A stretch of 64,000 bases of DNA from Actinotalea soli (GTDB taxonomy: Bacteria > Actinomycetota > Actinomycetes > Actinomycetales > Cellulomonadaceae). The position numbers were made by a program, and so were the translations under genes. Positions 1 to 64,000 of this stretch are shown one piece after another; within the stretch, counting starts at the first letter, position 1; each line of letters opens with the position of its first letter. The stretch covers positions 186,001 through 250,000 of the forward strand of contig NZ_JAGEMK010000004.1 of the NCBI RefSeq assembly GCF_017565425.1. Reading direction: 5' to 3'. Below the pieces are notes generated by a model that did not search any database, was not told the DNA's origin, and saw only the letters and a program-made list of their open reading frames with translations.

Positions 1-273
1 CAGCTCCCGGGCGGTGTTCGAGACGCCGAGGATGTACTGCAGCATCGCCGGGGCGAACTCGTCCTCCATGAACTGCGCGAGGAGCCCGATCACCATCGTC
101 TGCGACGTGGCGAGCGCCCGGGCACCGGCGTTGGGGGTGTACCCCAGCTCGCGGACGGCGGCCGCGACCCGCTCGCGGACCTCCTCGGAGATGGCGCGCT
201 TGCCCGACAGGGCGTAGGACGCCGTGCTGCGTGACACGCCCGCGATGCGGGCGACATCTCCGATGGTGGCCAC
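1..273 (-). CDS. LacI-family transcriptional regulator, N-terminal part (cut by window edge)
   Basis: This is the first 91 codons of a LacI/GalR-type repressor that runs off the left edge. Residues 3-23 form the typical helix-turn-helix (IGDVARIAGVSRSTASYALS) followed by the hinge region, then the start of the periplasmic-binding-protein-like effector domain. The GTG start at 271-273 is chosen because the HTH begins immediately after it, as in the family. A perfect 12-bp operator-like palindrome lies 18 bp upstream, so autoregulation is likely. The effector cannot be named because the ligand domain is missing. The divergent GH43 gene suggests a plant- or cell-wall-sugar regulon, which is inference. 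Confidence 0.9.
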   Translation of the reverse strand, partial: MATIGDVARIAGVSRSTASYALSGKRAISEEVRERVAAAVRELGYTPNAGARALATSQTMVIGLLAQFMEDEFAPAMLQYILGVSNTAREL

Positions 274-291
274 TCTGCCTCCCGTGTCGTG

Positions 292-303
292 CGAACCGGT
301 TCG
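292..303. promoter_or_regulatory. LacI-type operator, perfect palindrome
   Basis: CGAACCGGTTCG is a perfect 12-bp palindrome with the central CG typical of LacI-family operators. It lies just upstream of the GTG start of the partial LacI gene, consistent with autoregulation. Confidence 0.6.
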
Positions 304-368
304 ACGCTAGCGCACGGAATCCTGCGAGATCAAGAGGTGTGGGCGGGTGTGCCCCTCCGTCGACCCAT

Positions 369-380
369 CGAACCGATTCG
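369..380. promoter_or_regulatory. Second LacI-type operator
   Basis: CGAACCGATTCG differs from the palindrome at 292-303 at one position and lies 77 bp away (centre to centre, about seven helical turns). Two such sites suggest cooperative or looping repression of the LacI gene, and possibly of the GH43 gene on the other side. Confidence 0.55.
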
Positions 381-617
381 CACGCCGTACGCTCGCATCG
401 CGGCGGCCGGCAGCGCTATTAGGGGGCGCTACCGGCCGTCGCCCTCGTTCGACGGCGTCGCGCCGCGGGCTGTCGATCAGGGCGGGCGCCGCGCCCCCCA
501 CGGGCAGCGAGCTCCAGGGCGATCTGACGACGAAGGCCCCCACGACCGCGGTGAGGCCTCGCTGCACCGACGGTCACGAGACCGTTGACCGAAGCCAAGA
601 CCCCACGTAGACTCCTC

Positions 618-633
618 TCTACATCGATGTAGA
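618..633. promoter_or_regulatory. 16-bp perfect palindrome upstream of GH43 gene
   Basis: TCTACATCGATGTAGA is a perfect palindrome 129 bp before the GH43 start. Its ATCGAT core is shared with the operators of the D-arabinan-like regulon at 9484, 13958 and 15178, but the flanks differ, so a different LacI-type protein probably binds it. Confidence 0.45.
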
Positions 634-761
634 CGCAGGAGACCTCCGATCGACAACGCCGTCGACGTGACCGGGAACGGGCTCGGCCGAGGGCAGACAG
701 ACAGCAACGGGGCTGATCCGTCCAGATGATCGCCCCCCGATGCACAGATGGGGACACACTC

Positions 762-1841
762 ATGCCGATCACGACCCATGACCACGCCCGCTGGACGCTC
801 AGAGGAGCGTTCATGCTGGTGCTCGCCCTGGCCGTCAGCATGGTCGCCGGGATCTCCGGTGCGCAGGCCTCCGCTCACCAGCAGGGTCCGCCCCCGTCGG
901 GCTGCCTCGCCCTGACCGGAGACACCGGCTCCACCACACCGGTGGACGACCCGGTGCACGACCCCGCGATCTTCAAGGACCCGTCCACGCAGACGTACTA
1001 CGTCGCCTCGACGGGCATCCTGCAGTCGCCCGAGGACCCGGGCGGCATCTACCTGCGCCGTTCCGTGGGCTCCTTGGTGGGCCCCTGGGAGTCGCTGGGT
1101 GCGCTGCCGGTGCCCGAGTGGGCGCTCGAGTACGACTCGAACCACCTCTGGGCGCCGGACATCGTGCGCACCGGCGACACGTTCTGGATGTACTACGCGG
1201 TCTCCCAGCTCGGGACGCAGAACTCGGCCATCGGCGTGATGTCGACCACGACGCCCGCCGACCTCGCCAGCTGGCAGGACCACGGCCCGGTGTTCACCTC
1301 GGAGCCCGGGGACCCCTACAACGCGATCGACCCGCAGGTGCTCAAGGACCGGGGCACCTGGTACCTGGCCTTCGGGTCGTGGTGGGAGGGCATCCACCTC
1401 GTCGAGCTGACGGACATGACGTCGGTCACCGGTGAGCCGGTGCAGCTGGCGGAGGTGACCGGGGCCCCGTCGCTCGAGGCGCCCACGATCGTCGTCCGGC
1501 AGGGCAGCTACTACCTGTTCACCTCGCGCGGCTTCATCGTCAGCGACAGCTACCACGTCCAGGTGGGTCGCTCCACGAGCCTCACGGGCCCGTACGTCGA
1601 CCGTGACGGCGTGCCGCTCCTCGAGGGCGGCGGGACCGTCGTGCTCGAGACCGAGGGTGGGGCCGGCGGCCAGGACGTCATCAAGGACCGGGGCCGCTAC
1701 TACATGGTCAACCACGTCTACGAGTGGGAGCCGGACCTCCAGATCCGCCTGCAGATCTGCGAGCTGCAGTGGGACGAGGGCTGGCCGCAGATCCCCGAGG
1801 ACGACGGACCGACGACACCTGGACGGAAGGGACCGCGCTGA
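762..1841 (+). CDS. Secreted glycoside hydrolase family 43 (arabinanase/arabinofuranosidase type)
   Basis: A 359-residue predicted secreted five-bladed beta-propeller hydrolase. An N-terminal signal peptide (two arginines, then a hydrophobic stretch ending near GAQASA) precedes the GH43 core. The catalytic base Asp is in the segment DPVHDPAIFKD, a pKa-modulating Asp lies in NAIDPQVL, and the acid Glu is in LEAPTIVV. GH43 enzymes commonly cut alpha-L-arabinan, arabinoxylan or xylosides; the exact substrate cannot be read here. ATG 762 keeps charged residues before the hydrophobic core. ATG 813 has a better Shine-Dalgarno (AGAGGAG) but would leave no charged n-region, and ATG 726 is a third option. 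A methyltransferase gene follows after 4 bp. Confidence 0.85.
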   Translation: MPITTHDHARWTLRGAFMLVLALAVSMVAGISGAQASAHQQGPPPSGCLALTGDTGSTTPVDDPVHDPAIFKDPSTQTYYVASTGILQSPEDPGGIYLRRSVGSLVGPWESLGALPVPEWALEYDSNHLWAPDIVRTGDTFWMYYAVSQLGTQNSAIGVMSTTTPADLASWQDHGPVFTSEPGDPYNAIDPQVLKDRGTWYLAFGSWWEGIHLVELTDMTSVTGEPVQLAEVTGAPSLEAPTIVVRQGSYYLFTSRGFIVSDSYHVQVGRSTSLTGPYVDRDGVPLLEGGGTVVLETEGGAGGQDVIKDRGRYYMVNHVYEWEPDLQIRLQICELQWDEGWPQIPEDDGPTTPGRKGPR

Positions 1842-1845
1842 CCCG

Positions 1846-2751
1846 GTGAGCACGGGCGCTGCTAGCGTCCGGCAGGTGTCCGCCGACGAGTACCTCGAGC
1901 TGAACCGCACCAACTGGGACGCCCGCGCGCAGGTCCATGCGCAGGGCTACGGGATCGACCGGCTCCTGGCCGACCCGGAGGCTCTCTCGTCCGTCGTCGC
2001 GTTCGACCTCCCGCGCCTGGGGGACATCGCAGGCCTCGACGTCGTCCACCTGCAGTGCCACCTCGGGACCGACACCCTGAGCCTGGCCCGCCTGGGCGCA
2101 CAGGTGACGGGCGTCGACCTGTCAGGCACCTCCCTCGACGAGGCGCGGAGCCTGGCGCAGCGCGCCGGTGCGGAGATCGAGTACGTCCAGTCCGACGTCT
2201 ATGCGGCACCCGAGGCGCTCGGCGGCCGACGCTTCGACCTCGTCTACACCGGCATCGGCGCGCTGTGCTGGCTGCCGAGCATCGGTCGCTGGGCGCAGAC
2301 GGTCGCCGAGCTGCTGCGCCCGGGCGGCCGGCTGGTCGTCCGGGACGGCCACCCCGTGCTGCTCTCGGCCGTGGCCCTCGAGGTGGGCGCGGAGCACCCT
2401 GACCGCGAGCAGCAGCCGTGGATCACCGGGCCGGGCAGGGTGACGCCTGCGCTCGAGCTCCCCTACTTCGAGCAGCCCGTCCCCCTCGTGTGGACCGACG
2501 AGTACAGCTACGCAGGTGCGGACGCGGTCGCGCAGCCGCGCTCGATGGAGTGGAACCACGGCCTGGGCGAGATCGTGACCGCGGTGCTCGACGCCGGCCT
2601 GGAGCTGACCTCGCTCACCGAGCACGACAGCGCCCCGTGGGAGGCTCTGCCCGGCCTGATGGTGCTCGACGAGCAGATCGACGAGTACCGCCTGCGCGAC
2701 CGCCCCGAGCGCTTTCCGGCGACCTTCACCCTGACGGCCCGGCGGCGCTGA
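1846..2751 (+). CDS. Class I SAM-dependent methyltransferase
   Basis: A cytosolic protein of about 300 residues with a Rossmann methyltransferase core. The SAM-binding region is the segment DVVHLQCHLGTDTLSLARLG followed by VTGVDLSG (motifs I and II), and a post-motif stretch sits around FDLVYTGIGALCWL. Related actinobacterial proteins begin near SADEYLELNRTNWD, so either GTG 1846 or GTG 1876 could be the start; neither has a strong Shine-Dalgarno. The GTG 1846 start is 4 bp after the GH43 stop, which suggests co-transcription. The methyl acceptor is unknown (small molecule most likely), and the link to sugar use is not obvious. Confidence 0.8.
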   Translation: MSTGAASVRQVSADEYLELNRTNWDARAQVHAQGYGIDRLLADPEALSSVVAFDLPRLGDIAGLDVVHLQCHLGTDTLSLARLGAQVTGVDLSGTSLDEARSLAQRAGAEIEYVQSDVYAAPEALGGRRFDLVYTGIGALCWLPSIGRWAQTVAELLRPGGRLVVRDGHPVLLSAVALEVGAEHPDREQQPWITGPGRVTPALELPYFEQPVPLVWTDEYSYAGADAVAQPRSMEWNHGLGEIVTAVLDAGLELTSLTEHDSAPWEALPGLMVLDEQIDEYRLRDRPERFPATFTLTARRR

Positions 2752-2771
2752 CCGCTCAGGCCCTGACCTGC

Positions 2772-3671
2772 TCAGCCCTCGCGCGAGACGGCGTCCCGGA
2801 GGGCGGCGACGTCCTGGCTGGGCGGTGCCCCGAAGTAGCGGCGGTACTCGCGGCTGAACTGCGACGGGCTCTCGTAGCCGACCGCGTAGGCCACCCCCGC
2901 GACGTGCCCCGGCTGGGCGAGCAGCTGCAGGCGGGCCTCCTGCAGGCGGATCTGCTTCTGGTACTGGATGGGGCTCATCGACATCACCGCCTGGAAGGAG
3001 CGGTGGAAGGTCGACGGGCTCATGCTCGCCTGCCGGGCCAGGTCCTCGACGCGGACGGGCTCGGCGTACCGCTCGCGCATCCACCGGACCACGTGGCTCA
3101 CCCGGTTCAGGCTGCTGTCGGCCAGGCCCACCTGGCGCACGGTGGCCCCCTGGTCGCCCGACATGATCAGCCACAGGGTCTCGCGCTCGATCAGCGGCGC
3201 CAGCACCGGGATGTCCCGCGGGTGGTCGAGGAGCCGGAGCATCCTCGCCGCGGCGTCGATCAGGCGGTCCGAGGCGCTCCCCACGGCGACGGCCGGGGCC
3301 GTGCCCTCTCCGCTCGACGACGGGCGAAGGCTGGCGGCAGCCGGGGTCAGCATCAGCTCCGCCACGGTCTCGGCCCGCAGCTCGAGCCCGAATCCGAGGG
3401 CAGGCTCGTCCGCCGTCGCGTCGAGGAACTGCCCCGAGACGGGCAGGTCGACCGACACGACCAGGTACTGCCCTGCCCCGTAGTCGTGCACCGTTCCACC
3501 GACCGAGAGCCGCTTGGCGCCCTGGGCCACGAGGGCGAGCACGGTCCCGGTGGTCGACGCCTCGCGGCCGCTGCCGGTCATGCGCGAGACGAGGACGCCG
3601 GGGATCGCCGTCCGGGCCGTGCCGGCGCGCACGTGCCGGCCGATCAGGGCCCGCAGCTCCACCAGAGACAT
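2772..3671 (-). CDS. AraC-family transcriptional regulator
   Basis: A 299-residue regulator. The N-terminal half matches the AraC-type cupin-like sensing domain (AraC_N type), and about residues 190-290 contain two helix-turn-helix units. The first includes VEDLARQASMSPSTFHRSF; the second includes VAYAVGYESPSQFSREYRRYFG, the strongly conserved AraC signature. Members with this architecture often control nearby oxidoreductase or detoxification genes. Here the next gene in the divergent direction is a broken thioredoxin-fold gene. The stop lies 20 bp from the convergent methyltransferase stop. Confidence 0.88.
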   Translation of the reverse strand: MSLVELRALIGRHVRAGTARTAIPGVLVSRMTGSGREASTTGTVLALVAQGAKRLSVGGTVHDYGAGQYLVVSVDLPVSGQFLDATADEPALGFGLELRAETVAELMLTPAAASLRPSSSGEGTAPAVAVGSASDRLIDAAARMLRLLDHPRDIPVLAPLIERETLWLIMSGDQGATVRQVGLADSSLNRVSHVVRWMRERYAEPVRVEDLARQASMSPSTFHRSFQAVMSMSPIQYQKQIRLQEARLQLLAQPGHVAGVAYAVGYESPSQFSREYRRYFGAPPSQDVAALRDAVSREG

Positions 3672-3722
3672 GCCTCGAGTGAACCAGCACGACCACGGAT
3701 CGGCGTCCTCACCGCGACAGGG

Positions 3723-4309
3723 GTGGCGGCCGTGCTGGGCGCCACGACGTTCGCTGTGCTGGGCGTTCGTGAGAGGAGCCGCGCACCCCGGCGGGGCCCG
3801 CTGCTCCGACCGCTCGACGTCTCGCGGGACCCGGTCCTCGGCGATCCCACGGTCGCCGTCGTGAGCGTGGTCGAGTACGGCGGGTCACGAGCCCGTACGC
3901 CCCGGCCGCCGCCGAGATGCGCGGCGAGATGGCTCACCGGTTCGGGGACGAGATCGTCTACACGTTCCGGCACCTGCTCCTCGACGGCCCGCTGGACCGC
4001 TCGGCCGCGCTCGCCACCGAGGCGGCCGGGGCCCAGGGACGCTTCTGGGAGATGCGTGACGCGCTGCTCCTCGAGGCACCCCTCACGACCGAGCGGCAGG
4101 TGATGCGCGCGGCCGTCGCCGCCGGGCTGGGCCTGCACAGCGCCCCGAGCTATGTCATCGCCAACGAGCTCTACGAGGGTCCGATCGACGCGAGGTCCGT
4201 CATCGCCGCGGTGACGGCTGCGCGAGACGCGGCACGGGGGGTGGCGGGGACGGCCCCATCGCGCACCCCGTGGCTCGGCTCGCCCCCTCGGCGACCCGCG
4301 CCTCGGTGA
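3723..4309 (+). pseudogene. Frameshifted DsbA/thioredoxin-fold protein
   Basis: Two reading frames together resemble a membrane-anchored DsbA-like (Thioredoxin_4) protein. The first frame carries a hydrophobic anchor (VAAVLGATTFAVLGV) and the strand VAVVSVVEYGG. The second, from about 3887, continues TSPYAPAAAEMRGEMAHRFG and DEIVYTFRHLLLDGPLD through to the C-terminus. The join near 3884-3887 needs a one-base insertion, so the gene is broken or carries a sequencing error. The usual CxxC redox motif is replaced by SPYA, so catalytic cysteines are absent in any case. No good start codon is seen: the ATG at 3670 overlaps the AraC start and is in another frame. Confidence 0.6.
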
Positions 4310-4320
4310 GGAGCCCGACT

Positions 4321-4358
4321 GCGGACGGGGGCCGACCCGCAGGTCGCCCCCCGTCCGC
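4321..4358. terminator. Strong GC-rich hairpin, shared terminator
   Basis: A near-perfect stem (left arm 4321-4337, right arm 4342-4358) with a 4-nt loop lies between the converging pseudogene and sugar-binding-protein gene. It probably terminates transcription from both sides. Confidence 0.7.
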
Positions 4359-4371
4359 ACCTCGAGGGTGG

Positions 4372-5721
4372 TCAGCCGCCGAGGACGGCCTCGATCTGCT
4401 GGTCGATGCGCTCCCCGGCCTCTGCGGCGGTGCTCTCGCCCCGCCACACGGCGTCGAGCTCACGGACGGCGATCTCGTCGACGGTCTCGGACCACTGCGG
4501 GTGGAACGGCAGCGGCTCGACCCGGTTCGTCAACGAGTCGAGGTAGACCGCCGCGTTGTCCTCCGACTCCCCCTCGAGCAGCCAGGACGGCCCGTCCTCG
4601 ACGAGGGACTCGAGCACCGGCAGGCCGAGGCCCGTCGGCGAGTTGATCCGCTGGCCTTCCTCGCTCACCACGAACTTCACGAACTCCCAGGCGGCGTCCT
4701 TGTTCTGGGAGTTCTCGGGGACGGCGAGCGTGACGAAGAGGCTGGTGGTCTTGCCCTCCTCGAGCGAAGGCATCGGCGCCACGCCCCACTCGTCCTCGAG
4801 GTCCCGGATGAAGAAGGCGTTCCAGCGCCCGTTGAGCTGCATGGCCAGCCGACCGCTCAGGAACAGGTCGGTGCCGTTGAGGCCCATCTCGGCGAACGCG
4901 TCGGGGCTCGGCGCGACGGCGGGCTCGGTGAGCCACAGGTCGGCGATGGCCTGGACCGCCTCAGCCGTGGCCGGGTCGGCGTACGTCGATGCGGTGCGGT
5001 CCTCGTTGAAGAGCGTGCCGCCGTTGGAGTAGACGGTCGGCATGTACGTCGTCCAGCCGGCGCCGTAGTCGATGCCGTACTGACGGACCTGGTTGCCCTC
5101 ACGGACCGTCAGCTGCTCGGCCGCGGTCCGCATCTCCTCCCACGTCCAGTCGTCGGACGGGTACTCCACCCCGGCCTCGTCGAAGAGGCGCTTGTTGTAG
5201 TAGACCATCATCGGCGTGTTGTCCTTGGGGAAGGCGAACATCTCGTTCTCGGGCGTCACCAACGGCTGGACGGTCCCGTCGATGTAGGCCTCGAGGTCGA
5301 CACCGTCCCGCTCGATGTACGGCATGAGGTCCTCGAGCACCCCGCGCTGACCGAAGCTTGACACCAGTGCCTCCCCGACGTAGAAGACGTCGGGAGCGTT
5401 GCCCCCGGCGATCTGCGTCAGCATGTTGGCGCCGAAGGCGCCCGCGTCCGAGACGTGGTCGAGCTCGACGGTGATCTCGGGATGCTCCGCCTCGAACGCT
5501 GCCTTGAGCTGCTCCTGGACCTCGACCTCCTCGGGCACCCCCCAGAAGGCGTAGCGGATCGTGGTCTCCCCACCGGCGGCGGCGCCGTCACCCGTGCCAC
5601 TCGGCTCGTCGTCACCGCCTGAGCAGGCGGCGAGGACGGTGACTGCCAGGACGGCGCCGACGGTGCCTGCGGCGATGCGCCGCGTGAAGGGGGTGCGAGG
5701 GCGTGCTCTGTAGATGCTCAT
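4372..5721 (-). CDS. Sugar ABC transporter substrate-binding lipoprotein (CUT1 type)
   Basis: A 449-residue extracellular solute-binding protein, family 1. It has a lipoprotein signal with lipobox LAAC near residue 33 followed by a Gly/Asp-rich linker, then the binding fold (RYAFWGVPEEVEVQEQLKAA at the start of the domain, with the typical GVEYPSDDWTWEEM region in the middle). It captures an oligosaccharide outside the cell and passes it to the two permeases encoded upstream. ATG 5721 has a close GAGGAG. It is the last gene of the leftward operon starting at 9459. No ATPase gene is present, as usual for CUT1 systems that borrow a shared MsmK-type ATPase. Confidence 0.9.
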   Translation of the reverse strand: MSIYRARPRTPFTRRIAAGTVGAVLAVTVLAACSGGDDEPSGTGDGAAAGGETTIRYAFWGVPEEVEVQEQLKAAFEAEHPEITVELDHVSDAGAFGANMLTQIAGGNAPDVFYVGEALVSSFGQRGVLEDLMPYIERDGVDLEAYIDGTVQPLVTPENEMFAFPKDNTPMMVYYNKRLFDEAGVEYPSDDWTWEEMRTAAEQLTVREGNQVRQYGIDYGAGWTTYMPTVYSNGGTLFNEDRTASTYADPATAEAVQAIADLWLTEPAVAPSPDAFAEMGLNGTDLFLSGRLAMQLNGRWNAFFIRDLEDEWGVAPMPSLEEGKTTSLFVTLAVPENSQNKDAAWEFVKFVVSEEGQRINSPTGLGLPVLESLVEDGPSWLLEGESEDNAAVYLDSLTNRVEPLPFHPQWSETVDEIAVRELDAVWRGESTAAEAGERIDQQIEAVLGG

Positions 5722-5811
5722 GATCTCCTCATCGAGATGTCCGCTCGGGTTGATGGCTGGAGGGCGCGGGGTCGGCGGGCCGCCGGGGAGGCCCGGGTGG
5801 GTGGGGGAGGC

Positions 5812-6693
5812 TCAGGCCTTCATGCCTGAGAGTGCGATGCCCTCGACGAAGTACTTCTGGGCGAAGAGGAACGCGATGAGCATCGGGATCAGCGAGACCA
5901 CGGCACCGGCCATGAGCAGGCTGTGGTCGGTGGCGTAGAGGCCCTGGAAGGTCGCCAGACCGATCGGCAACGTCTTGAGGTCGTTGTCCTGGATGACCAG
6001 CAACGGCCACAGGAAGTCGTTCCAGACCCCCAGGATGTTGAAGACCGCCAGGGTGGCGACAGCCGGCTTGGTGAGCGGCAGGAAGATCTTCCAGAAGATG
6101 CGCAGGGGCCCGCAGCCGTCGATCGTCGCGGCGTCCTCGAGCTCCTGCGGCAAGGTCATGAAGAACTGCCGCATGAGGAACGTCCCGTAGGCGCTGCCGA
6201 AGAACTGCGGCACGATCAGCGCCCAGTAGGTGTTGATCCAGCCGAGCTCACGGATGATCGCGTACGCCGGGACGAGCGTGACCATGAACGGGACCATCAT
6301 GGTGCCGAGGTACAGGACGAACAGCTTGTCCCTGCCCGGGAACTTGAGCCGGGCGAACGCGTACCCGGCGGTGCAGCAGAAGGTGACCTGCCCGAGCGTG
6401 ACCGTCAGGGTCACGAACACCGAGTTGAGCAGCATCCGCGCCATGGGCAGCGCCTCGAAGAGGCGCACGTAGTTCTCCCAGCGCAGCGCTTCGGGCAGCA
6501 AGGACGGCTCGAACGAGAAGATCTCCGTCGAGCTCTTGAGCGAGGTCGAGAGCATCCACAGGAACGGGAGCAGGCAGGCCAGGGCGCCCAGGCTGAGCAG
6601 CACGTAGGCGATCACCCGGGAGACGGTCGAGCGGCGCGGGCGACGCGGCGGGGCCGCGGGGTCCATGGTGTCAGGGCGTACAGAGATCGTCAT
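5812..6693 (-). CDS. Sugar ABC transporter permease, MalG type
   Basis: A 293-residue inner membrane protein with about six membrane segments. The EAA loop that docks the ATPase is visible around EDAATIDGCGPLRIFWKIFL, and the C-terminus ends FVEGIALSGMKA, typical of MalG-like CUT1 permeases. The start follows the MalF-type stop by 4 bp. The 90-bp gap to the binding-protein gene is compatible with one transcript. The substrate is inferred from neighbours to be D-arabinan-derived oligosaccharides. Confidence 0.92.
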   Translation of the reverse strand: MTISVRPDTMDPAAPPRRPRRSTVSRVIAYVLLSLGALACLLPFLWMLSTSLKSSTEIFSFEPSLLPEALRWENYVRLFEALPMARMLLNSVFVTLTVTLGQVTFCCTAGYAFARLKFPGRDKLFVLYLGTMMVPFMVTLVPAYAIIRELGWINTYWALIVPQFFGSAYGTFLMRQFFMTLPQELEDAATIDGCGPLRIFWKIFLPLTKPAVATLAVFNILGVWNDFLWPLLVIQDNDLKTLPIGLATFQGLYATDHSLLMAGAVVSLIPMLIAFLFAQKYFVEGIALSGMKA

Positions 6694-6697
6694 CGCG

Positions 6698-7657
6698 TCA
6701 TCCCATCTCGTACTGGACGCGTCGGCCGATGAACCGCATCTGGATCAACGTGGCGACGAAGAGGATCACGAACAGGAGCCACGCCATGGCAGACGCGTAG
6801 CCCATGCGGAAGAACTCGAAGGCGTTCTGCCAGAGCCAGTAGTAGTAGACGCGGCTCGCGTCACCGGGCCCGCCGCCCGTCATGATGTAGACGACGTCGA
6901 ACACCTGGAACGAGCCGATGATCGACATGACGGTGACGAAGAACATCGTCGGGGTGAGCAGGGGCAGCGTGACGTTCCGGAACTGCTGCCAGGCGTTCGC
7001 GCCGTCCAGCTCGGCCGCCTCGTAGAGGTGCCGGGGGATCGCACGAAGACCCGCCAGGAAGAGCACCATGTTGTAGCCCATGGACTTCCAGACCATGACC
7101 AGCACGAGTGACGGGAGCACGAGGTCGGGGTCGGTCAGCCAGTTCTGCCCCGGGATGCCGATGCTCTCGAGGAACTGGTTCAGGAGGCCGAACTCGGAGT
7201 TGTAGACCCACCGCCAGACCATCGCCACGGCGACCATGGAGGCGATGACCGGCAGGAAGAACGCCGCCCGGAAGATGTTGATGCCGCGCAGCTTGCGGTT
7301 CAGCGCGAGGGCCAGGCCCAGGGAGGCGGCGATGCCGAGGGGGATGCTCATCAGGGCCAGTGCGGCGGTGTTGCGCAGCGAGACCCACAGCTGCGCGTCG
7401 CCGGCCATGCGCTGGTAGTTGTCCAGCCCGACGAACTCGGGGTCGCTGACCATGTCCCAGCTCGTGAAGCTGAGCCCCAGCGAGATGACGATCGGCAGCA
7501 GCAGGAAGGCCGCGATGCCCAGGAAGTTCGGCGCGATGAACGCGTACCCCCAGAACGCCTGACGGCGCCGTCCGCGGTGCCGCCAGGTGCCGCGGATGGC
7601 CTTGGCCGGTGCCGGCGCGCTGGGCGCGACGGACGGCGGCTCGGTGACCTGTGTCAT
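6698..7657 (-). CDS. Sugar ABC transporter permease, MalF type
   Basis: A 319-residue permease with an N-terminal basic stretch (WRHRGRRRQAFWGYAF), about six membrane segments and the EAA loop YEAAELDGANAWQQFRNVTL. The ATG at 7657 overlaps the stop of the upstream DUF4185-type gene by 4 bp (ATGA), so translation is probably coupled. It pairs with the MalG-type protein downstream. Confidence 0.92.
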   Translation of the reverse strand: MTQVTEPPSVAPSAPAPAKAIRGTWRHRGRRRQAFWGYAFIAPNFLGIAAFLLLPIVISLGLSFTSWDMVSDPEFVGLDNYQRMAGDAQLWVSLRNTAALALMSIPLGIAASLGLALALNRKLRGINIFRAAFFLPVIASMVAVAMVWRWVYNSEFGLLNQFLESIGIPGQNWLTDPDLVLPSLVLVMVWKSMGYNMVLFLAGLRAIPRHLYEAAELDGANAWQQFRNVTLPLLTPTMFFVTVMSIIGSFQVFDVVYIMTGGGPGDASRVYYYWLWQNAFEFFRMGYASAMAWLLFVILFVATLIQMRFIGRRVQYEMG

Positions 7658-9459
7658 CGGAGATGCACCTCGAGCTCGGCGACGGTGGTGAAGGACTGGG
7701 CTCCGCCCGGCTCGCCGACGAGGCGGATCCCGTCCCCGACGACGTCGGGGAAGCTGAACGTGTAGCGGTCGCCCGCCGTGGCCGGGCCGGAGCCGTACCC
7801 GGGGCTGACGGAGACTTCGTCGACCGGCTGCCACCGTCCGTCGCGGCGGACCTCGACGGTCGGCTCGGCGACGAACCGGCCCCCGCGCGAGTCCGCCTCG
7901 CCGTGCACGAGCGTGACCTCGTTGACCCGGTGGGCGGAGGGCCAGGTGAGGCCCCAGACGTCCGTCGTCTTCGGCGTGCGGTTGTTGCTGTCTGCCACGG
8001 TCGTGAGCTCGCCGTCGTGGATGGCCCCGGCGAGCCCGAGGCGCGCGTGGGTCACGAGAGGCACGGCGCCGTCCTCCAGCGCCAGGTTGCGGGTCGCGTC
8101 GGGCGCGTTCTGGGCGGGGGCGTCACCACGCGGCTCGATCACCAGCCGGCGCAGAGCCAGGCGGTAGGTGTTCTCCGGCACGCTCGGGGCACCGACGAAC
8201 CAGTTGCTCTGCGCCCACATGGTCCGTCCGTCAGCGCTGATGAACTTGGAGGGGACGACGACGCCGTACCCGCCGTGCACCCCGCCGTCCTGACCGGTGC
8301 CGGTCCAGGGGTAGGGCCCGAAGTCCTCTTGCGCGAGGTGCTCCCACGGCCCCCACGCGTTCGGTGCCTCGTAGATCTCCCAGGTGTACTCGGTCCACGA
8401 GGTGTAGAGGTACCGGTCGAGGCCCGGGTTGTACACCACGCTGCCCTGCGAGAGCACGCTCATGTCCGCGGCCCCGCTCACGGCCAGGCCCTCGTAGACC
8501 CGTCGGCTGTCGCTCAGCACCGGGGTGCGGTCCTCGATCGATGTGCTCCAGCGCGGGCCGTCGTCCCCCGCCCCGGCGAAGAACTCCCACGTGGCACGGT
8601 CCTGGACCGAGGCGGCCGGGACGCGGGCCAGAAAGAGGTCCGTGGGATCCGTGACGGTGTCGCTGAAGGAGTCTCGCCAGTTGTGGTCGAGCCCGTAGGC
8701 GTAGACGTATCCCTCGCCGCCCGCCTCCACCAGCGAGGCGTGCGCGTTGCTCTGGCCGAGGTCGAGGAACATGATCGTGGTGAACACGTGCCCGTCGAAC
8801 ATGGGGGCCTCGCGGTCCCAGTGCCACGTCCTGCCGTAGTCGTCGGACCGGACGATCGTCGCGGCCGGCGCCTCGTCGAAGGCCTGGGTGTCGGGCTTCT
8901 TCCGCAGGTCCTGCACCGCGAGGTACAGCTCGTCCCGCCCGTCCCCGTCTCCGTCGACCGCGACGATGCCGGTGGGCTTCCGGTTGAACAGCACCGTGTC
9001 GGACCAGATCGGCCCGACGACGGCCCCCTCGGCGAGCCTCTCGCCGGTCAGGCCCGTCTCGGGGTCACCGTCGACCCGGTTGACCACGATGTCGGACCAG
9101 GGCAGGTCAGAGAACCCGGTTCCGTCACCGTTCGCGGTGTACAGCGCGCCGTCGTCGGCCCACGTCATGGGCCACAGGTCGCCGTCGCTCTCGGTGAGCA
9201 CGGTCGTCCTGGGCTCGACGCGGACGGTCGCGGCGAAGGTGCTGCCGAAGGCCTCCACGGTCTGGGCTCCTTCCGTCGTGGGGGCGGCGCCGTCCTGGGG
9301 GGCCCCCGCGTCGCACGCGGCGAGGAGCGCGACGGTCGTGGCCGCGGCCAGCGAGGCGACGGCGCCTCGCGGTGCGCGTCGGACGCCGGTGGCGGTGGCG
9401 GTCTCACGCCGGTCCGGGAAGGCCTGCGATGCGCCGTCCACCACGGTGTGCCCGGGCAT
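7654..9459 (-). CDS. DUF4185-like (GH183-type) surface lipoprotein, candidate endo-D-arabinanase
   Basis: A 601-residue lipoprotein: lipobox LLAAC with Cys about residue 49, a beta-propeller domain (about 60-440), then a discoidin-like carbohydrate-binding module. The propeller carries DGDLWPMTWADDGALYTANG, RKPTGI, LYLAVQDL, DDYGRTW and PNAWGPW. These resemble DUF4185, whose members were reported as endo-D-arabinanases (GH183); this assignment is by eye. A related paralogue lies at 15204. ATG 9459 is chosen for its AGAGGAGG. It is the first gene of the operon with the importer. The promoter TTGACA-18-TACCTT is followed by an AATCGATT operator. I infer that it cuts polysaccharide at the cell surface for import. 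DUF5005-type or other propellers remain alternatives. Confidence 0.7.
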   Translation of the reverse strand: MPGHTVVDGASQAFPDRRETATATGVRRAPRGAVASLAAATTVALLAACDAGAPQDGAAPTTEGAQTVEAFGSTFAATVRVEPRTTVLTESDGDLWPMTWADDGALYTANGDGTGFSDLPWSDIVVNRVDGDPETGLTGERLAEGAVVGPIWSDTVLFNRKPTGIVAVDGDGDGRDELYLAVQDLRKKPDTQAFDEAPAATIVRSDDYGRTWHWDREAPMFDGHVFTTIMFLDLGQSNAHASLVEAGGEGYVYAYGLDHNWRDSFSDTVTDPTDLFLARVPAASVQDRATWEFFAGAGDDGPRWSTSIEDRTPVLSDSRRVYEGLAVSGAADMSVLSQGSVVYNPGLDRYLYTSWTEYTWEIYEAPNAWGPWEHLAQEDFGPYPWTGTGQDGGVHGGYGVVVPSKFISADGRTMWAQSNWFVGAPSVPENTYRLALRRLVIEPRGDAPAQNAPDATRNLALEDGAVPLVTHARLGLAGAIHDGELTTVADSNNRTPKTTDVWGLTWPSAHRVNEVTLVHGEADSRGGRFVAEPTVEVRRDGRWQPVDEVSVSPGYGSGPATAGDRYTFSFPDVVGDGIRLVGEPGGAQSFTTVAELEVHLR

Positions 9460-9483
9460 GACCACCCTCCTCTCAGCGTCGAG

Positions 9484-9527
9484 AAATCGATTGCAGTAAG
9501 GTAGGTACTGCCGCGCGGGTCTGTCAA
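9484..9527 (-). promoter_or_regulatory. Promoter and LacI operator of the importer operon
   Basis: On the minus strand, a -35 TTGACA (9522-9527), 18-bp spacer and -10 TACCTT (9498-9503) are followed directly by the palindromic operator AATCGATT (9485-9492, extended site 9484-9493). The operator sits where transcription starts, a classic repression position. The same arrangement occurs before the gene at 15204. Confidence 0.65.
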
Positions 9528-9588
9528 CAGGTCCGGCGCGGTCGACCTCGTCGGGGGGTCGTACGACGACACGAAGGAGTTTCGTTCC

Positions 9589-10704
9589 ATGGACCACGGA
9601 CTCAGCTCGACGGCGCTGTCGGCGCTCCGACGCGTGCGGACCCGGTCGATCAGCCCCGAGAACTTCGACGGCTCGGTCGGCGGTGGCGGCAGGGCCACCG
9701 AGGGGACCGGCGCGGAGTCAGCACGCGATCTCGGACCGGGGTGGAAGATCTCCCCCAGCGTCGACGTCGCACCGGGCGAGACCTTCGACCTGGCCCGCAT
9801 CGACGAGCCGGGGAAGATCACGCACATCTGGATCACCACGCACACCGACCACTGGCGCACCCTGGTGCTGCGGGCGTACTGGGACGGGTCCGCCGAGCCG
9901 GCGATCGAGGCTCCGTACGGCGACGTCTTCTGCAGCGGGTGGGGCAGGTTCGCGCAGGTGAGCTCTCAGCTCGTCGCAGCGAACCCGCAGGGCGGCTTCA
10001 ACTCGTACTGGCCCATGCCGTTCCGCCGCAGTGCGCACCTGACGATCGAGAACACCTCGACCGTGACCGTGCGGGTCTACTACCAGATCACCTACGAGGT
10101 GGGCGGGGACTACTCCGACGAGGGCTACCTGCACGCCCAGTGGCGTCGCAGCAACCCGCTCGAGGACCGCACGCCGCACACCATCCTCGAGGGCGTCGAA
10201 GGCGCCGGGCACTACGTCGGCACGTACATCGCGTGGGGCGTGAACTCCCCCGGCTGGTGGGGCGAGGGCGAGATCAAGTTCTTCATGGACGACGACGAGG
10301 AGTTCCCCACGATCTGCGGCACGGGCACCGAGGACTACTTCGGCGGGGCCTGGAACTTCGACGTGCCCGGGGCGGGCTACACCGAGTTCACGACGCCCTA
10401 CCTGGGGATGCCTCAGGTGATCCAGCCCGACGGGCTCTACGACAGCCAGCAGCGCTTCGGCATGTACCGCTGGCACGTGGCGGACCCGATCGTCTTCGGC
10501 GAACGGCTGCGGGTGACCATCCAGGCCCTGGGGTGGCGCAGCGGGTGGCGCTACCTCCCGCTGCGGGACGACATCGCGTCGACCGCGTGGTTCTACCTCG
10601 ACCGGCCCGCCACGCAGCGCCCGCCCGCGCCCACCTTCGACGCCATGGAGGTGCACATCGGCACGGCACCGGTGCCCGACCTCGGCGCGAGCCCGCCGCG
10701 CTGA
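9589..10704 (+). CDS. DUF2961 / GH172 family glycosidase, candidate exo-D-arabinofuranosidase
   Basis: A 371-residue protein matching DUF2961, now GH172. The hallmark ICGTGTEDYFGGAWNF lies about residues 242-257, and the N-terminal GPGWKISPSVDVAPG and HIWITTHTDHWR segments are typical. Characterised GH172 members, from memory, include a difructose-dianhydride-forming alpha-fructofuranosidase and exo-alpha-D-arabinofuranosidases that act with GH183. There is no signal peptide, so it should work in the cytoplasm on imported oligosaccharides. ATG 9589 has AAGGAG upstream. It is divergent from the importer operon and shares its intergenic operator. A strong hairpin terminator follows. The substrate is inference. 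Confidence 0.85.
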   Translation: MDHGLSSTALSALRRVRTRSISPENFDGSVGGGGRATEGTGAESARDLGPGWKISPSVDVAPGETFDLARIDEPGKITHIWITTHTDHWRTLVLRAYWDGSAEPAIEAPYGDVFCSGWGRFAQVSSQLVAANPQGGFNSYWPMPFRRSAHLTIENTSTVTVRVYYQITYEVGGDYSDEGYLHAQWRRSNPLEDRTPHTILEGVEGAGHYVGTYIAWGVNSPGWWGEGEIKFFMDDDEEFPTICGTGTEDYFGGAWNFDVPGAGYTEFTTPYLGMPQVIQPDGLYDSQQRFGMYRWHVADPIVFGERLRVTIQALGWRSGWRYLPLRDDIASTAWFYLDRPATQRPPAPTFDAMEVHIGTAPVPDLGASPPR

Positions 10705-10709
10705 CCCGG

Positions 10710-10742
10710 CGGCGCCGCCCGCAGAGGATGCGGGCGGCGCCG
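10710..10742. terminator. Hairpin terminator between convergent genes
   Basis: A perfect 14-bp GC stem (10710-10723 with 10729-10742) and 5-nt loop lies 5 bp after the GH172 stop. It faces the convergent isomerase gene and probably serves both. Confidence 0.8.
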
Positions 10743-10770
10743 TGCAGGCCGGCTCAGGCCGGCACGGGCC

Positions 10771-12408
10771 TCACAGCTGCACGTCACCGCACAGGTGCAC
10801 CCGGACGCCGAGCCCGTGGAACATCGCCGCCTTCGCCGCGAGCGCACGGTCGGCCGTCTCGGCGTCGGGCGCGTACGCCACCTGGACGTGGTTGGCCTTG
10901 TGCCGGGCCATGAACTGGTCCCGGGTGACGCCGTGGAGCACCGTGTGCATGATCGGCCACTCGGGGTTGGTGGCCTGCCAGCGCCGCTCGGTCTCCTCCT
11001 CGGGCAGCTCGACCGCGCTCGCACGGCCGAGGTCGAGGTGCAGCGTGCCTGCCTCGACGAACACCCGGCTCCAGACCAGCTCCCCGGGCTTCGACACCCC
11101 GCGGATCGTGCTGCCGCCGAGCGGGAAGTACATCGGGTTCTGCCGCCAGCCCTCAGCGCCCGCGTAGCCCCCCACGAGGTGGGACGGCGGCACGGAGCCC
11201 GAGATCTCGTAGACCCAGACGAACCGTCCCTCGTACTCCTCGCCCCACCGCACGTCGTGCAGGGTCGTCGCGGGGTCCAGGCCCATGCTCGTCCACACAC
11301 GGTTGGTCACGAGCGCGTCGACCGCGACCCCCTCGTCGACCTCGTTGAAGTGCGGGAGCGCCTGGCCCTCCCACAGCACCCGGGTCCCGTCGGCGCTGCG
11401 CACCGGCGGCCGCTCCACGTTGTTCAGCAGGCCCTCGGCCAGGTCGCTCGCGGGCGAGAGGTCCTTGAGGCCCTGCTGGTACTGGATCCCCACGGCATCG
11501 AGGCCGAAGGCGTCGGAGATCCGCAGGGCGGCGACGTACATCTTGTACTGCCACCGCAGCTGGTCCTCGGTGAGCTCGCTGGCCTCGTCCGTGCCGGTGC
11601 GGAAGCGCATGCCCCGCGCGCGCAGCCACTCCCCGACCGCGTCGGCCTCGCCGTCCGGCACGCGCTGCATCTCGGCCCAGAGCGCGCTCTGCGAGAGGCG
11701 CTCCTTGAAGATGCCGATCGGGTTGAGGAGCTCGTCGTCGATGATGGCGTTGTACATCCCCATGCAGCCCTCGTCGAAGACCCCGATGATCGCCTTGTCC
11801 GTGATCATCTGGTGGGCGAGCGCCCGGCCCAGCTCGGTCTCGGCGCCCGCCGGGAGCTCGCCCAGCTCACGCACGTGCGACGCGTCGTGCTCAATGCGCC
11901 CGGTGCGCACCCAGGCGGCGAGCCGCTCGCGGAACCAGGCGTCGGTGAAGTCCACGCTCCACAGGGTCGAGTACGGCACCCCCATCTTGGTGAGGCCGGC
12001 GTTGAGGTTCAGCAGCCCCACCAGGCCCGGCGCCTCGCCGACGAAGTTCGCCACGGTGAGGATCGGCCCGCGGTGGGTGCGCAGGCCCGCGAGGACGTGA
12101 TGGCTGTACTGCCAGACCGCCTCCGCCACGACCAGCGGCGCCTCGGGCGGGATCGACCTGAAGGTCTCCAGGCCCATGCGCTGGCTCGAGATGAAGCCGT
12201 GCCCCGTGCTGGGGTCCACCGGGTTGGCCCGTTCGACCTGCCAGCCGAGGTCCGCGAAGGCGGCCGAGAGGTCGGCCTCGAGCCGCTCCTGGATCGGCCA
12301 CCCGACGGCGTTCGCGGACTCGCGCAGGTCGCCGCTCGCGATGAGATACGCGGTGTCCGGCGCTGCCGTCGGGCGCTCCGTGACGTGGGGAAGGGTGTAT
12401 GTGGTCAT
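10771..12408 (-). CDS. L-fucose/D-arabinose isomerase-like protein
   Basis: A 545-residue member of the FucI/AraA isomerase superfamily. Recognisable parts are the Rossmann-like N-terminal half, DKAIIGVFDEGCMGMYNAII, the segment GIQYQQGLKDLSPASDLAEG, the metal/catalytic region PHFNEVDEGVAVDAL (like the Glu/Asp site of FucI), and the late ARHKANHVQV motif corresponding to the FucI ANHG region. Such enzymes open an aldose to a ketose using a divalent metal; FucI also turns D-arabinose into D-ribulose. ATG 12408 has GAGGAC upstream. The FGGY kinase gene lies 34 bp upstream in the same direction. In this context D-arabinose isomerase is the preferred role; L-fucose is the alternative. Confidence 0.8.
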   Translation of the reverse strand: MTTYTLPHVTERPTAAPDTAYLIASGDLRESANAVGWPIQERLEADLSAAFADLGWQVERANPVDPSTGHGFISSQRMGLETFRSIPPEAPLVVAEAVWQYSHHVLAGLRTHRGPILTVANFVGEAPGLVGLLNLNAGLTKMGVPYSTLWSVDFTDAWFRERLAAWVRTGRIEHDASHVRELGELPAGAETELGRALAHQMITDKAIIGVFDEGCMGMYNAIIDDELLNPIGIFKERLSQSALWAEMQRVPDGEADAVGEWLRARGMRFRTGTDEASELTEDQLRWQYKMYVAALRISDAFGLDAVGIQYQQGLKDLSPASDLAEGLLNNVERPPVRSADGTRVLWEGQALPHFNEVDEGVAVDALVTNRVWTSMGLDPATTLHDVRWGEEYEGRFVWVYEISGSVPPSHLVGGYAGAEGWRQNPMYFPLGGSTIRGVSKPGELVWSRVFVEAGTLHLDLGRASAVELPEEETERRWQATNPEWPIMHTVLHGVTRDQFMARHKANHVQVAYAPDAETADRALAAKAAMFHGLGVRVHLCGDVQL

Positions 12409-12442
12409 GCGGGTGTCCTCGTCCTTCGGTCTCGCGGTCGGA

Positions 12443-13918
12443 TCAGGGGGCCGTCAGCTGGAGCCGCGCCAGGCGGTGGCTGATGTCTCGGGTGGCCGGG
12501 TACAGGTCCCGGTACATCTGGTAGAGCTCGTCGTACCGAGCGGCGGCTGAGAGGTCGGGTGCGCGCACCTCGGCCGGGGGGTTCCACGCGGCGATGTCAC
12601 CGACCCCCTGGCTCCGCGCGGCGAGGTGGGCCATGCCGTAGGCGGCGCCGGTCGTGGTCCGCGGCACCACCTGGGGCAGCCCGGTGACGTCCGAGACGAT
12701 CTGCGTCCACAGCCCGCCCCGGGTCCCGCCACCGACGGCGACGACCCGCTCGACCTGGCCGCCCGCAGCGCGGATGGTCTCGACGTTGTGGCGCACCCCG
12801 AAGGCCGTCGCCTCGAGGGCCGCGCGGTAGAGGTCGCCTCGCGTGTGGTCGAGGGTCAGCCCCGCCAGGAGGCCGCGCGCGTGGGGGTCCATCACCGGTG
12901 TCCGCTCCCCGGCGAAGTACGGCAGCATGAGCAGACCGCGCGCCCCGAGCCCAGACTGCGCGGCCTCGGCGACCAGCGTCCCGTGGTCCGCACCACCGGT
13001 CAGGTGCCGCAGCCACGCCGCGATCGCCCCGGAGGTGGCCATGCCCCCGGCCAGGCTCTGCGTCCCGGGGAGCGCGCCGGCCGTGGTCCACAGCGACGGG
13101 CTCCTGAGGGGCTCGAGGACCGTGTGGACGAGGAACATGGTGGTCCCGTACATGAGCATGAGGTCGCCGGGGTTGTGGGCGTCCACGCTGATCGCCTCGG
13201 CCCACGCATCGATCGTCCCGGTCACTACCGGCGTCCCTGCGTGGATGCCGGCCACCGCCTCGTGGGTGGTCCCCGCGACCTCCCCGGCCCACGCGAGCGG
13301 CGGGAGCTCGAGGCCAGGGGCGACCCGTTCCGCCCAGGGCCGGTACCACTCCCCGGCCGCGGCGTCGTACATCGGGGTGCACTGGCTCGCGGAGTGCCGG
13401 TCCAGGACGTACGCCCCGGTGAGCCTGCGGACGAGCCAGGAGGCCGGCATGAAGAGGCGTCGCGCGCGGCGGTAGCTCTCGGGCTCGGCCTCCCGGACCC
13501 ACAGGATCTTCGGACCGGCGGCCTGGCTCGACAGCTGCGAGCCGCAGCGCTCGTGGACCTGGTCGCCGCCGAGGGCCTCCTCGAGGCGGGCGATCTGGTC
13601 CGTGGCGCGCGTGTCGACCCCGTAGAGGACCGCCGGCCGCACCGGCACGTCGTCCTCGTCGGCGAGGAGCACGCACGGCCCCATGCCGCTCACCCCGACC
13701 GCCTCGATGCTCACGTCCCGCGGTGCGGTGAGCTCGGCCGCGATGGCCTGGAACTCGCTCCACCAGACGTCGGGGTCCATCTCGACGTGGCCCGGTCGGG
13801 GCCGGTCCACGTCGTGCTCACGCTGGGCGGCCCGCAGCACACGGCCCTCGGCGTCGACGACCACACCCTTGGTGCTGGACGTCCCCACGTCCACGCCCAT
13901 CCAGGCAGCTTCCGCCAT
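12443..13918 (-). CDS. FGGY-family carbohydrate kinase, candidate D-ribulokinase
   Basis: A 491-residue sugar kinase of the xylulokinase/ribulokinase family. The N-terminal phosphate-1 motif is MGVDVGTSSTKGVVVD. The substrate-side segment GTIDAWAEAISV and the adenosine-binding AVGGGTRGGLWTQIVSDVTG are clear. ATG 13918 is chosen for its GGAGG at proper spacing. It is the first gene of a two-gene operon with the isomerase. The two together would convert an imported aldopentose to ketose 5-phosphate for the pentose phosphate pathway. D-ribulose, D-xylulose or L-fuculose are possible substrates; D-ribulose fits the neighbours. Confidence 0.85.
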   Translation of the reverse strand: MAEAAWMGVDVGTSSTKGVVVDAEGRVLRAAQREHDVDRPRPGHVEMDPDVWWSEFQAIAAELTAPRDVSIEAVGVSGMGPCVLLADEDDVPVRPAVLYGVDTRATDQIARLEEALGGDQVHERCGSQLSSQAAGPKILWVREAEPESYRRARRLFMPASWLVRRLTGAYVLDRHSASQCTPMYDAAAGEWYRPWAERVAPGLELPPLAWAGEVAGTTHEAVAGIHAGTPVVTGTIDAWAEAISVDAHNPGDLMLMYGTTMFLVHTVLEPLRSPSLWTTAGALPGTQSLAGGMATSGAIAAWLRHLTGGADHGTLVAEAAQSGLGARGLLMLPYFAGERTPVMDPHARGLLAGLTLDHTRGDLYRAALEATAFGVRHNVETIRAAGGQVERVVAVGGGTRGGLWTQIVSDVTGLPQVVPRTTTGAAYGMAHLAARSQGVGDIAAWNPPAEVRAPDLSAAARYDELYQMYRDLYPATRDISHRLARLQLTAP

Positions 13919-13947
13919 CGATCCTCCTCGATCGCCATGAGACGACG

Positions 13948-13975
13948 AGAATACAGTAATCGATTTCAGTGACAA
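13948..13975 (-). promoter_or_regulatory. Kinase-isomerase promoter with LacI operator between -35 and -10
   Basis: On the minus strand, -35 TTGTCA (13970-13975) and -10 TATTCT (13948-13953) are spaced 16 bp. The operator AATCGATT (13958-13965) lies in the spacer, so bound repressor would block RNA polymerase. The flanks match the other two operators (CAATCGATTTC-like). Confidence 0.65.
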
Positions 13976-14020
13976 CCGGCCGAAGCCGTCGGGCTGCGCT
14001 CGAGGGTCTGGCCGGGCGCC

Positions 14021-14983
14021 TCAGGCGCGAATCTTGGTCTCCACGACGACCGTGCGGGACGCACCCTCGGCACCCTTGATGCGGGCCAGGAGGAGCGAGG
14101 CCGCGGCCGAGCCGAGCTCGCGCGCCGGCGTCTCGATGATGACGATCCCCGCCGGCACGATAGGCGCGAAGGCGAGGTCGCCGAAGACCGCCATCCCGAA
14201 GTCCGGGGGCGTCATGCCCCGGCTGGCCATGGCCTGGAGGGCACCGACGGCCATGAGGCTGTTGCCGACGACGACCGCGTCGGGCGGGTCGGCGCCGTCA
14301 AGCTGTGCCCGCATCGCCTCGCGGCCCGAGTCCATCCGGAAGTCCCCGTGCTCGAGCAGCCCGGCGGGGTCGCGCCCCGCAGTCAGGGTTGCTGCGCGCC
14401 AGCCGTCGGCGCGCTGGCTCGCGGTCTCGACGTCCTCGGGGCCGGTGATGCAGGCGATGCGCCGGAACCCGCGTTCGACGAGCACCGTGGTCGCGTCGAG
14501 CGCGGCCCGGTGGTTGTCCATGATGACGGTGTCGAGGTCCTGGTCGACGTGACGGTCGATCGCGACGACGGCGCGTCCGGCCTTGAGCAGCGGGCTGACG
14601 TCGCTCGTCGAGGAGGCCGGCGCGAGCAGGGCGCCGGCCATGTGCTCCGCGACCGCGAGGTCGAAGTACTCGCGCTCGCGCACCGGGTCGTCGTCGGTGT
14701 TGCACAGCACCACGGCGTAGCCGTCCTCGCGCGCTCGGTCCTGGACCCCGCGCGCGAGGGAGGTGAAGAACGGGTTCTCGATGTCGGGGATGATCAGGGC
14801 GATCACGTCGGCGTGCTGCAGGCGCAGGGAGCGCGCGGTACGGCTCGGCTGGTAGCCGAGCTCCTCAGCCGCGGCGCGGACGAGCTCGCCGTAGGGCTCG
14901 CGGACCTTCTTGCCGTTGAGCACGCGCGAGACGGTGGCGGCGGAGACGCCCGCGCGGGACGCCACGTCGTAGATGGTCACCAT
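14021..14983 (-). CDS. LacI-family repressor of the D-arabinan-like regulon
   Basis: A 320-residue LacI/GalR protein. The HTH is TIYDVASRAGVSAATVSRVL followed by the hinge; the ligand-binding domain runs from about residue 60 (ADVIALIIPDIENPFFTSLA) to the end. The chosen ATG 14983 sits directly before the HTH, with GGGAGAG upstream. It lies between the kinase promoter and the promoter of the gene at 15204, both of which carry AATCGATT operators, so it is the natural candidate to bind all three sites. The inducer is unknown, presumably a sugar released by the pathway. Confidence 0.88.
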   Translation of the reverse strand: MVTIYDVASRAGVSAATVSRVLNGKKVREPYGELVRAAAEELGYQPSRTARSLRLQHADVIALIIPDIENPFFTSLARGVQDRAREDGYAVVLCNTDDDPVREREYFDLAVAEHMAGALLAPASSTSDVSPLLKAGRAVVAIDRHVDQDLDTVIMDNHRAALDATTVLVERGFRRIACITGPEDVETASQRADGWRAATLTAGRDPAGLLEHGDFRMDSGREAMRAQLDGADPPDAVVVGNSLMAVGALQAMASRGMTPPDFGMAVFGDLAFAPIVPAGIVIIETPARELGSAAASLLLARIKGAEGASRTVVVETKIRA

Positions 14984-15141
14984 CGAATCTCTCCCGTACG
15001 TTGCGCCGCGAGCTGCTGCGACGCGCTCCGTGCGGGCAGCGTAGCCCCCGCCGTGCCGCCCCCGAGCCGCGGCCCGTGCGTCGACGTCGGCGGCGTGACG
15101 GCCCGGCGCCACAGCGCTCAGCAGTGGTCGACCCGAGGCTC

Positions 15142-15185
15142 TTGACCTGGTTGGTCCGGACAGCCTAGCGTCCCAGCAATCGATT
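15142..15185 (+). promoter_or_regulatory. Promoter and LacI operator of the second DUF4185-like gene
   Basis: TTGACC (15142-15147), an 18-bp spacer and TAGCGT (15166-15171) form a sigma-70-like promoter. The operator AATCGATT (15178-15185) starts 6 bp after the -10 element. This matches the geometry before the importer operon almost base for base. Confidence 0.65.
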
Positions 15186-15203
15186 TCACGACGGGAGACA
15201 ACG

Positions 15204-17300
15204 ATGTCCGCAGTCATGAGAGCAGTGCGAGGATCCACGATCGCCGGCCTGGTGCTCGCGCTCGGCACGACCCTGGGCGGGGCCGCCCCCGGCGCTCCCC
15301 AGGGCGCGGGCACACCGGAGGGGCACCCGGCCCCGAGCACCTGGGGCGGAACGGTCGAGATGGACCCGGACGTTCGCCACACCTCGGCGAGCGACGGCGA
15401 CCTCTGGCCCTCGTGCTGGGCCGACGACGGAAACCTCTACAGCGCCTGGGGCGACGGGAAGGGGTTCGACCTCGCGGGCCCGTTCACCGACATCGGCGTC
15501 GCGCGGCTGAGCGGCCCGGCCGACGACATCCAGGGCGTCAACCTCGCGGTGGGCGACGAGGTCGGCCAGGTCTGGAGCGGCCCGGGCCACACCCGCAAGC
15601 CCACCGGCATGGTGTGCGTCGAGGACACGATCCACCTCGCCGTGCAGGACCTCGCCTGGAACTTCGACGCCGCACCGGCCGCGACGATCGCGACCTCGAC
15701 GGATGGCGGGGAGACGTGGACCTGGGACACCTCGGGCCCGATGTTCGACGACGGCGTGTTCACGACGATGTGGTTCGCCGACCACGGCCAGGGCGGTGAG
15801 TGGTCCGAGGACGGCTACGTCTACGTCTACGGGATCGACCAGAACTGGCGCGACTCGTTCTCCGGGCGGGTCGAGGACCCGACGAGCGTCTACCTCGCCC
15901 GCGTGCCGCAGGACAAGGTCGGCGACCGCTCCAGGTGGCGCTTCTACGCCGGGACCGCGGGCACCAAGGGCAAGCCCAAGTGGTCCAAGAAGGTCGGTGA
16001 CCGCGAGCCGGTCCTGCACGACGAGCGACGGGTCTACCCCGACGTGTTCGAGCCGTGGATGGCGCACGACATGACCACCCTGTCCCAGGGGCACGTGCTC
16101 TACAACGAACCGCTCGACCGATACCTGTACTCGTCCTGGACCGAGTTCACCCTGCACCTGTACGACTCCCCCACCCCCTGGGGGCCGTGGACGCGGCTGT
16201 CGGACCACGACTTCGGTGCCTACCCGTGGACGGGCGAGCAGTACGCAGGCTACGGCGCGACCCTGCCGTCGAAGTTCCTCTCCGAGGACGGCCGTACGAT
16301 GATGCTCCAGGCCAACGTGTGCCCCTGCGCACCCACCGGTGGGGTCTCGGTCTACAACTACGCCGTGCGTCAGCTGACCCTCGCCCCGTCCACCGACACC
16401 CCCGCGGCCAACGCCCTCGGGGACGAGAACCTCGCGATGGGCCACGGGGCGGTCGCGATCTCGAAGTCCGTCAACCAGGGCAGCCTCGATGCCCTCAACG
16501 ACGGCGCGACCGACGTCAGCCTCGACGACTCCGACGAGGAGCTCAAGCGTGACTCGTGGTGGGGGTACACCTGGCCGCAGGACATGAACCTCAACCGGGT
16601 CCAGTACACGACCGGTGAGGTCGGCGACCTGGGTGGCTGGTTCCTCAACGAGCCCCGTGTGCAGGTGCGCCGGGACGGCACGTGGACGGAGGTCGCGGGG
16701 CAGAAGATCAGCCCGCGCTTCGTCAACGGCAAGGCAGGCGGCTCTTTCCAGACGTACACCGTGAGCTTCCCCCCGGTGGTCGCGGACGGGGTGCGCGTCA
16801 TCGGCACGCCCGGCGGGGACCGCACCTTCTCGTCGATGGCTGAGATGTCCGCCCACTACGACCTCCAGGTGGTCGACGGCGGCTTCGAGGAGACATGGAG
16901 CCTCGAGGTCTCACCGTGGGACTTCGAGGGTGACTCCCCGCGCGGGCTCGACGACGGCGGCGCGTTCGCCCGCACCGGCGAGAAGAACGCCTGGGTCCGC
17001 ACCTTCGACCCGATCGGGGCCCAGGCGATCACCCAGCGCGTCGCAGTCACTCCCGGGTCGACGGTGACGATCTCCTCGTGGTCCCGCACCTCCCCTGCGG
17101 TGAGCACGGTGCGCGTCGGGGCACGGTGGGAGGGCGGCGAGCAGATCGAGACCTTCGCGGGCTCTGCCGACTACGCCGAGCGCGCCGTGACGGTGACCGT
17201 GCCGGCAGGGGTCTCCGAGCTCACCCTGCTCGTCGGCTACGAGGCCGAGGGCGGCGACGCCGTCCTCCAGGTCGACGACATCTCACTCACCGCCGAATGA
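15204..17300 (+). CDS. Secreted DUF4185-like protein with extra carbohydrate-binding module, candidate endo-D-arabinanase
   Basis: A 698-residue secreted protein: signal peptide (about 1-30), a beta-propeller domain (about 50-390), a discoidin-like module (about 400-555) and an extra C-terminal beta-sandwich like CBM4/9 (about 560-698, starting VVDGGFEETWSLEVSPWDF). The propeller parallels the lipoprotein encoded at 7654: DGDLWPSCWADDGNLYSAWG, RKPTGM, AVQDLAW, TDGGETW, PTPWGPW. There is no lipobox or sortase signal, so it should be released. ATG 15204 has GGGAG upstream. Control by the 15178 operator ties it to the same regulon. The enzyme activity is inferred from DUF4185/GH183 similarity judged by eye. 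Confidence 0.7.
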   Translation: MSAVMRAVRGSTIAGLVLALGTTLGGAAPGAPQGAGTPEGHPAPSTWGGTVEMDPDVRHTSASDGDLWPSCWADDGNLYSAWGDGKGFDLAGPFTDIGVARLSGPADDIQGVNLAVGDEVGQVWSGPGHTRKPTGMVCVEDTIHLAVQDLAWNFDAAPAATIATSTDGGETWTWDTSGPMFDDGVFTTMWFADHGQGGEWSEDGYVYVYGIDQNWRDSFSGRVEDPTSVYLARVPQDKVGDRSRWRFYAGTAGTKGKPKWSKKVGDREPVLHDERRVYPDVFEPWMAHDMTTLSQGHVLYNEPLDRYLYSSWTEFTLHLYDSPTPWGPWTRLSDHDFGAYPWTGEQYAGYGATLPSKFLSEDGRTMMLQANVCPCAPTGGVSVYNYAVRQLTLAPSTDTPAANALGDENLAMGHGAVAISKSVNQGSLDALNDGATDVSLDDSDEELKRDSWWGYTWPQDMNLNRVQYTTGEVGDLGGWFLNEPRVQVRRDGTWTEVAGQKISPRFVNGKAGGSFQTYTVSFPPVVADGVRVIGTPGGDRTFSSMAEMSAHYDLQVVDGGFEETWSLEVSPWDFEGDSPRGLDDGGAFARTGEKNAWVRTFDPIGAQAITQRVAVTPGSTVTISSWSRTSPAVSTVRVGARWEGGEQIETFAGSADYAERAVTVTVPAGVSELTLLVGYEAEGGDAVLQVDDISLTAE

Positions 17301-17354
17301 GCCAGCGGTGGCGGGTCGAGCGTGGCGGGCGCTCGTGTCGCGCTCGTGGACCCG

Positions 17355-17480
17355 CTATGTCTCGAGGCCTCGGCGGTAGGCGTAGACGACGGGCTGCGCC
17401 ACCCCGGCCCCGGCGAGCGCCCGAGTCGCCTCGATGCCGCCGAGCACGGGCCTCCGGACGTCCTTGTGCGGTCACGCGGC
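17355..17480 (-). pseudogene. Response-regulator receiver fragment (remnant)
   Basis: A short open stretch reads VLGGIEATRALAGAGVAQPVV before a stop, closely resembling the MPxLDGIEATRxL region of NarL-type receiver domains. No start, no rest of the domain and no output domain are present. It is most likely a leftover of a deleted gene between two convergent genes. The resemblance rests on about 30 residues. Confidence 0.3.
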
Positions 17481-17547
17481 ACCGCCCACGGGGATGCGCG
17501 CCCGCACGACGAACGCCTCCACGTGAAGGGCCGCTACCGGACCGGGC

Positions 17548-19854
17548 TCACTCCGACTGCAGCCCCTGCGACCGGGTGAGCCCGGCGAGCAGCGGCAGGC
17601 TCGCGGCGGTGACGAGCAGGACGACGAGGGCCGCCCCGCCCGAGATCAGGCCGATGGCCCACCAGTCGATGCCGATCGGCGCCGAGAGGCCCCCTTGCAG
17701 CACCACCGAGAGCGCGGTCCCGGTGACGATGGCGAGCGTGATCCCGACGGCCACGGGGATGGCCACCTGCCAGAGCACCGACAGCCCGAGGGTGCGCCGA
17801 CGCGTCCCGAACGCCAGGAGCACCGCGAACGGCCTGCGCCGTTCGCGCAGCTGCTCGGCGACGTTGACCAGCAGGCTCGCGCCGACGACGACCAGGAGCG
17901 CGATCGTGCCCGCGAGCAGTGCCTGCCGCGCGGTACCGAGGACACCGGTGAGGCTCCCCTGCTCGGCGTCGGCCACGTAGGCGAGCATCTCGACGTCCGC
18001 CGCGGTCGTGCGGAGGCGGTCGACGGCGTCGGGCACGTCGGGATCGAGCGCGACCAGGACCGACTCGTACCCTTCCGCGACGTCGGCACCTCCGAGGGCT
18101 GTCGGGGTCACGTAGATCGTGGACGGCAGGCCCGAGAGGTAGAGGTGGAACTCTCCGAGGGTCGCGCTGCGGGCGTCCCCCGGCAGCTCCCAGGTGCCCC
18201 CGCCCGACCCTGGTTCGCCCAGGACGTAGGTCGTCCCGGGGGTGGGCAGCTCCGCACCCTCGGTGGCGACGACGATCACATCACCCTCCGCGCAGTCGGT
18301 GATGCCAGTCTCGTGCGTGAGCACCGAGCAGGGGCCCACCTCGACACCGATCAGCTGGTCGGGGTCGGTCTCGACGTGCGCCAACGTGAACGTCGAGGTC
18401 ACGACGTCGCGCACCCCGGGGGTCCCGGTGAGGCCGTCCACCCATTCCTGGCCGACCGCCCCGCTGCGGGTGTCGATGACCTTCGCCTGGAAGACGCTCC
18501 CTTGCAGCTCACCGTCGCCCTCGGCCTCTGCCTGGATCGCGCCGAAGGTGCCCTGGATCGCGATGAGTCCTGCGACGGACACGACGATGGCCGTGATCGC
18601 ACGAACGGCGGCCCCGCTCTCCAGCTGCAGGCGCCGCACAGCGAGCTCCCACGCCACCCCGCCGCGGCCGAGACGGCCCACGACGGCGTCGACGGCCCAC
18701 GGCAGCAGCAGGGCGACGCCCACCAGCAGCAGGACGACACCGGCGGTGACCATGGCCTGGTCCCCGGAGCTGTCGTCGTCCATCCCACCGATCAGGGGAT
18801 GGAGCAACGCCGCCCCGGCGACCGGCAGCAGGATGCGCCACCACAGACGGCGCCGGGTGACCTCCGAGCGGCGCACCACACCGAGCGGTTCGACGACGAC
18901 GCGGCGCATCGCGGACAGCGTGACGAGCACCGAGGCGACGGGCACGCCGATGACCACCAGGGCTGCGAGCACCGGCGCGGGGCGCAGGTCCTCGGGGTAG
19001 AAGGTCAGCGCGGGCGGGACCAGCGGTGGGAGGACGTGCTGGGCGACGAGCAGCAGCAGCCCGCCCACGGCGATCCCGGCGGCCGCTCCGACCAGGGTCT
19101 CCCCCGCGGCGATGCGCCGGGTCGTCCCGACGTCGGCCCCCACCAGCCGCAGCGCGGCCAGACGGCGGTCGCGCGCCTCACCGCCGAAGCGGACGGCCGT
19201 CGCGATGAAGCTCGCGAGCGGCACGATCATCACGGCGAGGCCGACGAGGCCGAGCAGCAGCAGCTCGGGCCCGAGGCCACCACCCTGCTCGTCCGGGTTG
19301 CCGAAGGCGTTGATGCGGGTCGCGGTCTCCTCGTCGAGGTCGTCGGTGCCGAGGTAGAACGTCAGCTCCCCGGGGCCCGCGAGCCCTTCGGGGCCGATGG
19401 TCCCCACCACGGTGTCCCCCCACCGTCCGCGGATCGCCTCGCCGTCGGGCGAGTCCATCAACCTCTGCAGGGCGGGCGAGAGGACGATCTCGCCCGGGGC
19501 GAGGGCCCGGTCGACGCCGGGGGGCAGCGGGACCCGCACGCCCTCGGCCTGCAGGAGCCTGCCCTCGACCCCCAGGTCACGGAACCCGGACCGGACGATC
19601 TGGGTGAGGAGGGTGTTGTCCCCCTGCTCCTCGACCACGCCGCTGCCGATCGAGCGGGCGTCGGTGCGCTCGGTGCGCGCGTCGACCACCGACGGCAGGC
19701 TCGCGACGATGAGGAGCATCGCCACGCCCACCCCCACGCCGATCGCGATGAGGGCGAGCCGGGCCCACCCGCTGCGGCCCCCGCCGACGCTCATGCGGGC
19801 GCCGAGCGCGAGGTCTGCGGCCCAGCTGCTGCGCGGGGGCGTGCTGGCGCTCAC
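17548..19854 (-). CDS. FtsX-type ABC transporter permease
   Basis: A 768-residue membrane protein with an N-terminal membrane helix, a large extracellular domain (about 45-190), a three-helix FtsX-like block (about 200-330), a further central membrane block, another extracellular segment (about 440-610) and a final three-helix block. This duplicated layout is typical of MacB/LolC-like permeases that move lipids, peptides or antibiotics out of the envelope. The GTG start overlaps the ATPase gene stop by 4 bp. It is the third gene of a PadR-ATPase-permease operon. Confidence 0.85.
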   Translation of the reverse strand: MSASTPPRSSWAADLALGARMSVGGGRSGWARLALIAIGVGVGVAMLLIVASLPSVVDARTERTDARSIGSGVVEEQGDNTLLTQIVRSGFRDLGVEGRLLQAEGVRVPLPPGVDRALAPGEIVLSPALQRLMDSPDGEAIRGRWGDTVVGTIGPEGLAGPGELTFYLGTDDLDEETATRINAFGNPDEQGGGLGPELLLLGLVGLAVMIVPLASFIATAVRFGGEARDRRLAALRLVGADVGTTRRIAAGETLVGAAAGIAVGGLLLLVAQHVLPPLVPPALTFYPEDLRPAPVLAALVVIGVPVASVLVTLSAMRRVVVEPLGVVRRSEVTRRRLWWRILLPVAGAALLHPLIGGMDDDSSGDQAMVTAGVVLLLVGVALLLPWAVDAVVGRLGRGGVAWELAVRRLQLESGAAVRAITAIVVSVAGLIAIQGTFGAIQAEAEGDGELQGSVFQAKVIDTRSGAVGQEWVDGLTGTPGVRDVVTSTFTLAHVETDPDQLIGVEVGPCSVLTHETGITDCAEGDVIVVATEGAELPTPGTTYVLGEPGSGGGTWELPGDARSATLGEFHLYLSGLPSTIYVTPTALGGADVAEGYESVLVALDPDVPDAVDRLRTTAADVEMLAYVADAEQGSLTGVLGTARQALLAGTIALLVVVGASLLVNVAEQLRERRRPFAVLLAFGTRRRTLGLSVLWQVAIPVAVGITLAIVTGTALSVVLQGGLSAPIGIDWWAIGLISGGAALVVLLVTAASLPLLAGLTRSQGLQSE

Positions 19855-20594
19855 GCGCGCACCTGCTCACGGACGCGCCCGTCACGGACGACGGCCTCGC
19901 GGTCGGAGTACGCCGCGACCCGCGCCTCGTGCGTGACCAGGACGACGGCGGCCCCCGTGTCCCGAGCGGCGGCGACGAACATCTGCATCACGCGCTCGCC
20001 GTTGAGGCTGTCGAGGGCGCCGGTCGGCTCGTCGGCGAAGACCACCCGCGGGCGGGTCACGAGAGCCCGGGCGACGGCGACGCGCTGCCCCTGCCCGCCG
20101 GAGGTCTGGCCCGGGCGCTTGTCCGCGACGTCGGGGACCTCGAGCCGCGTGAGCCACTCGCGCGCGGTGCCGAGGGCGTCGCGTCGACCCACGCCGGCCA
20201 GGCGCAGCGGCAGGGCGACGTTCTCGGCGCAGGTGAGCTCGGGCACCAGCTGGCCGAACTGGAACACGAACCCGAACTCGGAGCGGCGCAGCGCGCTGCG
20301 CTCGACGTCGGACATCGCGGTGAGGTCCCGCCCGCCGTAGGTGACCCGCCCCGAGTCGGGCCGCAGGATGCCGGCCAGGCAGTGCAGCAGCGTGGACTTG
20401 CCCGAGCCGGAGGGCCCCATGAGCGCGAGCACCTCACCGGGGTGGACCTCGAGGGAGGCCGAGGCGAGGGCCGTCGTCGGGCCGAAGGCGAGGTGCAGGT
20501 CGTGGGCGGCGAGCAGGGCGCCGCCGGGGGTCGTGCCCGGGTCGGCGGGCGCGGGGTGGGTGGACGCTGAGGCGGCCGGCGGTGAGGTGGTCAT
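19851..20594 (-). CDS. ABC transporter ATPase, MacB/LolD type
   Basis: A 247-residue nucleotide-binding protein with Walker A GPSGSGKST, Q-loop FVFQFGQLVPELT, signature TSGGQGQRVAVARAL (first residue T instead of L) and Walker B VVFADEPTGALDS. It energises the overlapping FtsX-type permease. The PadR gene lies 57 bp upstream in the same direction, which suggests drug or envelope-stress induction. Confidence 0.92.
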   Translation of the reverse strand: MTTSPPAASASTHPAPADPGTTPGGALLAAHDLHLAFGPTTALASASLEVHPGEVLALMGPSGSGKSTLLHCLAGILRPDSGRVTYGGRDLTAMSDVERSALRRSEFGFVFQFGQLVPELTCAENVALPLRLAGVGRRDALGTAREWLTRLEVPDVADKRPGQTSGGQGQRVAVARALVTRPRVVFADEPTGALDSLNGERVMQMFVAAARDTGAAVVLVTHEARVAAYSDREAVVRDGRVREQVRA

Positions 20595-20651
20595 GAGGTT
20601 CCCCTGGTCTGAGGCGGAATGGTGGCGGGTTGCGTCGGGCGAGCCGGGTGG

Positions 20652-21173
20652 CTACCCGCGCACCGAGGTGGCGAGGTCGTCGAGCCGGGCGGCGGTGAGC
20701 TCGAGCCAGCGCAGGTCGGCCTCGAGGTGGAACAGGGCGTGGTCGCACACGAGCTGGTCGGCGAGGTCGCCCTCGCTCTTGCGCCGGGTGAGCTCGCGCA
20801 TCAGGCGCAGGTGCTCGGTGCGCTGGGCGTCGAGGACGTCGGCCGCGTCACGGCCGGTGAGGAGCGCGAGGACGACCTTGGTGTACATGGCGCTCTGCAG
20901 GTAGGGCTCGGGCTTCTCGGGCGTGGCGAGCCACACGGCGACGTCGCTGACGCCTGCCTCGGTGATCGCGTACCGCTTGCGGTCCGGCCCGTCGCCGGGC
21001 TCGTGCTCGACCTCGACCAGGCCGTTCTTCAGCAGGCGGGCGAGGGTCGAGTACACCTGCCCGTAGGCCAGGGGCTTGTCCTGGCCGAAGCGCTCGTCGA
21101 AGGCGCGCTTGAGGTCGTACCCGTGGCGAGGGCCGGACTGGAGGAGCCCGAGGAGGGCGGGGGCGACGGTCAT
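20652..21173 (-). CDS. PadR-family transcriptional regulator
   Basis: A 173-residue regulator: the N-terminal winged helix (ALLGLLQSGPRHGYDLKRAF, then YGQVYSTLARLLKNGLVEVE) and a C-terminal PadR dimerisation helix region. ATG 21173 directly precedes the conserved ALLGLL segment, as in the family. The -10 TATAGT ends 7 nt before the ATG, so the mRNA is probably leaderless. It heads the operon with the ATPase and FtsX permease and probably represses it. Confidence 0.9.
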   Translation of the reverse strand: MTVAPALLGLLQSGPRHGYDLKRAFDERFGQDKPLAYGQVYSTLARLLKNGLVEVEHEPGDGPDRKRYAITEAGVSDVAVWLATPEKPEPYLQSAMYTKVVLALLTGRDAADVLDAQRTEHLRLMRELTRRKSEGDLADQLVCDHALFHLEADLRWLELTAARLDDLATSVRG

Positions 21174-21180
21174 ACGAGTG

Positions 21181-21202
21181 ACTATACACACGAGGTATAC
21201 AC
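21181..21202 (-). promoter_or_regulatory. PadR promoter/operator region
   Basis: The -10 element TATAGT (21181-21186 on the minus strand) is embedded in direct repeats TATACAC (21183-21189 and 21196-21202) and a GTATAC palindrome (21195-21200). The spacing of the repeats, 13 bp, and overlap with the promoter suggest autorepression. Confidence 0.45.
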
Positions 21203-21369
21203 GCCGTACATACTGCTCTGGCACGGGGCATGCCGGCGTGCGGCACGCTCACCACGACGCTCCTGGCCCTGCCGACCGCCGTCAGCGCGGGCGCAGCGGT
21301 GCCCCTCCTCGGGTCGGTCGACACCCCGGTGCGCGACGGGTGGCCAGGGCGCCGAGGACCGCCGCTGCG

Positions 21370-21792
21370 TCAGCCGACCTCGCCGTTCTCCGCCCGGTGC
21401 GCGAGCACGTCGTCCATGTGGACCTCGGCCCAGGCCTTGAGAGGCCGGACAGCCTGCTGCAGCGATACCCCGAGGTCGGTGAGCGCATAGCTCACGGTCA
21501 CCGGCACGGTCGGGGTGACCGTGCGGGTGACCAGCCCGTCGCGCTCGAGGCTGCGCAAGGTCTGCGTGAGCATCTTCTGACTCACCCCCGCGAGGTGCCG
21601 CTGCAGCTCGGAGTAGCGCAACGGACGGGGCCCGCCGTCCTCGGGCGTCCCCGCCCCGCCGAGCGCGCACAGCACGAGGGTCACCCACTTGTCGGTGATG
21701 CGGGCGAGCAGCTGTCTGCTCGGGCACACCGCGAGGAACGCGTCGTACTCGACCTTCGCCTGCGACCGGCGCTGCGCCGCGGTCGTCGTCAT
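21370..21792 (-). CDS. HxlR-family transcriptional regulator
   Basis: A 140-residue winged-helix regulator. CPSRQLLARITDKWVTLVLCAL and FSELQR-like LRYSELQRHLAGVSQKMLTQ, followed by LRSLERDGLVTR, are the family core. The single cysteine near the N-terminus (CPSRQ) is the residue many HxlR members use to sense reactive species. It diverges from an aldo/keto reductase gene, which is the obvious target. Confidence 0.92.
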   Translation of the reverse strand: MTTTAAQRRSQAKVEYDAFLAVCPSRQLLARITDKWVTLVLCALGGAGTPEDGGPRPLRYSELQRHLAGVSQKMLTQTLRSLERDGLVTRTVTPTVPVTVSYALTDLGVSLQQAVRPLKAWAEVHMDDVLAHRAENGEVG

Positions 21793-21804
21793 CGCCTACC
21801 TCCC

Positions 21805-21834
21805 GGTGCCTTACGCACTTCTAGGTGCCTACTT
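21805..21834. promoter_or_regulatory. Direct-repeat operator between HxlR and aldo/keto reductase genes
   Basis: GGTGCCTTAC (21805-21814) and GGTGCCTACTT (21824-21834) form a 19-bp-spaced direct repeat in the divergent promoter region. It is a likely HxlR binding site. Confidence 0.4.
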
Positions 21835-21909
21835 CCCGATGGAGCGTGCCCGTCTCATCCTGGTTCGGCGCCGGTCCCGGCGCAACCAGCCCGACACGAA
21901 GGCGGCACC

Positions 21910-22806
21910 ATGACTACGTTCTCCACCACGCTCCCCGGCGGCACCTGGACCCTGGGCGACCTCACCGTCACCCGGGTCGGGTACGGCGCCATGCAGCTCG
22001 CCGGCCCCGGCGTCATGGGACCGCCGGCCGATCGCGACGGGGCCCTGGCAGTCCTGCGCGAGGCCGTCGAGCTGGGCATCACCCACGTCGACACCGCCGA
22101 GGCCTACGGGCCGCACGTGACCAACCAGCTCATCCGCGAGGCCCTGCACCCCTACCCGAGCTCGCTGCACGTCGTCACCAAGGTCGGCGCCACGCGCGAC
22201 GCCGCCGGCGGGTGGCCACCGGCCCGGAGCCGCGACGACCTGCGACGTGCGGTCGACGAGAACCTCGACTCCCTCGGCCTGGACGTGCTCGACGTCGTCA
22301 ACCTGCGGATGGGGGACGCCACCGGACCGCAGCCAGGCTCGCTCGCGACCGAGCTCGAGACGCTCGTCGACCTGCAGCGACAGGGCCTCGTGCGGCACCT
22401 GGGCGTCAGCAACGTGACGCGGGAGCAGGTGGCCGAGGCCCGCGCGATCGCTCCGATCGTGTGCGTGCAGAACATGTACAACCTGGCCGTGCGGCACGAC
22501 GACGAGCTCGTCGACGAGCTCGCAGCGGCTGGCATCGCGTACGTGCCCTTCTTCCCGCTGGGCGGCTTCAGCCCGCTGCAGTCGGCGGCACTGACGGCGG
22601 TCGCCGAGCGGCTCGGGTCCACAGCCATGTCGGTCGCGCTGGCCTGGCTGCTGCACCGCTCGCCCAACATCCTGCTGATCCCGGGCACGCGGTCGGTCGC
22701 CCACCTGCGGGAGAACGTGGCCGGGGCGGGGCTCGCGCTGTCCGACGCCGACCTCGCCTCGCTCGACGGGATCGGGCGCGCCGACGTCCTCGCCGGGCCC
22801 CGCTGA
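21910..22806 (+). CDS. Aldo/keto reductase
   Basis: A 298-residue TIM-barrel NADPH oxidoreductase. The catalytic Asp and Tyr are in ITHVDTAEAYG and the Lys in VVTKVG; the usual His position reads VVNLRMG, a variant found in many actinobacterial members. The C-terminal cofactor motif PGTRSVAHLRENV is clear. It reduces aldehydes or ketones in the cytosol; the natural substrate is unknown. It is probably controlled by the divergent HxlR regulator. Confidence 0.9.
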   Translation: MTTFSTTLPGGTWTLGDLTVTRVGYGAMQLAGPGVMGPPADRDGALAVLREAVELGITHVDTAEAYGPHVTNQLIREALHPYPSSLHVVTKVGATRDAAGGWPPARSRDDLRRAVDENLDSLGLDVLDVVNLRMGDATGPQPGSLATELETLVDLQRQGLVRHLGVSNVTREQVAEARAIAPIVCVQNMYNLAVRHDDELVDELAAAGIAYVPFFPLGGFSPLQSAALTAVAERLGSTAMSVALAWLLHRSPNILLIPGTRSVAHLRENVAGAGLALSDADLASLDGIGRADVLAGPR

Positions 22807-22826
22807 CATCGACCGATCGGTCGATG
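22807..22826. promoter_or_regulatory. 20-bp perfect palindrome, TetR-type operator
   Basis: CATCGACCGATCGGTCGATG is perfectly self-complementary with no loop. It starts immediately after the aldo/keto reductase stop and lies 69 bp before the ABC exporter start. GACCGATCGGTC resembles known TetR operators. No TetR gene is adjacent, so the regulator would be encoded elsewhere. Confidence 0.5.
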
Positions 22827-22894
22827 TGCGGATCAACCGACCCCGGTCCCGGCCGGTGGATCACCCCCGATCACGCCGGACCCAGGCTCGAGGC

Positions 22895-23800
22895 ATGAAC
22901 ATCATCGAGGTCACGAACCTGCACAAGCGCTACGGCCCGACGACGGCGGTCGAGGACGTCTCCTTCACCGTCGAGGCCGGCGAGATCTTCGGCATCCTCG
23001 GCCCCAACGGGGCCGGCAAGACGACCACCGTCGAGTGCCTCACCGGCCTGCGCGCCCCCGACCGGGGCACGGTCAGCGTCCTCGGCCTCGATCCACGCCG
23101 TGACCGGGACGAGCTGCGGCAGCGCGTCGGCGTCCAGCTCCAGGAGAGCAGGCTGCCGGACCGGCAGACGGTGGGCGAGGCCATGGACCTGTACCGCTCG
23201 TTCTACCGTCGGCCGGCCGACGGCGGGCGGCTGCTCGAGATGCTGGGGCTCACCGACAAGCGCAAGGCCCAGTACCGCACGCTCTCCGGGGGCCAGAAGC
23301 AACGGCTCGCGATCGCCCTGGCCCTCGTGGGCAGCCCCGAGGTCGCGGTGCTCGACGAGCTCACCACGGGGCTGGACCCCCAGGCCCGGCGGGAGACCTG
23401 GGATCTCGTCGAGCACGTGCGGGACCAGGGCGTGACGGTCGTGCTGGTCACCCACGTCATGGACGAGGCCGAGCGCCTGTGCGACCGGCTCGCGCTGATC
23501 GACGGGGGGCGCGTGACGGCGCTCGACACCCCCGCGGGGCTGGTCGAGCGGGTGGGCGCCCAGCACCGGCTGCGGTTCCGGCCGGCGGAGGCCGTCGACG
23601 ATCGGCTGCTGACCGACCTCCCGGAGGTGAGCGCGGTCCAGCACCAGGGCGCGCAGCTCGTGGTGACCGGCACGGGGAACCTCGTGCAGGCCGTCACCTC
23701 GGTGCTGGCCCAGCACCACGTCGTCGCCCACGACCTCCGGGTCGAGCAGGCCAGCCTCGACGACGCCTTCCTCACCCTCACCGACAGGAGGATCCCCTGA
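22895..23800 (+). CDS. ABC-2 type exporter ATPase (DrrA-like)
   Basis: A 301-residue ATPase: Walker A GPNGAGKTT, signature LSGGQKQRLAIALAL, Walker B VAVLDELTTGLDPQ and the extra C-terminal domain of drug/lipid exporters. ATG 22895 starts the conserved MNIIEVTNLHKRYG. Its stop overlaps the start of the membrane partner (TGATG). Confidence 0.92.
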   Translation: MNIIEVTNLHKRYGPTTAVEDVSFTVEAGEIFGILGPNGAGKTTTVECLTGLRAPDRGTVSVLGLDPRRDRDELRQRVGVQLQESRLPDRQTVGEAMDLYRSFYRRPADGGRLLEMLGLTDKRKAQYRTLSGGQKQRLAIALALVGSPEVAVLDELTTGLDPQARRETWDLVEHVRDQGVTVVLVTHVMDEAERLCDRLALIDGGRVTALDTPAGLVERVGAQHRLRFRPAEAVDDRLLTDLPEVSAVQHQGAQLVVTGTGNLVQAVTSVLAQHHVVAHDLRVEQASLDDAFLTLTDRRIP

Positions 23801-24561
23801 TGCACGCTCTGACAAGACTCACGATCGCCGAGGTCAGGCTGTTCCTGCGGGACCCGGTCTCGGTCTTCCTCGGCGTGCTGTTCCCGGCCGCCCTGCTGCT
23901 CGGGCTCGGTGCCATCCCGGCGTTGCGCGAGCCGGCCGACGAGTTCGGTGGCGTGCCCTTCGTGGAGGCCTGGGCGCCTGCCGCCCTGGCCCTCGGGCTC
24001 GGCATCATCGCCCTCCAGCAGATCCCCGTCGTGGTGGCCACCTACCGGGAGCGGGGCGTCCTGCGCCGCATGTCCACCACCCCCGTCCACCCCTCCGCGA
24101 TGCTGGCGGCCCAGCTGCTCGTGGCCCTCGGCGCCGCCGTCGTGGCGGGCGCCCTCGTGGTCGCCTCGGCCTGGCTGGTGCTCGACGTGCCCCTGCCGCA
24201 GCGGCCCCTCGAGTTCGTGGCCTCCTTCGTCGTCGGCTTCGGCGCGCTGCTCGCCCTGGGCACCCTCATCGCGGCCGTCGCCCCGAGCCTGCGGCTCGCG
24301 ACGGGCCTCGCCACCTTCACCTACGTGGTGGCGATGTTCGCCGGTGGGGTCTTCCTGCCGCAGTTCCTCATGCCGGACGCGCTGGTCCGGGTCAGCGCCT
24401 ACGTCCCGCCGGGCGTGCAGGCGCTGCTCGAGTCGTGGTCGGGGGTGGCGGCCGCAGGCGGGACGGCGGCGGGCCCACCGCTGATGCTGCAGGTCGGGAT
24501 AATGGCGCTGCTGGCGGTGGTCGTCGGCGGCGCGGCGGCCACGCTGTTCCGCTGGGAGTGA
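23800..24561 (+). CDS. ABC-2 type exporter membrane protein (DrrB-like)
   Basis: A 253-residue protein with about six membrane segments. It starts MHALTRLTIAEVRLFLRDPV, the usual cytoplasmic elbow helix of ABC-2 permeases, and carries the central YRERGVLRRMSTTPV loop. ATG 23800 overlaps the ATPase stop. The pair is followed by a two-component system, an arrangement common for antibiotic or antimicrobial peptide resistance pumps. Confidence 0.9.
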   Translation: MHALTRLTIAEVRLFLRDPVSVFLGVLFPAALLLGLGAIPALREPADEFGGVPFVEAWAPAALALGLGIIALQQIPVVVATYRERGVLRRMSTTPVHPSAMLAAQLLVALGAAVVAGALVVASAWLVLDVPLPQRPLEFVASFVVGFGALLALGTLIAAVAPSLRLATGLATFTYVVAMFAGGVFLPQFLMPDALVRVSAYVPPGVQALLESWSGVAAAGGTAAGPPLMLQVGIMALLAVVVGGAAATLFRWE

Positions 24562-24580
24562 GCCGGGAGGGGCGCGCAGC

Positions 24581-25807
24581 ATGAGCGTGGACGTCGGTCG
24601 CGACGCGGAGCACTACCTGGCCGTGCTGCTCAGGGTGGTGCCCTGGGTCACGCTGCCGATCGCCACGGTGATCGCTGTGGCCCAGCCTGGCCAGCCAGGG
24701 ACCGACCGCGCGGTCACCCTCGGCCTGGCCGGGCTCGCGGCCGCCTGGGTCTACGTGGCGTACACGCGAGCCTCGGAAGAGCGTCGGCGACGGACCGTGC
24801 CGATGCTGGTCTACGTCCTCGGGCTGCTCGTGCTGTGCGTGGCGCTCATGGTGCGGGACCAGGTGTTCCTGCTCTTCACCATCACGGGCTTCTTCCACGC
24901 CTTCCTGCTGCGCCCGTGGCAGCTCGGCGTCGCCGGGGTGCTCGCGACCTCGGTCATCCTCAACACCTTCACCATGGGTGTGCCGCAGCCGACGCTGCCC
25001 TCCCTCGGCACGTACCTGGGGGTCATCACCATCCAGACGGCGAGCATCGGCCTCGGGGTCGCGCTGGCGGAGCGCACCACCGAGCAGCACCGCCGGCGCA
25101 AGGAGATGATCGCCCGCCTCGAGGCGACCCTCGCGGAGAACGCCGGGCTGCACGCCCAGCTGCTGGCCCAGGCCCGGGAGGCAGGGGTGGTCGACGAGCG
25201 GCAGCGCATGGCCGGGGAGATCCACGACACCCTGGCGCAAGGGCTGACCGGCATCATCACGCAGGTGCAGGCCGCCCAGCGGGTGTGGGACTCCTCGGAC
25301 CGGGCCCGCGAGCACGTGGACCGCGCCCTGGGCCTGGCCCGCGAGAGCCTGGCCGAGGCCCGCCGCTCGGTGCAGGCCCTGCGACCGCACCAGCTCGAGG
25401 AGGCGCACCTGCCCGAGGCCCTCGGCGACCTGGTCAGGCGCTGGGCGCGGGACGACGGCGTCGCGGTGCGGTTCGACGTGACGGGCGATCCGGTACCGCT
25501 CGGCCCGGCGGTCGAGGTGGCGCTGTTCCGGGTCGCGCAGGAGGCGCTGCACAACGTCTCGCGTCATGCCCAGGCCGGGCGGGTCGGGCTGGCGTTGTCC
25601 TACGTGACCGACGAGGTGCTGCTGGACGTGCGGGACGACGGGCGTGGGATGGCGGTCGACGGCGGGCACCAGGGCGAGGGGTTCGGCTTGCGCGGCATGG
25701 CGGAGCGGGTGCGGGGCGTCGGTGGAGCGATGCAGATCGAGAGCGCACCCGGGGAGGGCACCGCGATCAGCGTCCGGGTGCCCGCGGTGCCGGTGGCGGC
25801 GCCGTGA
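24581..25807 (+). CDS. NarL-type sensor histidine kinase
   Basis: A 408-residue membrane sensor. Five to six hydrophobic segments (about 15-150) precede a coiled-coil and the HisKA_3 box ERQRMAGEIHDTLAQGLTGI with the phospho-acceptor His. The HATPase domain ends with DDGRGM and GEGFGLRGMAERV. There is no sizeable extracellular domain, so it may sense the membrane or the neighbouring exporter. Its stop overlaps the response-regulator start. Confidence 0.92.
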   Translation: MSVDVGRDAEHYLAVLLRVVPWVTLPIATVIAVAQPGQPGTDRAVTLGLAGLAAAWVYVAYTRASEERRRRTVPMLVYVLGLLVLCVALMVRDQVFLLFTITGFFHAFLLRPWQLGVAGVLATSVILNTFTMGVPQPTLPSLGTYLGVITIQTASIGLGVALAERTTEQHRRRKEMIARLEATLAENAGLHAQLLAQAREAGVVDERQRMAGEIHDTLAQGLTGIITQVQAAQRVWDSSDRAREHVDRALGLARESLAEARRSVQALRPHQLEEAHLPEALGDLVRRWARDDGVAVRFDVTGDPVPLGPAVEVALFRVAQEALHNVSRHAQAGRVGLALSYVTDEVLLDVRDDGRGMAVDGGHQGEGFGLRGMAERVRGVGGAMQIESAPGEGTAISVRVPAVPVAAP

Positions 25808-26424
25808 TCCGCGTCCTGATCGTCGACGACCACCCCATAGTCCGCAACGGCCTGCGGGGCGCCTTCGTCGACGTGCCCGACGTCGAGGTGGCCGGCGAGG
25901 CCGCCGACGGCAAGGAGGGGGTGAGCGAGGCCGTCCGCCTCGGCGTCGACGTGGTGCTCATGGACCTGCGGATGCCGGAGATGGACGGGGTGCGGGCGAT
26001 CGTCGAGCTCGGCCGGGCAGCCCCCACCGTCCGGGTCCTCGTGCTCACCACCTTCGACAGCGAGTCCGACGTGCTGCCCGCGATCGAGGCCGGGGCGGCC
26101 GGTTACCTGCTCAAGGACACGCCCCCCGAAGACCTCATCCGCGCCGTCCGCGCCGCCCACCGCGGAGAGTCGGTCCTGGCACCCTCGGCCGCGCGGCAGC
26201 TCATGGGTCGGGTCCGCAGGCCCGGCGGGCTCGCGTTGAGCGACCGCGAGGTCGAGGTGCTCCGCCTGGTCGCCGACGGCGCGTCCAACCGCGAGGCGGC
26301 CCGGCAGCTGTTCATCAGCGAGGCCAGCATCAAGACCCACCTGCAGCACGTGTACGACAAGCTCGGCGTCCGCGACCGGGCGGCCGCGGTGGGCGAGGGG
26401 TACCGGCGGGGGTTGCTGCGCTGA
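25804..26424 (+). CDS. NarL/FixJ-family response regulator
   Basis: A 206-residue regulator: receiver domain IRVLIVDDHPIVRNGLR with the phospho-accepting Asp in VVLMDLRMPEMDG and Lys in GYLLKDTPP, then a LuxR-type HTH (LSDREVEVLRLVADGASNRE and ISEASIKTHLQHVYDKLGV). The GTG start overlaps the kinase gene by 4 bp. It probably controls the exporter genes upstream. Confidence 0.93.
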   Translation: MIRVLIVDDHPIVRNGLRGAFVDVPDVEVAGEAADGKEGVSEAVRLGVDVVLMDLRMPEMDGVRAIVELGRAAPTVRVLVLTTFDSESDVLPAIEAGAAGYLLKDTPPEDLIRAVRAAHRGESVLAPSAARQLMGRVRRPGGLALSDREVEVLRLVADGASNREAARQLFISEASIKTHLQHVYDKLGVRDRAAAVGEGYRRGLLR

Positions 26425-26428
26425 GGGG

Positions 26429-26467
26429 CCGCGGGCGGGAACCCGAGGGACTGGTTCCCGCCCGCGG
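26429..26467. terminator. Hairpin terminator, 15-bp perfect stem
   Basis: Arms 26429-26443 and 26453-26467 are perfectly complementary around a 9-nt loop, directly after the response-regulator stop and before a convergent gene. Confidence 0.85.
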
Positions 26468-26496
26468 GCGCCGAGAGTCAGCGCCTTCGTCAGCCC

Positions 26497-27528
26497 CTAC
26501 CGGCCACCGGTCAGCGACCGGTGACGTTGCTGGACCCCCGCGGGCCCGTAGGGGTAGTCGTCGGCGCGGGGTGCGCTGACCTCGCTCAGCCGCTCGATCT
26601 CCTCGGTGGAGAGGCGAAGGTCGGCCGCGCGGAGGTTGTCGTCGAGCTGCTCGACGGTCCGCGCGCCGAGGATGACCGAGGTCACCGCCGGCTGCTCCCC
26701 GAGCCACGCCAGCGCCACCTGCGACATGGACACCCCGTGAGCGTCGGCGATCTCCCGCACGACGTCGAGCACCTTCCACGTCCGCTCGTCGGCGTTGCGC
26801 GCCGCCCACGCCTCCATCCCCCGCTCGGGGTTCTCCCCGAGGCGGGTGGCGCCGGTGGGGCTGACGTCGCGGCGGTACTTGCCGCTCAGCCACCCGCCGG
26901 CCAGCGGGGACCACGGCAGCAGACCCATCCCGGCGTCGAGGGCCGCGGGGACCACCTCGTGCTCGATGTCGCGAACCAGGAGGTTGTACTGCGGCTGCAG
27001 GGTCACCGGCGGGGCCCAGCCGTGCGCCCGGGCGACGTGCACCGCCTTGGTGACCTGCCAGCCGAGGTAGTTGGAGAACCCGTAGGCGGAGATCTTCCCG
27101 GCCGAGACGGCGTCGTCCAGGAAGCGCAGGGTCTCCTCGATGGGGGTGAGGGCGTCCCACGCGTGCATCTGGTAGAGGTCGACGTGGTCGACCCCGAGCC
27201 GGCGCAGCGACGCGTCCAACGCCTCGCGCAGGTGCCGGCGGGACAGGCCGACGTCGTTGGCGCCCTCGCCCATGGGGAACCGCCCCTTGGTGGCCAGGAC
27301 CACCCCGCGGGCGTCGGTGGGGTGCTGGGCCAGCCAGCGGCCGATGATCTCCTCGGACACCCCGGCGCTGTACACGTCTGCGGTGTCGACGATGGTGCCG
27401 CCCGCCTCGACGAACCGGGTCATGATCTGGCCGGACGTCTCCTCGTCGGCCTCCGCACCGAAGGTCATCGTGCCGAGCGTCTGCGTGGAGACGACGGTGC
27501 CGCTCGCACCGAGCATGCGGTACTGCAT
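26497..27528 (-). CDS. Aldo/keto reductase, YajO/Tas-like
   Basis: A 343-residue aldo/keto reductase. MQYRMLGASGTVVSTQTLGT begins the barrel; the catalytic set is visible in GTIVDTADVYSAG (Asp, Tyr), VVLATKGRF (Lys) and VDLYQMHAWD (His). ATG 27528 has GGAGG upstream. It acts on small carbonyl substrates in the cytosol. It lies downstream of the GH3 gene in the same direction, after a 129-bp gap that may hold its own promoter. Confidence 0.92.
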   Translation of the reverse strand: MQYRMLGASGTVVSTQTLGTMTFGAEADEETSGQIMTRFVEAGGTIVDTADVYSAGVSEEIIGRWLAQHPTDARGVVLATKGRFPMGEGANDVGLSRRHLREALDASLRRLGVDHVDLYQMHAWDALTPIEETLRFLDDAVSAGKISAYGFSNYLGWQVTKAVHVARAHGWAPPVTLQPQYNLLVRDIEHEVVPAALDAGMGLLPWSPLAGGWLSGKYRRDVSPTGATRLGENPERGMEAWAARNADERTWKVLDVVREIADAHGVSMSQVALAWLGEQPAVTSVILGARTVEQLDDNLRAADLRLSTEEIERLSEVSAPRADDYPYGPAGVQQRHRSLTGGR

Positions 27529-27657
27529 GGGTCCTCCTGGGTGGTCGAGAGGTCGGGTGATTGAAGGACCCGACTCGATCACCACTATGGGTGCGGGGGC
27601 TGGGGTCAGCGACTCGCCGGCGGCTCGTTGCCGTGAACCACCCACCCTCCCCCGGCC

Positions 27658-29949
27658 TCAGCCGACGACGACGAACCCCGCCCGCACCTGGTCCTCCGCC
27701 CGGGAGGACCCTCCGACCCGCAGCTCGAACTCCCCGGGCTCGACCACCCGGGCCCCCGCGGCGTCGACGATGGTGCACGCGCTGACCGGAAGCTCGATCC
27801 GCACCCGACGCTCCTCCCCGGGCGCGAGCTCGACCTGCAGGAACGTCTTGAGCTCCTGATCGGCCCAGCTGACCGAGGTGATGCTGTCGCTCACGTAGAC
27901 CTGCACGGTCTCGCGCGCCGGGCGGGACCCGGTGTTGGTGACCGTCACCTCGGCCTGCAGCACATCAGCCACCCCCAGGGTCGGCTCGAGGACCTGCAGG
28001 TCCCGGTACTCCACGGTCGTGTACGAGAGCCCCTGCCCGAACGCGAAGGCCGGACGCTGGGTCAGGTCGGCGTAGCGGTCTCCGTGCTGCCCGCGCACCT
28101 GGTTGTAGTAGGTGGGCTGCTGACCGACGTGCCGCGCGAAGGACAGCGGCAGCCGCCCCGAGGGCTCGACGAGCCCGAGCACCACCTCGGCGATCGCCCG
28201 CCCACCGGCCATCCCGGGGTTCGCCACCCACAGCAGGGCCGAGGCCTCGAGGGCAGCCGCCGGCAGCACCAGGGGCTTCGACGCGAGCAGCACCACGATC
28301 ATGGGCGTGCCCGTGGCCGCGAGCGCCTCGAGCAGCGCGACCTGGCCGCCGAGCAGCTCGAGGGTGGCCGTCGAGCGGCCCTCCCCCACGAGCTCGATCC
28401 GGTCACCCACGACGGCGACCACGTAGTCGGCCTCGCGAGCAGCGTCGACGGCCCGGGCGATCGCGGCGTCGTCGGCCGGGGCGGAGAGCACCACGGGCGG
28501 GCGCGGCTGCCCGTCGGGGAACCGCTCGCCGTCGGGGTGAGGTTCGAGGGTGAGGATCTCGGCGCCCTGCTCGTAGGTGACGGTCCAGTCCGCCGGCACG
28601 TGGTCGCGGAGACCGTCGAGCACGGTCGTGATCATCGAGCGCGGGTGGCCGTCGGGGATCCACCCGGCCTGGCCCGAGCTCCCGGCCCAGTCCCCCAGCT
28701 GGGTCTGCGCATCGTCGGCGAGCGGCCCGACGACGGCGACCCGGGCGGGCCGGGTTCCAGCCTCCGCCACACCGCGCCCATCGGCCCCCGCCGTGACCCC
28801 GCCCGCGAGCGGCAGCACGCCGTCGTTCTCGAGCAGCACCACCGAGCGGCGCGCAACCTCGAGGTTCAGGTCGCCGTGCGTGCCGAGCACCGCGTCGATG
28901 CGCTCCGTGGAGGGCCGGCGCGGGTCCTCGAACAGCCCGAGCTCGACCTTGAGGGTCAGGATGCGCCGCACCGCCTCGTCGAACGCGTCCTCCTCGAGCA
29001 GACCACCCTCGACGGCCTCGAGGGCCCCCTCGTAGAAGCCCGGCGTCGTCATGATCATGTCGTTGCCGGCGCGGACGGCCGCGGCGGCGGCGTGGGCGTA
29101 GTCGGGCTGCACGCGCTGCTCCCAGACCATGCGGCCGACGTTGTCCCAGTCGGTGATGAGGGTGCCGGTGTAGCCCCACTCTCCGCGCAGCACGTCGTTG
29201 AGCAGCCAGTCGTTGACGGTGATCGGCACGCCGTCGATCGACTGGTAGCCGAGCATGAAGGTGCGGCACCCCTCACGGGCGACGCGCTCGAAGGGCGGGA
29301 GGAACCAGGACCGCAGCTTGCGACGGCTCAGGTCGGCCTCGGAGGCGTCTCGGCCACCCTGGGTCTCGGAGTACCCCGCGAAGTGCTTGGCGCTCGCGAG
29401 GATCGCCGTCGGGTCGTCGAGCCCGTCGCCCTGGTAGCCGCGCACCATGGCCGAGGCCAGCTCGCCGATGAGGTGCGGGTCTTCGCCGAAGGTCTCGTTG
29501 ACGCGGCCCCAGCGCAGGTCCCGGGTGATGCAGAGCACGGGCGAGAAGGTCCAGTGGATGCCGGTCGCGGCGACCTCGACGGCGGTCGCCCGCGCGACCT
29601 TCTCGAGCAGCGCGGGGTCCCAGGTCGCGGCCATGCCCAGCTGGGTGGGGAAGATCGTGGCGCCCTCGAAGAAGGAGTGGCCGTGGATGCAGTCCTCCGC
29701 GATGAGCAGCGGGATGCCCAGGCGCGTCTGGGCCGTGAGGTCGTGGGCGCGCAGCACCCGCTCGGGAGACGTGTGCAGCACCGAGCCGACGTGCCGCCGC
29801 AGCACGTGGTCGTCGAGGTCGTCGCGCGCGTCGAGCTGGAGCATCTGGCCGATCTTCTCGGCCACGGTCATCCGCCCCAGCAGGTCCTCGACCCGCTCGG
29901 CGACGCCGAGGGTCGGGTCCAGGTACGGCGCGGTCGTGGTGACGGTCAT
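27658..29949 (-). CDS. Glycoside hydrolase family 3 beta-glycosidase
   Basis: A 763-residue enzyme with a TIM barrel, alpha/beta sandwich and C-terminal fibronectin-III-like domain (GH3_N, GH3_C, Fn3-like). The nucleophile Asp sits in GTLITDWDNVGRM. Substrate-side KHFAGYSETQGGRD and the Fn3 segment ARETVQVYVSD are typical. No signal peptide is present, so it should cleave imported oligosaccharides in the cytoplasm. ATG 29949 overlaps the DppC-type permease stop by 4 bp, making it the last gene of the Opp-type importer operon. Beta-glucosidase or beta-xylosidase are the usual activities. Confidence 0.92.
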   Translation of the reverse strand: MTVTTTAPYLDPTLGVAERVEDLLGRMTVAEKIGQMLQLDARDDLDDHVLRRHVGSVLHTSPERVLRAHDLTAQTRLGIPLLIAEDCIHGHSFFEGATIFPTQLGMAATWDPALLEKVARATAVEVAATGIHWTFSPVLCITRDLRWGRVNETFGEDPHLIGELASAMVRGYQGDGLDDPTAILASAKHFAGYSETQGGRDASEADLSRRKLRSWFLPPFERVAREGCRTFMLGYQSIDGVPITVNDWLLNDVLRGEWGYTGTLITDWDNVGRMVWEQRVQPDYAHAAAAAVRAGNDMIMTTPGFYEGALEAVEGGLLEEDAFDEAVRRILTLKVELGLFEDPRRPSTERIDAVLGTHGDLNLEVARRSVVLLENDGVLPLAGGVTAGADGRGVAEAGTRPARVAVVGPLADDAQTQLGDWAGSSGQAGWIPDGHPRSMITTVLDGLRDHVPADWTVTYEQGAEILTLEPHPDGERFPDGQPRPPVVLSAPADDAAIARAVDAAREADYVVAVVGDRIELVGEGRSTATLELLGGQVALLEALAATGTPMIVVLLASKPLVLPAAALEASALLWVANPGMAGGRAIAEVVLGLVEPSGRLPLSFARHVGQQPTYYNQVRGQHGDRYADLTQRPAFAFGQGLSYTTVEYRDLQVLEPTLGVADVLQAEVTVTNTGSRPARETVQVYVSDSITSVSWADQELKTFLQVELAPGEERRVRIELPVSACTIVDAAGARVVEPGEFELRVGGSSRAEDQVRAGFVVVG

Positions 29950-31019
29950 CGGGGTCCTTCAGTGGTGGAGGCAGCGGGGGAGGTCGTGGTGATGCTCTCC
30001 CGGTCGGTGGTCACCGGGCGCACCGCAGTGGGACGGACGGCGGTCACGGGGTCGTTGACGTCCAGGCCGCGCTTGCGCATCGCGCGGGCCCGTTCCCCGG
30101 CGGACCGCAGGCGCGGGTTGACGTACTCGTCGATGCCGAAGTTGATCAGCGACAGCGCCACGCCGATGGCGGCGATGCACAGCCCGGGGGGCAGGAACCA
30201 CCACCACTGGTTCTGCCGGAACGCCCCCTGCGCGCCGGCCCAGTTGAGGATCGTCCCCCAGTTGTAGGTGTTCACCGGGATCACGCCGATGTAGGACAGC
30301 GTCGTCAGGCCGAGGATCGCGGCGGTCACCGTCCCGACGAAGCTCGCCGCGATGAGGGCCATGAGGTTGGGCAGCATCTCGTTGCCGATGATGCGGTGCA
30401 GCGGCTCGCCGTTGGCGCGGGCGGCCTGGACGAAGTCGCGGTTGCGCAGCGACATGGTCTGCGCGCGCAGCACCCGGGCGCCCCACGCCCACCCGGTGAG
30501 ACCCAGCACGGCCGCGATCACCACCAGCGGTGGGTTGTTGAACATCGAGGCCACGATGATGATGAGCGGCAGCCCGGGGATCACGAGGAACACGTTGGTC
30601 AGCGCGGAGAGGCTCTCGCTGCGCCAGCCGCGCAGGTACCCCGCGATCACCCCGACGACGACGGCGATGACCGTCGCCATGATCGCGGCGAGGAACCCGA
30701 CGACGATCACCCCACGGGTGCCGTAGATGACCTGGCTGAGCACGTCCTCCCCGAGGTGGGTGGTGCCGAGCCAGTGCGCGCCCGACGGCGGCTGGAGGCG
30801 CGCGGTGCTGTCGACCTGGGTGGGCGAGAACGGCGCGATGACGTCGGCCAGGAGCGCGACGAGGACGAAGAACCCGAGGATCACCAGGCCGGTGATGGAC
30901 TTGCGGTTGCGGAACATCGCGAAGGCCGAGCCCAGGCGGGAGCGGGCCGTCGTCGTGGGACGCGGTGCCGGTGCCGCGTGGAGGTCTGCTGCGGGCTGGG
31001 TGCGCAGGTCGGTGGTCAT
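29946..31019 (-). CDS. Opp/Dpp-type ABC transporter permease, DppC type
   Basis: A 357-residue permease. After a Pro/Ala-rich cytoplasmic N-terminus come about six membrane segments with the loop motif RNRDFVQAARANGEPLHRII (EAA-like) and the DppC hallmark HWLGTTHLGEDVLSQVIYGT. It is coupled to a GH3 gene, so this Opp family system probably carries oligosaccharides rather than peptides. The start is 3 bp after the stop of its partner. Confidence 0.92.
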   Translation of the reverse strand: MTTDLRTQPAADLHAAPAPRPTTTARSRLGSAFAMFRNRKSITGLVILGFFVLVALLADVIAPFSPTQVDSTARLQPPSGAHWLGTTHLGEDVLSQVIYGTRGVIVVGFLAAIMATVIAVVVGVIAGYLRGWRSESLSALTNVFLVIPGLPLIIIVASMFNNPPLVVIAAVLGLTGWAWGARVLRAQTMSLRNRDFVQAARANGEPLHRIIGNEMLPNLMALIAASFVGTVTAAILGLTTLSYIGVIPVNTYNWGTILNWAGAQGAFRQNQWWWFLPPGLCIAAIGVALSLINFGIDEYVNPRLRSAGERARAMRKRGLDVNDPVTAVRPTAVRPVTTDRESITTTSPAASTTEGPR

Positions 31020-31022
31020 GGG

Positions 31023-32108
31023 TCAGGCCTCCGTCTGGCGGGTGCGCGGGTCGAGGAAGGCGTAGGCGACGTCGGCCAGGATGTTGGCGACGAGCACCGA
31101 CAGCGTGATGACCAGGAACACGCCCTGCATGAGGGCGTAGTCCTTGGCGTTGGTGGCGTCCAGCAGCAGCTTCCCGACGCCGGGGTAGCTGAAGACCATC
31201 TCCATGACGATCGTGCCGCCGACGATGAACCCGATCGACAGCGCGAAGCTCTGGATCTGCGGCAGCACCGCGTTGCGGGCGGCGTAGCGCCACAGCACCC
31301 GACGGTTCGGCATGCCCTTGGCCTGCGCGACCATGACGTAGTCCTCGTCGAGCACCGTGAGCATCATGTTGCGCATGCCCAGCATCCAGCCGCCGAGCGA
31401 GGCGATGACGATCGTCGCTGCGGGGAGGGTGCCGTGGCGGATCACCTGGCCGATGAACTCGGCCGACAGCGCCGGCGTCATCCCCACGCCGTAGGCCTTG
31501 CCGATGGGGAACCACCCGAGGTTCACCGAGAACACGGCGATGGCCAGCAGCCCGAGCCAGAAGTACGGGATGGTGCTGAGGAAGGTGGTCACCGGGATGA
31601 GCCCGTCGAGCCTGCTGCCGCGGCGCCAGCCGACGACCGCCCCGCCGATGGTGCCGATCGCGAAGGAGACGATCGTCGCGAACCCCACCAGGCCGACGGT
31701 CCACGGCAGCGCCTGGCTGATCACCTCGGTGACGGGGCGCAGGCCGTGCAGCAGCGAGACGCCCAGGTCCCCCCGCAGCAGCAGGCCCCAGTAGTCCACG
31801 TACTGCTGCAGCAGCGACGCGTCGGTGTCCAGACCCAGCAGCGCCCGCAGCGCCTCGGCCGCCTCGGGGCTGACGTTGCGGTTGCGGGACAGGTACTGGT
31901 CGACCGCGTCGCCCTTCATCATGCGCGGCAGGAAGAAGTTGATCGTGATCGCGGCCCACAGGGTGAACAGGTAGAACGCGGCGCGCCCGGCGAGGAACCG
32001 CCACGGGACGCGCGAGTGGCCCTGGACGGTGGTGGTGGCCGTGGTGCCGACCTCGAGGGCGTCCCGCACGGGGGGCTCAGGCTGGGGCTGGGGCTGGACG
32101 GCGGTCAC
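31023..32108 (-). CDS. Opp/Dpp-type ABC transporter permease, DppB type
   Basis: A 361-residue permease with about six membrane segments. The EAA loop DEDYVMVAQAKGMPNRRVLW and the FSYPGVGKLLLDATNAKDYA segment identify the DppB type. ATG 32108 overlaps the second ATPase gene stop by 4 bp. Confidence 0.92.
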   Translation of the reverse strand: MTAVQPQPQPEPPVRDALEVGTTATTTVQGHSRVPWRFLAGRAAFYLFTLWAAITINFFLPRMMKGDAVDQYLSRNRNVSPEAAEALRALLGLDTDASLLQQYVDYWGLLLRGDLGVSLLHGLRPVTEVISQALPWTVGLVGFATIVSFAIGTIGGAVVGWRRGSRLDGLIPVTTFLSTIPYFWLGLLAIAVFSVNLGWFPIGKAYGVGMTPALSAEFIGQVIRHGTLPAATIVIASLGGWMLGMRNMMLTVLDEDYVMVAQAKGMPNRRVLWRYAARNAVLPQIQSFALSIGFIVGGTIVMEMVFSYPGVGKLLLDATNAKDYALMQGVFLVITLSVLVANILADVAYAFLDPRTRQTEA

Positions 32109-32914
32109 CGGGCACCTCCGTGCGAGCCGGACAGCGAGGCGAAGTGCTTCTCGGGGTCGGGGGACGCGGCCCGCAGCTCGCGGGTGTAGGGGTGCTGGGG
32201 GCGCAGGATCACGTCGTCGGCCGTGCCTCTCTCGACGACCTGGCCCTGGTTGAGCACCAGGATCTCGTCGCTGAAGTGCCGGGCGGTCGCCAGGTCGTGG
32301 GTGATGTAGAGGACGCCGAGGCCCTCGTCGCGCCCCAGGTCGGCGAGCAGGTTGAGCACGCCCAGGCGCAGGGAGACGTCGAGCATCGACACCGGCTCGT
32401 CGGCCACGAGCAGGCGCGGCCGGGAGGCCAGGGCCCGGGCGATCGCGACGCGCTGACGCTGCCCGCCGGAGAGCTCGTGCGGGCGGCGGTCGATCACGGC
32501 GTCGGGCTCGAGGCGCACCCGGTGCAGCAGCCGCCGCACCTCGTCCTCGAGCTCGGCCTGGGGCACGACGGCGTCCAGGCGCAGGGGTCGCTCGAGGTGG
32601 TACCGGATCGAGTGGTACGGGTTGAGCGAGGCGAAGGGGTCCTGGAACACCATGCGCAGGGTCTGCCGGTAGGCGCGCAGCCCGGCGCCGCGGCGTGGGA
32701 TCGGCTGCCCGTCGAGGCGCACCTGCCCGCTGGTGGGCGTCTCGAGCTGGGTGAGGATCTTCGCGATGGTCGACTTGCCGCTCCCGGACTGGCCGACCAG
32801 CCCGATGGTGCGGCCGGACTCCAGGGTGAAGCTGACGTCGTCGAGGGCCTTGATCTGCCCTGCCCCGCGCACCGAGTACACCTTGGTGACGTGGTCGAAC
32901 TCCAGGACCGTCAT
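32105..32914 (-). CDS. Opp/Dpp-type ABC transporter ATPase (second, OppF-like)
   Basis: A 269-residue ATPase: Walker A GQSGSGKST, Q-loop MVFQDPFASLNP, signature LSGGQRQRVAIARAL, Walker B LLVADEPVSMLD. It overlaps the first ATPase gene by 4 bp. Together the two ATPases drive the DppB/DppC channel. Confidence 0.92.
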   Translation of the reverse strand: MTVLEFDHVTKVYSVRGAGQIKALDDVSFTLESGRTIGLVGQSGSGKSTIAKILTQLETPTSGQVRLDGQPIPRRGAGLRAYRQTLRMVFQDPFASLNPYHSIRYHLERPLRLDAVVPQAELEDEVRRLLHRVRLEPDAVIDRRPHELSGGQRQRVAIARALASRPRLLVADEPVSMLDVSLRLGVLNLLADLGRDEGLGVLYITHDLATARHFSDEILVLNQGQVVERGTADDVILRPQHPYTRELRAASPDPEKHFASLSGSHGGAR

Positions 32915-33735
32915 CGCACGACCACTCCTCGTTCTCCGGTGAGGCGGGGGAAGGACGACAGCAACGTCTTGGTGTAGTCGTCCTGGGGGTTGGTCCAGAT
33001 GCGCTCGGCGGTGTCGAGCTCGACGATCTCGCCCTCGCGCATGATCGCGATGCGGTCGCTGATCTCGAGCAGCAGGGGCAGGTCGTGGGTGATGAAGACG
33101 ACCGTGAAGCCGAACTCGTGGCGCAGCTGGGAGATCTGCCGCAGGATCTCGCGCTGGACCAGGACGTCCAGGGCGGTGGTCGGCTCGTCCATGACCATGA
33201 GCTGGGGGCGCAGGGCGAGGGCCATCGCGATCATCACGCGCTGGCGCATCCCGCCGGAGAGCTCGTGCGGGAAGGAGCGCGCCCGCTGCCGGCCCACCTT
33301 GACGATCTCGAGCAGCTCGGCGACGGCCTCGCGTCGCTCGGCGCGGGACATCTGGGGCCGGTGGACCACGAAGACGTCCTCGAGCTGCGCACCGATCGGG
33401 GCCACCGGGTTGAGGGCGTTCATCGCACCCTGGAAGACCATCGAGACCTTGTCCCAGCGGAACCGGCGCATCTGCTCGGCGTCGAGGCGGTCGACCTCGA
33501 CGTCCTCCCCGGAGGCGTCGTGGAACACCACCGAGCCGCTGGTGATGACCGCGGGGGCCTTGAGCAGGCGTTGGACGCCGTAGGCGAGGGTGGTCTTGCC
33601 GCAGCCGCTCTCCCCGGCGAGGCCGAGGATCTCGCCCCGGCGCAGCTCGAGGGTGACGTGCTTGACCGCCTCGACGGGCGGGTCGACGTCGTAGGTGACC
33701 GAGAAGTCGTGGACGGACAGCAACGCATCACGCAT
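32911..33735 (-). CDS. Opp/Dpp-type ABC transporter ATPase (first, OppD-like)
   Basis: A 274-residue ATPase: Walker A GESGCGKTT, Q-loop MVFQGAMNALNP, signature LSGGMRQRVMIAMAL, Walker B LMVMDEPTTALD, with OppD-like spacing. ATG 33735 is used because the frame further upstream runs through the homopolymer tract into Gly/Pro runs that cannot be real. The gene is separated from the binding-protein gene by that tract. Confidence 0.9.
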   Translation of the reverse strand: MRDALLSVHDFSVTYDVDPPVEAVKHVTLELRRGEILGLAGESGCGKTTLAYGVQRLLKAPAVITSGSVVFHDASGEDVEVDRLDAEQMRRFRWDKVSMVFQGAMNALNPVAPIGAQLEDVFVVHRPQMSRAERREAVAELLEIVKVGRQRARSFPHELSGGMRQRVMIAMALALRPQLMVMDEPTTALDVLVQREILRQISQLRHEFGFTVVFITHDLPLLLEISDRIAIMREGEIVELDTAERIWTNPQDDYTKTLLSSFPRLTGERGVVVR

Positions 33736-33764
33736 CGGTGCGGGCTCGCTCTCTGGGGGTCGTC

Positions 33765-33813
33765 GGGGGGGGGGGGGGGGGGGGGGGGCGCCCCCCCCCC
33801 CCCCCCCCCCCCC
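33765..33813. repeat. G24-CG-C23 inverted homopolymer in the operon
   Basis: Twenty-four G (33765-33788), then C and G, then twenty-three C (33791-33813). It folds into a nearly perfect hairpin between the substrate-binding-protein stop (33822) and the first ATPase start (33735). In such operons a hairpin here often raises the binding protein to channel ratio. A run this long is also a classic spot for polymerase slippage or an assembly error, so exact length is uncertain. Confidence 0.7.
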
Positions 33814-33821
33814 GGGCCGGA

Positions 33822-35489
33822 TCACTCGACGGGCTCGAGGTTCACCAGGACCTGGACGATCCCCGGCTGCGTCGGGTCGGCCGAGGCGTAGGCGTCCTCC
33901 TCCGAGGGCCAGCCGACGTAGCTGCGGGTGTTGAACTCGCCGAGCAGCGGGTGCGCCCCGAGCGGGATGGCGGGTACCTGCTCGACGAACGCCTCCTGCA
34001 GCACGGCCGAGGCAGCGGCGCGGTCCTCGTCGGTGGAGGCGGTGGCGTAGGTGTTGAGGGCCTCGGTGACCGCGGCGTCCTCGAAGCGGCCGAAGTTGAA
34101 CTGCGCCCGGTCGTCGACGATCCAGCGCGGGTCCATGGTCGAGGTGTAGAGGCCGTAGGAGTTCCCGGTGTCCTCGAGCCAGTGGATGATCGCCTGGAAG
34201 GTGCCCTCCTGGCGGGCGGCGTCCCAGCCGCCCCAGTCAGGCTGGTCGACGGTCACCTCGATGCCCAGGGCCTCGTCGAGCTCCTCGGCGATCAGGGCCT
34301 GCTCGGTGTTCCAGTCGCTCCACCCGGCCGGCACGGAGATCGAGAAGGTGACGCGCTCGCCGTCGGGGTCGATCAGGGCGTCGCCCTGCCAGGTGTAGCC
34401 GGCGTCGGTGAGGATCTCGCGGGCCTTGTCGACGTCGACCGCGTAGTCCTGGCCCTGGTACTCGGGGATGATCTCGTCCTCCAGCACGCTGCTGAGGCCG
34501 GTCACGTTCCAGACGGGCTCGCTCGCACCCTCGCGGGCGATGTCGACGTAGGCGTCGCGGTCGATGGTCCAGGCGAGGGCCTGGCGCAGGGCGACGTCGT
34601 CGAAGGGCTTGGTCTGCAGGTTCATGAACAGGGTGCCGGCGCCGGCGGTGGGCGAGACGAGGAAGTGGTTGGCCTCGTCGGCGGCGAGGTAGCTGTCCTC
34701 GATCTGCGGGATGAAGGCCTGCGCCCAGTCGGCCTCGCCCGAGACGAGGGCGGTGGTGAGGGCGGCGTTGTCGCCGTAGGAGACGTAGTGCAGCTGGGGC
34801 ACGGCCAGCTCCCCGCCCCAGTAGTCGGGGTTCGCGGCGAGGGTGACCGACTCGGTGGACCAGGAGTCGAGCACGTACGGGCCGGTGCCGACGGCCAGGC
34901 CGTCCTCGGTGAGGGGATCGGTGTTGGGGTCCTCGATGCCCTCCCAGAGGTGCTTCGGGACGATCGGGGTGTGCAGCACGCGGGCCTGGGCGGTGAACTT
35001 CGACTCGGCGAAGGTCAGGGTGATCGCGTCGCCGTCGACGGTCGCCCCCTCGTAGCCCAGGCCTGAGGTGTCGGTGAGCCGGCCGTCGAGGTACTGGTCG
35101 AAGGTGTAGACGATGTCCTCACCGGTGAACTCGGTGCCGTCGCTCCACGTCACGCCGCTGCGCGGGACGACGGTGAGCTCGGTGTAGTCGTCGTTCCACT
35201 CCACGGACTCGGCGAGCCACGGGGTGGTGGCGAGGTCGCCCGTGGGGTTCACCAGGGCGAGGGGCTCGAAGATCACCTTGGCGTAGCCGTACTTCGAGGC
35301 CGAGGAGTCGCCCAGGTAGGGGTTGTGGGACTCGGTGGTGATCGCGCCGTCGGGCTTGGCGATGGTCAGGGCGGCGCCTGGTGTGGCGGACGCGTCCGGG
35401 TCGGATGCGCTGGTCTCGCCCGACCCGCAGCCGGCGAGGGTGAGCGCCGCGACGGCGCTCAGGGTGACGAGGGAGGTCCGTAGCCTCAT
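33822..35489 (-). CDS. Opp/Dpp-type ABC transporter substrate-binding lipoprotein
   Basis: A 555-residue extracellular solute-binding protein, family 5. Lipobox LAGC near residue 20, then the family-5 core (ATTPWLAESVEWNDDYTELT, and WSDGTEFTGEDIVYTFDQYL). ATG 35489 has AAGGAG at good distance; the frame upstream has no signal. It is the first gene of the five-gene importer operon plus GH3. The ligand is probably a beta-linked oligosaccharide, by inference from GH3. Confidence 0.92.
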   Translation of the reverse strand: MRLRTSLVTLSAVAALTLAGCGSGETSASDPDASATPGAALTIAKPDGAITTESHNPYLGDSSASKYGYAKVIFEPLALVNPTGDLATTPWLAESVEWNDDYTELTVVPRSGVTWSDGTEFTGEDIVYTFDQYLDGRLTDTSGLGYEGATVDGDAITLTFAESKFTAQARVLHTPIVPKHLWEGIEDPNTDPLTEDGLAVGTGPYVLDSWSTESVTLAANPDYWGGELAVPQLHYVSYGDNAALTTALVSGEADWAQAFIPQIEDSYLAADEANHFLVSPTAGAGTLFMNLQTKPFDDVALRQALAWTIDRDAYVDIAREGASEPVWNVTGLSSVLEDEIIPEYQGQDYAVDVDKAREILTDAGYTWQGDALIDPDGERVTFSISVPAGWSDWNTEQALIAEELDEALGIEVTVDQPDWGGWDAARQEGTFQAIIHWLEDTGNSYGLYTSTMDPRWIVDDRAQFNFGRFEDAAVTEALNTYATASTDEDRAAASAVLQEAFVEQVPAIPLGAHPLLGEFNTRSYVGWPSEEDAYASADPTQPGIVQVLVNLEPVE

Positions 35490-35566
35490 TGCTTCTCCTT
35501 CGATCTGCGGGGACGCGGTGCACCCGCCAGCCCCTGGCCGCCCTCGGCGATGAGGGAGCGACACGC

Positions 35567-35590
35567 AACTTACAGACCAGTCAGTAAGTT
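35567..35590. promoter_or_regulatory. 24-bp inverted repeat, TetR-type operator
   Basis: Outer half-sites AACTTAC (35567-35573) and GTAAGTT (35584-35590) flank an inner GAC...GTC pair. It lies in the divergent region between the binding-protein gene and the TetR gene and is the likely TetR target controlling both. Confidence 0.65.
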
Positions 35591-35736
35591 GTAAATAGTG
35601 GTGCGCCGAGAGGGCCGACGGCGTGACCGAGCGCGCCTCGGTGGGGGTGTCAGCGCCCTAGACTCGACCGCGCATGCCGTGCTCGCCGTCTACCTGCCGA
35701 GCCGTGGTGCGGACACCCAGGGAGAGCGAGGACGTG

Positions 35737-36402
35737 ATGGCGGAACGACGCGCCCCGCGCGCCCGCGCCGGGACCCTCGTCAAGCGCACCGAGATCCTGC
35801 GTGCTGCGATGACCACCTTCGGGGCCAAGGGCTTCAACAACGGGCCGCTCACCGAGATCGCCGACCAGGTCGGCATGACGCACGCCGGTATCCTGCACCA
35901 CTTCGGTTCGAAGGATCAGCTGCTCGTCGAGGTGCTGAGGTTCCGCGACGCCGAGGACGTCGCCGACCTCGAGGGCGCGCACATCCCCGAGGGCCTCGAG
36001 CTGTTCCGCCACCTGGTCCGCACGGCCTTCGCCAACGAGGCCCGCCCCGGCATCGTCCAGGCCTACGCCGTCCTGTCGGCGGAGTCCGTGACCGACGACC
36101 ACCCCGGCCGCGCCTACTTCGAGGAGCGCTACCAGACGCTCCGCGGGGAGATCGTCGAGGCCTTCACGGCCGTCTGCACCGAGCGGGGGGTCACGACGCC
36201 GAGCACGGTGGGGCTGGCTGCCGCGAGCATCCTGGCGGTGATGGACGGGCTCCAGGTGCAGTGGTTGCTGTCGCCGGACGACGTGCGGCTGGCTGAGGCC
36301 AGTGCGTTCGCCATCGAAGCGATCGCGGCGCAGGTGCTGGGGGCGGAGGGGCTGGGGCTCGACGTGGGATCGGCCACGGACGCGGACGCACCCGGGGCCT
36401 GA
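35737..36402 (+). CDS. TetR-family transcriptional regulator
   Basis: A 221-residue regulator. The HTH lies about residues 20-65 (ILRAAMTTFGAKGFNNGPLT, then AGILHHFGSKDQLLVEVL), followed by an all-helical ligand domain. ATG 35737 has AGGA upstream; an in-frame upstream ATG at 35674 is less likely. It diverges from the Opp-type importer and GH3 operon and faces the 24-bp inverted repeat. Confidence 0.9.
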   Translation: MAERRAPRARAGTLVKRTEILRAAMTTFGAKGFNNGPLTEIADQVGMTHAGILHHFGSKDQLLVEVLRFRDAEDVADLEGAHIPEGLELFRHLVRTAFANEARPGIVQAYAVLSAESVTDDHPGRAYFEERYQTLRGEIVEAFTAVCTERGVTTPSTVGLAAASILAVMDGLQVQWLLSPDDVRLAEASAFAIEAIAAQVLGAEGLGLDVGSATDADAPGA

Positions 36403-36432
36403 CCCGGCGCAGCCCCGCACCGGGGTCGGCGG

Positions 36433-36909
36433 TCACCGCCCGGTCGCGCCGTCGATCTGCTCCCGCAGGATGTCGGCGTGCCCCGCGTGCCGGCCGGTCT
36501 CCTCGATCATATGGACCAGCACCCACCGCCGCGACGGCGCGGCTGAGCGTCCGGGCACGCGCGGTGCCTGCGAGGACAGGTCGGTCCACTCCGCGACGAC
36601 GGCGTTCGCCGCGCGAGTCGCCTCCCGGTACCCGGCGACCAGGCCGTCGACGCTCTCGCGTGCCGTCGGGCGCAGCGTGCGACGCAGGTTGGTGATCGGC
36701 TCGCCGAGGAAGTAGAACCGCTCGACCGCTGCGAGGTGCTTCACGAGGCCCAGCAAATTGGTGCCCGAGGTGACTCCCGCCGTCCTGAGTTGGGGTTCCG
36801 GTACCCCTTCGACACTCCGAACGACCGCGTCGCGCAGGTAGTCGAGGAACGCGACGAGGGTTTGCCTCTCGTCGTTGGCGCCGCCCGGCGGTAGGACGTC
36901 GCGCCTCAT
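36433..36909 (-). CDS. DinB-family / DUF664 protein
   Basis: A 158-residue four-helix-bundle protein of the DinB/YfiT superfamily. The metal-ligand histidines are suggested by LVKHLAAVERFYF, then HMIEETGRHAGHADILREQI, the typical DUF664 C-terminus. These proteins are metal-dependent thiol-S-transferase-like enzymes (for example mycothiol- or bacillithiol-linked) of mostly unknown substrate. ATG 36909 begins MRRDVLPP. It is convergent with the TetR gene 30 bp away. Confidence 0.85.
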   Translation of the reverse strand: MRRDVLPPGGANDERQTLVAFLDYLRDAVVRSVEGVPEPQLRTAGVTSGTNLLGLVKHLAAVERFYFLGEPITNLRRTLRPTARESVDGLVAGYREATRAANAVVAEWTDLSSQAPRVPGRSAAPSRRWVLVHMIEETGRHAGHADILREQIDGATGR

Positions 36910-37193
36910 GCGACAGCCCGCCAGACGCGCGCGGCGAGGTCGCTCGTCGACGCGGTCCTCCCGTCCGGAACGCTCGTCGGGTGCGAGTACCGCTTCACGC
37001 ACGACTGCTCCGACTCGGCCACGACGCACCACCTCCCTCCGGGTTCGAGCGTCGGGCACGCTCCCGCAGCACGGCAAGGTGCCTTGCGGGTTCGGCAAGC
37101 CGTGCCCGGCTCAGAAGGCAGGGCGGCCCAGCGACGACTTGGGTCACGGGGTGCGGCGAGAACCGACGTGGCACCTCACCTCCACACGGTGGC

Positions 37194-37691
37194 TCACCCG
37201 CAGGCGGTTGCCACCTCGAGGCGGACGAGCATCGACGACCCGTCGACCGGGATGAAATCGGCCGTGAGTCGGCTGCCCTGGGCGTCGCCGCTGTCGCTGT
37301 ACCAGCCGATCTGACGGGTTACGGGCTCGTCGGTCGGGGTGCTCTCCCACGCCTGGTCGAGGTGGTCGGGGCCCAGGGGGTTCTGCGCGACGGCGCCACG
37401 GACCGCCTGGGCGGCGACGTCGAGCTGCGTGTCGGTGGCGACCGTGTCGGTGGCGACCGTGTCGGCCTCGGGGTTGGGGTTGGGCAGGCGCCCGACGGCG
37501 AGCCACCGGTAGTGCTCGCCGCCCTCAGCGCAGGGCACGGTCACGGAGGCGTCGTCCACGACGTCGACGTTGATCAGGCTGGCGAGGTCGTCGAGCGAGC
37601 CACGCACGTGCGCGGCGAGGGGCACGGCATCCTCGCGCTGGGCGCTGATGTCCGGGGCGCTCGAGCATCCCGCCAGGACGAGGACGGCCAC
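37194..37691 (-). CDS. Hypothetical lipoprotein, N-terminus uncertain
   Basis: A 165-residue (from GTG 37691) protein with lipobox LAGC directly after a hydrophobic run, then a small secreted domain with two Cys. The GTG leaves almost no n-region. The same frame continues upstream as an Arg-rich stretch (RRPALRHGALASTALVAVLV) with no usable start, suggesting that the true N-terminus is in another frame (possible frameshift near 37840). A 15-bp tandem duplication (about 37431-37463) produces TVATDTVATDT. No family is recognised. Confidence 0.55.
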   Translation of the reverse strand: MAVLVLAGCSSAPDISAQREDAVPLAAHVRGSLDDLASLINVDVVDDASVTVPCAEGGEHYRWLAVGRLPNPNPEADTVATDTVATDTQLDVAAQAVRGAVAQNPLGPDHLDQAWESTPTDEPVTRQIGWYSDSGDAQGSRLTADFIPVDGSSMLVRLEVATACG

Positions 37692-38423
37692 CAGGGCCGT
37701 CGAGGCGAGGGCGCCGTGGCGCAGGGCAGGGCGTCGAGTGGCGGTGCGCCCGGGGACACCCTGCCGTAGGTGCCGGGCGCCCTGCCGTCGCGGACGGATC
37801 CCCTGACGAAGAGCCCGTCGCCAGAACCCTGCCCCCAGGGCAGATTCGACCTACCGACACGCGCCCTAGTCCTTCCATGTGGCTAGCTTGAGACCCGCTC
37901 ACCTGCGGAAATACACGCGGGTAGTTCGTGCAACACCAATTTGAGGTGTGCTGACCACGCGCTGACTGCGCTGGCCGTCGCCCACCTTCGCAACCTTCCG
38001 TTCAAGGACAGGCGTGCCCCGGGCAATCGAACCTGTCCGGACCCGATGGCGACGAGACCTGCGACGCGCTGACGCGCGGGGACCCTCGCGAGCGTCAGCG
38101 CTCCGGGGGTTCTGGGTGCCGGTACGTTGACAACGCCAACGGGAAGATACGATCTTGGACTGTCCTCGTTCGAGGTGAACGCCGGTAGGGGACCTCCGCG
38201 AAGTGACGCACACCATGATCGATATAGGAGAGACGCTGCGGGGATGCCGCTCGACTGACACGCCAGCAGCCGGAACTCACATGATGCACTTCAGGAGCTG
38301 CCGTCGGGAGCGCATGTGCCTCGCTCAGCGCGTAGTCCAACGACACAGGCCCTGGCCTCGATACGGTACGTATGCCCGCGCATCGCTTCAAACGACTAGA
38401 CAGTGGCAAGATCGAGGTTCTCC
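37692..38423. other. Gene-free boundary region at the left edge of the island
   Basis: About 730 bp in which base composition drops from the strongly GC-biased chromosome. It contains the Arg-rich leader of the lipoprotein frame, a repeat (37950-37966) that recurs near the right side of the island, a weak inverted repeat GGACAGG/CCTGTCC (38006-38038), a TTGACA (38127) without a well-spaced -10, and an ATACG-gta-CGTAT inverted repeat (38361-38373) 50 bp before the ParB-like gene. No protein gene is seen. Confidence 0.5.
37950..37966. repeat. Left copy of 17-bp direct repeat flanking the island
   Basis: GCTGACCACGCGCTGAC matches 16 of 17 bases with 47226-47242. The two copies bracket the low-GC, mobile-element-rich segment. 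It could be a recombination site or a chance repeat. Confidence 0.35.
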
Positions 38424-39938
38424 ATGCCTGAGCAACAAGCAAAGCAGCCTATGCAGCCGCCGTTCCCACTCGACACGGTGGAAGTTAAAGACTTGGACCT
38501 CGACCTACGCAACTCGCGCTTCCCTCGCGACGCACAGTCTCAGGACGACGCGCTCCATCTCATGATGGTCACGGCAGGCGAGCAGTGCCTGCAACTGCTC
38601 CGAGACATCATGGAGTCTGGGCAGCTGAACAGTGCGGATCTCCCGATCGTGGTCGAGAGGGGCGGTCGGTTCGTCACGATGGAGGGGAACCGCCGACTCA
38701 CCTGCCTGCGCATCTGGCACGATCCAGCGACCTTGTCCGCAGACGCCGAGATTGAGCAGACCTACCAGACCAGGGTTCGGCGCCTTGTCGCCGAGAGCGC
38801 CTACTCAGCGCCCACTCAGATCCAGGTCGCGATCGCGCCGTCCGAGGCAGCCGCAGATCCATGGATCGATCGCAAGCATGCCGGTGGCTCGGGAGGGGCA
38901 GGGACCGTCCAGTGGGGAGCGGCGATGAAAGATCGCCGCAAAGCGCGGAACAACCCCGCCTCAGCGTCGCGCGCAATGGCGTTCATCGAGCTCGTGTCAA
39001 CCAAACTCGAGGACGAGCACGACATCCAAGCCGACCTGGAAACAGTACGGACCGAGCGCTACACAATGATCCAACGGTTCGTTGACCGCGGGATTGTGCG
39101 AGAACGCCTGGGCCTCGAGTTCGACGCGGGACGGATGACGTTCTCGCACGGAGCCGAAGCCACCGCGCCCATCGTGCGAGCCGTCCTGCACGACTTCGCT
39201 CAGCCCAAGGCCGAAAGTGGCAAGACATGGGCCCGGGAACTGGACACGGTCGCCGACTTCGCGAACTACCTCGATCTCTACGCACACCTCCTACCGGGCG
39301 CGACAGTACGCGCCGCAGAGTTTGGCGCTGAGCCAGCGTCGAGCTTCGCCAGCGCGGCGGGCGGCGTCGGTGCCGGTGACCGCTCAGGTGGCGACACCCG
39401 CGCGAAGGGAACCTTTGACTCAGCCACTGCCAGTGCAGGAGGCGAGCTGTTAGGCGGGTCGAACGGGGATTCACGGCCCCTGCGCCCAACCGCGCCTCTC
39501 GCCCATATCTTCCGCGGCCTCGTTCTCGACAAGTTCACCAATCGTATACAGGAGATAGTCCGGCAGACCTCGATGCTTAATGTGCAGCGGCAGACAGAAG
39601 TCGCCTCCGTTCTCTTACGCGTGATCCTCGACCTCACCACCTATCAGTTCCTCATGTCCCACGGCAAGACGCCCGAACGGCACCTCGACAAGAACTTGCG
39701 TACTGCGATCAAGCAGGTCGATCCACAAGCTTCGGATGCCTTGGGGCAGGCCGAGTCCACTTCACAGTTGCGAAAGGCATTCCACGAGACCAGCCCGGAC
39801 AGCATCCGCTTGATCCAGTACGCGGTTCACGACGTCCACAGCGGACGCACCCCGAACGAAGTCTTGATCCTGGCGGAGCGATACCAACCGGTGTTGGTAG
39901 CCATGAACATGCACATGGGGAACAGACCAATAACATGA
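38424..39938 (+). CDS. ParB/Srx-like domain protein of a candidate defence or mobile-element module
   Basis: A 504-residue protein. Residues about 15-95 resemble the ParB-like fold: DTVEVKDLDLDLRNSRFP, later DLPIVVERGGRFVTMEGNRR, where GNRRLTCLRIW corresponds to the GxRR box. The rest is mostly helical with a Gly/Ser-rich linker near 300-340 and has no family I recognise. ATG 38424 (GAGG upstream) is preferred to GTG 38403. Its stop overlaps the DNA adenine methylase start (ATGA), so the two are co-translated. Codon use is less GC-biased than the chromosome, a sign of transfer. A DNA-binding or nuclease role is inference. Confidence 0.7.
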   Translation: MPEQQAKQPMQPPFPLDTVEVKDLDLDLRNSRFPRDAQSQDDALHLMMVTAGEQCLQLLRDIMESGQLNSADLPIVVERGGRFVTMEGNRRLTCLRIWHDPATLSADAEIEQTYQTRVRRLVAESAYSAPTQIQVAIAPSEAAADPWIDRKHAGGSGGAGTVQWGAAMKDRRKARNNPASASRAMAFIELVSTKLEDEHDIQADLETVRTERYTMIQRFVDRGIVRERLGLEFDAGRMTFSHGAEATAPIVRAVLHDFAQPKAESGKTWARELDTVADFANYLDLYAHLLPGATVRAAEFGAEPASSFASAAGGVGAGDRSGGDTRAKGTFDSATASAGGELLGGSNGDSRPLRPTAPLAHIFRGLVLDKFTNRIQEIVRQTSMLNVQRQTEVASVLLRVILDLTTYQFLMSHGKTPERHLDKNLRTAIKQVDPQASDALGQAESTSQLRKAFHETSPDSIRLIQYAVHDVHSGRTPNEVLILAERYQPVLVAMNMHMGNRPIT

Positions 39939-40810
39939 GATATTTGTCACCACTCCGCTACCCAGGAGGCAAGGCGCGTCTGGCGCCGTACTTGAAGCGC
40001 CTGATAGAGGCGCAACAGCACCGACCAAGCCAGTACGCGGAGCCTTTCGCTGGTGGTGCCGGCGCGGCGCTGCATCTTCTGAAGGACGGGACTGTCTCCA
40101 GCATCCATCTCAACGATCTGAACCCTGGAATTGCTGCCTTCTGGCGTGGCGCGCTCGACTACCCCAACGAGTTCTGCGACCTGGTCCGGACGGCAGCTCT
40201 CAACATTGACGAGTGGTACGTCCAGCGCGATATCTACAGCCATCCGGCTGGTCACAACGACCTCGAGTTGGGCTTCGCGACGTTCTACCTCAACCGGACC
40301 AACCGGTCAGGCATCCTCGATGCGCGACCCATCGGGGGATTTGACCAGTCCGGACGATGGAAGATCGACGCGCGCTTCAACCGTGAGTCGTTGTGCGCGC
40401 GGATTCAGGCTATTGCCGACATGCGACACGAGATATACGTCACGGAGCAAGAAGGGCTGGATTTCCTTGCTGCCCTGCAAGGTATCGCCGACGATGTCTT
40501 CGTGTACGCCGACCCACCTTACCTCGTGCAAGGCGAGGGACTCTACCTGCACGCCTTTGACGCGGACGATCACGTCGCGCTCGCCGAACTGCTCGCTGAA
40601 GCGGCCTTTCCTTGGATGTTGACCTACGACAATGATCCTCGAATCACCGAACGGCTATACGCGCGGGGCCGCTGTGCGACCTTCGAAATTGCACACACAG
40701 CACATCGCCAACACGTCGGCCAAGAGGCCGTCATCTATTCTCCCCGACTTAATGTTCCTGACCTCCTCATCACAAGAGGTCGCATCGCACGTTGGGTTGA
40801 TGCTTCGTAG
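39935..40810 (+). CDS. DNA adenine methylase, D12 class (Dam-like)
   Basis: A 291-residue N6-adenine DNA methyltransferase of the Dam/D12 class. It begins MRYLSPLRYPGGKARLAPYL (motif X, PGGK), has motif I QYAEPFAGGAGAALHLL and the catalytic DPPY (YADPPYLVQGEGLY). Length is close to E. coli Dam. ATG 39935 overlaps the ParB-like gene. It probably methylates a short palindrome such as GATC; specificity is not readable. No restriction endonuclease is evident beside it, so it may protect the element or mark self-DNA for the ParB-like partner. Confidence 0.93.
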   Translation: MRYLSPLRYPGGKARLAPYLKRLIEAQQHRPSQYAEPFAGGAGAALHLLKDGTVSSIHLNDLNPGIAAFWRGALDYPNEFCDLVRTAALNIDEWYVQRDIYSHPAGHNDLELGFATFYLNRTNRSGILDARPIGGFDQSGRWKIDARFNRESLCARIQAIADMRHEIYVTEQEGLDFLAALQGIADDVFVYADPPYLVQGEGLYLHAFDADDHVALAELLAEAAFPWMLTYDNDPRITERLYARGRCATFEIAHTAHRQHVGQEAVIYSPRLNVPDLLITRGRIARWVDAS

Positions 40811-40965
40811 GCGTACCGTACGCGAACCCGCAACACCTGCCGGTGGCCCTCGAGTACGCCTTTGAACGACCTCACGTCCAGCAAGGGCGAGTTCTCATCC
40901 AGTGCCTCGCACCTCGCTCGGTGCGCACCAGTGCCCAACTGCGTGCGCGAGCCGGAGATCTAGGC

Positions 40966-42234
40966 CTAGGCGGCCAGAATCTGGTTGTCGATCTGATGCT
41001 GAATCACGACAGGATTTACCTGGAACCTTTTTGCGATACGCTTCACTGCTGCCTCGGAGTAGTCGCCGGCGGCCATTTCGCTGATACCCGCCGCAGGTGC
41101 CAGGAACTCAGCGGCGAAGGCCCGCTCGACCTTCTCTAGATACCTGCCCGAATGGGTCATGACCGAGAGCCCATCGGAGCGACTAGTCATCATGCGCCCC
41201 AGTGCTCTTGCCGCCGCGAACCTCGTCGCTGTAGGACCAACCTGGGGTAGCACCACGCCCGCTGAGTCATTGCCAACCGCAACGAGTCCGGCGAGCATCG
41301 CGGGCGCCTGGCCAGCGACGGCGGTGATGCCGACGAAGTCTTCGATGCTTACCGGCCTACTTGGTTCAGGCGCCAGGGCTCGCCGGAGTGCAGCCGCGTG
41401 CTCGTATCCATCAAGCCAGGGACGAGAGTAGGCCAGACGCGACATTTGCGACTCACGACTGTGCGGAACGCGAACGCCCATTCTAATGCGCCTGGAAGCG
41501 TCGAAAAGCCATGATTCGGTCGCACGAATATCCGACAGTTCCACCGCCCTGGCAAGCTGTGCAACAAGCGCAGAGTTGCCCAGTGCGTCAACTGCGGCGA
41601 TTAGCACTTGAGTGTCGTCGGGAGGTGTGTTGTATGGATCAAGGCCCCACGCGGCAGCGACGGTACAGAACTCCACCTCGTCGGGCTCGGCACCTTGGAT
41701 GGCGGCCCACTCTTGTTGGAGCAAAGTTCCGGTGATGCTTTGGTCTTCGAGCCGTCGCGCCGTCGCGTCGATGAAGCGCGCGATCTCTGACGTCACGTCC
41801 TGCGTCTCAAGAACGGCCCGCCCTTCGGACAGGAAGCGAACGAAGTCTGGGTCGCGATCTCGCCGTCGGATGTCGATCCAGACCGTTCCAAGATCCGTGC
41901 GCAACGTCATCTCCGGCCATGCGAAGCCATCGCCAGCCCTAGAAAGCTCAACGCCGTTGTCGGCGGGTCGGTGCGCCATGGTATTGAGGTTCCACCAGTT
42001 TAACGCAAGCCACTCCGCCAACGGGTACGTCGGCACGTCGAGACTCTTCCGGACACCGTGGGAGGCGCCTCGCTCCTCGACAAGCGTCGCGATCACATCA
42101 TCTACGGTGATTGTCAGTCTGGACCATGTGGCTGCGAGTTCGGGTGCCCGCACATTTGGCGCAGCCTGCCACTCCCAGTTGATGTGTAGACCGGCCGCGA
42201 TCTGGCTATCCATGGGACAACCGAGGGGCTTCAT
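40966..42234 (-). CDS. ImmA/IrrE-like protein lacking the HExxH motif
   Basis: A 422-residue protein. The C-terminal part reads EKVERAFAAEFLAPAAGISE then VKRIAKRFQVNPVVIQHQI, the pattern after the metal site in ImmA/IrrE (COG2856) peptidases. Where HExxH is expected there is ARALGRMM, so the protease site is absent. The N-terminal 250 residues are unrecognised. The start is ATG 42234 or ATG 42213; it overlaps the small upstream gene, so the two form an operon. It faces the ParB-like/Dam pair. Active ImmA proteins cleave phage or mobile-element repressors; this one could only bind, which is inference. Confidence 0.6.
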   Translation of the reverse strand: MKPLGCPMDSQIAAGLHINWEWQAAPNVRAPELAATWSRLTITVDDVIATLVEERGASHGVRKSLDVPTYPLAEWLALNWWNLNTMAHRPADNGVELSRAGDGFAWPEMTLRTDLGTVWIDIRRRDRDPDFVRFLSEGRAVLETQDVTSEIARFIDATARRLEDQSITGTLLQQEWAAIQGAEPDEVEFCTVAAAWGLDPYNTPPDDTQVLIAAVDALGNSALVAQLARAVELSDIRATESWLFDASRRIRMGVRVPHSRESQMSRLAYSRPWLDGYEHAAALRRALAPEPSRPVSIEDFVGITAVAGQAPAMLAGLVAVGNDSAGVVLPQVGPTATRFAAARALGRMMTSRSDGLSVMTHSGRYLEKVERAFAAEFLAPAAGISEMAAGDYSEAAVKRIAKRFQVNPVVIQHQIDNQILAA

Positions 42235-42598
42235 CGTCGTGCAGCGGGTAACCCTTGTACGTTCCCTGAATTGAGTTAACTAGTCGAGCTTCGAACCAAG
42301 TACCGTCTTGCTGACCCCAAACATATCGCGGAAACCCGGCGTCGGCGGGATCCTCACTAACGTTCCCGGCAAGAACGGCGTCGCGCAACCAACTGTTGAT
42401 CAGCGCCTGGTCGTGCAAGTGTTTCGGGCAGCGGCTCGCGTCCGAACGCAGCCGAGGCGGACCGGCGAACGAAGGATAGGACTTGTGTTCGGGTGATCCG
42501 ACGTATGCGACCGCGCTGGCGCAGTCCTCCAACGCGCGCTGGTCGACACCCTCCGCAACGCTGCGGGGGAGAGGGCGGCGTCTGCTTGGCGCTCTCAT
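42206..42598 (-). CDS. Small protein of unknown function in the island module
   Basis: A 130-residue protein with ordered, conserved-looking segments: YVGSPEHKSYPSFAGPPRLR, DASRCPKHLHDQALINSWLR, and FPRYVWGQQDGTWFEARLVN followed by QGTYKGYPL. I believe I have seen similar uncharacterised actinobacterial proteins but know no function. It contains a possible His/Cys cluster. ATG 42598 opens the operon and the 3' end overlaps the ImmA-like gene. Confidence 0.65.
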   Translation of the reverse strand: MRAPSRRRPLPRSVAEGVDQRALEDCASAVAYVGSPEHKSYPSFAGPPRLRSDASRCPKHLHDQALINSWLRDAVLAGNVSEDPADAGFPRYVWGQQDGTWFEARLVNSIQGTYKGYPLHDDEAPRLSHG

Positions 42599-42982
42599 GG
42601 GACGATGGTAGCCGTTCCCTGCTCTGGCCAGTGCCGACGCGTGTGAGCAGACAGCCGTCGCGCCGACGATGGGGAGGACAAGATTGCTCTCGTCACTACC
42701 CTCGCAGCCGTTCTAGGACCGGTGCGTGTGCCCCGCCCGGAGTGCCTCCCGTGCGGCCCGGTGTCCTGCCGCCCAGTTGCTCGTGTGTGTCACGAGTTGC
42801 GCACAGCGTGTGTTGGTGGCGGTGGGTGGACGAGTGTCGGCGACAACCGCCGTTGCAGCGGCTGCCAGAGGTGGCCTGGACGCTTCGCTCTTGCTTCGAC
42901 AACGGCCGCTGCCGGTCCGGTCGAGGTGGCGTCGGTCTAGGGTGGCGCGCCCGCGCCGGTTGGCTCGCGAAGAACTGTCGTT
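42599..42982. other. Gene-free stretch before the IS3-type element
   Basis: About 380 bp upstream of the small gene and left of the insertion sequence. Open frames exist on both strands but none has recognisable content. The promoter of the two-gene leftward operon should lie at its left end. Confidence 0.4.
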
Positions 42983-44233
42983 GGGGACTGCTGCAGGGCT
43001 GGTTGACACTCCACCTGCGGGACGAGGTCCCGCTGAAGGATGTCGCTGTGCCAAAGAAGCTTCCGCCTGAGTTCAAGCGTGACATCGTGCGGGCTGCCCG
43101 TCGCGGCGATCTGACCCACGCCAAGGTCGCCTCCGACTTCGACATCTCGGTCGAGTCGGTGCGGCGCTGGGTGCGCCAGGCCGACATCGACGACCGTGTC
43201 GTCGATGGCAGGCGACCAGCGTGCAGAACAAGCTGGTCTAGCCGCGCCGTGAGAAGCGCCGGCTGGAGCAGGAGAACAAGATCCTGCGCCGCGCGGCGGC
43301 CTACTTCGCTGCCGGCTCATTCCCAGAAATGAGCTACCCGCTGGTCCGTGACCTGGCTGCCGAGGGGATCCCTGCGGCTGACCTGCGGGGTGCTGGACCA
43401 CTCGAGACAGGCGCAAGACGCCTGGCTCGCCGCCCCGGTCAGCGATCGAGAGCTGGAGGACACCTATCTCACCAACGCCCTGATCCACGCCCATAGTGAC
43501 GACCCGGAGTTCGGCTACCGGTGCCTGGCCGAAGAGCTCGAGCGCGCTGGCCACGCCGCCGGCGAACGGCGGGTTTGGCGGCTGTGCTCCCAGCAGCGCC
43601 TGTGGTCGGCGATGGTCCGCAAGGGGCGCCGCGAGCCCGGGAAGTCGCCGGGTCCGGCGGTCCACGACGACCACGTCCAGCGCGACTTCACCGCCGCCGA
43701 GCCGGACCAGGTGTGGGTCACCGACATCACCGAGCACCCCACCGGCGAAGCGCGGTCTCCTGCTGCGCGATCAAGGACCTGTTCAGCAACCGGATCGTCG
43801 GCTACGCGATCGACGAGCGGATGACCGCCCAGCTCGCCGTCACTGCGCTGCGCACCGCCGTCGCCCGGCGCGGCCCGACGGGGGTCGTGGTGGTGCATTC
43901 GGACAGAGGGTCGCAGTTCCGAGCGCGGAGCTTCCAGGCGGTCCTGACCGCGGCCGGGCTGGAGGGTTCGATGGGACGCATCGCGTCCGCCGGCGACAAC
44001 GCCGCCATGGAGTCCTGGAACGCCCTGCTCAACCGCCGCCGCTGGGCCACCCGCAACGAGCTCCACGACGCGATCGTCTTCTGGATCGAACGCACCTACA
44101 ACCGTCGCCGGCGCCAGCGCGCACTCGGCAAACTCACCCCGGTCGAGTTCGAGCTCGCCTTCACCGCCCAGAACGCCGCTCTCGCGGCATGGTCACCACT
44201 CACCCGGTCTCAACCGACCCTGCAGCAGTCCCC
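42983..44233 (+). mobile_element. IS3-family insertion sequence, degenerate
   Basis: A 1251-bp element bounded by inverted repeats: GGGGACTGCTGCAGGG at 42983-42998 and its complement CCCTGCAGCAGTCCCC at 44218-44233, with similarity continuing inside as TGGTTGA / TCGGTTGA. Length and gene content fit the IS3 family. No clear 3-4 bp target duplication is seen, so flanking DNA has probably rearranged. It sits next to a frameshifted integrase. Confidence 0.8.
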
Positions 44234-44240
44234 CGGCTGA
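43048..44240 (+). pseudogene. IS3-family transposase OrfA/OrfB, multiple frameshifts
   Basis: OrfA starts at GTG 43048 (PKKLPPEFKRDIVRAARRGD then VASDFDISVESVRRWVRQAD, an HTH). Its leucine-zipper segment EKRRLEQENKILRRAAAYFA follows in another frame after an in-frame stop. OrfB continues EGIP..., LEDTYLTNALIHAHSDDPEF and the first catalytic Asp region QVWVTDITEHPTGEA; after another shift near 43755 come IKDLFSNRIVGYAIDERMTA, VVVHSDRGSQFRA (second Asp) and the final Glu region NAAMESWNALLNRRRW. At least three frameshifts make it inactive. Confidence 0.85.
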
Positions 44241-44249
44241 CCGTAGACA

Positions 44250-44898
44250 TCGCCCGGATGGTCTCCCTACACCGCGGCGGAACCAAGCGCGAACCTCGCT
44301 GGCTGCGTGCCGAGCGGCTCGGCCGGCTCGTGGTGGCGATGCCAGAGCTGTGGCCAGCCGGTGGTGCTGTTCCTCGGGCTGACCGGCTGCCGGTGCTCGG
44401 AGATGGCCGCGCTGTGCGTCGACGACGTCGTGCGACACCGCACGGACTCGGCGTGCGAGTGCACCGGGCGGCGACGCAGTTCAAGCGGACGAGCGGGGCG
44501 GTGTTCGAGCCGACGAAGACGCACAGACGCGGACGGTGCCAATGCCAGCGGCGCTCGACGGATACGTGCAGGAACGGATCGGGGCGACGGCGCCCGGCGG
44601 GTACCTGTTCTCTAGCCCGACGGGTGGTGTCTGGACAGACATAACTTCCGTGCGCGGTCGCGGTGGTTGGACGCGACGAAGCCAGCGGGCGTCGAGGGAC
44701 GACGATCCACGACATGCGGCACACCGCTGCGTCGCTGCTGATCGCGGCCGGGGCGGACGTGAAGGCGGTCCAGGCCATCCTCGGGCACTCGACCGCGACC
44801 ATGACGATGGGCCTGTACGGGCACCTGTTCTCCGAGGCAACGTGGCGGGCAATGGAGCGGCTGCCTGCGATTCCCCGACTGGAGGCGCGGGAAGCTGG
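44250..44898 (+). pseudogene. Tyrosine recombinase (integrase), truncated and frameshifted
   Basis: Pieces of a phage/ICE-type tyrosine integrase in changing frames: EPRWLRAERLGRLVVAMPEL, VVLFLGLTGCRCSEMAALCV (first catalytic Arg region), VHRAATQFKRTSGAVFEPTK, LDGYVQERIGATAPGGYLFS, and TTIHDMRHTAASLLIAAGAD with LGHSTATMTMGLYGHLF (His-x-x-Arg, His and the nucleophile Tyr). The N-terminal DNA-binding part is missing, probably lost with the adjacent IS insertion. It indicates that this region was once an integrative element. Confidence 0.85.
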
Positions 44899-45097
44899 AG
44901 GCGCGGGAAGCTGGACGCGCGGTCCGGGAGCGGGCCTACGGCGCCGATTGACTCCTGTCGACGCACTCACTCAGACCGGCACCGGACACGCCGAGGTCCG
45001 GCGCGGGGATCACGCCCCTGTCGCGCAGTCTCAAGAGGTACCTATCCGCAGCCCCACTCTCGACCCCACACCCGGACCGGCCGCTAGTCTGAACTTC

Positions 45098-45676
45098 ATG
45101 GGTGACCTGCTTCCAGCCGTCATGGAGTGGTTCCGCTCCCAGTACGCGGGCGAGCAGATCAACTCAGTCGCCGCGATCATCGCGCTCGCCGGCGTCGCCA
45201 TCTCCGGGAAATCGTTGGCGAACAGCCGCAAGGCGCTGAAACTCTCCGAAGAGCAGGAGAAGCGTCGCGCAGCAAAGTTCAATCTAACCGTCGGCCGTTC
45301 GTACTACGAGTCGCTCGATGGTGGACGATCCTATTTCCTCACACTACTTGTCGATAACCCCTCAGATTCACCTGGAGCAGTCTCCTCGGCAGAACTTTGG
45401 ATTGCCTACCAGCGAGAGGGTATTCTAATGCGCCTCGCATTAGAGCCAGGCGGGGTCCCGTTGGGCGACCCGGGCGGCGAAGCGACACGCCCCCCTTTCG
45501 ACGTGTCAGCGAGGTCCGCAGTCAGCGTCCAACTAGTCTTCGAGGCAAAGCCAGGTCTACTCAATGATCGTGGCCTCAACATCGAGGCGTATGAGCTCGT
45601 CGCGAAGGACGCTTTGGGCAACTCTTACAACCACCACTTTCCCGGCCTCATCAACAGAGGATCCAAACAATCGTGA
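45098..45676 (+). CDS. Unknown membrane-anchored protein, first of a pair
   Basis: A 192-residue protein: one membrane helix about residues 22-41 (INSVAAIIALAGVAISGKSL), a charged helical segment (RKALKLSEEQEKRR), then a beta-rich domain. ATG 45098 is the first start in the frame that yields this layout. Its stop overlaps the next gene by 4 bp. No family recognised. AT-richer codons match the island. Confidence 0.65.
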   Translation: MGDLLPAVMEWFRSQYAGEQINSVAAIIALAGVAISGKSLANSRKALKLSEEQEKRRAAKFNLTVGRSYYESLDGGRSYFLTLLVDNPSDSPGAVSSAELWIAYQREGILMRLALEPGGVPLGDPGGEATRPPFDVSARSAVSVQLVFEAKPGLLNDRGLNIEAYELVAKDALGNSYNHHFPGLINRGSKQS

Positions 45677-46230
45677 AGCGCTTCGCGGCGTCGCCCCAAG
45701 ATGTCACGCCAGTTCTTGATGCAGGCCTCGTCGCCGGCGCGGGGGTGCGTGAAGGAATCCTAATTCCCGCGATCCTGGTCGATGTTGCCGCCCGACCAGG
45801 CGTGAAGGAGTTAATCCGAGTACACGAACACTTCGACGAAGGCGACGTAGCAATTGCATGGGGACGAGGTGTCACCAGCAAGACCTTCCTTTATCTAAGC
45901 GTCCGCTGTGAGCGGCCGTTTCAGACCGCCTTTACACTGCGGTTCGCGATGCCTAAACAGGCTGGCATTGTGGACGCTATGCTACAGGCGCATTGCTTCT
46001 ACCTTCAGAACGGGCCAACCGGGCACCTGAGCGCTCACCTCGACGAGCGGAAGCTACTGATAGACATTCCCGACACAGGGTTCGGCCACGAGTGGGACGG
46101 CATCTACCGCAGCGCTGCGGCGAAGATGGCACGCGCGGCTGGCGCTAGCCATTCCGAGTCGAAGGAGTCGGCTGGAGCGATGATTGCTGAGATGAGACGC
46201 TTGCTGAGGTTGCGCTTCCCAGATCCCTGA
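45673..46230 (+). CDS. Unknown protein, second of a pair
   Basis: A 185-residue soluble protein with mixed alpha/beta character (TPVLDAGLVAGAGVREGILI, then KTFLYLSVRCERPFQTAFTL). No family recognised. The GTG start overlaps the preceding stop (GTGA), so it is co-translated with the membrane-anchored protein. A toxin/immunity or element-maintenance role is possible but unsupported. Confidence 0.65.
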   Translation: MKRFAASPQDVTPVLDAGLVAGAGVREGILIPAILVDVAARPGVKELIRVHEHFDEGDVAIAWGRGVTSKTFLYLSVRCERPFQTAFTLRFAMPKQAGIVDAMLQAHCFYLQNGPTGHLSAHLDERKLLIDIPDTGFGHEWDGIYRSAAAKMARAAGASHSESKESAGAMIAEMRRLLRLRFPDP

Positions 46231-46413
46231 TCACAGGGGACCGCAATCCTCGATTAGTCGCTAAGCGCAAGGCGCGTCGCCAGTACGAATTGGGCTGTGC
46301 GCGCTCATTCACCGCCGAGTGGAGCTCCGTCCTACGCTCGCGCCGATGTGCCATCACGAGCGCGGCGACCTGGGCACTGCCCTTGGTGGTGCACAGTTGT
46401 CGCTACTACTCCG

Positions 46414-46956
46414 TCAACTCACTAGGCCGAGGAGGCGCTTGGCCTCGGCTATGAAACGCGCCTCTGCTCCCTCGACGTCGGGGGTGGCGCACCTAGGATC
46501 CGGCCGCCAGTACCGCATGTAGTAGTGATCTAGCCAGTCGCGGCCCGCTCCATAAAGTTGGTCGTCGACCAGCAGCCGGAGGTCAGCCAGCGCCTGCTCG
46601 GCCTCGACCTCGGTGTCCCACGGGTCCGGTTCCGGCGTGTAATCGTCCCCGCGAAGATACTGGTCTAGCTCGAACCCCTCTGCCCGCAGCACTACGCGGC
46701 GCATCTCGGCAGCAAAGCGGACGTAAGCGGACTTCAGGTCGTCGTAGCGCTTCTCCGCCCGGGCATGGTCCTGGTTCGCGCGCGCGACCGCCAACTCGTG
46801 CTTTCGTTGTTCAGCGGCGAGCAGCGCCTCGTGTTTACGCCGCCGCCACTCGAGGAGCCCCTGGCCGACGATGCCCGCCATGGCGACCGTAACCGCAACG
46901 ACACCTGCGATTTGGGCCCCCAGGATCACCGCTTGAGCTTCGTCCACGTCGGCCAT
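46414..46956 (-). CDS. Unknown membrane-anchored coiled-coil protein
   Basis: A 180-residue protein with one membrane helix about residues 10-32, a long charged coiled coil (ALLAAEQRKHELAVARANQD and following) and a C-terminal helical region with several Trp/Tyr (WLDHYYMRYWRPDPRC). ATG 46956. No family recognised; its layout, a membrane helix plus coiled coil, resembles many small actinobacterial island proteins. Confidence 0.65.
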   Translation of the reverse strand: MADVDEAQAVILGAQIAGVVAVTVAMAGIVGQGLLEWRRRKHEALLAAEQRKHELAVARANQDHARAEKRYDDLKSAYVRFAAEMRRVVLRAEGFELDQYLRGDDYTPEPDPWDTEVEAEQALADLRLLVDDQLYGAGRDWLDHYYMRYWRPDPRCATPDVEGAEARFIAEAKRLLGLVS

Positions 46957-47324
46957 CCTGCCGTGAGGGAGCCTGACGCGTCACCCCTCAAACGACCGGT
47001 AGCAGCGATACCCGCGTCGATCTCGGCTTTCGTGTGCGCCGGCGCGCTGGGCCTGCGCGCGTCGGGTTCATGGGCGGTCGATGGACTCTCTTTAAGGCGG
47101 GAAGGGGCGCACGAAAGCCCGGGACGGAGGGGTAGGAGTGCGGCGCCTCCCGACTTCCCCCGCGGCATGCGTCCGCCAGCGTCCGTTCCTGTTCTTGACA
47201 GGCCGTCCACCTACTGGGACGAGCCGCTGACCACACGCTGACCACGAGGTCCGTGACGGACACCGCAGCCCGCGCGATCGAGTCATCGAAGCGGCCCTTG
47301 ACGTGCACAAACACCTTGTGCGCC
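46957..47324. other. Gene-free stretch left of the IS481-type element
   Basis: About 370 bp without a credible gene. It contains the right copy of the 17-bp repeat (47226-47242) and ends with the left copy of the 13-bp target duplication (47312-47324). Confidence 0.45.
47226..47242. repeat. Right copy of 17-bp direct repeat flanking the island
   Basis: GCTGACCACACGCTGAC matches 16 of 17 bases with 37950-37966, 9.3 kb away, in the same orientation. Confidence 0.35.
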
Positions 47325-48426
47325 TGTTTGGTTTCGCCTGATGCTTGACGGTTCTGTTTCGGGTGATGCTTGACGCTCTATGTCGTCAGTCTGCTCGTCT
47401 GGTCTTGGTCAGGGAACCTCCTAGGGGTCGCTTGTTGCGGACGGGTCCGGTGCTGGTGCGGGCGATGGTGCGCAGGAGCTCGTTGCCGATCCAGAACTGC
47501 AGGGTGTCGGGCCTGACGAGCACGTCGCAGCGCTCTCCGGCGCGGTGAACCCCGACCGAGACCTGCTGCCAGGACACGCAGACCACCCCGTTGGTCGCGA
47601 CCTTGCGCGCGACCCAGTCCGGCCCGGACCGTCCGGGACGCTCACCGGCTCGCGGCGCTGCTCGGTGATGGACCGGGACGCGGGGGTGGCCATGTCCAAC
47701 GAGTAGTGCGGTCGGTCGTGGTTGTAGTGCGCGACCCAGGCGTCGACCTCGCGCTGGGCGGTGGCCAGGTCGGTGAACAGCGTCCCGGTCACCAGCTCGG
47801 CGCGCATCGTGCGGTGGAACCGCTCGATCTTCCCCGTGGTCGTGGGCGACCTGGGCGCGGTCAGCAGGTGCTCGATGCCGTTGCGCCGACAGATCGCATC
47901 GAAGAGCACCTCGGTCGGCGGATGGTTGAGCCGCCCGGTGAACACCTTGCCGTTGTCGGTCAGGATCTGCTCGGGACACCCATGGCGGTCCAACGCCGCG
48001 CTCAGGGCGTCGCAGACCTTCTGGGTGCGCTCCCCGGGGCATCAGGACCGCGCTCACGCAGAACCGGGAATGGTCATCAACCCCGGTCAAACACTTCACG
48101 CTGGTCCCGTCCGCCAGCCCGATGCCGCCCACGACGTCCATCTGCCACAGCTCCATCGCCCGGCCCCGCTCCCACCGGCGCCAATGCTCGGCCCGGCGCC
48201 GTCGACCAACCGCGTCGATCATCCCCGCCCGGCGCAACGCCCGGTAGGCGGCCGACTCGGTGACCACCAGCCCGCGCCGACCCAGCTCGAACGCGATCCG
48301 CCGAGCCCCCCCACCCCGGATGGGCCCCGCGAGCCTCCAGCAACGAGAGAGCATCAAGCATCAGCCGAAGCACCGTCAAGGTTCAACCGAAGGCGATACG
48401 TCCAGCATCAGGCGAAGTACTACACA
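47325..48426 (-). mobile_element. IS481-type insertion sequence with 13-bp target duplication
   Basis: A 1102-bp element. The ends are imperfect inverted repeats: the left begins TGTTTGGTTTCGCCTGATGC and the right, read inwards, TGTGTAGTACTTCGCCTGAT. Subterminal repeats of TTTCGxxTGATGCTTGACG occur twice on the left (near 47332 and 47356) and again on the right. It is flanked by CACCTTGTGCGCC (47312-47324) and CACCCTGTGCGCC (48427-48439), a 12/13 target duplication whose right copy reaches into the tRNA-Arg 3' end. Confidence 0.8.
47386..48380 (-). pseudogene. IS481-type transposase, truncated and frameshifted
   Basis: A DDE integrase-core transposase. Recognisable parts are RRIAFELGRRGLVVTESAAY, AMELWQMDVVGGIGLADGTS (first Asp), PEQILTDNGKVFTGRLNHPP (second Asp) and TTTGKIERFHRTMRAELVTG (Glu). 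A one-base insertion near 48037 and a second shift near 47640 break the frame, and the N-terminal HTH region is deleted. The element therefore cannot move by itself. Confidence 0.85.
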
Positions 48427-48433
48427 CACCCTG

Positions 48434-48506
48434 TGCGCCTGGGCAGATTCGAACTGCCGACACCCGCTTTAGGAGAGCGGTGCTCTATCCCCTGAGCTAC
48501 AGGCGC
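48434..48506 (-). tRNA. tRNA-Arg (anticodon CCT)
   Basis: A 73-nt cloverleaf on the minus strand. The acceptor stem GCGCCTG pairs with CAGGCGC, the D-arm has AGCTCAGGGGATAGAGC, the anticodon loop is CTCCTAA (anticodon CCT), and the T-arm is GGCAGTTCGAATCTGCC. CCA is not encoded. It starts 10 bp after the tatB stop. Its 3' end coincides with the edge of the genomic island and the IS481 target duplication. This tRNA is a common integration site. Confidence 0.95.
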
Positions 48507-48516
48507 GAGGGACCGG

Positions 48517-48990
48517 TCAGGTCCCCTGCGTCGCCTGCGGGGGCCGGTCACCCACCGCGGACGCGGTCCCCAGCGTACCGGCTACGGGCTCCACCTCCTC
48601 CGTCACGCCGACCACGGGAGCGACCGTCCGTCGCGGATGCCCTGAGGTCCCCGTGACGACGAAGGTCACCCGCGGCTCCGTTCCCGCGCGAGCGGTGGCC
48701 CCCTCCCCGTCCCCACGCACCGCCGTCGTCCCGGGAGCCCTCTCGCTCAATGCGTCCCGCACGATGCGCCGTGGGTCGTACTGCCGCGGGTCCAGGGAGT
48801 CCCACCCCGCACGGTCGAGCGGCACCTGCAGCTCCTCCTGCGCGCGGGTCAGCAGCACCTCGACGTAGGCCCGCCCCTCGCGCACCAGGCGGGCCAGCCT
48901 CTGGGCGTACTCGGGCAGCCTGGTGGGGCCGATGACGAAGGCCGCGATCACGGTGATGACGATGAGCTTGTCGACGGTCAGGCCGAGCAT
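48517..48990 (-). CDS. tatB: Twin-arginine translocase subunit TatB-like
   Basis: A 157-residue protein with one N-terminal membrane helix (KLIVITVIAAFVIGPTRLPE, with the Gly-Pro hinge), an amphipathic helix and a long charged, probably disordered tail. It works with TatC as the receptor for folded proteins carrying twin-arginine signals. ATG 48990 overlaps the tatC stop by 13 bp. It could equally be labelled TatA/TatB-family translocase; position after tatC and the long tail favour TatB. Confidence 0.85.
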   Translation of the reverse strand: MLGLTVDKLIVITVIAAFVIGPTRLPEYAQRLARLVREGRAYVEVLLTRAQEELQVPLDRAGWDSLDPRQYDPRRIVRDALSERAPGTTAVRGDGEGATARAGTEPRVTFVVTGTSGHPRRTVAPVVGVTEEVEPVAGTLGTASAVGDRPPQATQGT

Positions 48991-49778
48991 GGGGCCACCT
49001 CCTGGTCCGGTGTGCTGTCGAGGAGGGCGCGGGCGCGGCGTGCGGTGATGCCGTCGCGCGTGCGGGCGACCACGGCCGCGACGAGGTAGAGCCCCACCAT
49101 GGGGATGGCGATGACGAACATCGAGAGCACGTCCGCGGACGGGGTGATGAGCGCGCTGAACACGACGATGGTGATCACCGCGACGCGCCACCCCCGCACG
49201 ATCGTCCGGCCGGGCAGCACCCCGAGGACGTTCAGCAGCACCAGGCCCACGGGGACCACGAAGGCCAGGCCCGTGGCCAGGACGACCTTGAGGACGAAGT
49301 CCACGTACTCCCCCGCCGCCAGGATGGTCGAGTCCTCCTGGGAGGCGAACCCGGCGAGCATGGTCACCATCCGCGGGAAGGCCGTCACCCCCACCCAGCA
49401 GCCCGCCGCGAACAGGGTCACGCCCGCCGTGAGGAAGCCCAAGGTGTACTGCTTTTCCCGCCAGGTCAGGCCCGGCAGCACGTAGGCCAGCAGCTCGTAC
49501 AGCAGTGCCGGGCTCGCCATGACGAGCCCCGCGTACAGGGCGATCTTGAGGGTGAGGTCGAAGGCGCCGGTGACGCTCTCGTAGTTGAGGCTCGCGTCCA
49601 TGGTGCGCGCGAGCTCCTCGACCGGTGCGCGCAGAAGGTCCAGGATCGCGTCGCTCAGCCAGAAGCCGAGGACCAGCCCAGCGACGAGCACCACCGCCGC
49701 GCGGATCAGGCGCGTGCGGGCCTCACGCAGGTGCGAGGCCAGGGGCATCGTCTGGGGCGCGGCGGCGGCGGCGGTCAC
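48978..49778 (-). CDS. tatC: Twin-arginine translocase subunit TatC
   Basis: A 266-residue membrane protein with six helices. The N-terminal PLASHLREARTRLIRAAVVL (HLxExRxR-like), YELLAYVLPGLTWREKQYTL and SALITPSADVLSMFVIAIPM are TatC signatures. It overlaps tatA by 4 bp and tatB by 13 bp, so all three are one operon. Confidence 0.95.
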   Translation of the reverse strand: MTAAAAAPQTMPLASHLREARTRLIRAAVVLVAGLVLGFWLSDAILDLLRAPVEELARTMDASLNYESVTGAFDLTLKIALYAGLVMASPALLYELLAYVLPGLTWREKQYTLGFLTAGVTLFAAGCWVGVTAFPRMVTMLAGFASQEDSTILAAGEYVDFVLKVVLATGLAFVVPVGLVLLNVLGVLPGRTIVRGWRVAVITIVVFSALITPSADVLSMFVIAIPMVGLYLVAAVVARTRDGITARRARALLDSTPDQEVAPCSA

Positions 49779-49969
49779 GGCGTCGAGCGCTCAGGGGCGG
49801 GAGCGGCCTCCGTCGCCGCAACGGGTTCCGGCTCACTGATCTCGGTCTTGAGGATGCGCATCGACTGCCCGACGCTCTTGGCGAGGGTCGGCAGCTTCGA
49901 GGCGCCGAACATGAGGATGACGATCGCCAAGATGATGAGCGCGTGCCATCCGGTGAGATTCCGCAGCAT
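49775..49969 (-). CDS. tatA: Twin-arginine translocase subunit TatA
   Basis: A 64-residue protein: MLRNLTGWHALIILAIVILM membrane helix, FGASKLP hinge and an amphipathic helix with a Glu/Pro/Ala tail, typical of TatA pore subunits. It lies 38 bp downstream of the Tat-signal dioxygenase-like gene. Confidence 0.93.
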   Translation of the reverse strand: MLRNLTGWHALIILAIVILMFGASKLPTLAKSVGQSMRILKTEISEPEPVAATEAAPAPERSTP

Positions 49970-50007
49970 GGTCAGGTCCTTGTCTCTGGGTCAGGTCGGG
50001 GCGGTCG

Positions 50008-51057
50008 TCAGCTCGCAGGTGCGTCGTCGGGGGCCTCGCCACCCGGGCCGTCACCCCCGCGGTCCCCACCACCAGGCGCGTCCCCACCGGGGCCACCACC
50101 ACCGGGCGCGCCACCACTCGGGGGCTCACCGCCGCCCTGGCCCCCACCGCCCTCAGGGGCGGCACCCGCCTGGGGCGTCGTCGTGGTGTCGACGCGGACG
50201 GTCAGGGAGACGGTGTAGCCGGAGTCGACGTCGCCGGTGACGGTGGCGAGCTGGAGCGCACCGCCGTCCTCCCCGAAGACGTTGTCGCTGTCCAGGCTCA
50301 CCTGGGCGAGGTTGCTGGTCGAGCCGCTGTACCCCGCCAACGCGTAGACAGCGGCGGAGACGTCCTCGGGGATGGCGACCTGGGAGGTGGCGATCGCGTT
50401 GCTCGCGTCGTCGATGTCCTCGACGGTCGGGTAGACCTCGAAGTGGATGTGGGGCCAGCGCCCCGTGTAGCAGGCGGGGAAGATCGACGTGAAGCTCACG
50501 AGCCCCGCGGCGTCGGAGACCTGGACGCCACGCAGCCAGGTCTCGTCCTCGACCCCCTCGGAGTACATCGAGTACCGGCCCAGCGCGTCGCAGTGCCACA
50601 CGTAGACCGCGGCGTCCTGGAACGGGACGTCGCCGTTCGCCATGTCGAGGATCGTCAGGTTCAGGGTCATCGGGACACCCTCGGCAGCAGTACCACCGTC
50701 GATGCTGGAGCGGATGTCGCTGCGCACGATGCCGGACTGCTCGAGGACGTCCGGCCCGTTGGACCCGTCGCCGGGGTAGGGGCCAGCGGTCTCGTCCGGG
50801 ATCTCGCCGGCGGGCAGGCCGCCGGCCGTGGGCGTGGCCGTCGCGGTGGTGCTGCCGGAGGTGCCGGCCGAGCAGGCGGCGAGGGCGAGGGCACCGGCGC
50901 CGAAGACCCCGAGGGTCAGCACGCCGCGGCGGGACACGAGGGTGCGGATGTCGAAGGGAGCGCCCTGATCGACGACCTCCTCGTCGGCACGGTCGAGCAG
51001 GCGGCCCTCGTACGCGGGGCCGAGCAGGGTCTGCTCGGGTTCGGGGATGCGGGACAC
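50008..51057 (-). CDS. Tat-exported intradiol dioxygenase-like lipoprotein
   Basis: A 349-residue protein. Around residue 42 a twin-arginine signal SRRGVLTLG leads into a hydrophobic run ending ALAAC, so it is a Tat-exported lipoprotein. The domain resembles intradiol ring-cleavage dioxygenases: AVYVWHCDALGRYSMYSEG (first Tyr ligand) and CYTGRWPHIHFEVYP (second Tyr and two His ligands of Fe3+). The C-terminal 45 residues are Gly/Pro-rich, as if spanning the wall. The GTG start at 51057 has GGAGG. It is transcribed into tatA-tatC-tatB. The substrate is unknown; extracellular catechol-type compounds are a guess. Confidence 0.88.
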   Translation of the reverse strand: MSRIPEPEQTLLGPAYEGRLLDRADEEVVDQGAPFDIRTLVSRRGVLTLGVFGAGALALAACSAGTSGSTTATATPTAGGLPAGEIPDETAGPYPGDGSNGPDVLEQSGIVRSDIRSSIDGGTAAEGVPMTLNLTILDMANGDVPFQDAAVYVWHCDALGRYSMYSEGVEDETWLRGVQVSDAAGLVSFTSIFPACYTGRWPHIHFEVYPTVEDIDDASNAIATSQVAIPEDVSAAVYALAGYSGSTSNLAQVSLDSDNVFGEDGGALQLATVTGDVDSGYTVSLTVRVDTTTTPQAGAAPEGGGGQGGGEPPSGGAPGGGGPGGDAPGGGDRGGDGPGGEAPDDAPAS

Positions 51058-51196
51058 AGGAGTCCTCCGGGGAGTGGTGGGGTCGGGTCTCCCTGACTCT
51101 GCAGAACGCGCCTCGGTGGACCCTGTGGTTCGTCTGTGAGCTCCCTGTGTGCCGAGCCACGTGGTGGCCCGCAGCACCGCTCCCTCTCTGGCAGAA

Positions 51197-51211
51197 TGAT
51201 TCCCGTTCTCA
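51197..51211. promoter_or_regulatory. Zur-like metal-regulator site
   Basis: TGATTCCCGTTCTCA has TGA/TCA arms and the general look of an actinobacterial Zur box. It is 20 bp upstream of the choice-of-anchor M gene. Genes of this kind often belong to zinc or manganese uptake regulons. The match is imperfect. Confidence 0.35.
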
Positions 51212-51231
51212 ACAACTAGAGAGGGTCGTCC

Positions 51232-54200
51232 ATGCACACCCGTACCCGAGTCGGTACAGCGGCGGTGGGAGCGCTCGCACTCCTGGCGGCGTCGTTCACC
51301 CCGCTGGCTGCCGTGGCAGCCGAAGGACCACCACCGGAGAGCGCCGAGCTGCGCGTCCTGTCCCGCATCCACACCGACGCCGTCTCCACCTTCCTGCAGG
51401 GCGACACCTTCGAGCTGGGCACCAAGGCCGACGTCGCCGAGGGCAACGGCACCCGCTTGGACCCCACCGCCGTCCTGTTCCACGTGGACGACGCCTCGAT
51501 CAAGACCGTCCCAGCCGGGTATGAGTTCATCGGCGCGGTCGGCTCGCAGTTCTGGGGCGCCCCGGAGTCCAACCCCTCCACCGGCTCGGGCTACTCCCAG
51601 CTGTGGCCCGGGTTCTCCACCGAGTCCGTCCCCGCCGGCGCGATCGTCGACGACGCCACCACCTTCACCCTGACCAACCTCGACGGCCCCGGGGACCTGG
51701 AGCTGTTCTCGGGCGGCGGCCTGGGCGGCGTGGACCGCATGTGGTCCAGCGACGAGGGCATCAACTCCTTCACCGTCGGCCGCACCCACAAGCACGCCAA
51801 CTGGGCCTTCACCGCCCCCGGCCGCTACACCCTCGACGTCCGCGCCACCGCGACCACCACCGGCGGCACGCCCCTCGCGGCCGAGAACACCTACACCTTC
51901 GTCGTCGGCGAGATGCCCCCCGCGGTCACCACCGAGACCACCCTCACCGCGAGCGCCCAGACCGCCGTCCCGGGCGACGTCGTCTCCCTCGGCGCGACCG
52001 TCTCCCCCGCCGACGCGACCGGCTGGGTCGAGTTCCTCGACGGCACCACCACCCTGGGCCACGAGGCCGTCACCGGCGGCCAGGCCTCCCTCGACGTCGA
52101 CTCCCTGCCCCTGGGCGCACGCAGCATCACCGCGCGCTTCACCCCCACCCTCCTCAACGACTACGAGCCCTCGACCTCGGCCGCGCAGGTCGTCACCGTG
52201 ACCGAGGAGCCCGACGGCGACGTCTTTGGCATCGCCGGTCTCAAGGACACCTACGCCGCCGGCGAGATCATCTCGCTGCGCGCCGCGGGCGTGACTCTCA
52301 CCGACGGCCAGTCCCTGCGGTGGTTGGTCCGTGAAGGCCCCGGCGCCACCGAGTACGTCGCGGTCCAAGGGCCTGAGTACGTCCGCGACGCCAGCGCCGC
52401 GGTCAACGGTGCCCAGGTCGCGGTGGCCCTGATCGAGCGGGTCGACGGGCGCAACGTCACCCGGCAGGAGTCGCCGTGGTCCACCATCACGGTGACCGGC
52501 CCCAACGTCGGGGCGGGCGCCCCCGTGACGCTCACCGGCATCGAGGACTCCTACTACGTGGGCGACCCCATGCGGATCGCCGCCGAGCACACCCCCCTCA
52601 CCGCGGGGCAGACCTACCGCTGGGTCAGCCGCGGCCTGCCCTACGGCACGGCGTGGGAGGAGATCTACGAGCTGTTCCAGCCGACCGGAAACAACCCGTT
52701 CCTCGTCGAGGTCTCCCTCCTCGGCTGGAACGAGGTGGCCCTGCAGGTGCTCGATGCCGACGGCACCGTGCTCGGCCAGTCGCCTGCGATCGTCACGCAG
52801 GTCAGCGAGCGCGAGCTGCAGCTCTCGGGCGCGCGCTCGGTGTACCGCGTGGGCGAGACCATCGAGCTGACCTCTGACCTGTTCCCCGCCCGCCCGGGCG
52901 TCGACTACGCGTGGACGGCCGACTGGGAGCCGATCGACGGCGCGACGTCGTCCTCGCTGAGCCTCCCGGTGACCTCCGGCATGGACGGCACCACCCTCAC
53001 CCTCTCAGCGACCGACGCCGAGACCGGGGCCAGCGTCGCCTACGCCAGCGTGACCGTCCGCGTCACCGATGCGGGAGCGGACGAGCAGCTCGTCCTGCTG
53101 GACTCCCTCTCCGGCCACTACCACCAGGGCGGCACCGTCACCCTGCGCGCGACGGCCGACCCGGTCGCGAGCGACTCCGACACCTACCGGTGGGAGTGGA
53201 AGCGCCCTGACCAGTCCGCCTGGTCCACCATCCCCGGCGCCGAGGCGGCCACCCACCAGGTGATCGCCGAGCAGGCCCTGGACGGCACCGAGGTCCGCGC
53301 CACCCTGCTCACCGCCGACGGCGAGGAGCTCGCCACCAGCGAGACCGTCACCATCTACGTCGACGACCACGGCGCCCCGCCGCGTCAGAAGGCCAGCATC
53401 ACCGGCCTGCAGAACGGGTACACCGCTGGTGACCAGGTCACCCTGAAGGCGACCGTCGCCCCGGCCTCGGTCCTGGACCGCTGGGAGTGGTACGTCCAGC
53501 GCCCCGGCACCGACACCCCGGCCCTGGTCGAGGACACCGACGGCACGAGCCTGACCTTCGAGGCCATCGAGGAGCTCGACGGCGCCTCGGTCTTCGCCAG
53601 GCTCACCTTCGACGACGGCACGGCATACGTGGAGTCCGCGCCGGTGCTGCTCGCCATCCAGGCGGGCGAGCCAGGTGAGCCGGAGCCCGAGCCGACCGAG
53701 CCGGGCGACCCCAGCGAGCCTGGTGAGCCCGGCGACCCCGGCGACCCCGGCGAGCCCGGCGACCCGAGCGAGCCCGGCACGCCGTCGGACCCGTCCGACC
53801 CGGCTGACCCGTCCGAGCCCGGCACCACCAAGCCCACCACCGCCCCCGAGTCCCGCACCGCGGCCGACCTCGAGGGCATCCCGGCCGGCGGGGTCGAGCT
53901 GTCCACCACGTCCCCCCGTCAGGGGCAGGTCGTGACCATCGCGCTGGGCGCCGAGCACGCCAGCACGTGGAACGCCGCCTGGATGTTCTCCACCCCCGTC
54001 CTGCTGGGTGGGGACTGGATCCAGGCCGACGCCCAGGGCAACCTCGCGGTCCGCATCCCGGCCGACGCCCCCACCGGTGAGCACCGGATCGCGGTCTACG
54101 CCGCGGACGGCACCCTCATCGGCTGGACCACCATCGAGGTCGTCGCAGCCGCATCTGGCCCGACCCCGACGGACGACCTGGCCCAGACCGGTGCCACGAC

Positions 54201-54321
54201 CAGCCCGATGCTCGGCCTCGCCGCGCTCCTGCTGGCCCTCGGCGGCGTCGCCGCGATGATCGCCCGACGCATGCGCACCCGCACGGGCGCACACCTGGAG
54301 GAGGGCCCAGCCACGACCTGA
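51232..54321 (+). CDS. Sortase-anchored choice-of-anchor M domain surface protein
   Basis: A 1029-residue surface protein: signal peptide (about 1-29), then the actinobacterial anchored-repeat domain with the hallmark RTHKHANWAFTAPGRYTLDV near 184-203. An Ig-like domain follows (TETTLTASAQTAVPGDVVSL region), then about five related Ig-like repeats beginning like GIAGLKDTYAAGE, GIEDSYYVGD, GARSVYRVGE, SLSGHYHQGG and GLQNGYTAGD. After these come a GDPSEPGEPG-rich spacer (about 810-865) and the sortase signal LAQTG with membrane helix and RRMRTR tail. Members are associated with metal ABC transporters; no such transporter is adjacent. Metal binding by the HxH motif is inference. Confidence 0.9.
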   Translation: MHTRTRVGTAAVGALALLAASFTPLAAVAAEGPPPESAELRVLSRIHTDAVSTFLQGDTFELGTKADVAEGNGTRLDPTAVLFHVDDASIKTVPAGYEFIGAVGSQFWGAPESNPSTGSGYSQLWPGFSTESVPAGAIVDDATTFTLTNLDGPGDLELFSGGGLGGVDRMWSSDEGINSFTVGRTHKHANWAFTAPGRYTLDVRATATTTGGTPLAAENTYTFVVGEMPPAVTTETTLTASAQTAVPGDVVSLGATVSPADATGWVEFLDGTTTLGHEAVTGGQASLDVDSLPLGARSITARFTPTLLNDYEPSTSAAQVVTVTEEPDGDVFGIAGLKDTYAAGEIISLRAAGVTLTDGQSLRWLVREGPGATEYVAVQGPEYVRDASAAVNGAQVAVALIERVDGRNVTRQESPWSTITVTGPNVGAGAPVTLTGIEDSYYVGDPMRIAAEHTPLTAGQTYRWVSRGLPYGTAWEEIYELFQPTGNNPFLVEVSLLGWNEVALQVLDADGTVLGQSPAIVTQVSERELQLSGARSVYRVGETIELTSDLFPARPGVDYAWTADWEPIDGATSSSLSLPVTSGMDGTTLTLSATDAETGASVAYASVTVRVTDAGADEQLVLLDSLSGHYHQGGTVTLRATADPVASDSDTYRWEWKRPDQSAWSTIPGAEAATHQVIAEQALDGTEVRATLLTADGEELATSETVTIYVDDHGAPPRQKASITGLQNGYTAGDQVTLKATVAPASVLDRWEWYVQRPGTDTPALVEDTDGTSLTFEAIEELDGASVFARLTFDDGTAYVESAPVLLAIQAGEPGEPEPEPTEPGDPSEPGEPGDPGDPGEPGDPSEPGTPSDPSDPADPSEPGTTKPTTAPESRTAADLEGIPAGGVELSTTSPRQGQVVTIALGAEHASTWNAAWMFSTPVLLGGDWIQADAQGNLAVRIPADAPTGEHRIAVYAADGTLIGWTTIEVVAAASGPTPTDDLAQTGATTSPMLGLAALLLALGGVAAMIARRMRTRTGAHLEEGPATT

Positions 54322-54365
54322 CCCGACCCCACCGTCGCCTCACCACGGCACGGCCAGACCGCAGA

Positions 54366-54421
54366 ACGACGGGCGCGGGGGCCCCCGCCCCCCCCCCCCG
54401 GGCGGCCCCCGCGCCCGTCGT
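54366..54421. terminator. Bidirectional hairpin terminator with C12 loop
   Basis: Perfect 18-bp arms (54366-54383 and 54404-54421) enclose a 20-nt C-rich loop containing twelve consecutive C. It separates the convergent surface-protein and GatB/YqeY genes. Confidence 0.85.
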
Positions 54422-54445
54422 CGTCCCAGCTGACGCGAGCCCGCG

Positions 54446-54907
54446 CTACGCCCCCGCGAGCGCTCCCCGCACCCGGCCCGACAGCTCCTTGCCGTCCACG
54501 CGCCCGACCGCAGCGGCCCGCGCGTTCGCGGCCTTCATGACCGCGCCCATGTCCTTCATGCCCGTGGCCCCCGTCTCCGCGATGGCCTCGGCGACCACCT
54601 GGTCGAGCTGCTCGGAGGTCAGGGCCTGGGGGAGGTAGGTCTCGATGAGGTCGGCCTCGGCGGTCTCGTTCTCGGCGCGGTCGGTGGCCCCGGCGCCGGT
54701 GTAGATCTCGGCGCTCTCGCGGCGCTTCTTCACCTCACCGGCCAGCACGGCCTGGACCTGCTCGTCGGTGAGCTCGCGCGCGACCTTGCCGGACTTCTCC
54801 GCCGCCCGGACCGCGCCGATCATCTGGCGCAGGGTGTTGGTGCGGAACGCGTCCCGCGCCTTCATCGAGGTGGTCAGGTCCGCCGTCAGCTGCTCGAGGG
54901 TGCTCAT
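54446..54907 (-). CDS. GatB/YqeY domain protein
   Basis: A 153-residue protein with the full YqeY pattern: MSTLEQLTADLTTSMKARDA, the IGAVRAAE segment, KKRRESAEIYTGAGATDRAE and the C-terminal MGAVMKAANARAAAVGRVDG. It resembles the tRNA-binding tail of GatB amidotransferase subunits; stand-alone members have no firmly established role. ATG 54907. Confidence 0.93.
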   Translation of the reverse strand: MSTLEQLTADLTTSMKARDAFRTNTLRQMIGAVRAAEKSGKVARELTDEQVQAVLAGEVKKRRESAEIYTGAGATDRAENETAEADLIETYLPQALTSEQLDQVVAEAIAETGATGMKDMGAVMKAANARAAAVGRVDGKELSGRVRGALAGA

Positions 54908-54950
54908 GGGTCCATGGTGCTGGATGGCGGCGCCCGGCGGGGCCTGCGGC

Positions 54951-55568
54951 TCACCGTGAGCCGGGGGCAGCCCTCTGCGGCGCGAGCACCCCGGCGGTGA
55001 AGGTCGCCATGAGCGCCTCGAGCACCTCGTGCCGGGCCATCTCGTCCTCGCGCACGGCCTCCCAGGCGGTGTAGAGCAGCGACCAGAACGCCCGGCGCAC
55101 CCACGCGACGGGCAGGTCCGGGCGCAGGGCGGGCGCGGCGCGGTCGAGCAGGCGGTCCAGGGGGTCCTCGCCGCCCTCGAGCACGGCCTGGCACGCGGCG
55201 TCCTGGGCGATGAGCGGCTCGGAGTACAGGTACATGAGCACCGGGCCCAGGTCGAGCAGCGCCTCGGCGATGCGCCGCAGGGCCGCGACCGGGTCGCCGT
55301 CGTCGGGCCGGGCCTCGCGGTAGCGGCGATCGGTCTCGGCCACGGTGTGCTGGGCGAGGGCCCGCACCAGGTCCACGCGTTCGGGGAAGTAGCGGTGCAG
55401 GGTGGTCCGGCCCACCCCGGCGGCGTCGGCCACGGCGGTGAGGGACGCGGAGCCGTCCGCGGCGAGCACCGTCGCGGCCGCCTCGAGGATCGCCCGGCGC
55501 GTCCGGGCCTTGGCCCCGCGCTCGACCTCCCCCTCACCCTCCGGGGTCGTCACGCTCGCTGTTGCCAC
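54951..55568 (-). CDS. TetR-family transcriptional regulator
   Basis: A 205-residue regulator with HTH about 22-65 (AILEAAATVLAADGSASLTA then GRTTLHRYFPERVDLVRALA) and a helical ligand domain. GTG 55568 gives a short tail before the HTH; GTG 55553 is an alternative. It diverges from an ABC exporter and probably represses it through the 20-bp inverted repeat at 55617. Confidence 0.88.
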   Translation of the reverse strand: MATASVTTPEGEGEVERGAKARTRRAILEAAATVLAADGSASLTAVADAAGVGRTTLHRYFPERVDLVRALAQHTVAETDRRYREARPDDGDPVAALRRIAEALLDLGPVLMYLYSEPLIAQDAACQAVLEGGEDPLDRLLDRAAPALRPDLPVAWVRRAFWSLLYTAWEAVREDEMARHEVLEALMATFTAGVLAPQRAAPGSR

Positions 55569-55616
55569 GGTCCAACGGTACAGCGTTCGCCCGCGGCGGA
55601 ATAGCCGTTGACTTTT

Positions 55617-55636
55617 GTGGAACATGAGTGTTCCAC
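55617..55636. promoter_or_regulatory. Perfect inverted repeat operator before ABC exporter
   Basis: GTGGAACA-tgag-TGTTCCAC lies 7 bp before the exporter ATG and 48 bp from the TetR start, between the divergent genes. It is the probable TetR binding site. Confidence 0.65.
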
Positions 55637-55643
55637 TCGATCC

Positions 55644-57473
55644 ATGGCCACCGACGCCGCCGAGGCTCCCCCCTCCCCGACCGATCCCGACGCCCCGCCC
55701 CCCGTCCCGCTGCGCTGGCAGAACATCGCGGTGCTGTGGGGGTTCGTCCGCCCGCACCTGCGCACCGTCGTCTTCGGCACCGTGCTGGGCCTGGGCACCA
55801 CCGCGACCGCCCTCGCGATGCCCCTGGCCACCAAGTACGTGCTCGACACCCTGGGCACCGGCGTCTCCCTGGCGGGCCCGGCCATGCTGCTGGTCGGCCT
55901 GCTGATCCTCGGGTCCATCACGGGACTCATCCAGTGGATCGTGCTGGGGCGGCTGGCCGAGCACATCGTGCTGGACGCCCGGCAGTCCCTCGTCCAGCGC
56001 ATGCTGCGCGGGCGCCTGGGCGACGTCCAGCAGCGCACCCCGGGCGAGCTCGTCACCCGCGTCACCTCGGACACCGTGCTGCTCCGCGAGGCAGCCTCCT
56101 CGAGCATCGTGCAGCTGGTCAACGGGCTGGTCTCCCTGGTGGGCACCGTGGTCCTCATGGCGGTGCTCGACGTGCCGCTGCTGCTGAGCACGCTGGCGGC
56201 GATCGTCGTCGTCGGGGTCCTCATGGGGGCCCTGCTGCCCCAGATCGGCAAGGCCCAGCGTCAGGCCCAGGAGTCCCTCGGCCACGTGGGCTCGACCCTC
56301 GAGGGTGCCCTGCGAGCGCTGCGCACCGTCAAGGCCAGCGGGGCCGAGGAGCGTCAGGCCGGGCAGGTCTCGCGCCAGGCCCACGAGTCCGCCCGGCACG
56401 CCATCCGCGCCGTCCGGGTCACCGCCGTGGCGTGGACCATCGCGGGCGGCGGCATCCAGCTCGCCATCATCGTCATCCTCGGCGTCGGGGCCTGGCGGGT
56501 CGGCGAGGGGACCCTCGAGGTCTCGACCCTGGTGGCGTTCCTGCTCTACGCCTTCAACATCGTCGACCCCATCACCACCCTCACCCAGACCTTCACCCAG
56601 CTGCAGTCCGGCGTGGCGGCCGCCGCCCGCATCCGCGAGACCGAGTCCATCCACATCGAGGACCTCCACTCGGGCCGCACCCACCCCGAGACCCTCACCC
56701 ACCGTGCCGACGACGGCGCCCCGCCCGTCCTCGCCCTCGAGGGCGTGCGGCTCACCTACCCCGGGGCCACCGGACCCGCCGTCGACGGCGTGGACCTGGC
56801 TGTGCCCCGCCGCGGGCACACCGCCCTCGTCGGCCCCTCGGGCGCCGGCAAGACCAGCGTGCTCTCCCTGCTGCTGCGCTTCATCGAGCCCGACGACGGC
56901 GTGCTGCGGCTGGACGGGGTGCCGTACGACGAGCTGAGCATCGAGACGGTCCGGTCACGGTTCGCCTACGTCGAGCAGGAGACCCCGCTGCTCTCCGGCA
57001 CGGTGCGGGACAACCTGCTGTTCCGCTACCCCGAGGCCACCGAGGAGGAGGTGTGGGAGGCACTGCGCGCCGTGCGGCTCGAGGCCACCGTCCGCGCCCT
57101 GCCCGAGGGCCTCGACACGCACGTCAACGCCACCGACCTCTCCGGGGGCGAGCGTCAGCGGGTGGCCCTGGCCCGCGCCGTCGTCCAGCGCCCCGCGGTG
57201 CTGCTCCTCGACGAGGCCACCGCCCAGCTCGACGGGCTCACCGAGGTCGCCGTCCAGGAGGTCATCCACCGCACCGCCCGCGAGGGCGCCGTGCTGACCA
57301 TCGCCCACCGCCTCTCGACCGTGGTGGACGCCGACCAGATCGTCGTCCTGGAGGGCGGTCAGGTCCGCGCACGGGGCACCCACGCCGAGCTGCTCGCCGG
57401 GGACGAGCTGTATGCCGAGCTGGTGGCAGCGCTGCGCATCGCCGAGAGCGAACCGACCGCGACGGCGCCGTAG
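55644..57473 (+). CDS. ABC exporter, fused membrane and ATPase domains (ABCB half-transporter)
   Basis: A 609-residue multidrug-type half-transporter. Six membrane helices (about 30-330) precede the ATPase: Walker A GPSGAGKTS, Q-loop FAYVEQETPLLSG, signature LSGGERQRVALARAV, Walker B VLLLDEATAQLD, H-loop IAHRLSTVV. ATG 55644 is used since the in-frame upstream start (55608) would encode the operator. It would work as a homodimer exporting drugs or lipids. Confidence 0.93.
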   Translation: MATDAAEAPPSPTDPDAPPPVPLRWQNIAVLWGFVRPHLRTVVFGTVLGLGTTATALAMPLATKYVLDTLGTGVSLAGPAMLLVGLLILGSITGLIQWIVLGRLAEHIVLDARQSLVQRMLRGRLGDVQQRTPGELVTRVTSDTVLLREAASSSIVQLVNGLVSLVGTVVLMAVLDVPLLLSTLAAIVVVGVLMGALLPQIGKAQRQAQESLGHVGSTLEGALRALRTVKASGAEERQAGQVSRQAHESARHAIRAVRVTAVAWTIAGGGIQLAIIVILGVGAWRVGEGTLEVSTLVAFLLYAFNIVDPITTLTQTFTQLQSGVAAAARIRETESIHIEDLHSGRTHPETLTHRADDGAPPVLALEGVRLTYPGATGPAVDGVDLAVPRRGHTALVGPSGAGKTSVLSLLLRFIEPDDGVLRLDGVPYDELSIETVRSRFAYVEQETPLLSGTVRDNLLFRYPEATEEEVWEALRAVRLEATVRALPEGLDTHVNATDLSGGERQRVALARAVVQRPAVLLLDEATAQLDGLTEVAVQEVIHRTAREGAVLTIAHRLSTVVDADQIVVLEGGQVRARGTHAELLAGDELYAELVAALRIAESEPTATAP

Positions 57474-57531
57474 CTCGACGGCGGTCTGGCCCGGGCTGGC
57501 GGGGCCCCACTCCACGCAGGGCTGGCGTGGG

Positions 57532-57837
57532 CTACGAAGCCAGCCGACGCGAGTCCTCGGCGTCGCGCACCTCGCCCGACCCAGCCACGCCGTCGGGCCG
57601 GTGGATCTCGGCCCACACCGCGTCGAGGGACAGCCCCAGCACCCCCGCGATCGCGGCGACGGTCGTGAAGGCCGGGGTCGCGACCCGGCCGGTCTCGATC
57701 TTGCGGAGGGTCTCGGGCGAGAGGCCCGCGTCGAGGGCGGTGTCGAGCATCGGCCGCTCACCACGCGCGCGGCGCAGCAGGGCACCGAGGCGTCGTCCGC
57801 GTTCGAGCTCGGCGGGGGTGAGCGGCAGCCTGACCAT
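57532..57837 (-). CDS. XRE-family transcriptional regulator
   Basis: A 101-residue protein with a Cro/C1-type helix-turn-helix (LGALLRRARGERPMLDTALD then AGLSPETLRKIETGRVATPA). It diverges from a methionine aminopeptidase gene, a frequent actinobacterial pairing. Repeats in the 67-bp intergenic region suggest it controls both genes. Confidence 0.9.
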   Translation of the reverse strand: MVRLPLTPAELERGRRLGALLRRARGERPMLDTALDAGLSPETLRKIETGRVATPAFTTVAAIAGVLGLSLDAVWAEIHRPDGVAGSGEVRDAEDSRRLAS

Positions 57838-57852
57838 GGGTCGATACTAATA

Positions 57853-57875
57853 CCGGGATAGCATTCCCGGGATAG
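57853..57875. promoter_or_regulatory. Repeated operator between XRE regulator and map
   Basis: CCGGGATAG occurs at 57853-57861 and again at 57867-57875 (14-bp period), with TCCCGGGA forming a small palindrome in the second copy. It is the likely XRE-regulator site. Confidence 0.5.
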
Positions 57876-57904
57876 TTGTTGGACAGCCGAGGAGACGCCA
57901 CCGC

Positions 57905-58681
57905 ATGATCGAGATCCTGAACCCCGCCCAGCTGCCCCGAGCGCGGGAGGCGGGTGCCCTGGTCGGCACGATCCTGCACACCCTCCGCGACCGCGTCACG
58001 GTCGGCACCAACCTGCTGGACGTCGACCGCTGGACCAAGGCCATGATCCTCGAGGCCGGGGGGACGTCCTGCTACGTGGACTACGCACCGTCCTTCGGCA
58101 GCGGGCCCTTCGGCCACTACATCTGCACCTCGGTCAACGACGCCGTCCTGCACGGCCTGCCCCACGACTACCGGCTGGCCGACGGCGACCTCCTGACCCT
58201 CGACCTCGCCGTGTCCCTGGGCGGGAAGGTCGCGGACTCCGCGATCACCTTCGTCGTCGGCGAGGCCCGGTCCCCCGAGGACCTCGCGATGATCGACGCG
58301 ACCGAGCGCGCCCTGCAGGCCGGGATCGCCGCCGCGCGGCCCGGGGCGCGCATCGGCGACCTCTCCCACGCCATCGGCACGGTGCTCAGCGAGGCGGGGT
58401 ACCTGATCAACGTCGAGTTCGGCGGTCACGGCGTCGGGTCGACCATGCACCAGGACCCGCACATCACGAACACCGGCCGTCCCGGCCGCGGCTACAAGCT
58501 CCGCCCCGGCCTGCTCCTGGCCCTCGAGCCGTGGGTCATGGCCGACACCGCCGAGCTCGTCACCGACCCCGACGGCTGGACCCTGCGCAGCGCCACCGGC
58601 TGCCGCACCGCCCACAGCGAGCACACCATCGCCATCACCGAGGACGGGGCGGAGATCCTCACCGCGCCGACGGTCCCATGA
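57905..58681 (+). CDS. map: Methionine aminopeptidase, type I
   Basis: A 258-residue enzyme that removes the initiator methionine from new proteins. The dimetal ligands are visible: LLTLDLAVSLGGKVADSAIT (two Asp), FGGHGVGSTMHQDPHI (His), LLALEPWVMA (Glu) and AHSEHTIAIT (Glu). No N-terminal zinc extension is present, so this may be a secondary, regulated copy. ATG 57905. The stop overlaps the next small gene by 4 bp. Confidence 0.95.
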   Translation: MIEILNPAQLPRAREAGALVGTILHTLRDRVTVGTNLLDVDRWTKAMILEAGGTSCYVDYAPSFGSGPFGHYICTSVNDAVLHGLPHDYRLADGDLLTLDLAVSLGGKVADSAITFVVGEARSPEDLAMIDATERALQAGIAAARPGARIGDLSHAIGTVLSEAGYLINVEFGGHGVGSTMHQDPHITNTGRPGRGYKLRPGLLLALEPWVMADTAELVTDPDGWTLRSATGCRTAHSEHTIAITEDGAEILTAPTVP

Positions 58682-59243
58682 GCGACAACAGCAAGCCACG
58701 CGACCGGGCCCTCCGTCTGCTTCTCGCGCTGGCTGGTACCGCGGCGGTCGCGACGCTGGGCACGCTCGTGTGGTCGGGGTACCTGGCCGACGAGGCCGCA
58801 GGGGCCCCCGTCGGGGCCGACGTCCCCGGGACGACCGTCGCCGGCGTGCTCCTCTGGTCGCTGGCTGCCCTGACGGTGGCCCTCGCGGTCACAGCCTTCG
58901 CCGTGCTCGGCACGAGGCGCCGGTAGGGACGGCTGCTCAGCGCAGCACCCGCCACCTGGGCGCCGGCCGCGACCGCAGCGGTCGGCGTGGCCCACCGGGA
59001 CCGGAGCATCAGCAGCACCGGCGCCAGCAGACCACCCACCACGTTCAGGGTCCACAGGATCCGCGGGGTCGCGGGGTAGTCCGTGAAGTAGGCGACCCCG
59101 GCGTCGTCGTACCCCTGCGCGGCGAAGTAATCGGCGTCGAGGGCTGCGCTGAGCAGGTAGTCCCGTGCGCCCATGACGTAGAGCGCCAGTGCGAGGAGGC
59201 CGACCAGCCACAGGTGCCAGGGCCGGCCTGCCTCATCCACCAC
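58659..59243 (-). CDS. Membrane protein with doubtful C-terminus
   Basis: The first 85 residues look real: a membrane helix (HLWLVGLLALALYVMGARDY), a loop with several aromatic residues, then NVVGGLLAPVLLMLRS. Similar small actinobacterial membrane proteins have four helices. Here the frame after about residue 105 becomes low-complexity and runs antisense through the 82-residue gene, so a frameshift near 58940 has probably destroyed the last helices. Treat as a possibly broken gene. Confidence 0.5.
   Translation of the reverse strand: MVDEAGRPWHLWLVGLLALALYVMGARDYLLSAALDADYFAAQGYDDAGVAYFTDYPATPRILWTLNVVGGLLAPVLLMLRSRWATPTAAVAAGAQVAGAALSSRPYRRLVPSTAKAVTARATVRAASDQRSTPATVVPGTSAPTGAPAASSARYPDHTSVPSVATAAVPASARSRRRARSRGLLLSLMGPSAR
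58678..58926 (+). CDS. Small two-helix membrane protein
   Basis: An 82-residue protein with two membrane segments (LLLALAGTAAVATLGTLVWS and GVLLWSLAALTVALAVTAFA) and a basic tail. ATG 58678 overlaps the map stop (ATGA), so it belongs to the map operon. Function unknown. It overlaps the antisense tail of the gene at 58659-59243, which makes one of the two annotations doubtful. Confidence 0.6.
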   Translation: MSDNSKPRDRALRLLLALAGTAAVATLGTLVWSGYLADEAAGAPVGADVPGTTVAGVLLWSLAALTVALAVTAFAVLGTRRR

Positions 59244-59283
59244 GGTGTCCCCCCTCCGTCAGCCCTCGTCCGCCGTCAGACCC

Positions 59284-60060
59284 TCAGCCCTGCGCGTCCC
59301 GCCACTGGACCCACTTCTCCACGAGCGACATGTCGAAGTCCGGACCGGAGGTGCTCACCGTGAAGAGGGTGACCCCTGCGGCGACCATCGCGTCGGCGAC
59401 CTCCTCAGGGGCCTCGGAGACCCCGGCCGAGCGCTCGATCTGCGTGGCGTCGCGCCCGACGGCGGTGCCGTGCTCGTCGAGGATGCCGCTCTTGCGGGTG
59501 ATGGTCTCGGCGTCGCCGAAGCCGTGCCAGATGTCCGCGTGCTCGGCGACGACGCGCAGGGTCTTCTTCTCGCCCCCGCCGCCGATCATGATCGGGATCT
59601 CGCGGGTGGGGGCGGGGTTGCCCGCGGCGAGGCGGGCGCGGATGCGCGGCATGGCCTCGGCGAGGTCGGCGATGCGCTTGCCGGCGGTGCCGAACTCGTA
59701 GCCGAACTGGTCGTAGTCCTTCTCGAACCACCCGGCGCCGATGCCGAGGATCAGCCGCCCACCGCTCATGTGGTCCACGGTCCGTGCCATGTCGGCCAGC
59801 AGGTCCGGGTTGCGGTACGAGTTGCAGGTGACCAGGGCACCGATCTCGATGCGGCTGGTCTGCTCGGCCCACGCGCCGAGCATCGTCCAGCACTCGAAGT
59901 GCTTGCCGTCGGGGTCGCCGTACAGCGGGTAGAAGTGGTCCCAGTTGAAGGCGACGTCGACGCCGATCTCCTCCGCGCGCTTCACCGCGTCGCGGATCTG
60001 GGCGTACTCGGCGTGCTGGGGCTGGATCTGCACCGCGATGCGGAGGGGGTGGGAGCTCAT
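59284..60060 (-). CDS. LLM-class F420-dependent oxidoreductase
   Basis: A 258-residue TIM-barrel luciferase-like oxidoreductase. VAFNWDHFYPLYGDPDGKHF, IEIGALVTCNSYRNPDLLAD, GGRLILGIGAGWFEKDYDQF and IPIMIGGGGEKKTLRVVAEH are typical of the actinobacterial F420 subgroup. The substrate is unknown. ATG 60060, divergent from the MFS gene by 44 bp. Confidence 0.92.
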   Translation of the reverse strand: MSSHPLRIAVQIQPQHAEYAQIRDAVKRAEEIGVDVAFNWDHFYPLYGDPDGKHFECWTMLGAWAEQTSRIEIGALVTCNSYRNPDLLADMARTVDHMSGGRLILGIGAGWFEKDYDQFGYEFGTAGKRIADLAEAMPRIRARLAAGNPAPTREIPIMIGGGGEKKTLRVVAEHADIWHGFGDAETITRKSGILDEHGTAVGRDATQIERSAGVSEAPEEVADAMVAAGVTLFTVSTSGPDFDMSLVEKWVQWRDAQG

Positions 60061-60104
60061 GGTCCGAGCCTATGGCCGCCCGACCAGGCTCGTAGGATGA
60101 CTCG

Positions 60105-61316
60105 ATGCCCTCCGCGTCGCGCCCAGCACGCGACGCGCGCCTCCCGTGGTGGGTGGTCGGCGGCGTCGTGCTCGCGGCGTTGTCCCTGCGTGGCCCGATG
60201 GTCGCGCCGGCCCCGGTCATCGGGGAGATCTCCCAGGACACGGGCTTCTCGACGGCGGCCGCGGGGCTGCTGACCACCATCCCGGTGCTGTGCTTCGCCC
60301 TGGGCATCCCGCTGGCCACCCGGGTGATCCGCCGCGCCGGGCCCGAGGTCGCCGTCCTGCTCTGCCTGCTCGGGGTGCTCGCGGGGACGCTGCTGCGGTC
60401 GGTCGGGCCGTCCTGGGCACTGCTGGGCGGGACGGTCGTGATCGGCATCTCGATCGCCCTGGGCAACGTGGTGCTGCCCGTGGTCATCCGCCGCGACGTG
60501 GAGCCGGCCCGGCGCGGGACCGTGACGGGCATCTACACCGCGGCCCTCAACGTCGGCTCGATGTTCACCTCGCTGGGCACCGCCCCGCTCGCGGCGGTGA
60601 TCGGGTGGCAGTGGGCGCTGACGTCGTGGGGGCTGATCACCGTGGCTGGTGCCGCCCTGTGGGCTGCGCTGCTGCGGCAGCACCGACGTCGGGTCGCGGC
60701 CGAGGGCCTGCTGCCCCCCGCCGACCTGCCCGCCCCCTCCCCCGCCCTGCGGCGCATCGCGATCCTGCTGACCGTGGCCTTCGCGGGGCAGGCCTTCGGG
60801 TACAGCGTCACCTCGGCGTGGCTGCCCACCCTGCTCAACGAGGAGCGCGGGCTGGACCTCGCGGCCTCGGGGGCGGTGGCCTCCCTGTTCCAGATCGCCG
60901 CGGTGATCGGGGCCCTCGGGGTCCCCGTGCTGGCGAACCGCTGCCGGTGGTGGGTGCCGGCGGCCGTCGTCGGGGCCCTGTGGTGCTCGCTGCCCCTCGG
61001 CCTGCTCCTCGCCCCCGGCGGCTACACCGCGTGGACCCTGCTGGGCGGGATCGCTCAGGGCGCCGGGTTCGTCGTCATCTTCTCGATCGTGGTGCGCGTG
61101 ACCCGCAGCGACCGCGAAGCCGCCGGCATGTCAGCGCGCATCCAGGCCGGCGGGTACCTCGTCGCCGCGGGCGGTCCCGTGCTCGCCGGGGCCCTGCACT
61201 CGGCCGCCGGCACCTGGACCGTCCCGCTGCTCGCCGTGCTCGGCGCGACCACCCTCTTCACGACGGCGGCGCTGCTGGGCGCACGAACGGCGCGGGACCA
61301 GCACGGGCACGGCTAG
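60105..61316 (+). CDS. MFS transporter, CynX/NimT type
   Basis: A 403-residue, twelve-helix major facilitator. The opening LAALSLRGPMVAPAPVIGEI is the CynX/NimT signature, and RRAGPEVAVLLC follows the second helix. This group moves small anions such as cyanate, or nitroimidazoles. The direction and ligand are unknown here. Confidence 0.9.
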   Translation: MPSASRPARDARLPWWVVGGVVLAALSLRGPMVAPAPVIGEISQDTGFSTAAAGLLTTIPVLCFALGIPLATRVIRRAGPEVAVLLCLLGVLAGTLLRSVGPSWALLGGTVVIGISIALGNVVLPVVIRRDVEPARRGTVTGIYTAALNVGSMFTSLGTAPLAAVIGWQWALTSWGLITVAGAALWAALLRQHRRRVAAEGLLPPADLPAPSPALRRIAILLTVAFAGQAFGYSVTSAWLPTLLNEERGLDLAASGAVASLFQIAAVIGALGVPVLANRCRWWVPAAVVGALWCSLPLGLLLAPGGYTAWTLLGGIAQGAGFVVIFSIVVRVTRSDREAAGMSARIQAGGYLVAAGGPVLAGALHSAAGTWTVPLLAVLGATTLFTTAALLGARTARDQHGHG

Positions 61317-61392
61317 GAGGGCGGCCTAACGCCCTGTCACACTTTCGGGTCATGAGCGTCAGTCGAGTCGTGATCATGCCGATAGACAGGAC

Positions 61393-62565
61393 ATGAGACG
61401 CCCCCGGACCTTGCGTGCCCTTGCCCTCGCCCCGGTCGGCGCCCTGTGCCTGGGGCTCACCTGCGCGGTCGCCGCCCCGCACGCCGTCGCAGCACCGCCG
61501 GGCGCTGCGAAGAACACCGTCGAGGAGCCTCGCGGCGCGGTCAAGGGTCGCGGCAAGCCGGCCCCTGCGCCGACCGTCGAGCCCGCCCCCTCCCCGGCGC
61601 CGACCGTCGCGCCGGACCCCGTGGTCGAGCCGAGCCCCAGCCCCGCGCCGTCGACCCCGCCCCCGGCCCCCGCGCCCGTCACCGAGCCGACCCCCGAGCC
61701 CCCCGCCGAGGCCGAGCGTCGCACCGTGCCGATCGGCACGACCATCCCCTGGGGCCCCCTCGACACCTCCGCCCTGGCGAGCCGCACCGCCGGGTGGGGC
61801 GCCACGCCGTCGTACCTGCTCTGGTACACGGGCTTCGGCGAGCCCGCGGACCCCGCCAAGCTCGCGGCCGTGCGCGCCGCGGGGGCCGTCCCCGTCATCA
61901 CCTGGGAGCCGTGGAACTACACCCGCGGCCCCGTGCAGCCCGAGTACGCGATGGACCGTGTGGTCGCCGGGGACCACGACACGTACATCAGGGAGTTCGC
62001 GCGCACCCTCGCGGCCGACGGCGGCCCGGTGCAGCTGCGCTTCGCGCACGAGATGAACGGCGACTGGTACCCGTGGGCCGCCCGGGTCAACGGGAACGAC
62101 GCCGCCGACTACGTCGCAGCCTGGAAGCACGTGCACGGGCTGTTCGCCGAGCAGGGCGCGACGAACGTGACGTGGGTGTGGTCCCCGAACGTCGTGTACC
62201 CGGGGGCGACGCCGCTGGCCGACCTGTACCCGGGTGACGCGTTCGTCGACGTCGTCGGGGTGGACGGGTACAACTGGGGCACCTCGCAGTCGTGGAGCTC
62301 CTGGTACACCGGGTCCGAGATCTTCGCCCCGACCCTCGACGAGGTGCGGGCCCTGGCCCCGGGCAAGCCGATCCTCGTCGCCGAGACCGCCTCGACCGAG
62401 CTCGGTGGGGACAAGGCCGCGTGGATCACCGAGCTGTTCGCCTACCTGGCTGCGCAGCCCGACGTCGTGGGCCTGATCTGGTTCGACGAGAACAAGGAGA
62501 CGGACTGGCGGGTCGACAGCTCGCCGAGCTCAGCCGCGGCCTTCCGCGAGGCCGCTGCCGGCTGA
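61393..62565 (+). CDS. Secreted GH26-type glycoside hydrolase
   Basis: A 390-residue secreted protein: signal peptide (about 1-35), a Pro/Ala/Glu linker (about 50-112), then a TIM-barrel resembling GH26. Catalytic acid Glu in LRFAHEMNGDWYPWAARVNG, nucleophile Glu in KPILVAETAST, and EPWNYTRGPVQP near the site. GH26 enzymes are mostly beta-mannanases; some act on beta-1,3-1,4-glucans. ATG 61393 has AGGAC. Its end overlaps the convergent channel-like gene by 36 bp. Confidence 0.88.
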   Translation: MRRPRTLRALALAPVGALCLGLTCAVAAPHAVAAPPGAAKNTVEEPRGAVKGRGKPAPAPTVEPAPSPAPTVAPDPVVEPSPSPAPSTPPPAPAPVTEPTPEPPAEAERRTVPIGTTIPWGPLDTSALASRTAGWGATPSYLLWYTGFGEPADPAKLAAVRAAGAVPVITWEPWNYTRGPVQPEYAMDRVVAGDHDTYIREFARTLAADGGPVQLRFAHEMNGDWYPWAARVNGNDAADYVAAWKHVHGLFAEQGATNVTWVWSPNVVYPGATPLADLYPGDAFVDVVGVDGYNWGTSQSWSSWYTGSEIFAPTLDEVRALAPGKPILVAETASTELGGDKAAWITELFAYLAAQPDVVGLIWFDENKETDWRVDSSPSSAAAFREAAAG

Positions 62566-63267
62566 GCTCGCTTCCTCCTCCGCGGCCGCGCCGTCCCTCT
62601 CCCGCGGTCGTTCGAGGAAGTACGCGCCGAGCGCCCCCGCGAGGGTCGCGAACACGGCGACCGAGTACACGCTGAGCACCACCTCGAGCACCCGGGCCGC
62701 GCCGTCGGGGGACCTCAGGGGCTGGCCCGTGATGGTTGCGAGGGCCGCGCCGTGCAGGGCCTGGGCGTAGGAGTCGAAGGCCTCCAGGACGTAGAGCAGC
62801 TGGCTGCTCGCCAGGACGACGACGCCGGTGACGGTCGCCAACCACCCGACCCGTCCGGTGAGCAGCCGCCCCGCCGAACGCGACCCGCGCACCGCGCTCG
62901 ACAGCACCCCACCCACGCGCGCCACCCGCGCGATGCGCAAGGACCGGGCGATCTGCAGCGCCCGGAACACCCGCAGGAAGGGCAGGGCGAGGAACAGCAC
63001 CTGCCACCAGTTCCGTCGCCAGAACCTGCCCTGGTCCTTCGCGACGTAGGCGCGCAGGGCGAACTCCGCGACGAAGGCCCCCCACAGCACCCACCCGAGG
63101 ACGGCGAGCACGTCGGCGAGCGGTGGTCCCTCGGCCAGGTTCTGCCCGAGCACCACGAAGAGGAAGATCAGCCCGAGGGCACCCATGGGGACGTCGAGCC
63201 GCTGGGACAGGGCCTCGGCCTCGGCCAGCCCGCGCCGGCGGAGGCTCGCTGGGGCCAGCTGCTCCAC
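62530..63267 (-). CDS. Voltage-gated channel-like membrane protein with altered pore motif
   Basis: A 245-residue protein with the six-helix ion channel layout. S4-like segment RVFRALQIARSLRIARVARV carries regularly spaced Arg. The pore helix and filter region read HGAALATITGQPLRSPDG, where potassium channels have TVGYGD. The final helix is VLSVYSVAVFATLAGALGAY. GTG 63267 has GGAGG; an in-frame ATG at 63402 would add an unlikely tail. Ion selectivity cannot be assumed. Confidence 0.8.
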   Translation of the reverse strand: MEQLAPASLRRRGLAEAEALSQRLDVPMGALGLIFLFVVLGQNLAEGPPLADVLAVLGWVLWGAFVAEFALRAYVAKDQGRFWRRNWWQVLFLALPFLRVFRALQIARSLRIARVARVGGVLSSAVRGSRSAGRLLTGRVGWLATVTGVVVLASSQLLYVLEAFDSYAQALHGAALATITGQPLRSPDGAARVLEVVLSVYSVAVFATLAGALGAYFLERPRERDGAAAEEEASSAGSGLAEGRG

Positions 63268-63484
63268 GCGTCCTCCTCGCTCGACTGTCCCTGACGGTAA
63301 GGAGCCCACGCAGGACGCGCACCTCGGGGCCGGGGCACGGGACCGGGGCACGGGGCTGCGAGCGGGCTCAGCACGAGTGAGCAGGTGCGGACGGAGGCCC
63401 ACCGGCCCGCTCGCCGGTGGCCGCCACGCCGAGCACGCGCCACGTATCGGGTGCGCAACCCCGACCGCTGGCTACGCTCTCCCG

Positions 63485-64000
63485 GTGAGCGACACCTGGC
63501 TGACCCGCGCGACGGGCGACACCCCCACCGGTGCCCTGGCCAGGTCGATCGACTGGGCGGCGACCCCCATCGGCCACCCGGACACCTGGCCCACCTCGCT
63601 GCGCGTGGCCGTCGAGATCTGCTTCAGCACCCGCTTCCCCGTGCTGGTGACGTGGGGCACTGATCTGATCAAGATCTACAACGACGCGTACCGCGAGATC
63701 CTCGGCCGGGACAAGCACCCCCAGGCGATGGGTGCACGCGTGCGTGACATCTGGCCGGAGATCTGGCCCACGCTCGAGCCGTCCTTCCAGCACGTGTTCG
63801 ACACGGGCCGCCCGACCTGGCACGAGAACCAGCTGCTGCTGATGGAGCGCAACGGCTACGTCGAGGAGGCGTACTTCACCTACTCCTACAGCCCTCTGTG
63901 GGACGACGACGGCGCGGTGCGCGGCGTGCTGGACATCGCGACCGAGACCACGGAGTACGTCCTGGAACGCCGACGTATGCGTCTGCTCGCTGACCTCTCC
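63485..64000 (+). CDS. PAS-domain signalling protein, N-terminal part (cut by window edge)
   Basis: The first 172 residues of a PAS-containing sensor: IDWAATPIGHPDTWPTSLRV, then LIKIYNDAYREILGRDKHPQ and RDIWPEIWPTLEPSFQHVFD. This N-terminus typically leads into GAF domains and either a histidine kinase or a SpoIIE-type phosphatase, which lies beyond the window. GTG 63485 begins the conserved region; no better start is seen. Confidence 0.88.
   Translation, partial: MSDTWLTRATGDTPTGALARSIDWAATPIGHPDTWPTSLRVAVEICFSTRFPVLVTWGTDLIKIYNDAYREILGRDKHPQAMGARVRDIWPEIWPTLEPSFQHVFDTGRPTWHENQLLLMERNGYVEEAYFTYSYSPLWDDDGAVRGVLDIATETTEYVLERRRMRLLADLS

Follow-up and report, generated by a model that had tools for sequence, protein, structure and literature searches.

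Positions 4372-17300 of a 64,000-nucleotide stretch of the Actinotalea soli genome (hereafter the window) hold nine genes: two encode DUF4185 proteins (A and B), and the others a DUF2961/GH172 enzyme, a three-gene CUT1 importer, a FucI-fold isomerase, an FGGY kinase and a LacI-family regulator. An earlier note on this DNA had claimed the same gene set for the region; all genes are present, and Pfam agrees for every component. A search of NCBIfam assigned none of the DUF4185, GH172 and isomerase proteins to a family. The starts of DUF4185-A (9459), the FGGY kinase (13918), the regulator (14983) and the upstream permease (7657) were refined by hand, using start codons, upstream sequence and lipobox. 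The features are as follows:

4372..5721, minus strand: CUT1 solute-binding lipoprotein (PF01547, SBP_bac_1, 145.6 bits; lipobox TVLAAC, by eye)
5812..6693, minus strand: CUT1 permease (PF00528, BPD_transp_1, 73.3 bits)
6698..7657, minus strand: CUT1 permease, refined start 7657 (PF00528, BPD_transp_1, 63.5 bits)
7654..9459, minus strand: DUF4185-A, predicted surface lipoprotein with propeller and C-terminal sandwich domain (PF13810, 48.2 bits)
9483..9494, minus strand: operator 1, between DUF4185-A (24 nt) and GH172 (95 nt)
9589..10704, plus strand: GH172 (DUF2961), ExoMA1 orthologue, without signal-like N-terminus (DUF2961, 299 bits; 8ic8, E 1.4e-208)
10771..12408, minus strand: FucI-fold isomerase, proposed to convert D-arabinose to D-ribulose (PF02952, Fucose_iso_C, 29.3 bits, exactly at the cut-off)
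12443..13918, minus strand: FGGY kinase, proposed D-ribulokinase (PF00370/PF02782, FGGY_N/C)
13956..13967, plus strand: operator 2, upstream of the kinase-isomerase unit
14021..14983, minus strand: LacI-family regulator, refined start 14983 (PF00356/PF00532)
15176..15187, plus strand: operator 3, 17 nt upstream of DUF4185-B
15204..17300, plus strand: DUF4185-B, predicted secreted, with propeller, sandwich domain (by alignment to A) and C-terminal module (PF13810, 48.6 bits)

The family membership proposed for the enzymes holds, as both DUF4185 proteins exceed the curated PF13810 cut-off of 39.5 bits and DUF2961 is matched with 299 bits. The cellular locations assumed in the same note also fit, as far as can be judged by eye: lipoboxes are found in the solute-binding protein and in DUF4185-A, the N-terminus of DUF4185-B is signal-like and has no lipobox, and neither a signal-like N-terminus nor a lipobox was found in the GH172 protein.

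The locus was compared with 40 related neighbourhoods, of which 12 centre on matches to DUF4185-A and 28 on the best GH172 matches from 71 genomes. The shared operators that had been claimed are real in the sense that the motif GYAATCGATTTC has three exact sites in the whole 3.63-Mb genome, the same three as in the window, each upstream of one transcription unit of the locus, and the reversed motif has none genome-wide. With up to one mismatch the window still holds three sites, against 0.09 expected from 100 shuffles. A slightly looser form occurs 58 times in 28 of the 40 related loci, never in 20 Markov shuffles and once in 15 control loci (281 kb), which are mostly from other phyla and hence a weak control. 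Eleven of the 12 neighbourhoods lacking the counted form carry the family label f11, and the twelfth (L103) is a contig-end piece. The motif is also found in L110, L112 and L115, three loci that resemble by gene order the D-arabinan locus of Microbacterium arabinogalactanolyticum. Judged from these sites, the genes form one predicted regulon, in which the local LacI protein would bind the three candidate operators and repress the DUF4185-A-importer unit together with GH172, the kinase-isomerase unit and DUF4185-B until D-arabinose or an oligosaccharide, the presumed inducer, is present. A literature search on the regulation of D-arabinan loci found no paper. The motif could serve as a simple marker to find such loci.

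The GH172 protein is the component whose relationships are clearest. In the PDB search it is homologous over its whole length to ExoMA1 (8ic8, E 1.4e-208), and the three other matches range from E 3e-36, the value of alphaFFase1 (7v1v), to 9.8e-32. The catalytic-region motifs are shared with ExoMA1. The protein has the motif GTGTEDYFGGAWNFD with its Asn, and the position that blocks fructose reads GGAWNFD in the window protein, with an Asn equivalent to Asn253, where alphaFFase1 has Gly (HAWGMQ); this Asn is described as a block against fructofuranose in PMC10509167. Among the features compared, which include the absence of a signal-like N-terminus, no difference from ExoMA1 was found, and by sequence the protein is its orthologue.

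The sugar-processing enzymes are less sharply assigned. FucI-type enzymes use both L-fucose and D-arabinose as substrates. The isomerase has no match to a solved structure in a PDB sequence search, either as a single sequence or as a profile. In a Foldseek search its model matches best an L-fucose isomerase (E 1.5e-20, TM 0.50, 16% identity); the other top matches are also L-fucose isomerases, a D-arabinose isomerase ranks fourth and AraA appears from rank 9. Its counterparts in 12 related loci share 68-74% identity with it; the alignment comprised 13 of the 14 rows chosen. The kinase is XylB-like, and its scores lie below the cut-offs of XylB (304.8 bits, cut-off 380.25), L-ribulokinase (119 against 583) and L-fuculokinase (68.9 against 470.9). 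It is proposed that the isomerase yields D-ribulose and the kinase D-ribulose-5-phosphate.

The pairwise, single-sequence PDB search with DUF4185-A and DUF4185-B gave no usable match, EndoMA1 included, whereas profile (hhalign) and fold comparison succeeded. The best match of the DUF4185-A model (mean pLDDT 77.8) is the endo-enzyme EndoMA1 (8hhv, 8ic1; Z 29.4, rmsd 2.8, 283 residues), and the next entry reaches 22.4; the likeness to AraH2 of M. tuberculosis (8an0) is also one of fold. The matches ranking under EndoMA1, largely GH43 enzymes, were not taken as indicative of function. Contrary to EndoMA1, the window protein has an extra C-terminal sandwich domain; CBM32 modules are among the Foldseek matches of the model, and no Pfam family was found in the C-terminal 168 residues. 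The C-terminal module of DUF4185-B looks like the arabinan-binding module of EndoMA1 and shares 33% identity over 120 aa with the corresponding module of an EndoMA1 orthologue.

Active-site residues were compared between 19 of 22 A/B candidates (alignment A1) and 16 of 26 canonical frames within the fetched stretches (alignment A2). Dropped were an overlong frame (L099), a short copy (L107) and a wrong frame (L129) from the former, and ten overlong calls from the latter; L003, with broken frames, and weak DUF4185 matches beyond the fetched stretches were also left out of the former. The nucleophile Asp33 and the acid/base Asp51 are Asp in 19/19 branch rows and 16/16 canonical rows, with an equal spacing of 18, Asp51 being paired by hhalign and Asp33, which lies outside the hhalign range, by MAFFT only. 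An Arg of EndoMA1 is also kept in all 19 aligned branch members. The third active-site carboxylate, Glu243, is in contrast Gln in all 19 branch rows and Glu in all 16 canonical rows (hhalign pairing); the latter count was taken from alignment A2, as this column is off by two in three of the 16 canonical rows of the larger MAFFT alignment (L115:13570, L120 and L102). In EndoMA1 Glu243 contacts Arg198, and the corresponding residues of DUF4185-A are Gln384 and Arg308. According to PMC10509167, changing Glu243 to Gln (E243Q) nearly abolished the activity of EndoMA1; PMC10115798 indicates that a change of the third carboxylate broadly left the activity of D. gadei DgGH4185b. In the tree the 19 sequences form a branch (97/85) separate from the 16 canonical ones (100/100), the characterised enzymes being represented by EndoMA1 alone, placed via an orthologue. 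On this phylogenetic evidence the window pair belongs to a separate branch of the family, apart from canonical GH183, and this Gln-type branch appears uncharacterised in the cited D-arabinan literature. One member, L110:10525-11721, scores 37.8 bits, under the Pfam cut-off, and a haloarchaeal one has no Pfam match at 1e-4. The haloarchaeal plasmid that carries it also encodes a GH172 protein and an importer, whereas its sugar genes are of the oxidative type. No phage match was found for the A/B branch; separately, a canonical DUF4185 protein (L115:13570-14670) matches 35 phage records.

Among the 40 neighbourhoods, GH172 (at least 60% identity) and the isomerase (at least 68%) occur together in 21, eight of which also have the kinase and a LacI gene. 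The binding protein is little conserved among related loci (22-33%), which counts against the reading preferred below. Canonical DUF4185 proteins (at least 100 bits) are found in 33 of the 40 related genomes and in 18 of the 19 other genomes with the Gln-type branch; this co-occurrence suggests an accessory role for the branch. GH116 (PF04685) is matched in 24 of the 40, inside the fetched locus in seven of these. The branch does not replace GH116, since PF04685 is matched somewhere in 17 of the 19 other branch genomes. Five of the 40 genomes (G561, G377, G525, G356 and G474) have no PF13810 match, and four of them hold GH172 and the isomerase together (L116, L118, L123 and L125). Of 18 further genomes of the genus, two clearly have the right-flank protein and one the left-flank protein, of which another has a 52-residue fragment; as the two proteins never occur together in one genome, no empty insertion site could be demonstrated in this set.

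Taken together, these results are best explained by a locus under one regulator that serves the use of D-arabinan or D-arabino-oligosaccharides, with a probability of about 0.82, a reading in which genes, folds, residues, operators and conservation were computed and every activity is inferred. This substrate is the best reading because the GH172 protein is an ExoMA1 orthologue that keeps the fructose-excluding Asn. The elements of published D-arabinan loci (GH172, DUF4185, importer, isomerase and kinase) are present together, and the locus very probably feeds on this polymer, a rare sugar chain found in the walls of mycobacteria. The two exported DUF4185 propellers, one lipid-anchored and the other secreted with an arabinan-binding-type module, would act on the glycan outside the cell by cutting or trimming it, oligosaccharides would enter through the CUT1 importer, the cytoplasmic GH172 would remove alpha-D-arabinofuranose, and the FucI-fold enzyme and the FGGY kinase would successively yield D-ribulose and D-ribulose-5-phosphate. 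Homology, the residues compared, the regulon and the conserved set of genes thus support the D-arabinan use and the order of steps put forward in the earlier note. Its description of the system as complete is nevertheless too strong: GH116, said to be missing from the window, has no match in the whole genome (32 contigs, rated 100% complete), canonical GH183 is likewise undetectable in it, and the DUF4185 proteins have Gln for an essential Glu.

Several other scenarios may be considered. The nearest is nested in the preferred reading, so that the odds of the two overlap: the cell does not open intact D-arabinan, its DUF4185 pair only trims or binds, and the cell feeds on oligosaccharides that the GH183 enzymes of other bacteria set free. 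Such scavenging is a possibility that we hold at somewhat worse than even odds. It would agree with the lack of canonical GH183 and GH116 in the genome, with the usual place of the branch beside canonical DUF4185 (18/19), with the Gln, and with the existence of such loci in genomes devoid of any DUF4185. It is harder to reconcile with the retention of the Arg and the two catalytic Asp in 19/19, with a DUF4185-A fold closest to an endo-enzyme, and with the maintenance of two divergent exported copies, each with its own operator. That the Gln-type proteins are endo-acting is the least certain point, to which we lean only slightly, and the ability of the cell to open the intact polymer by itself is accordingly in doubt. 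A more tentative proposal, which we would not favour over its negation, is that the branch comprises functionally distinct D-arabinan-active enzymes working without the third carboxylate, and that this locus runs on it alone; such enzymes may target another linkage, branch point or chain end.

The remaining scenarios change the substrate, and all are very improbable. Use of alpha-fructans of the difructose-anhydride type could be imagined from the relatedness of the GH172 protein to alphaFFase1, yet the ExoMA1 match is far stronger and the fructose-blocking Asn stands in place of the alphaFFase1 Gly. Fructose use, moreover, needs no aldose-isomerase-type enzyme, which would be superfluous here; this scenario is the least credible. 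L-fucose or another deoxy sugar is scarcely more plausible: it would account for the top match of the isomerase model and for the dual specificity of FucI-type enzymes, but neither a fucosidase nor an aldolase is among the 10 proteins scanned, the kinase is far from L-fuculokinase, and the GH172 belongs to the D-arabinofuranosidase subgroup. Equally doubtful is the use of plant L-arabinan, which would involve a secreted GH43 arabinanase-like protein encoded 2.5 kb away (726-1841; best equivalog AbnA, 174.6 bits, cut-off 480). This gene has no operator, the kinase is a poor match to L-ribulokinase, and the characterised relatives of GH172 and DUF4185 work on D-arabinofuranose, according to PMC10509167 and PMC10115798.

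D-arabinan use outside mycobacteria, the central idea of the earlier note, is thus supported but not new. The M. arabinogalactanolyticum locus (MIAR_33170-33320), which D-arabinose and an extract of mycobacterial cell walls induce, has the same plan, with an ExoMA1-type GH172, importer, isomerase, kinase and DUF4185 enzymes, endo-enzymes outside and exo-enzymes inside, and its authors mention similar clusters in other Actinobacteria (PMC10509167). PUL42 of Dysgonomonas gadei, which differs in being a Bacteroidota-type PUL, also unites DUF2961/GH172, DUF4185 and a predicted fucose isomerase (PMC10115798). Contrary to Microbacterium, the window genome lacks GH116 and any canonical DUF4185; its two DUF4185 proteins probably belong to the branch of the uncharacterised MIAR_33220, judging by the order and size of the genes in L110. 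What is new, by sequence comparison, is a predicted D-arabinan locus devoid of the well-studied cutting enzymes and equipped with an unstudied DUF4185 branch whose active site is altered. Since 18 of the 19 other branch genomes hold a canonical DUF4185, this genome offers an uncommon natural experiment on whether the branch alone cuts the polymer or serves a scavenger of fragments. D-arabinan-cutting enzymes are tools to dissect mycobacterial walls, and many of the loci compared have the Gln-type branch beside GH172. As the window genome holds this branch and no canonical DUF4185, the role of the branch could be revealed in one organism. If its members are indeed distinct D-arabinan-active enzymes, the haloarchaeal plasmid copy would imply that the branch serves D-arabinofuranose glycans beyond mycobacterial walls.

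The D-arabinan utilization system as such is already known: the locus, its pathway and related clusters in other Actinobacteria are described in PMC10509167, where MIAR_33220 and MIAR_33320 are stated to be uncharacterized, and a version from D. gadei is described in PMC10115798. Going by titles and abstracts, no further characterization of DUF4185 enzymes was found in the open-licence literature. What is new here is the operator, a branch of DUF4185 proteins bearing Gln at the position of the third carboxylate of the endo-D-arabinanase EndoMA1 (Glu243), and the presence of this branch without a canonical DUF4185 protein in the genome of Actinotalea soli. The open reading frames reported by the earlier note were recovered at the same positions, and Pfam agreed with the families that it had named. 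With hand-refined gene starts, the locus is organized as follows.

9459 down to 4372, minus strand: DUF4185-A (predicted surface lipoprotein), then two permeases, then the binding protein
9589-10704, plus strand: GH172, divergent from the preceding run
13918 down to 10771, minus strand: kinase and isomerase, forming a second minus-strand unit
14983 down to 14021, minus strand: LacI gene, standing apart
from 15204, plus strand: DUF4185-B (predicted secreted protein)

Judged by eye, the binding protein and DUF4185-A have a lipobox, the N-terminus of DUF4185-B is signal-like and that of GH172 shows neither a lipobox nor a signal-like sequence. In the gap where GH172 and the isomerase gene converge lies a G+C-rich inverted repeat (10705-10745), a possible terminator. 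Close to the locus, a secreted-looking GH43 protein (726-1841) resembles the arabinanase AbnA with a score below the cut-off, and the operator search of the genome found no locus operator for it.

The proposal that operators are shared across the locus was borne out, as a near-palindrome lies upstream of three units. One copy sits 24 nt before DUF4185-A, at a distance of 95 nt from GH172; the second precedes the kinase by 38 nt and the third precedes DUF4185-B by 17 nt. Allowing at most one mismatch, GYAATCGATTTC has three sites in the window (0.09 expected from shuffling); its exact form has three sites in 3.63 Mb, identical to those of the window, and the reversed pattern has no exact match in the same 3.63 Mb. 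Searched with no more than one mismatch, a looser 14-mer recovered solely the same three places, with one match per strand for its reversed control. The local LacI protein would be the one that binds these sites. Conservation of the operator was studied in 40 neighbourhoods of related genes (12 around DUF4185-A matches and 28 around the best GH172 matches). The form GHAATCGATTDC has at least one site in 28 of them (58 sites in total), none in 20 Markov shuffles and a single one in 15 control loci, mostly from other phyla and totalling 281 kb. Eleven of the 12 neighbourhoods lacking it belong to genomes labelled f11, and candidate looser forms such as AAACGTTT and AATCGTTT occur in 10 of these 11.

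In a PDB sequence search, the best hit of the GH172 protein, over its full length, is the exo-alpha-D-arabinofuranosidase ExoMA1 (crystal structure 8ic8, E = 1.4e-208), followed by alphaFFase1 (7v1v), 8ah3 and 4kq7 (E = 3e-36 to 9.8e-32). It keeps the Asn corresponding to Asn253 of ExoMA1, which is the fructose-excluding residue according to PMC10509167. The same paper reports that both D-arabinose and an extract of mycobacterial cell walls induce the genes of the Microbacterium locus. GH172 matches were found in 71 of 396 genomes sampled from the order, the closest other relatives being 75-80% identical. GH172 (at least 60% identity) and the isomerase (at least 68%) occur together in 21 of the 40 neighbourhoods, eight of which also contain the kinase and LacI genes. 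An extra GH172 paralogue, in which the substrate-selecting residue is Ala, occurs in some related loci (L111 57-1178, L114 15-1157, L128 16727-17788), and a more distant GH172 group (L097, L100, L128-L130, L132, L133) has Cys there. The isomerase had no sequence match among solved structures, either as a single sequence or as a profile; its predicted fold (mean pLDDT 88.3) most resembles that of L-fucose isomerases, a D-arabinose isomerase ranks fourth, and L-arabinose isomerases appear from rank 9 on.

DUF4185-A and DUF4185-B, which score modestly over the Pfam cut-off, are the sole DUF4185 proteins found in their genome. The best match of the DUF4185-A model (mean pLDDT 77.8, residues 1-116 under 50) is EndoMA1 (Z = 29.4, rmsd 2.8, 283 residues), followed by an entry at Z = 22.4 and then mostly by GH43 enzymes from 19.9 downwards. 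A phylogeny was built from 58 catalytic domains. One side of it, with full support, consists of 16 canonical proteins, including an EndoMA1 orthologue; DUF4185-A and -B fall within a branch of 19 (support 97/85) adjoining 23 proteins from Verrucomicrobiota, Planctomycetota and others. All 19 branch and all 16 canonical sequences have Asp at the nucleophile position, Asp at the acid-base position and Arg at that of the substrate Arg; the Glu243 position is Glu in 16/16 canonical and Gln in 19/19 branch sequences. According to the relevant passages, E243A and E243Q nearly abolished EndoMA1 activity (PMC10509167), and the corresponding change broadly left activity in DgGH4185b of D. gadei (PMC10115798). 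In the distant group, 22 of 23 sequences have neither Glu nor Gln in this column and most lack the Arg. The DUF4185-like proteins of the distant sister group (L004-L027; Verrucomicrobiota, Planctomycetota, Poribacteria and others) mostly display an SDNWPM / YGDG motif. Over 120 residues, the C-terminal module of DUF4185-B shares 33% identity with the corresponding module of an EndoMA1 orthologue.

The A/B branch was found in 19 other genomes (12, and 7 more from the neighbourhoods). Since 18 of them also have a DUF4185 match of at least 100 bits (only partial in G667, at 121 bits; the single exception is G704), A. soli is unusual in having the branch alone, which makes it a good test case. This co-occurrence hints that the A/B branch normally assists canonical DUF4185 enzymes. 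No match to DUF4185 was obtained in five of the 40 genomes, and because four of these keep GH172 and the isomerase, loci dependent on ready-made fragments probably exist. The absence of GH116 from the window, already pointed out, extends to the whole genome in a profile search with PF04685. The same search detected the family in 24 of the 40 related genomes, seven times inside the fetched locus (L105, L106, L107, L110, L112, L113, L115), and is thus able to see it; PF04685 is missing from all 13 f11 genomes examined, so loci without GH116 are not unusual.

Among the other 220 genomes of its family that were searched, none holds a true counterpart of DUF4185-A: at E <= 0.001, 12 of the 221 gave matches, its own included, and the other 11 are short stretches (E = 2.5e-5 to 7.9e-4). 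An Acidimicrobiaceae MAG contains a 57% identical relative scattered over broken frames, and the Haloprofundus halobius plasmid NZ_CP083667.1 encodes a 46% identical one that keeps the Asp, Asp, Arg and Gln. The haloarchaeal cluster (L140 1735-24000) combines an A/B-type DUF4185 and a GH172 gene with an ABC importer, an SDR dehydrogenase, a RhaM mutarotase, a weakly fuconolactonase-like amidohydrolase (47 bits, cut-off 400) and enolase-family dehydratases below every named cut-off. It may encode a non-phosphorylative (oxidative-type) pathway that handles D-arabinose or a similar sugar. The parallel is weakened by its GH172, in which the selecting position is Cys instead of Asn.

Elsewhere in the window, an adjacent gene pair (38403-40810) matches the phage-defence models PD-Lambda-5_A (768.5 bits) and PD-Lambda-5_B (358.8 bits) within a stretch of lower G+C content (61-67% at 38-48 kb). 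In the region 42493-48506, a match to a transposase helix-turn-helix and a short one to an integrase lie near a tRNA-Arg (cct) gene (48433-48506), which suggests that the low-G+C stretch is a mobile or defence island.
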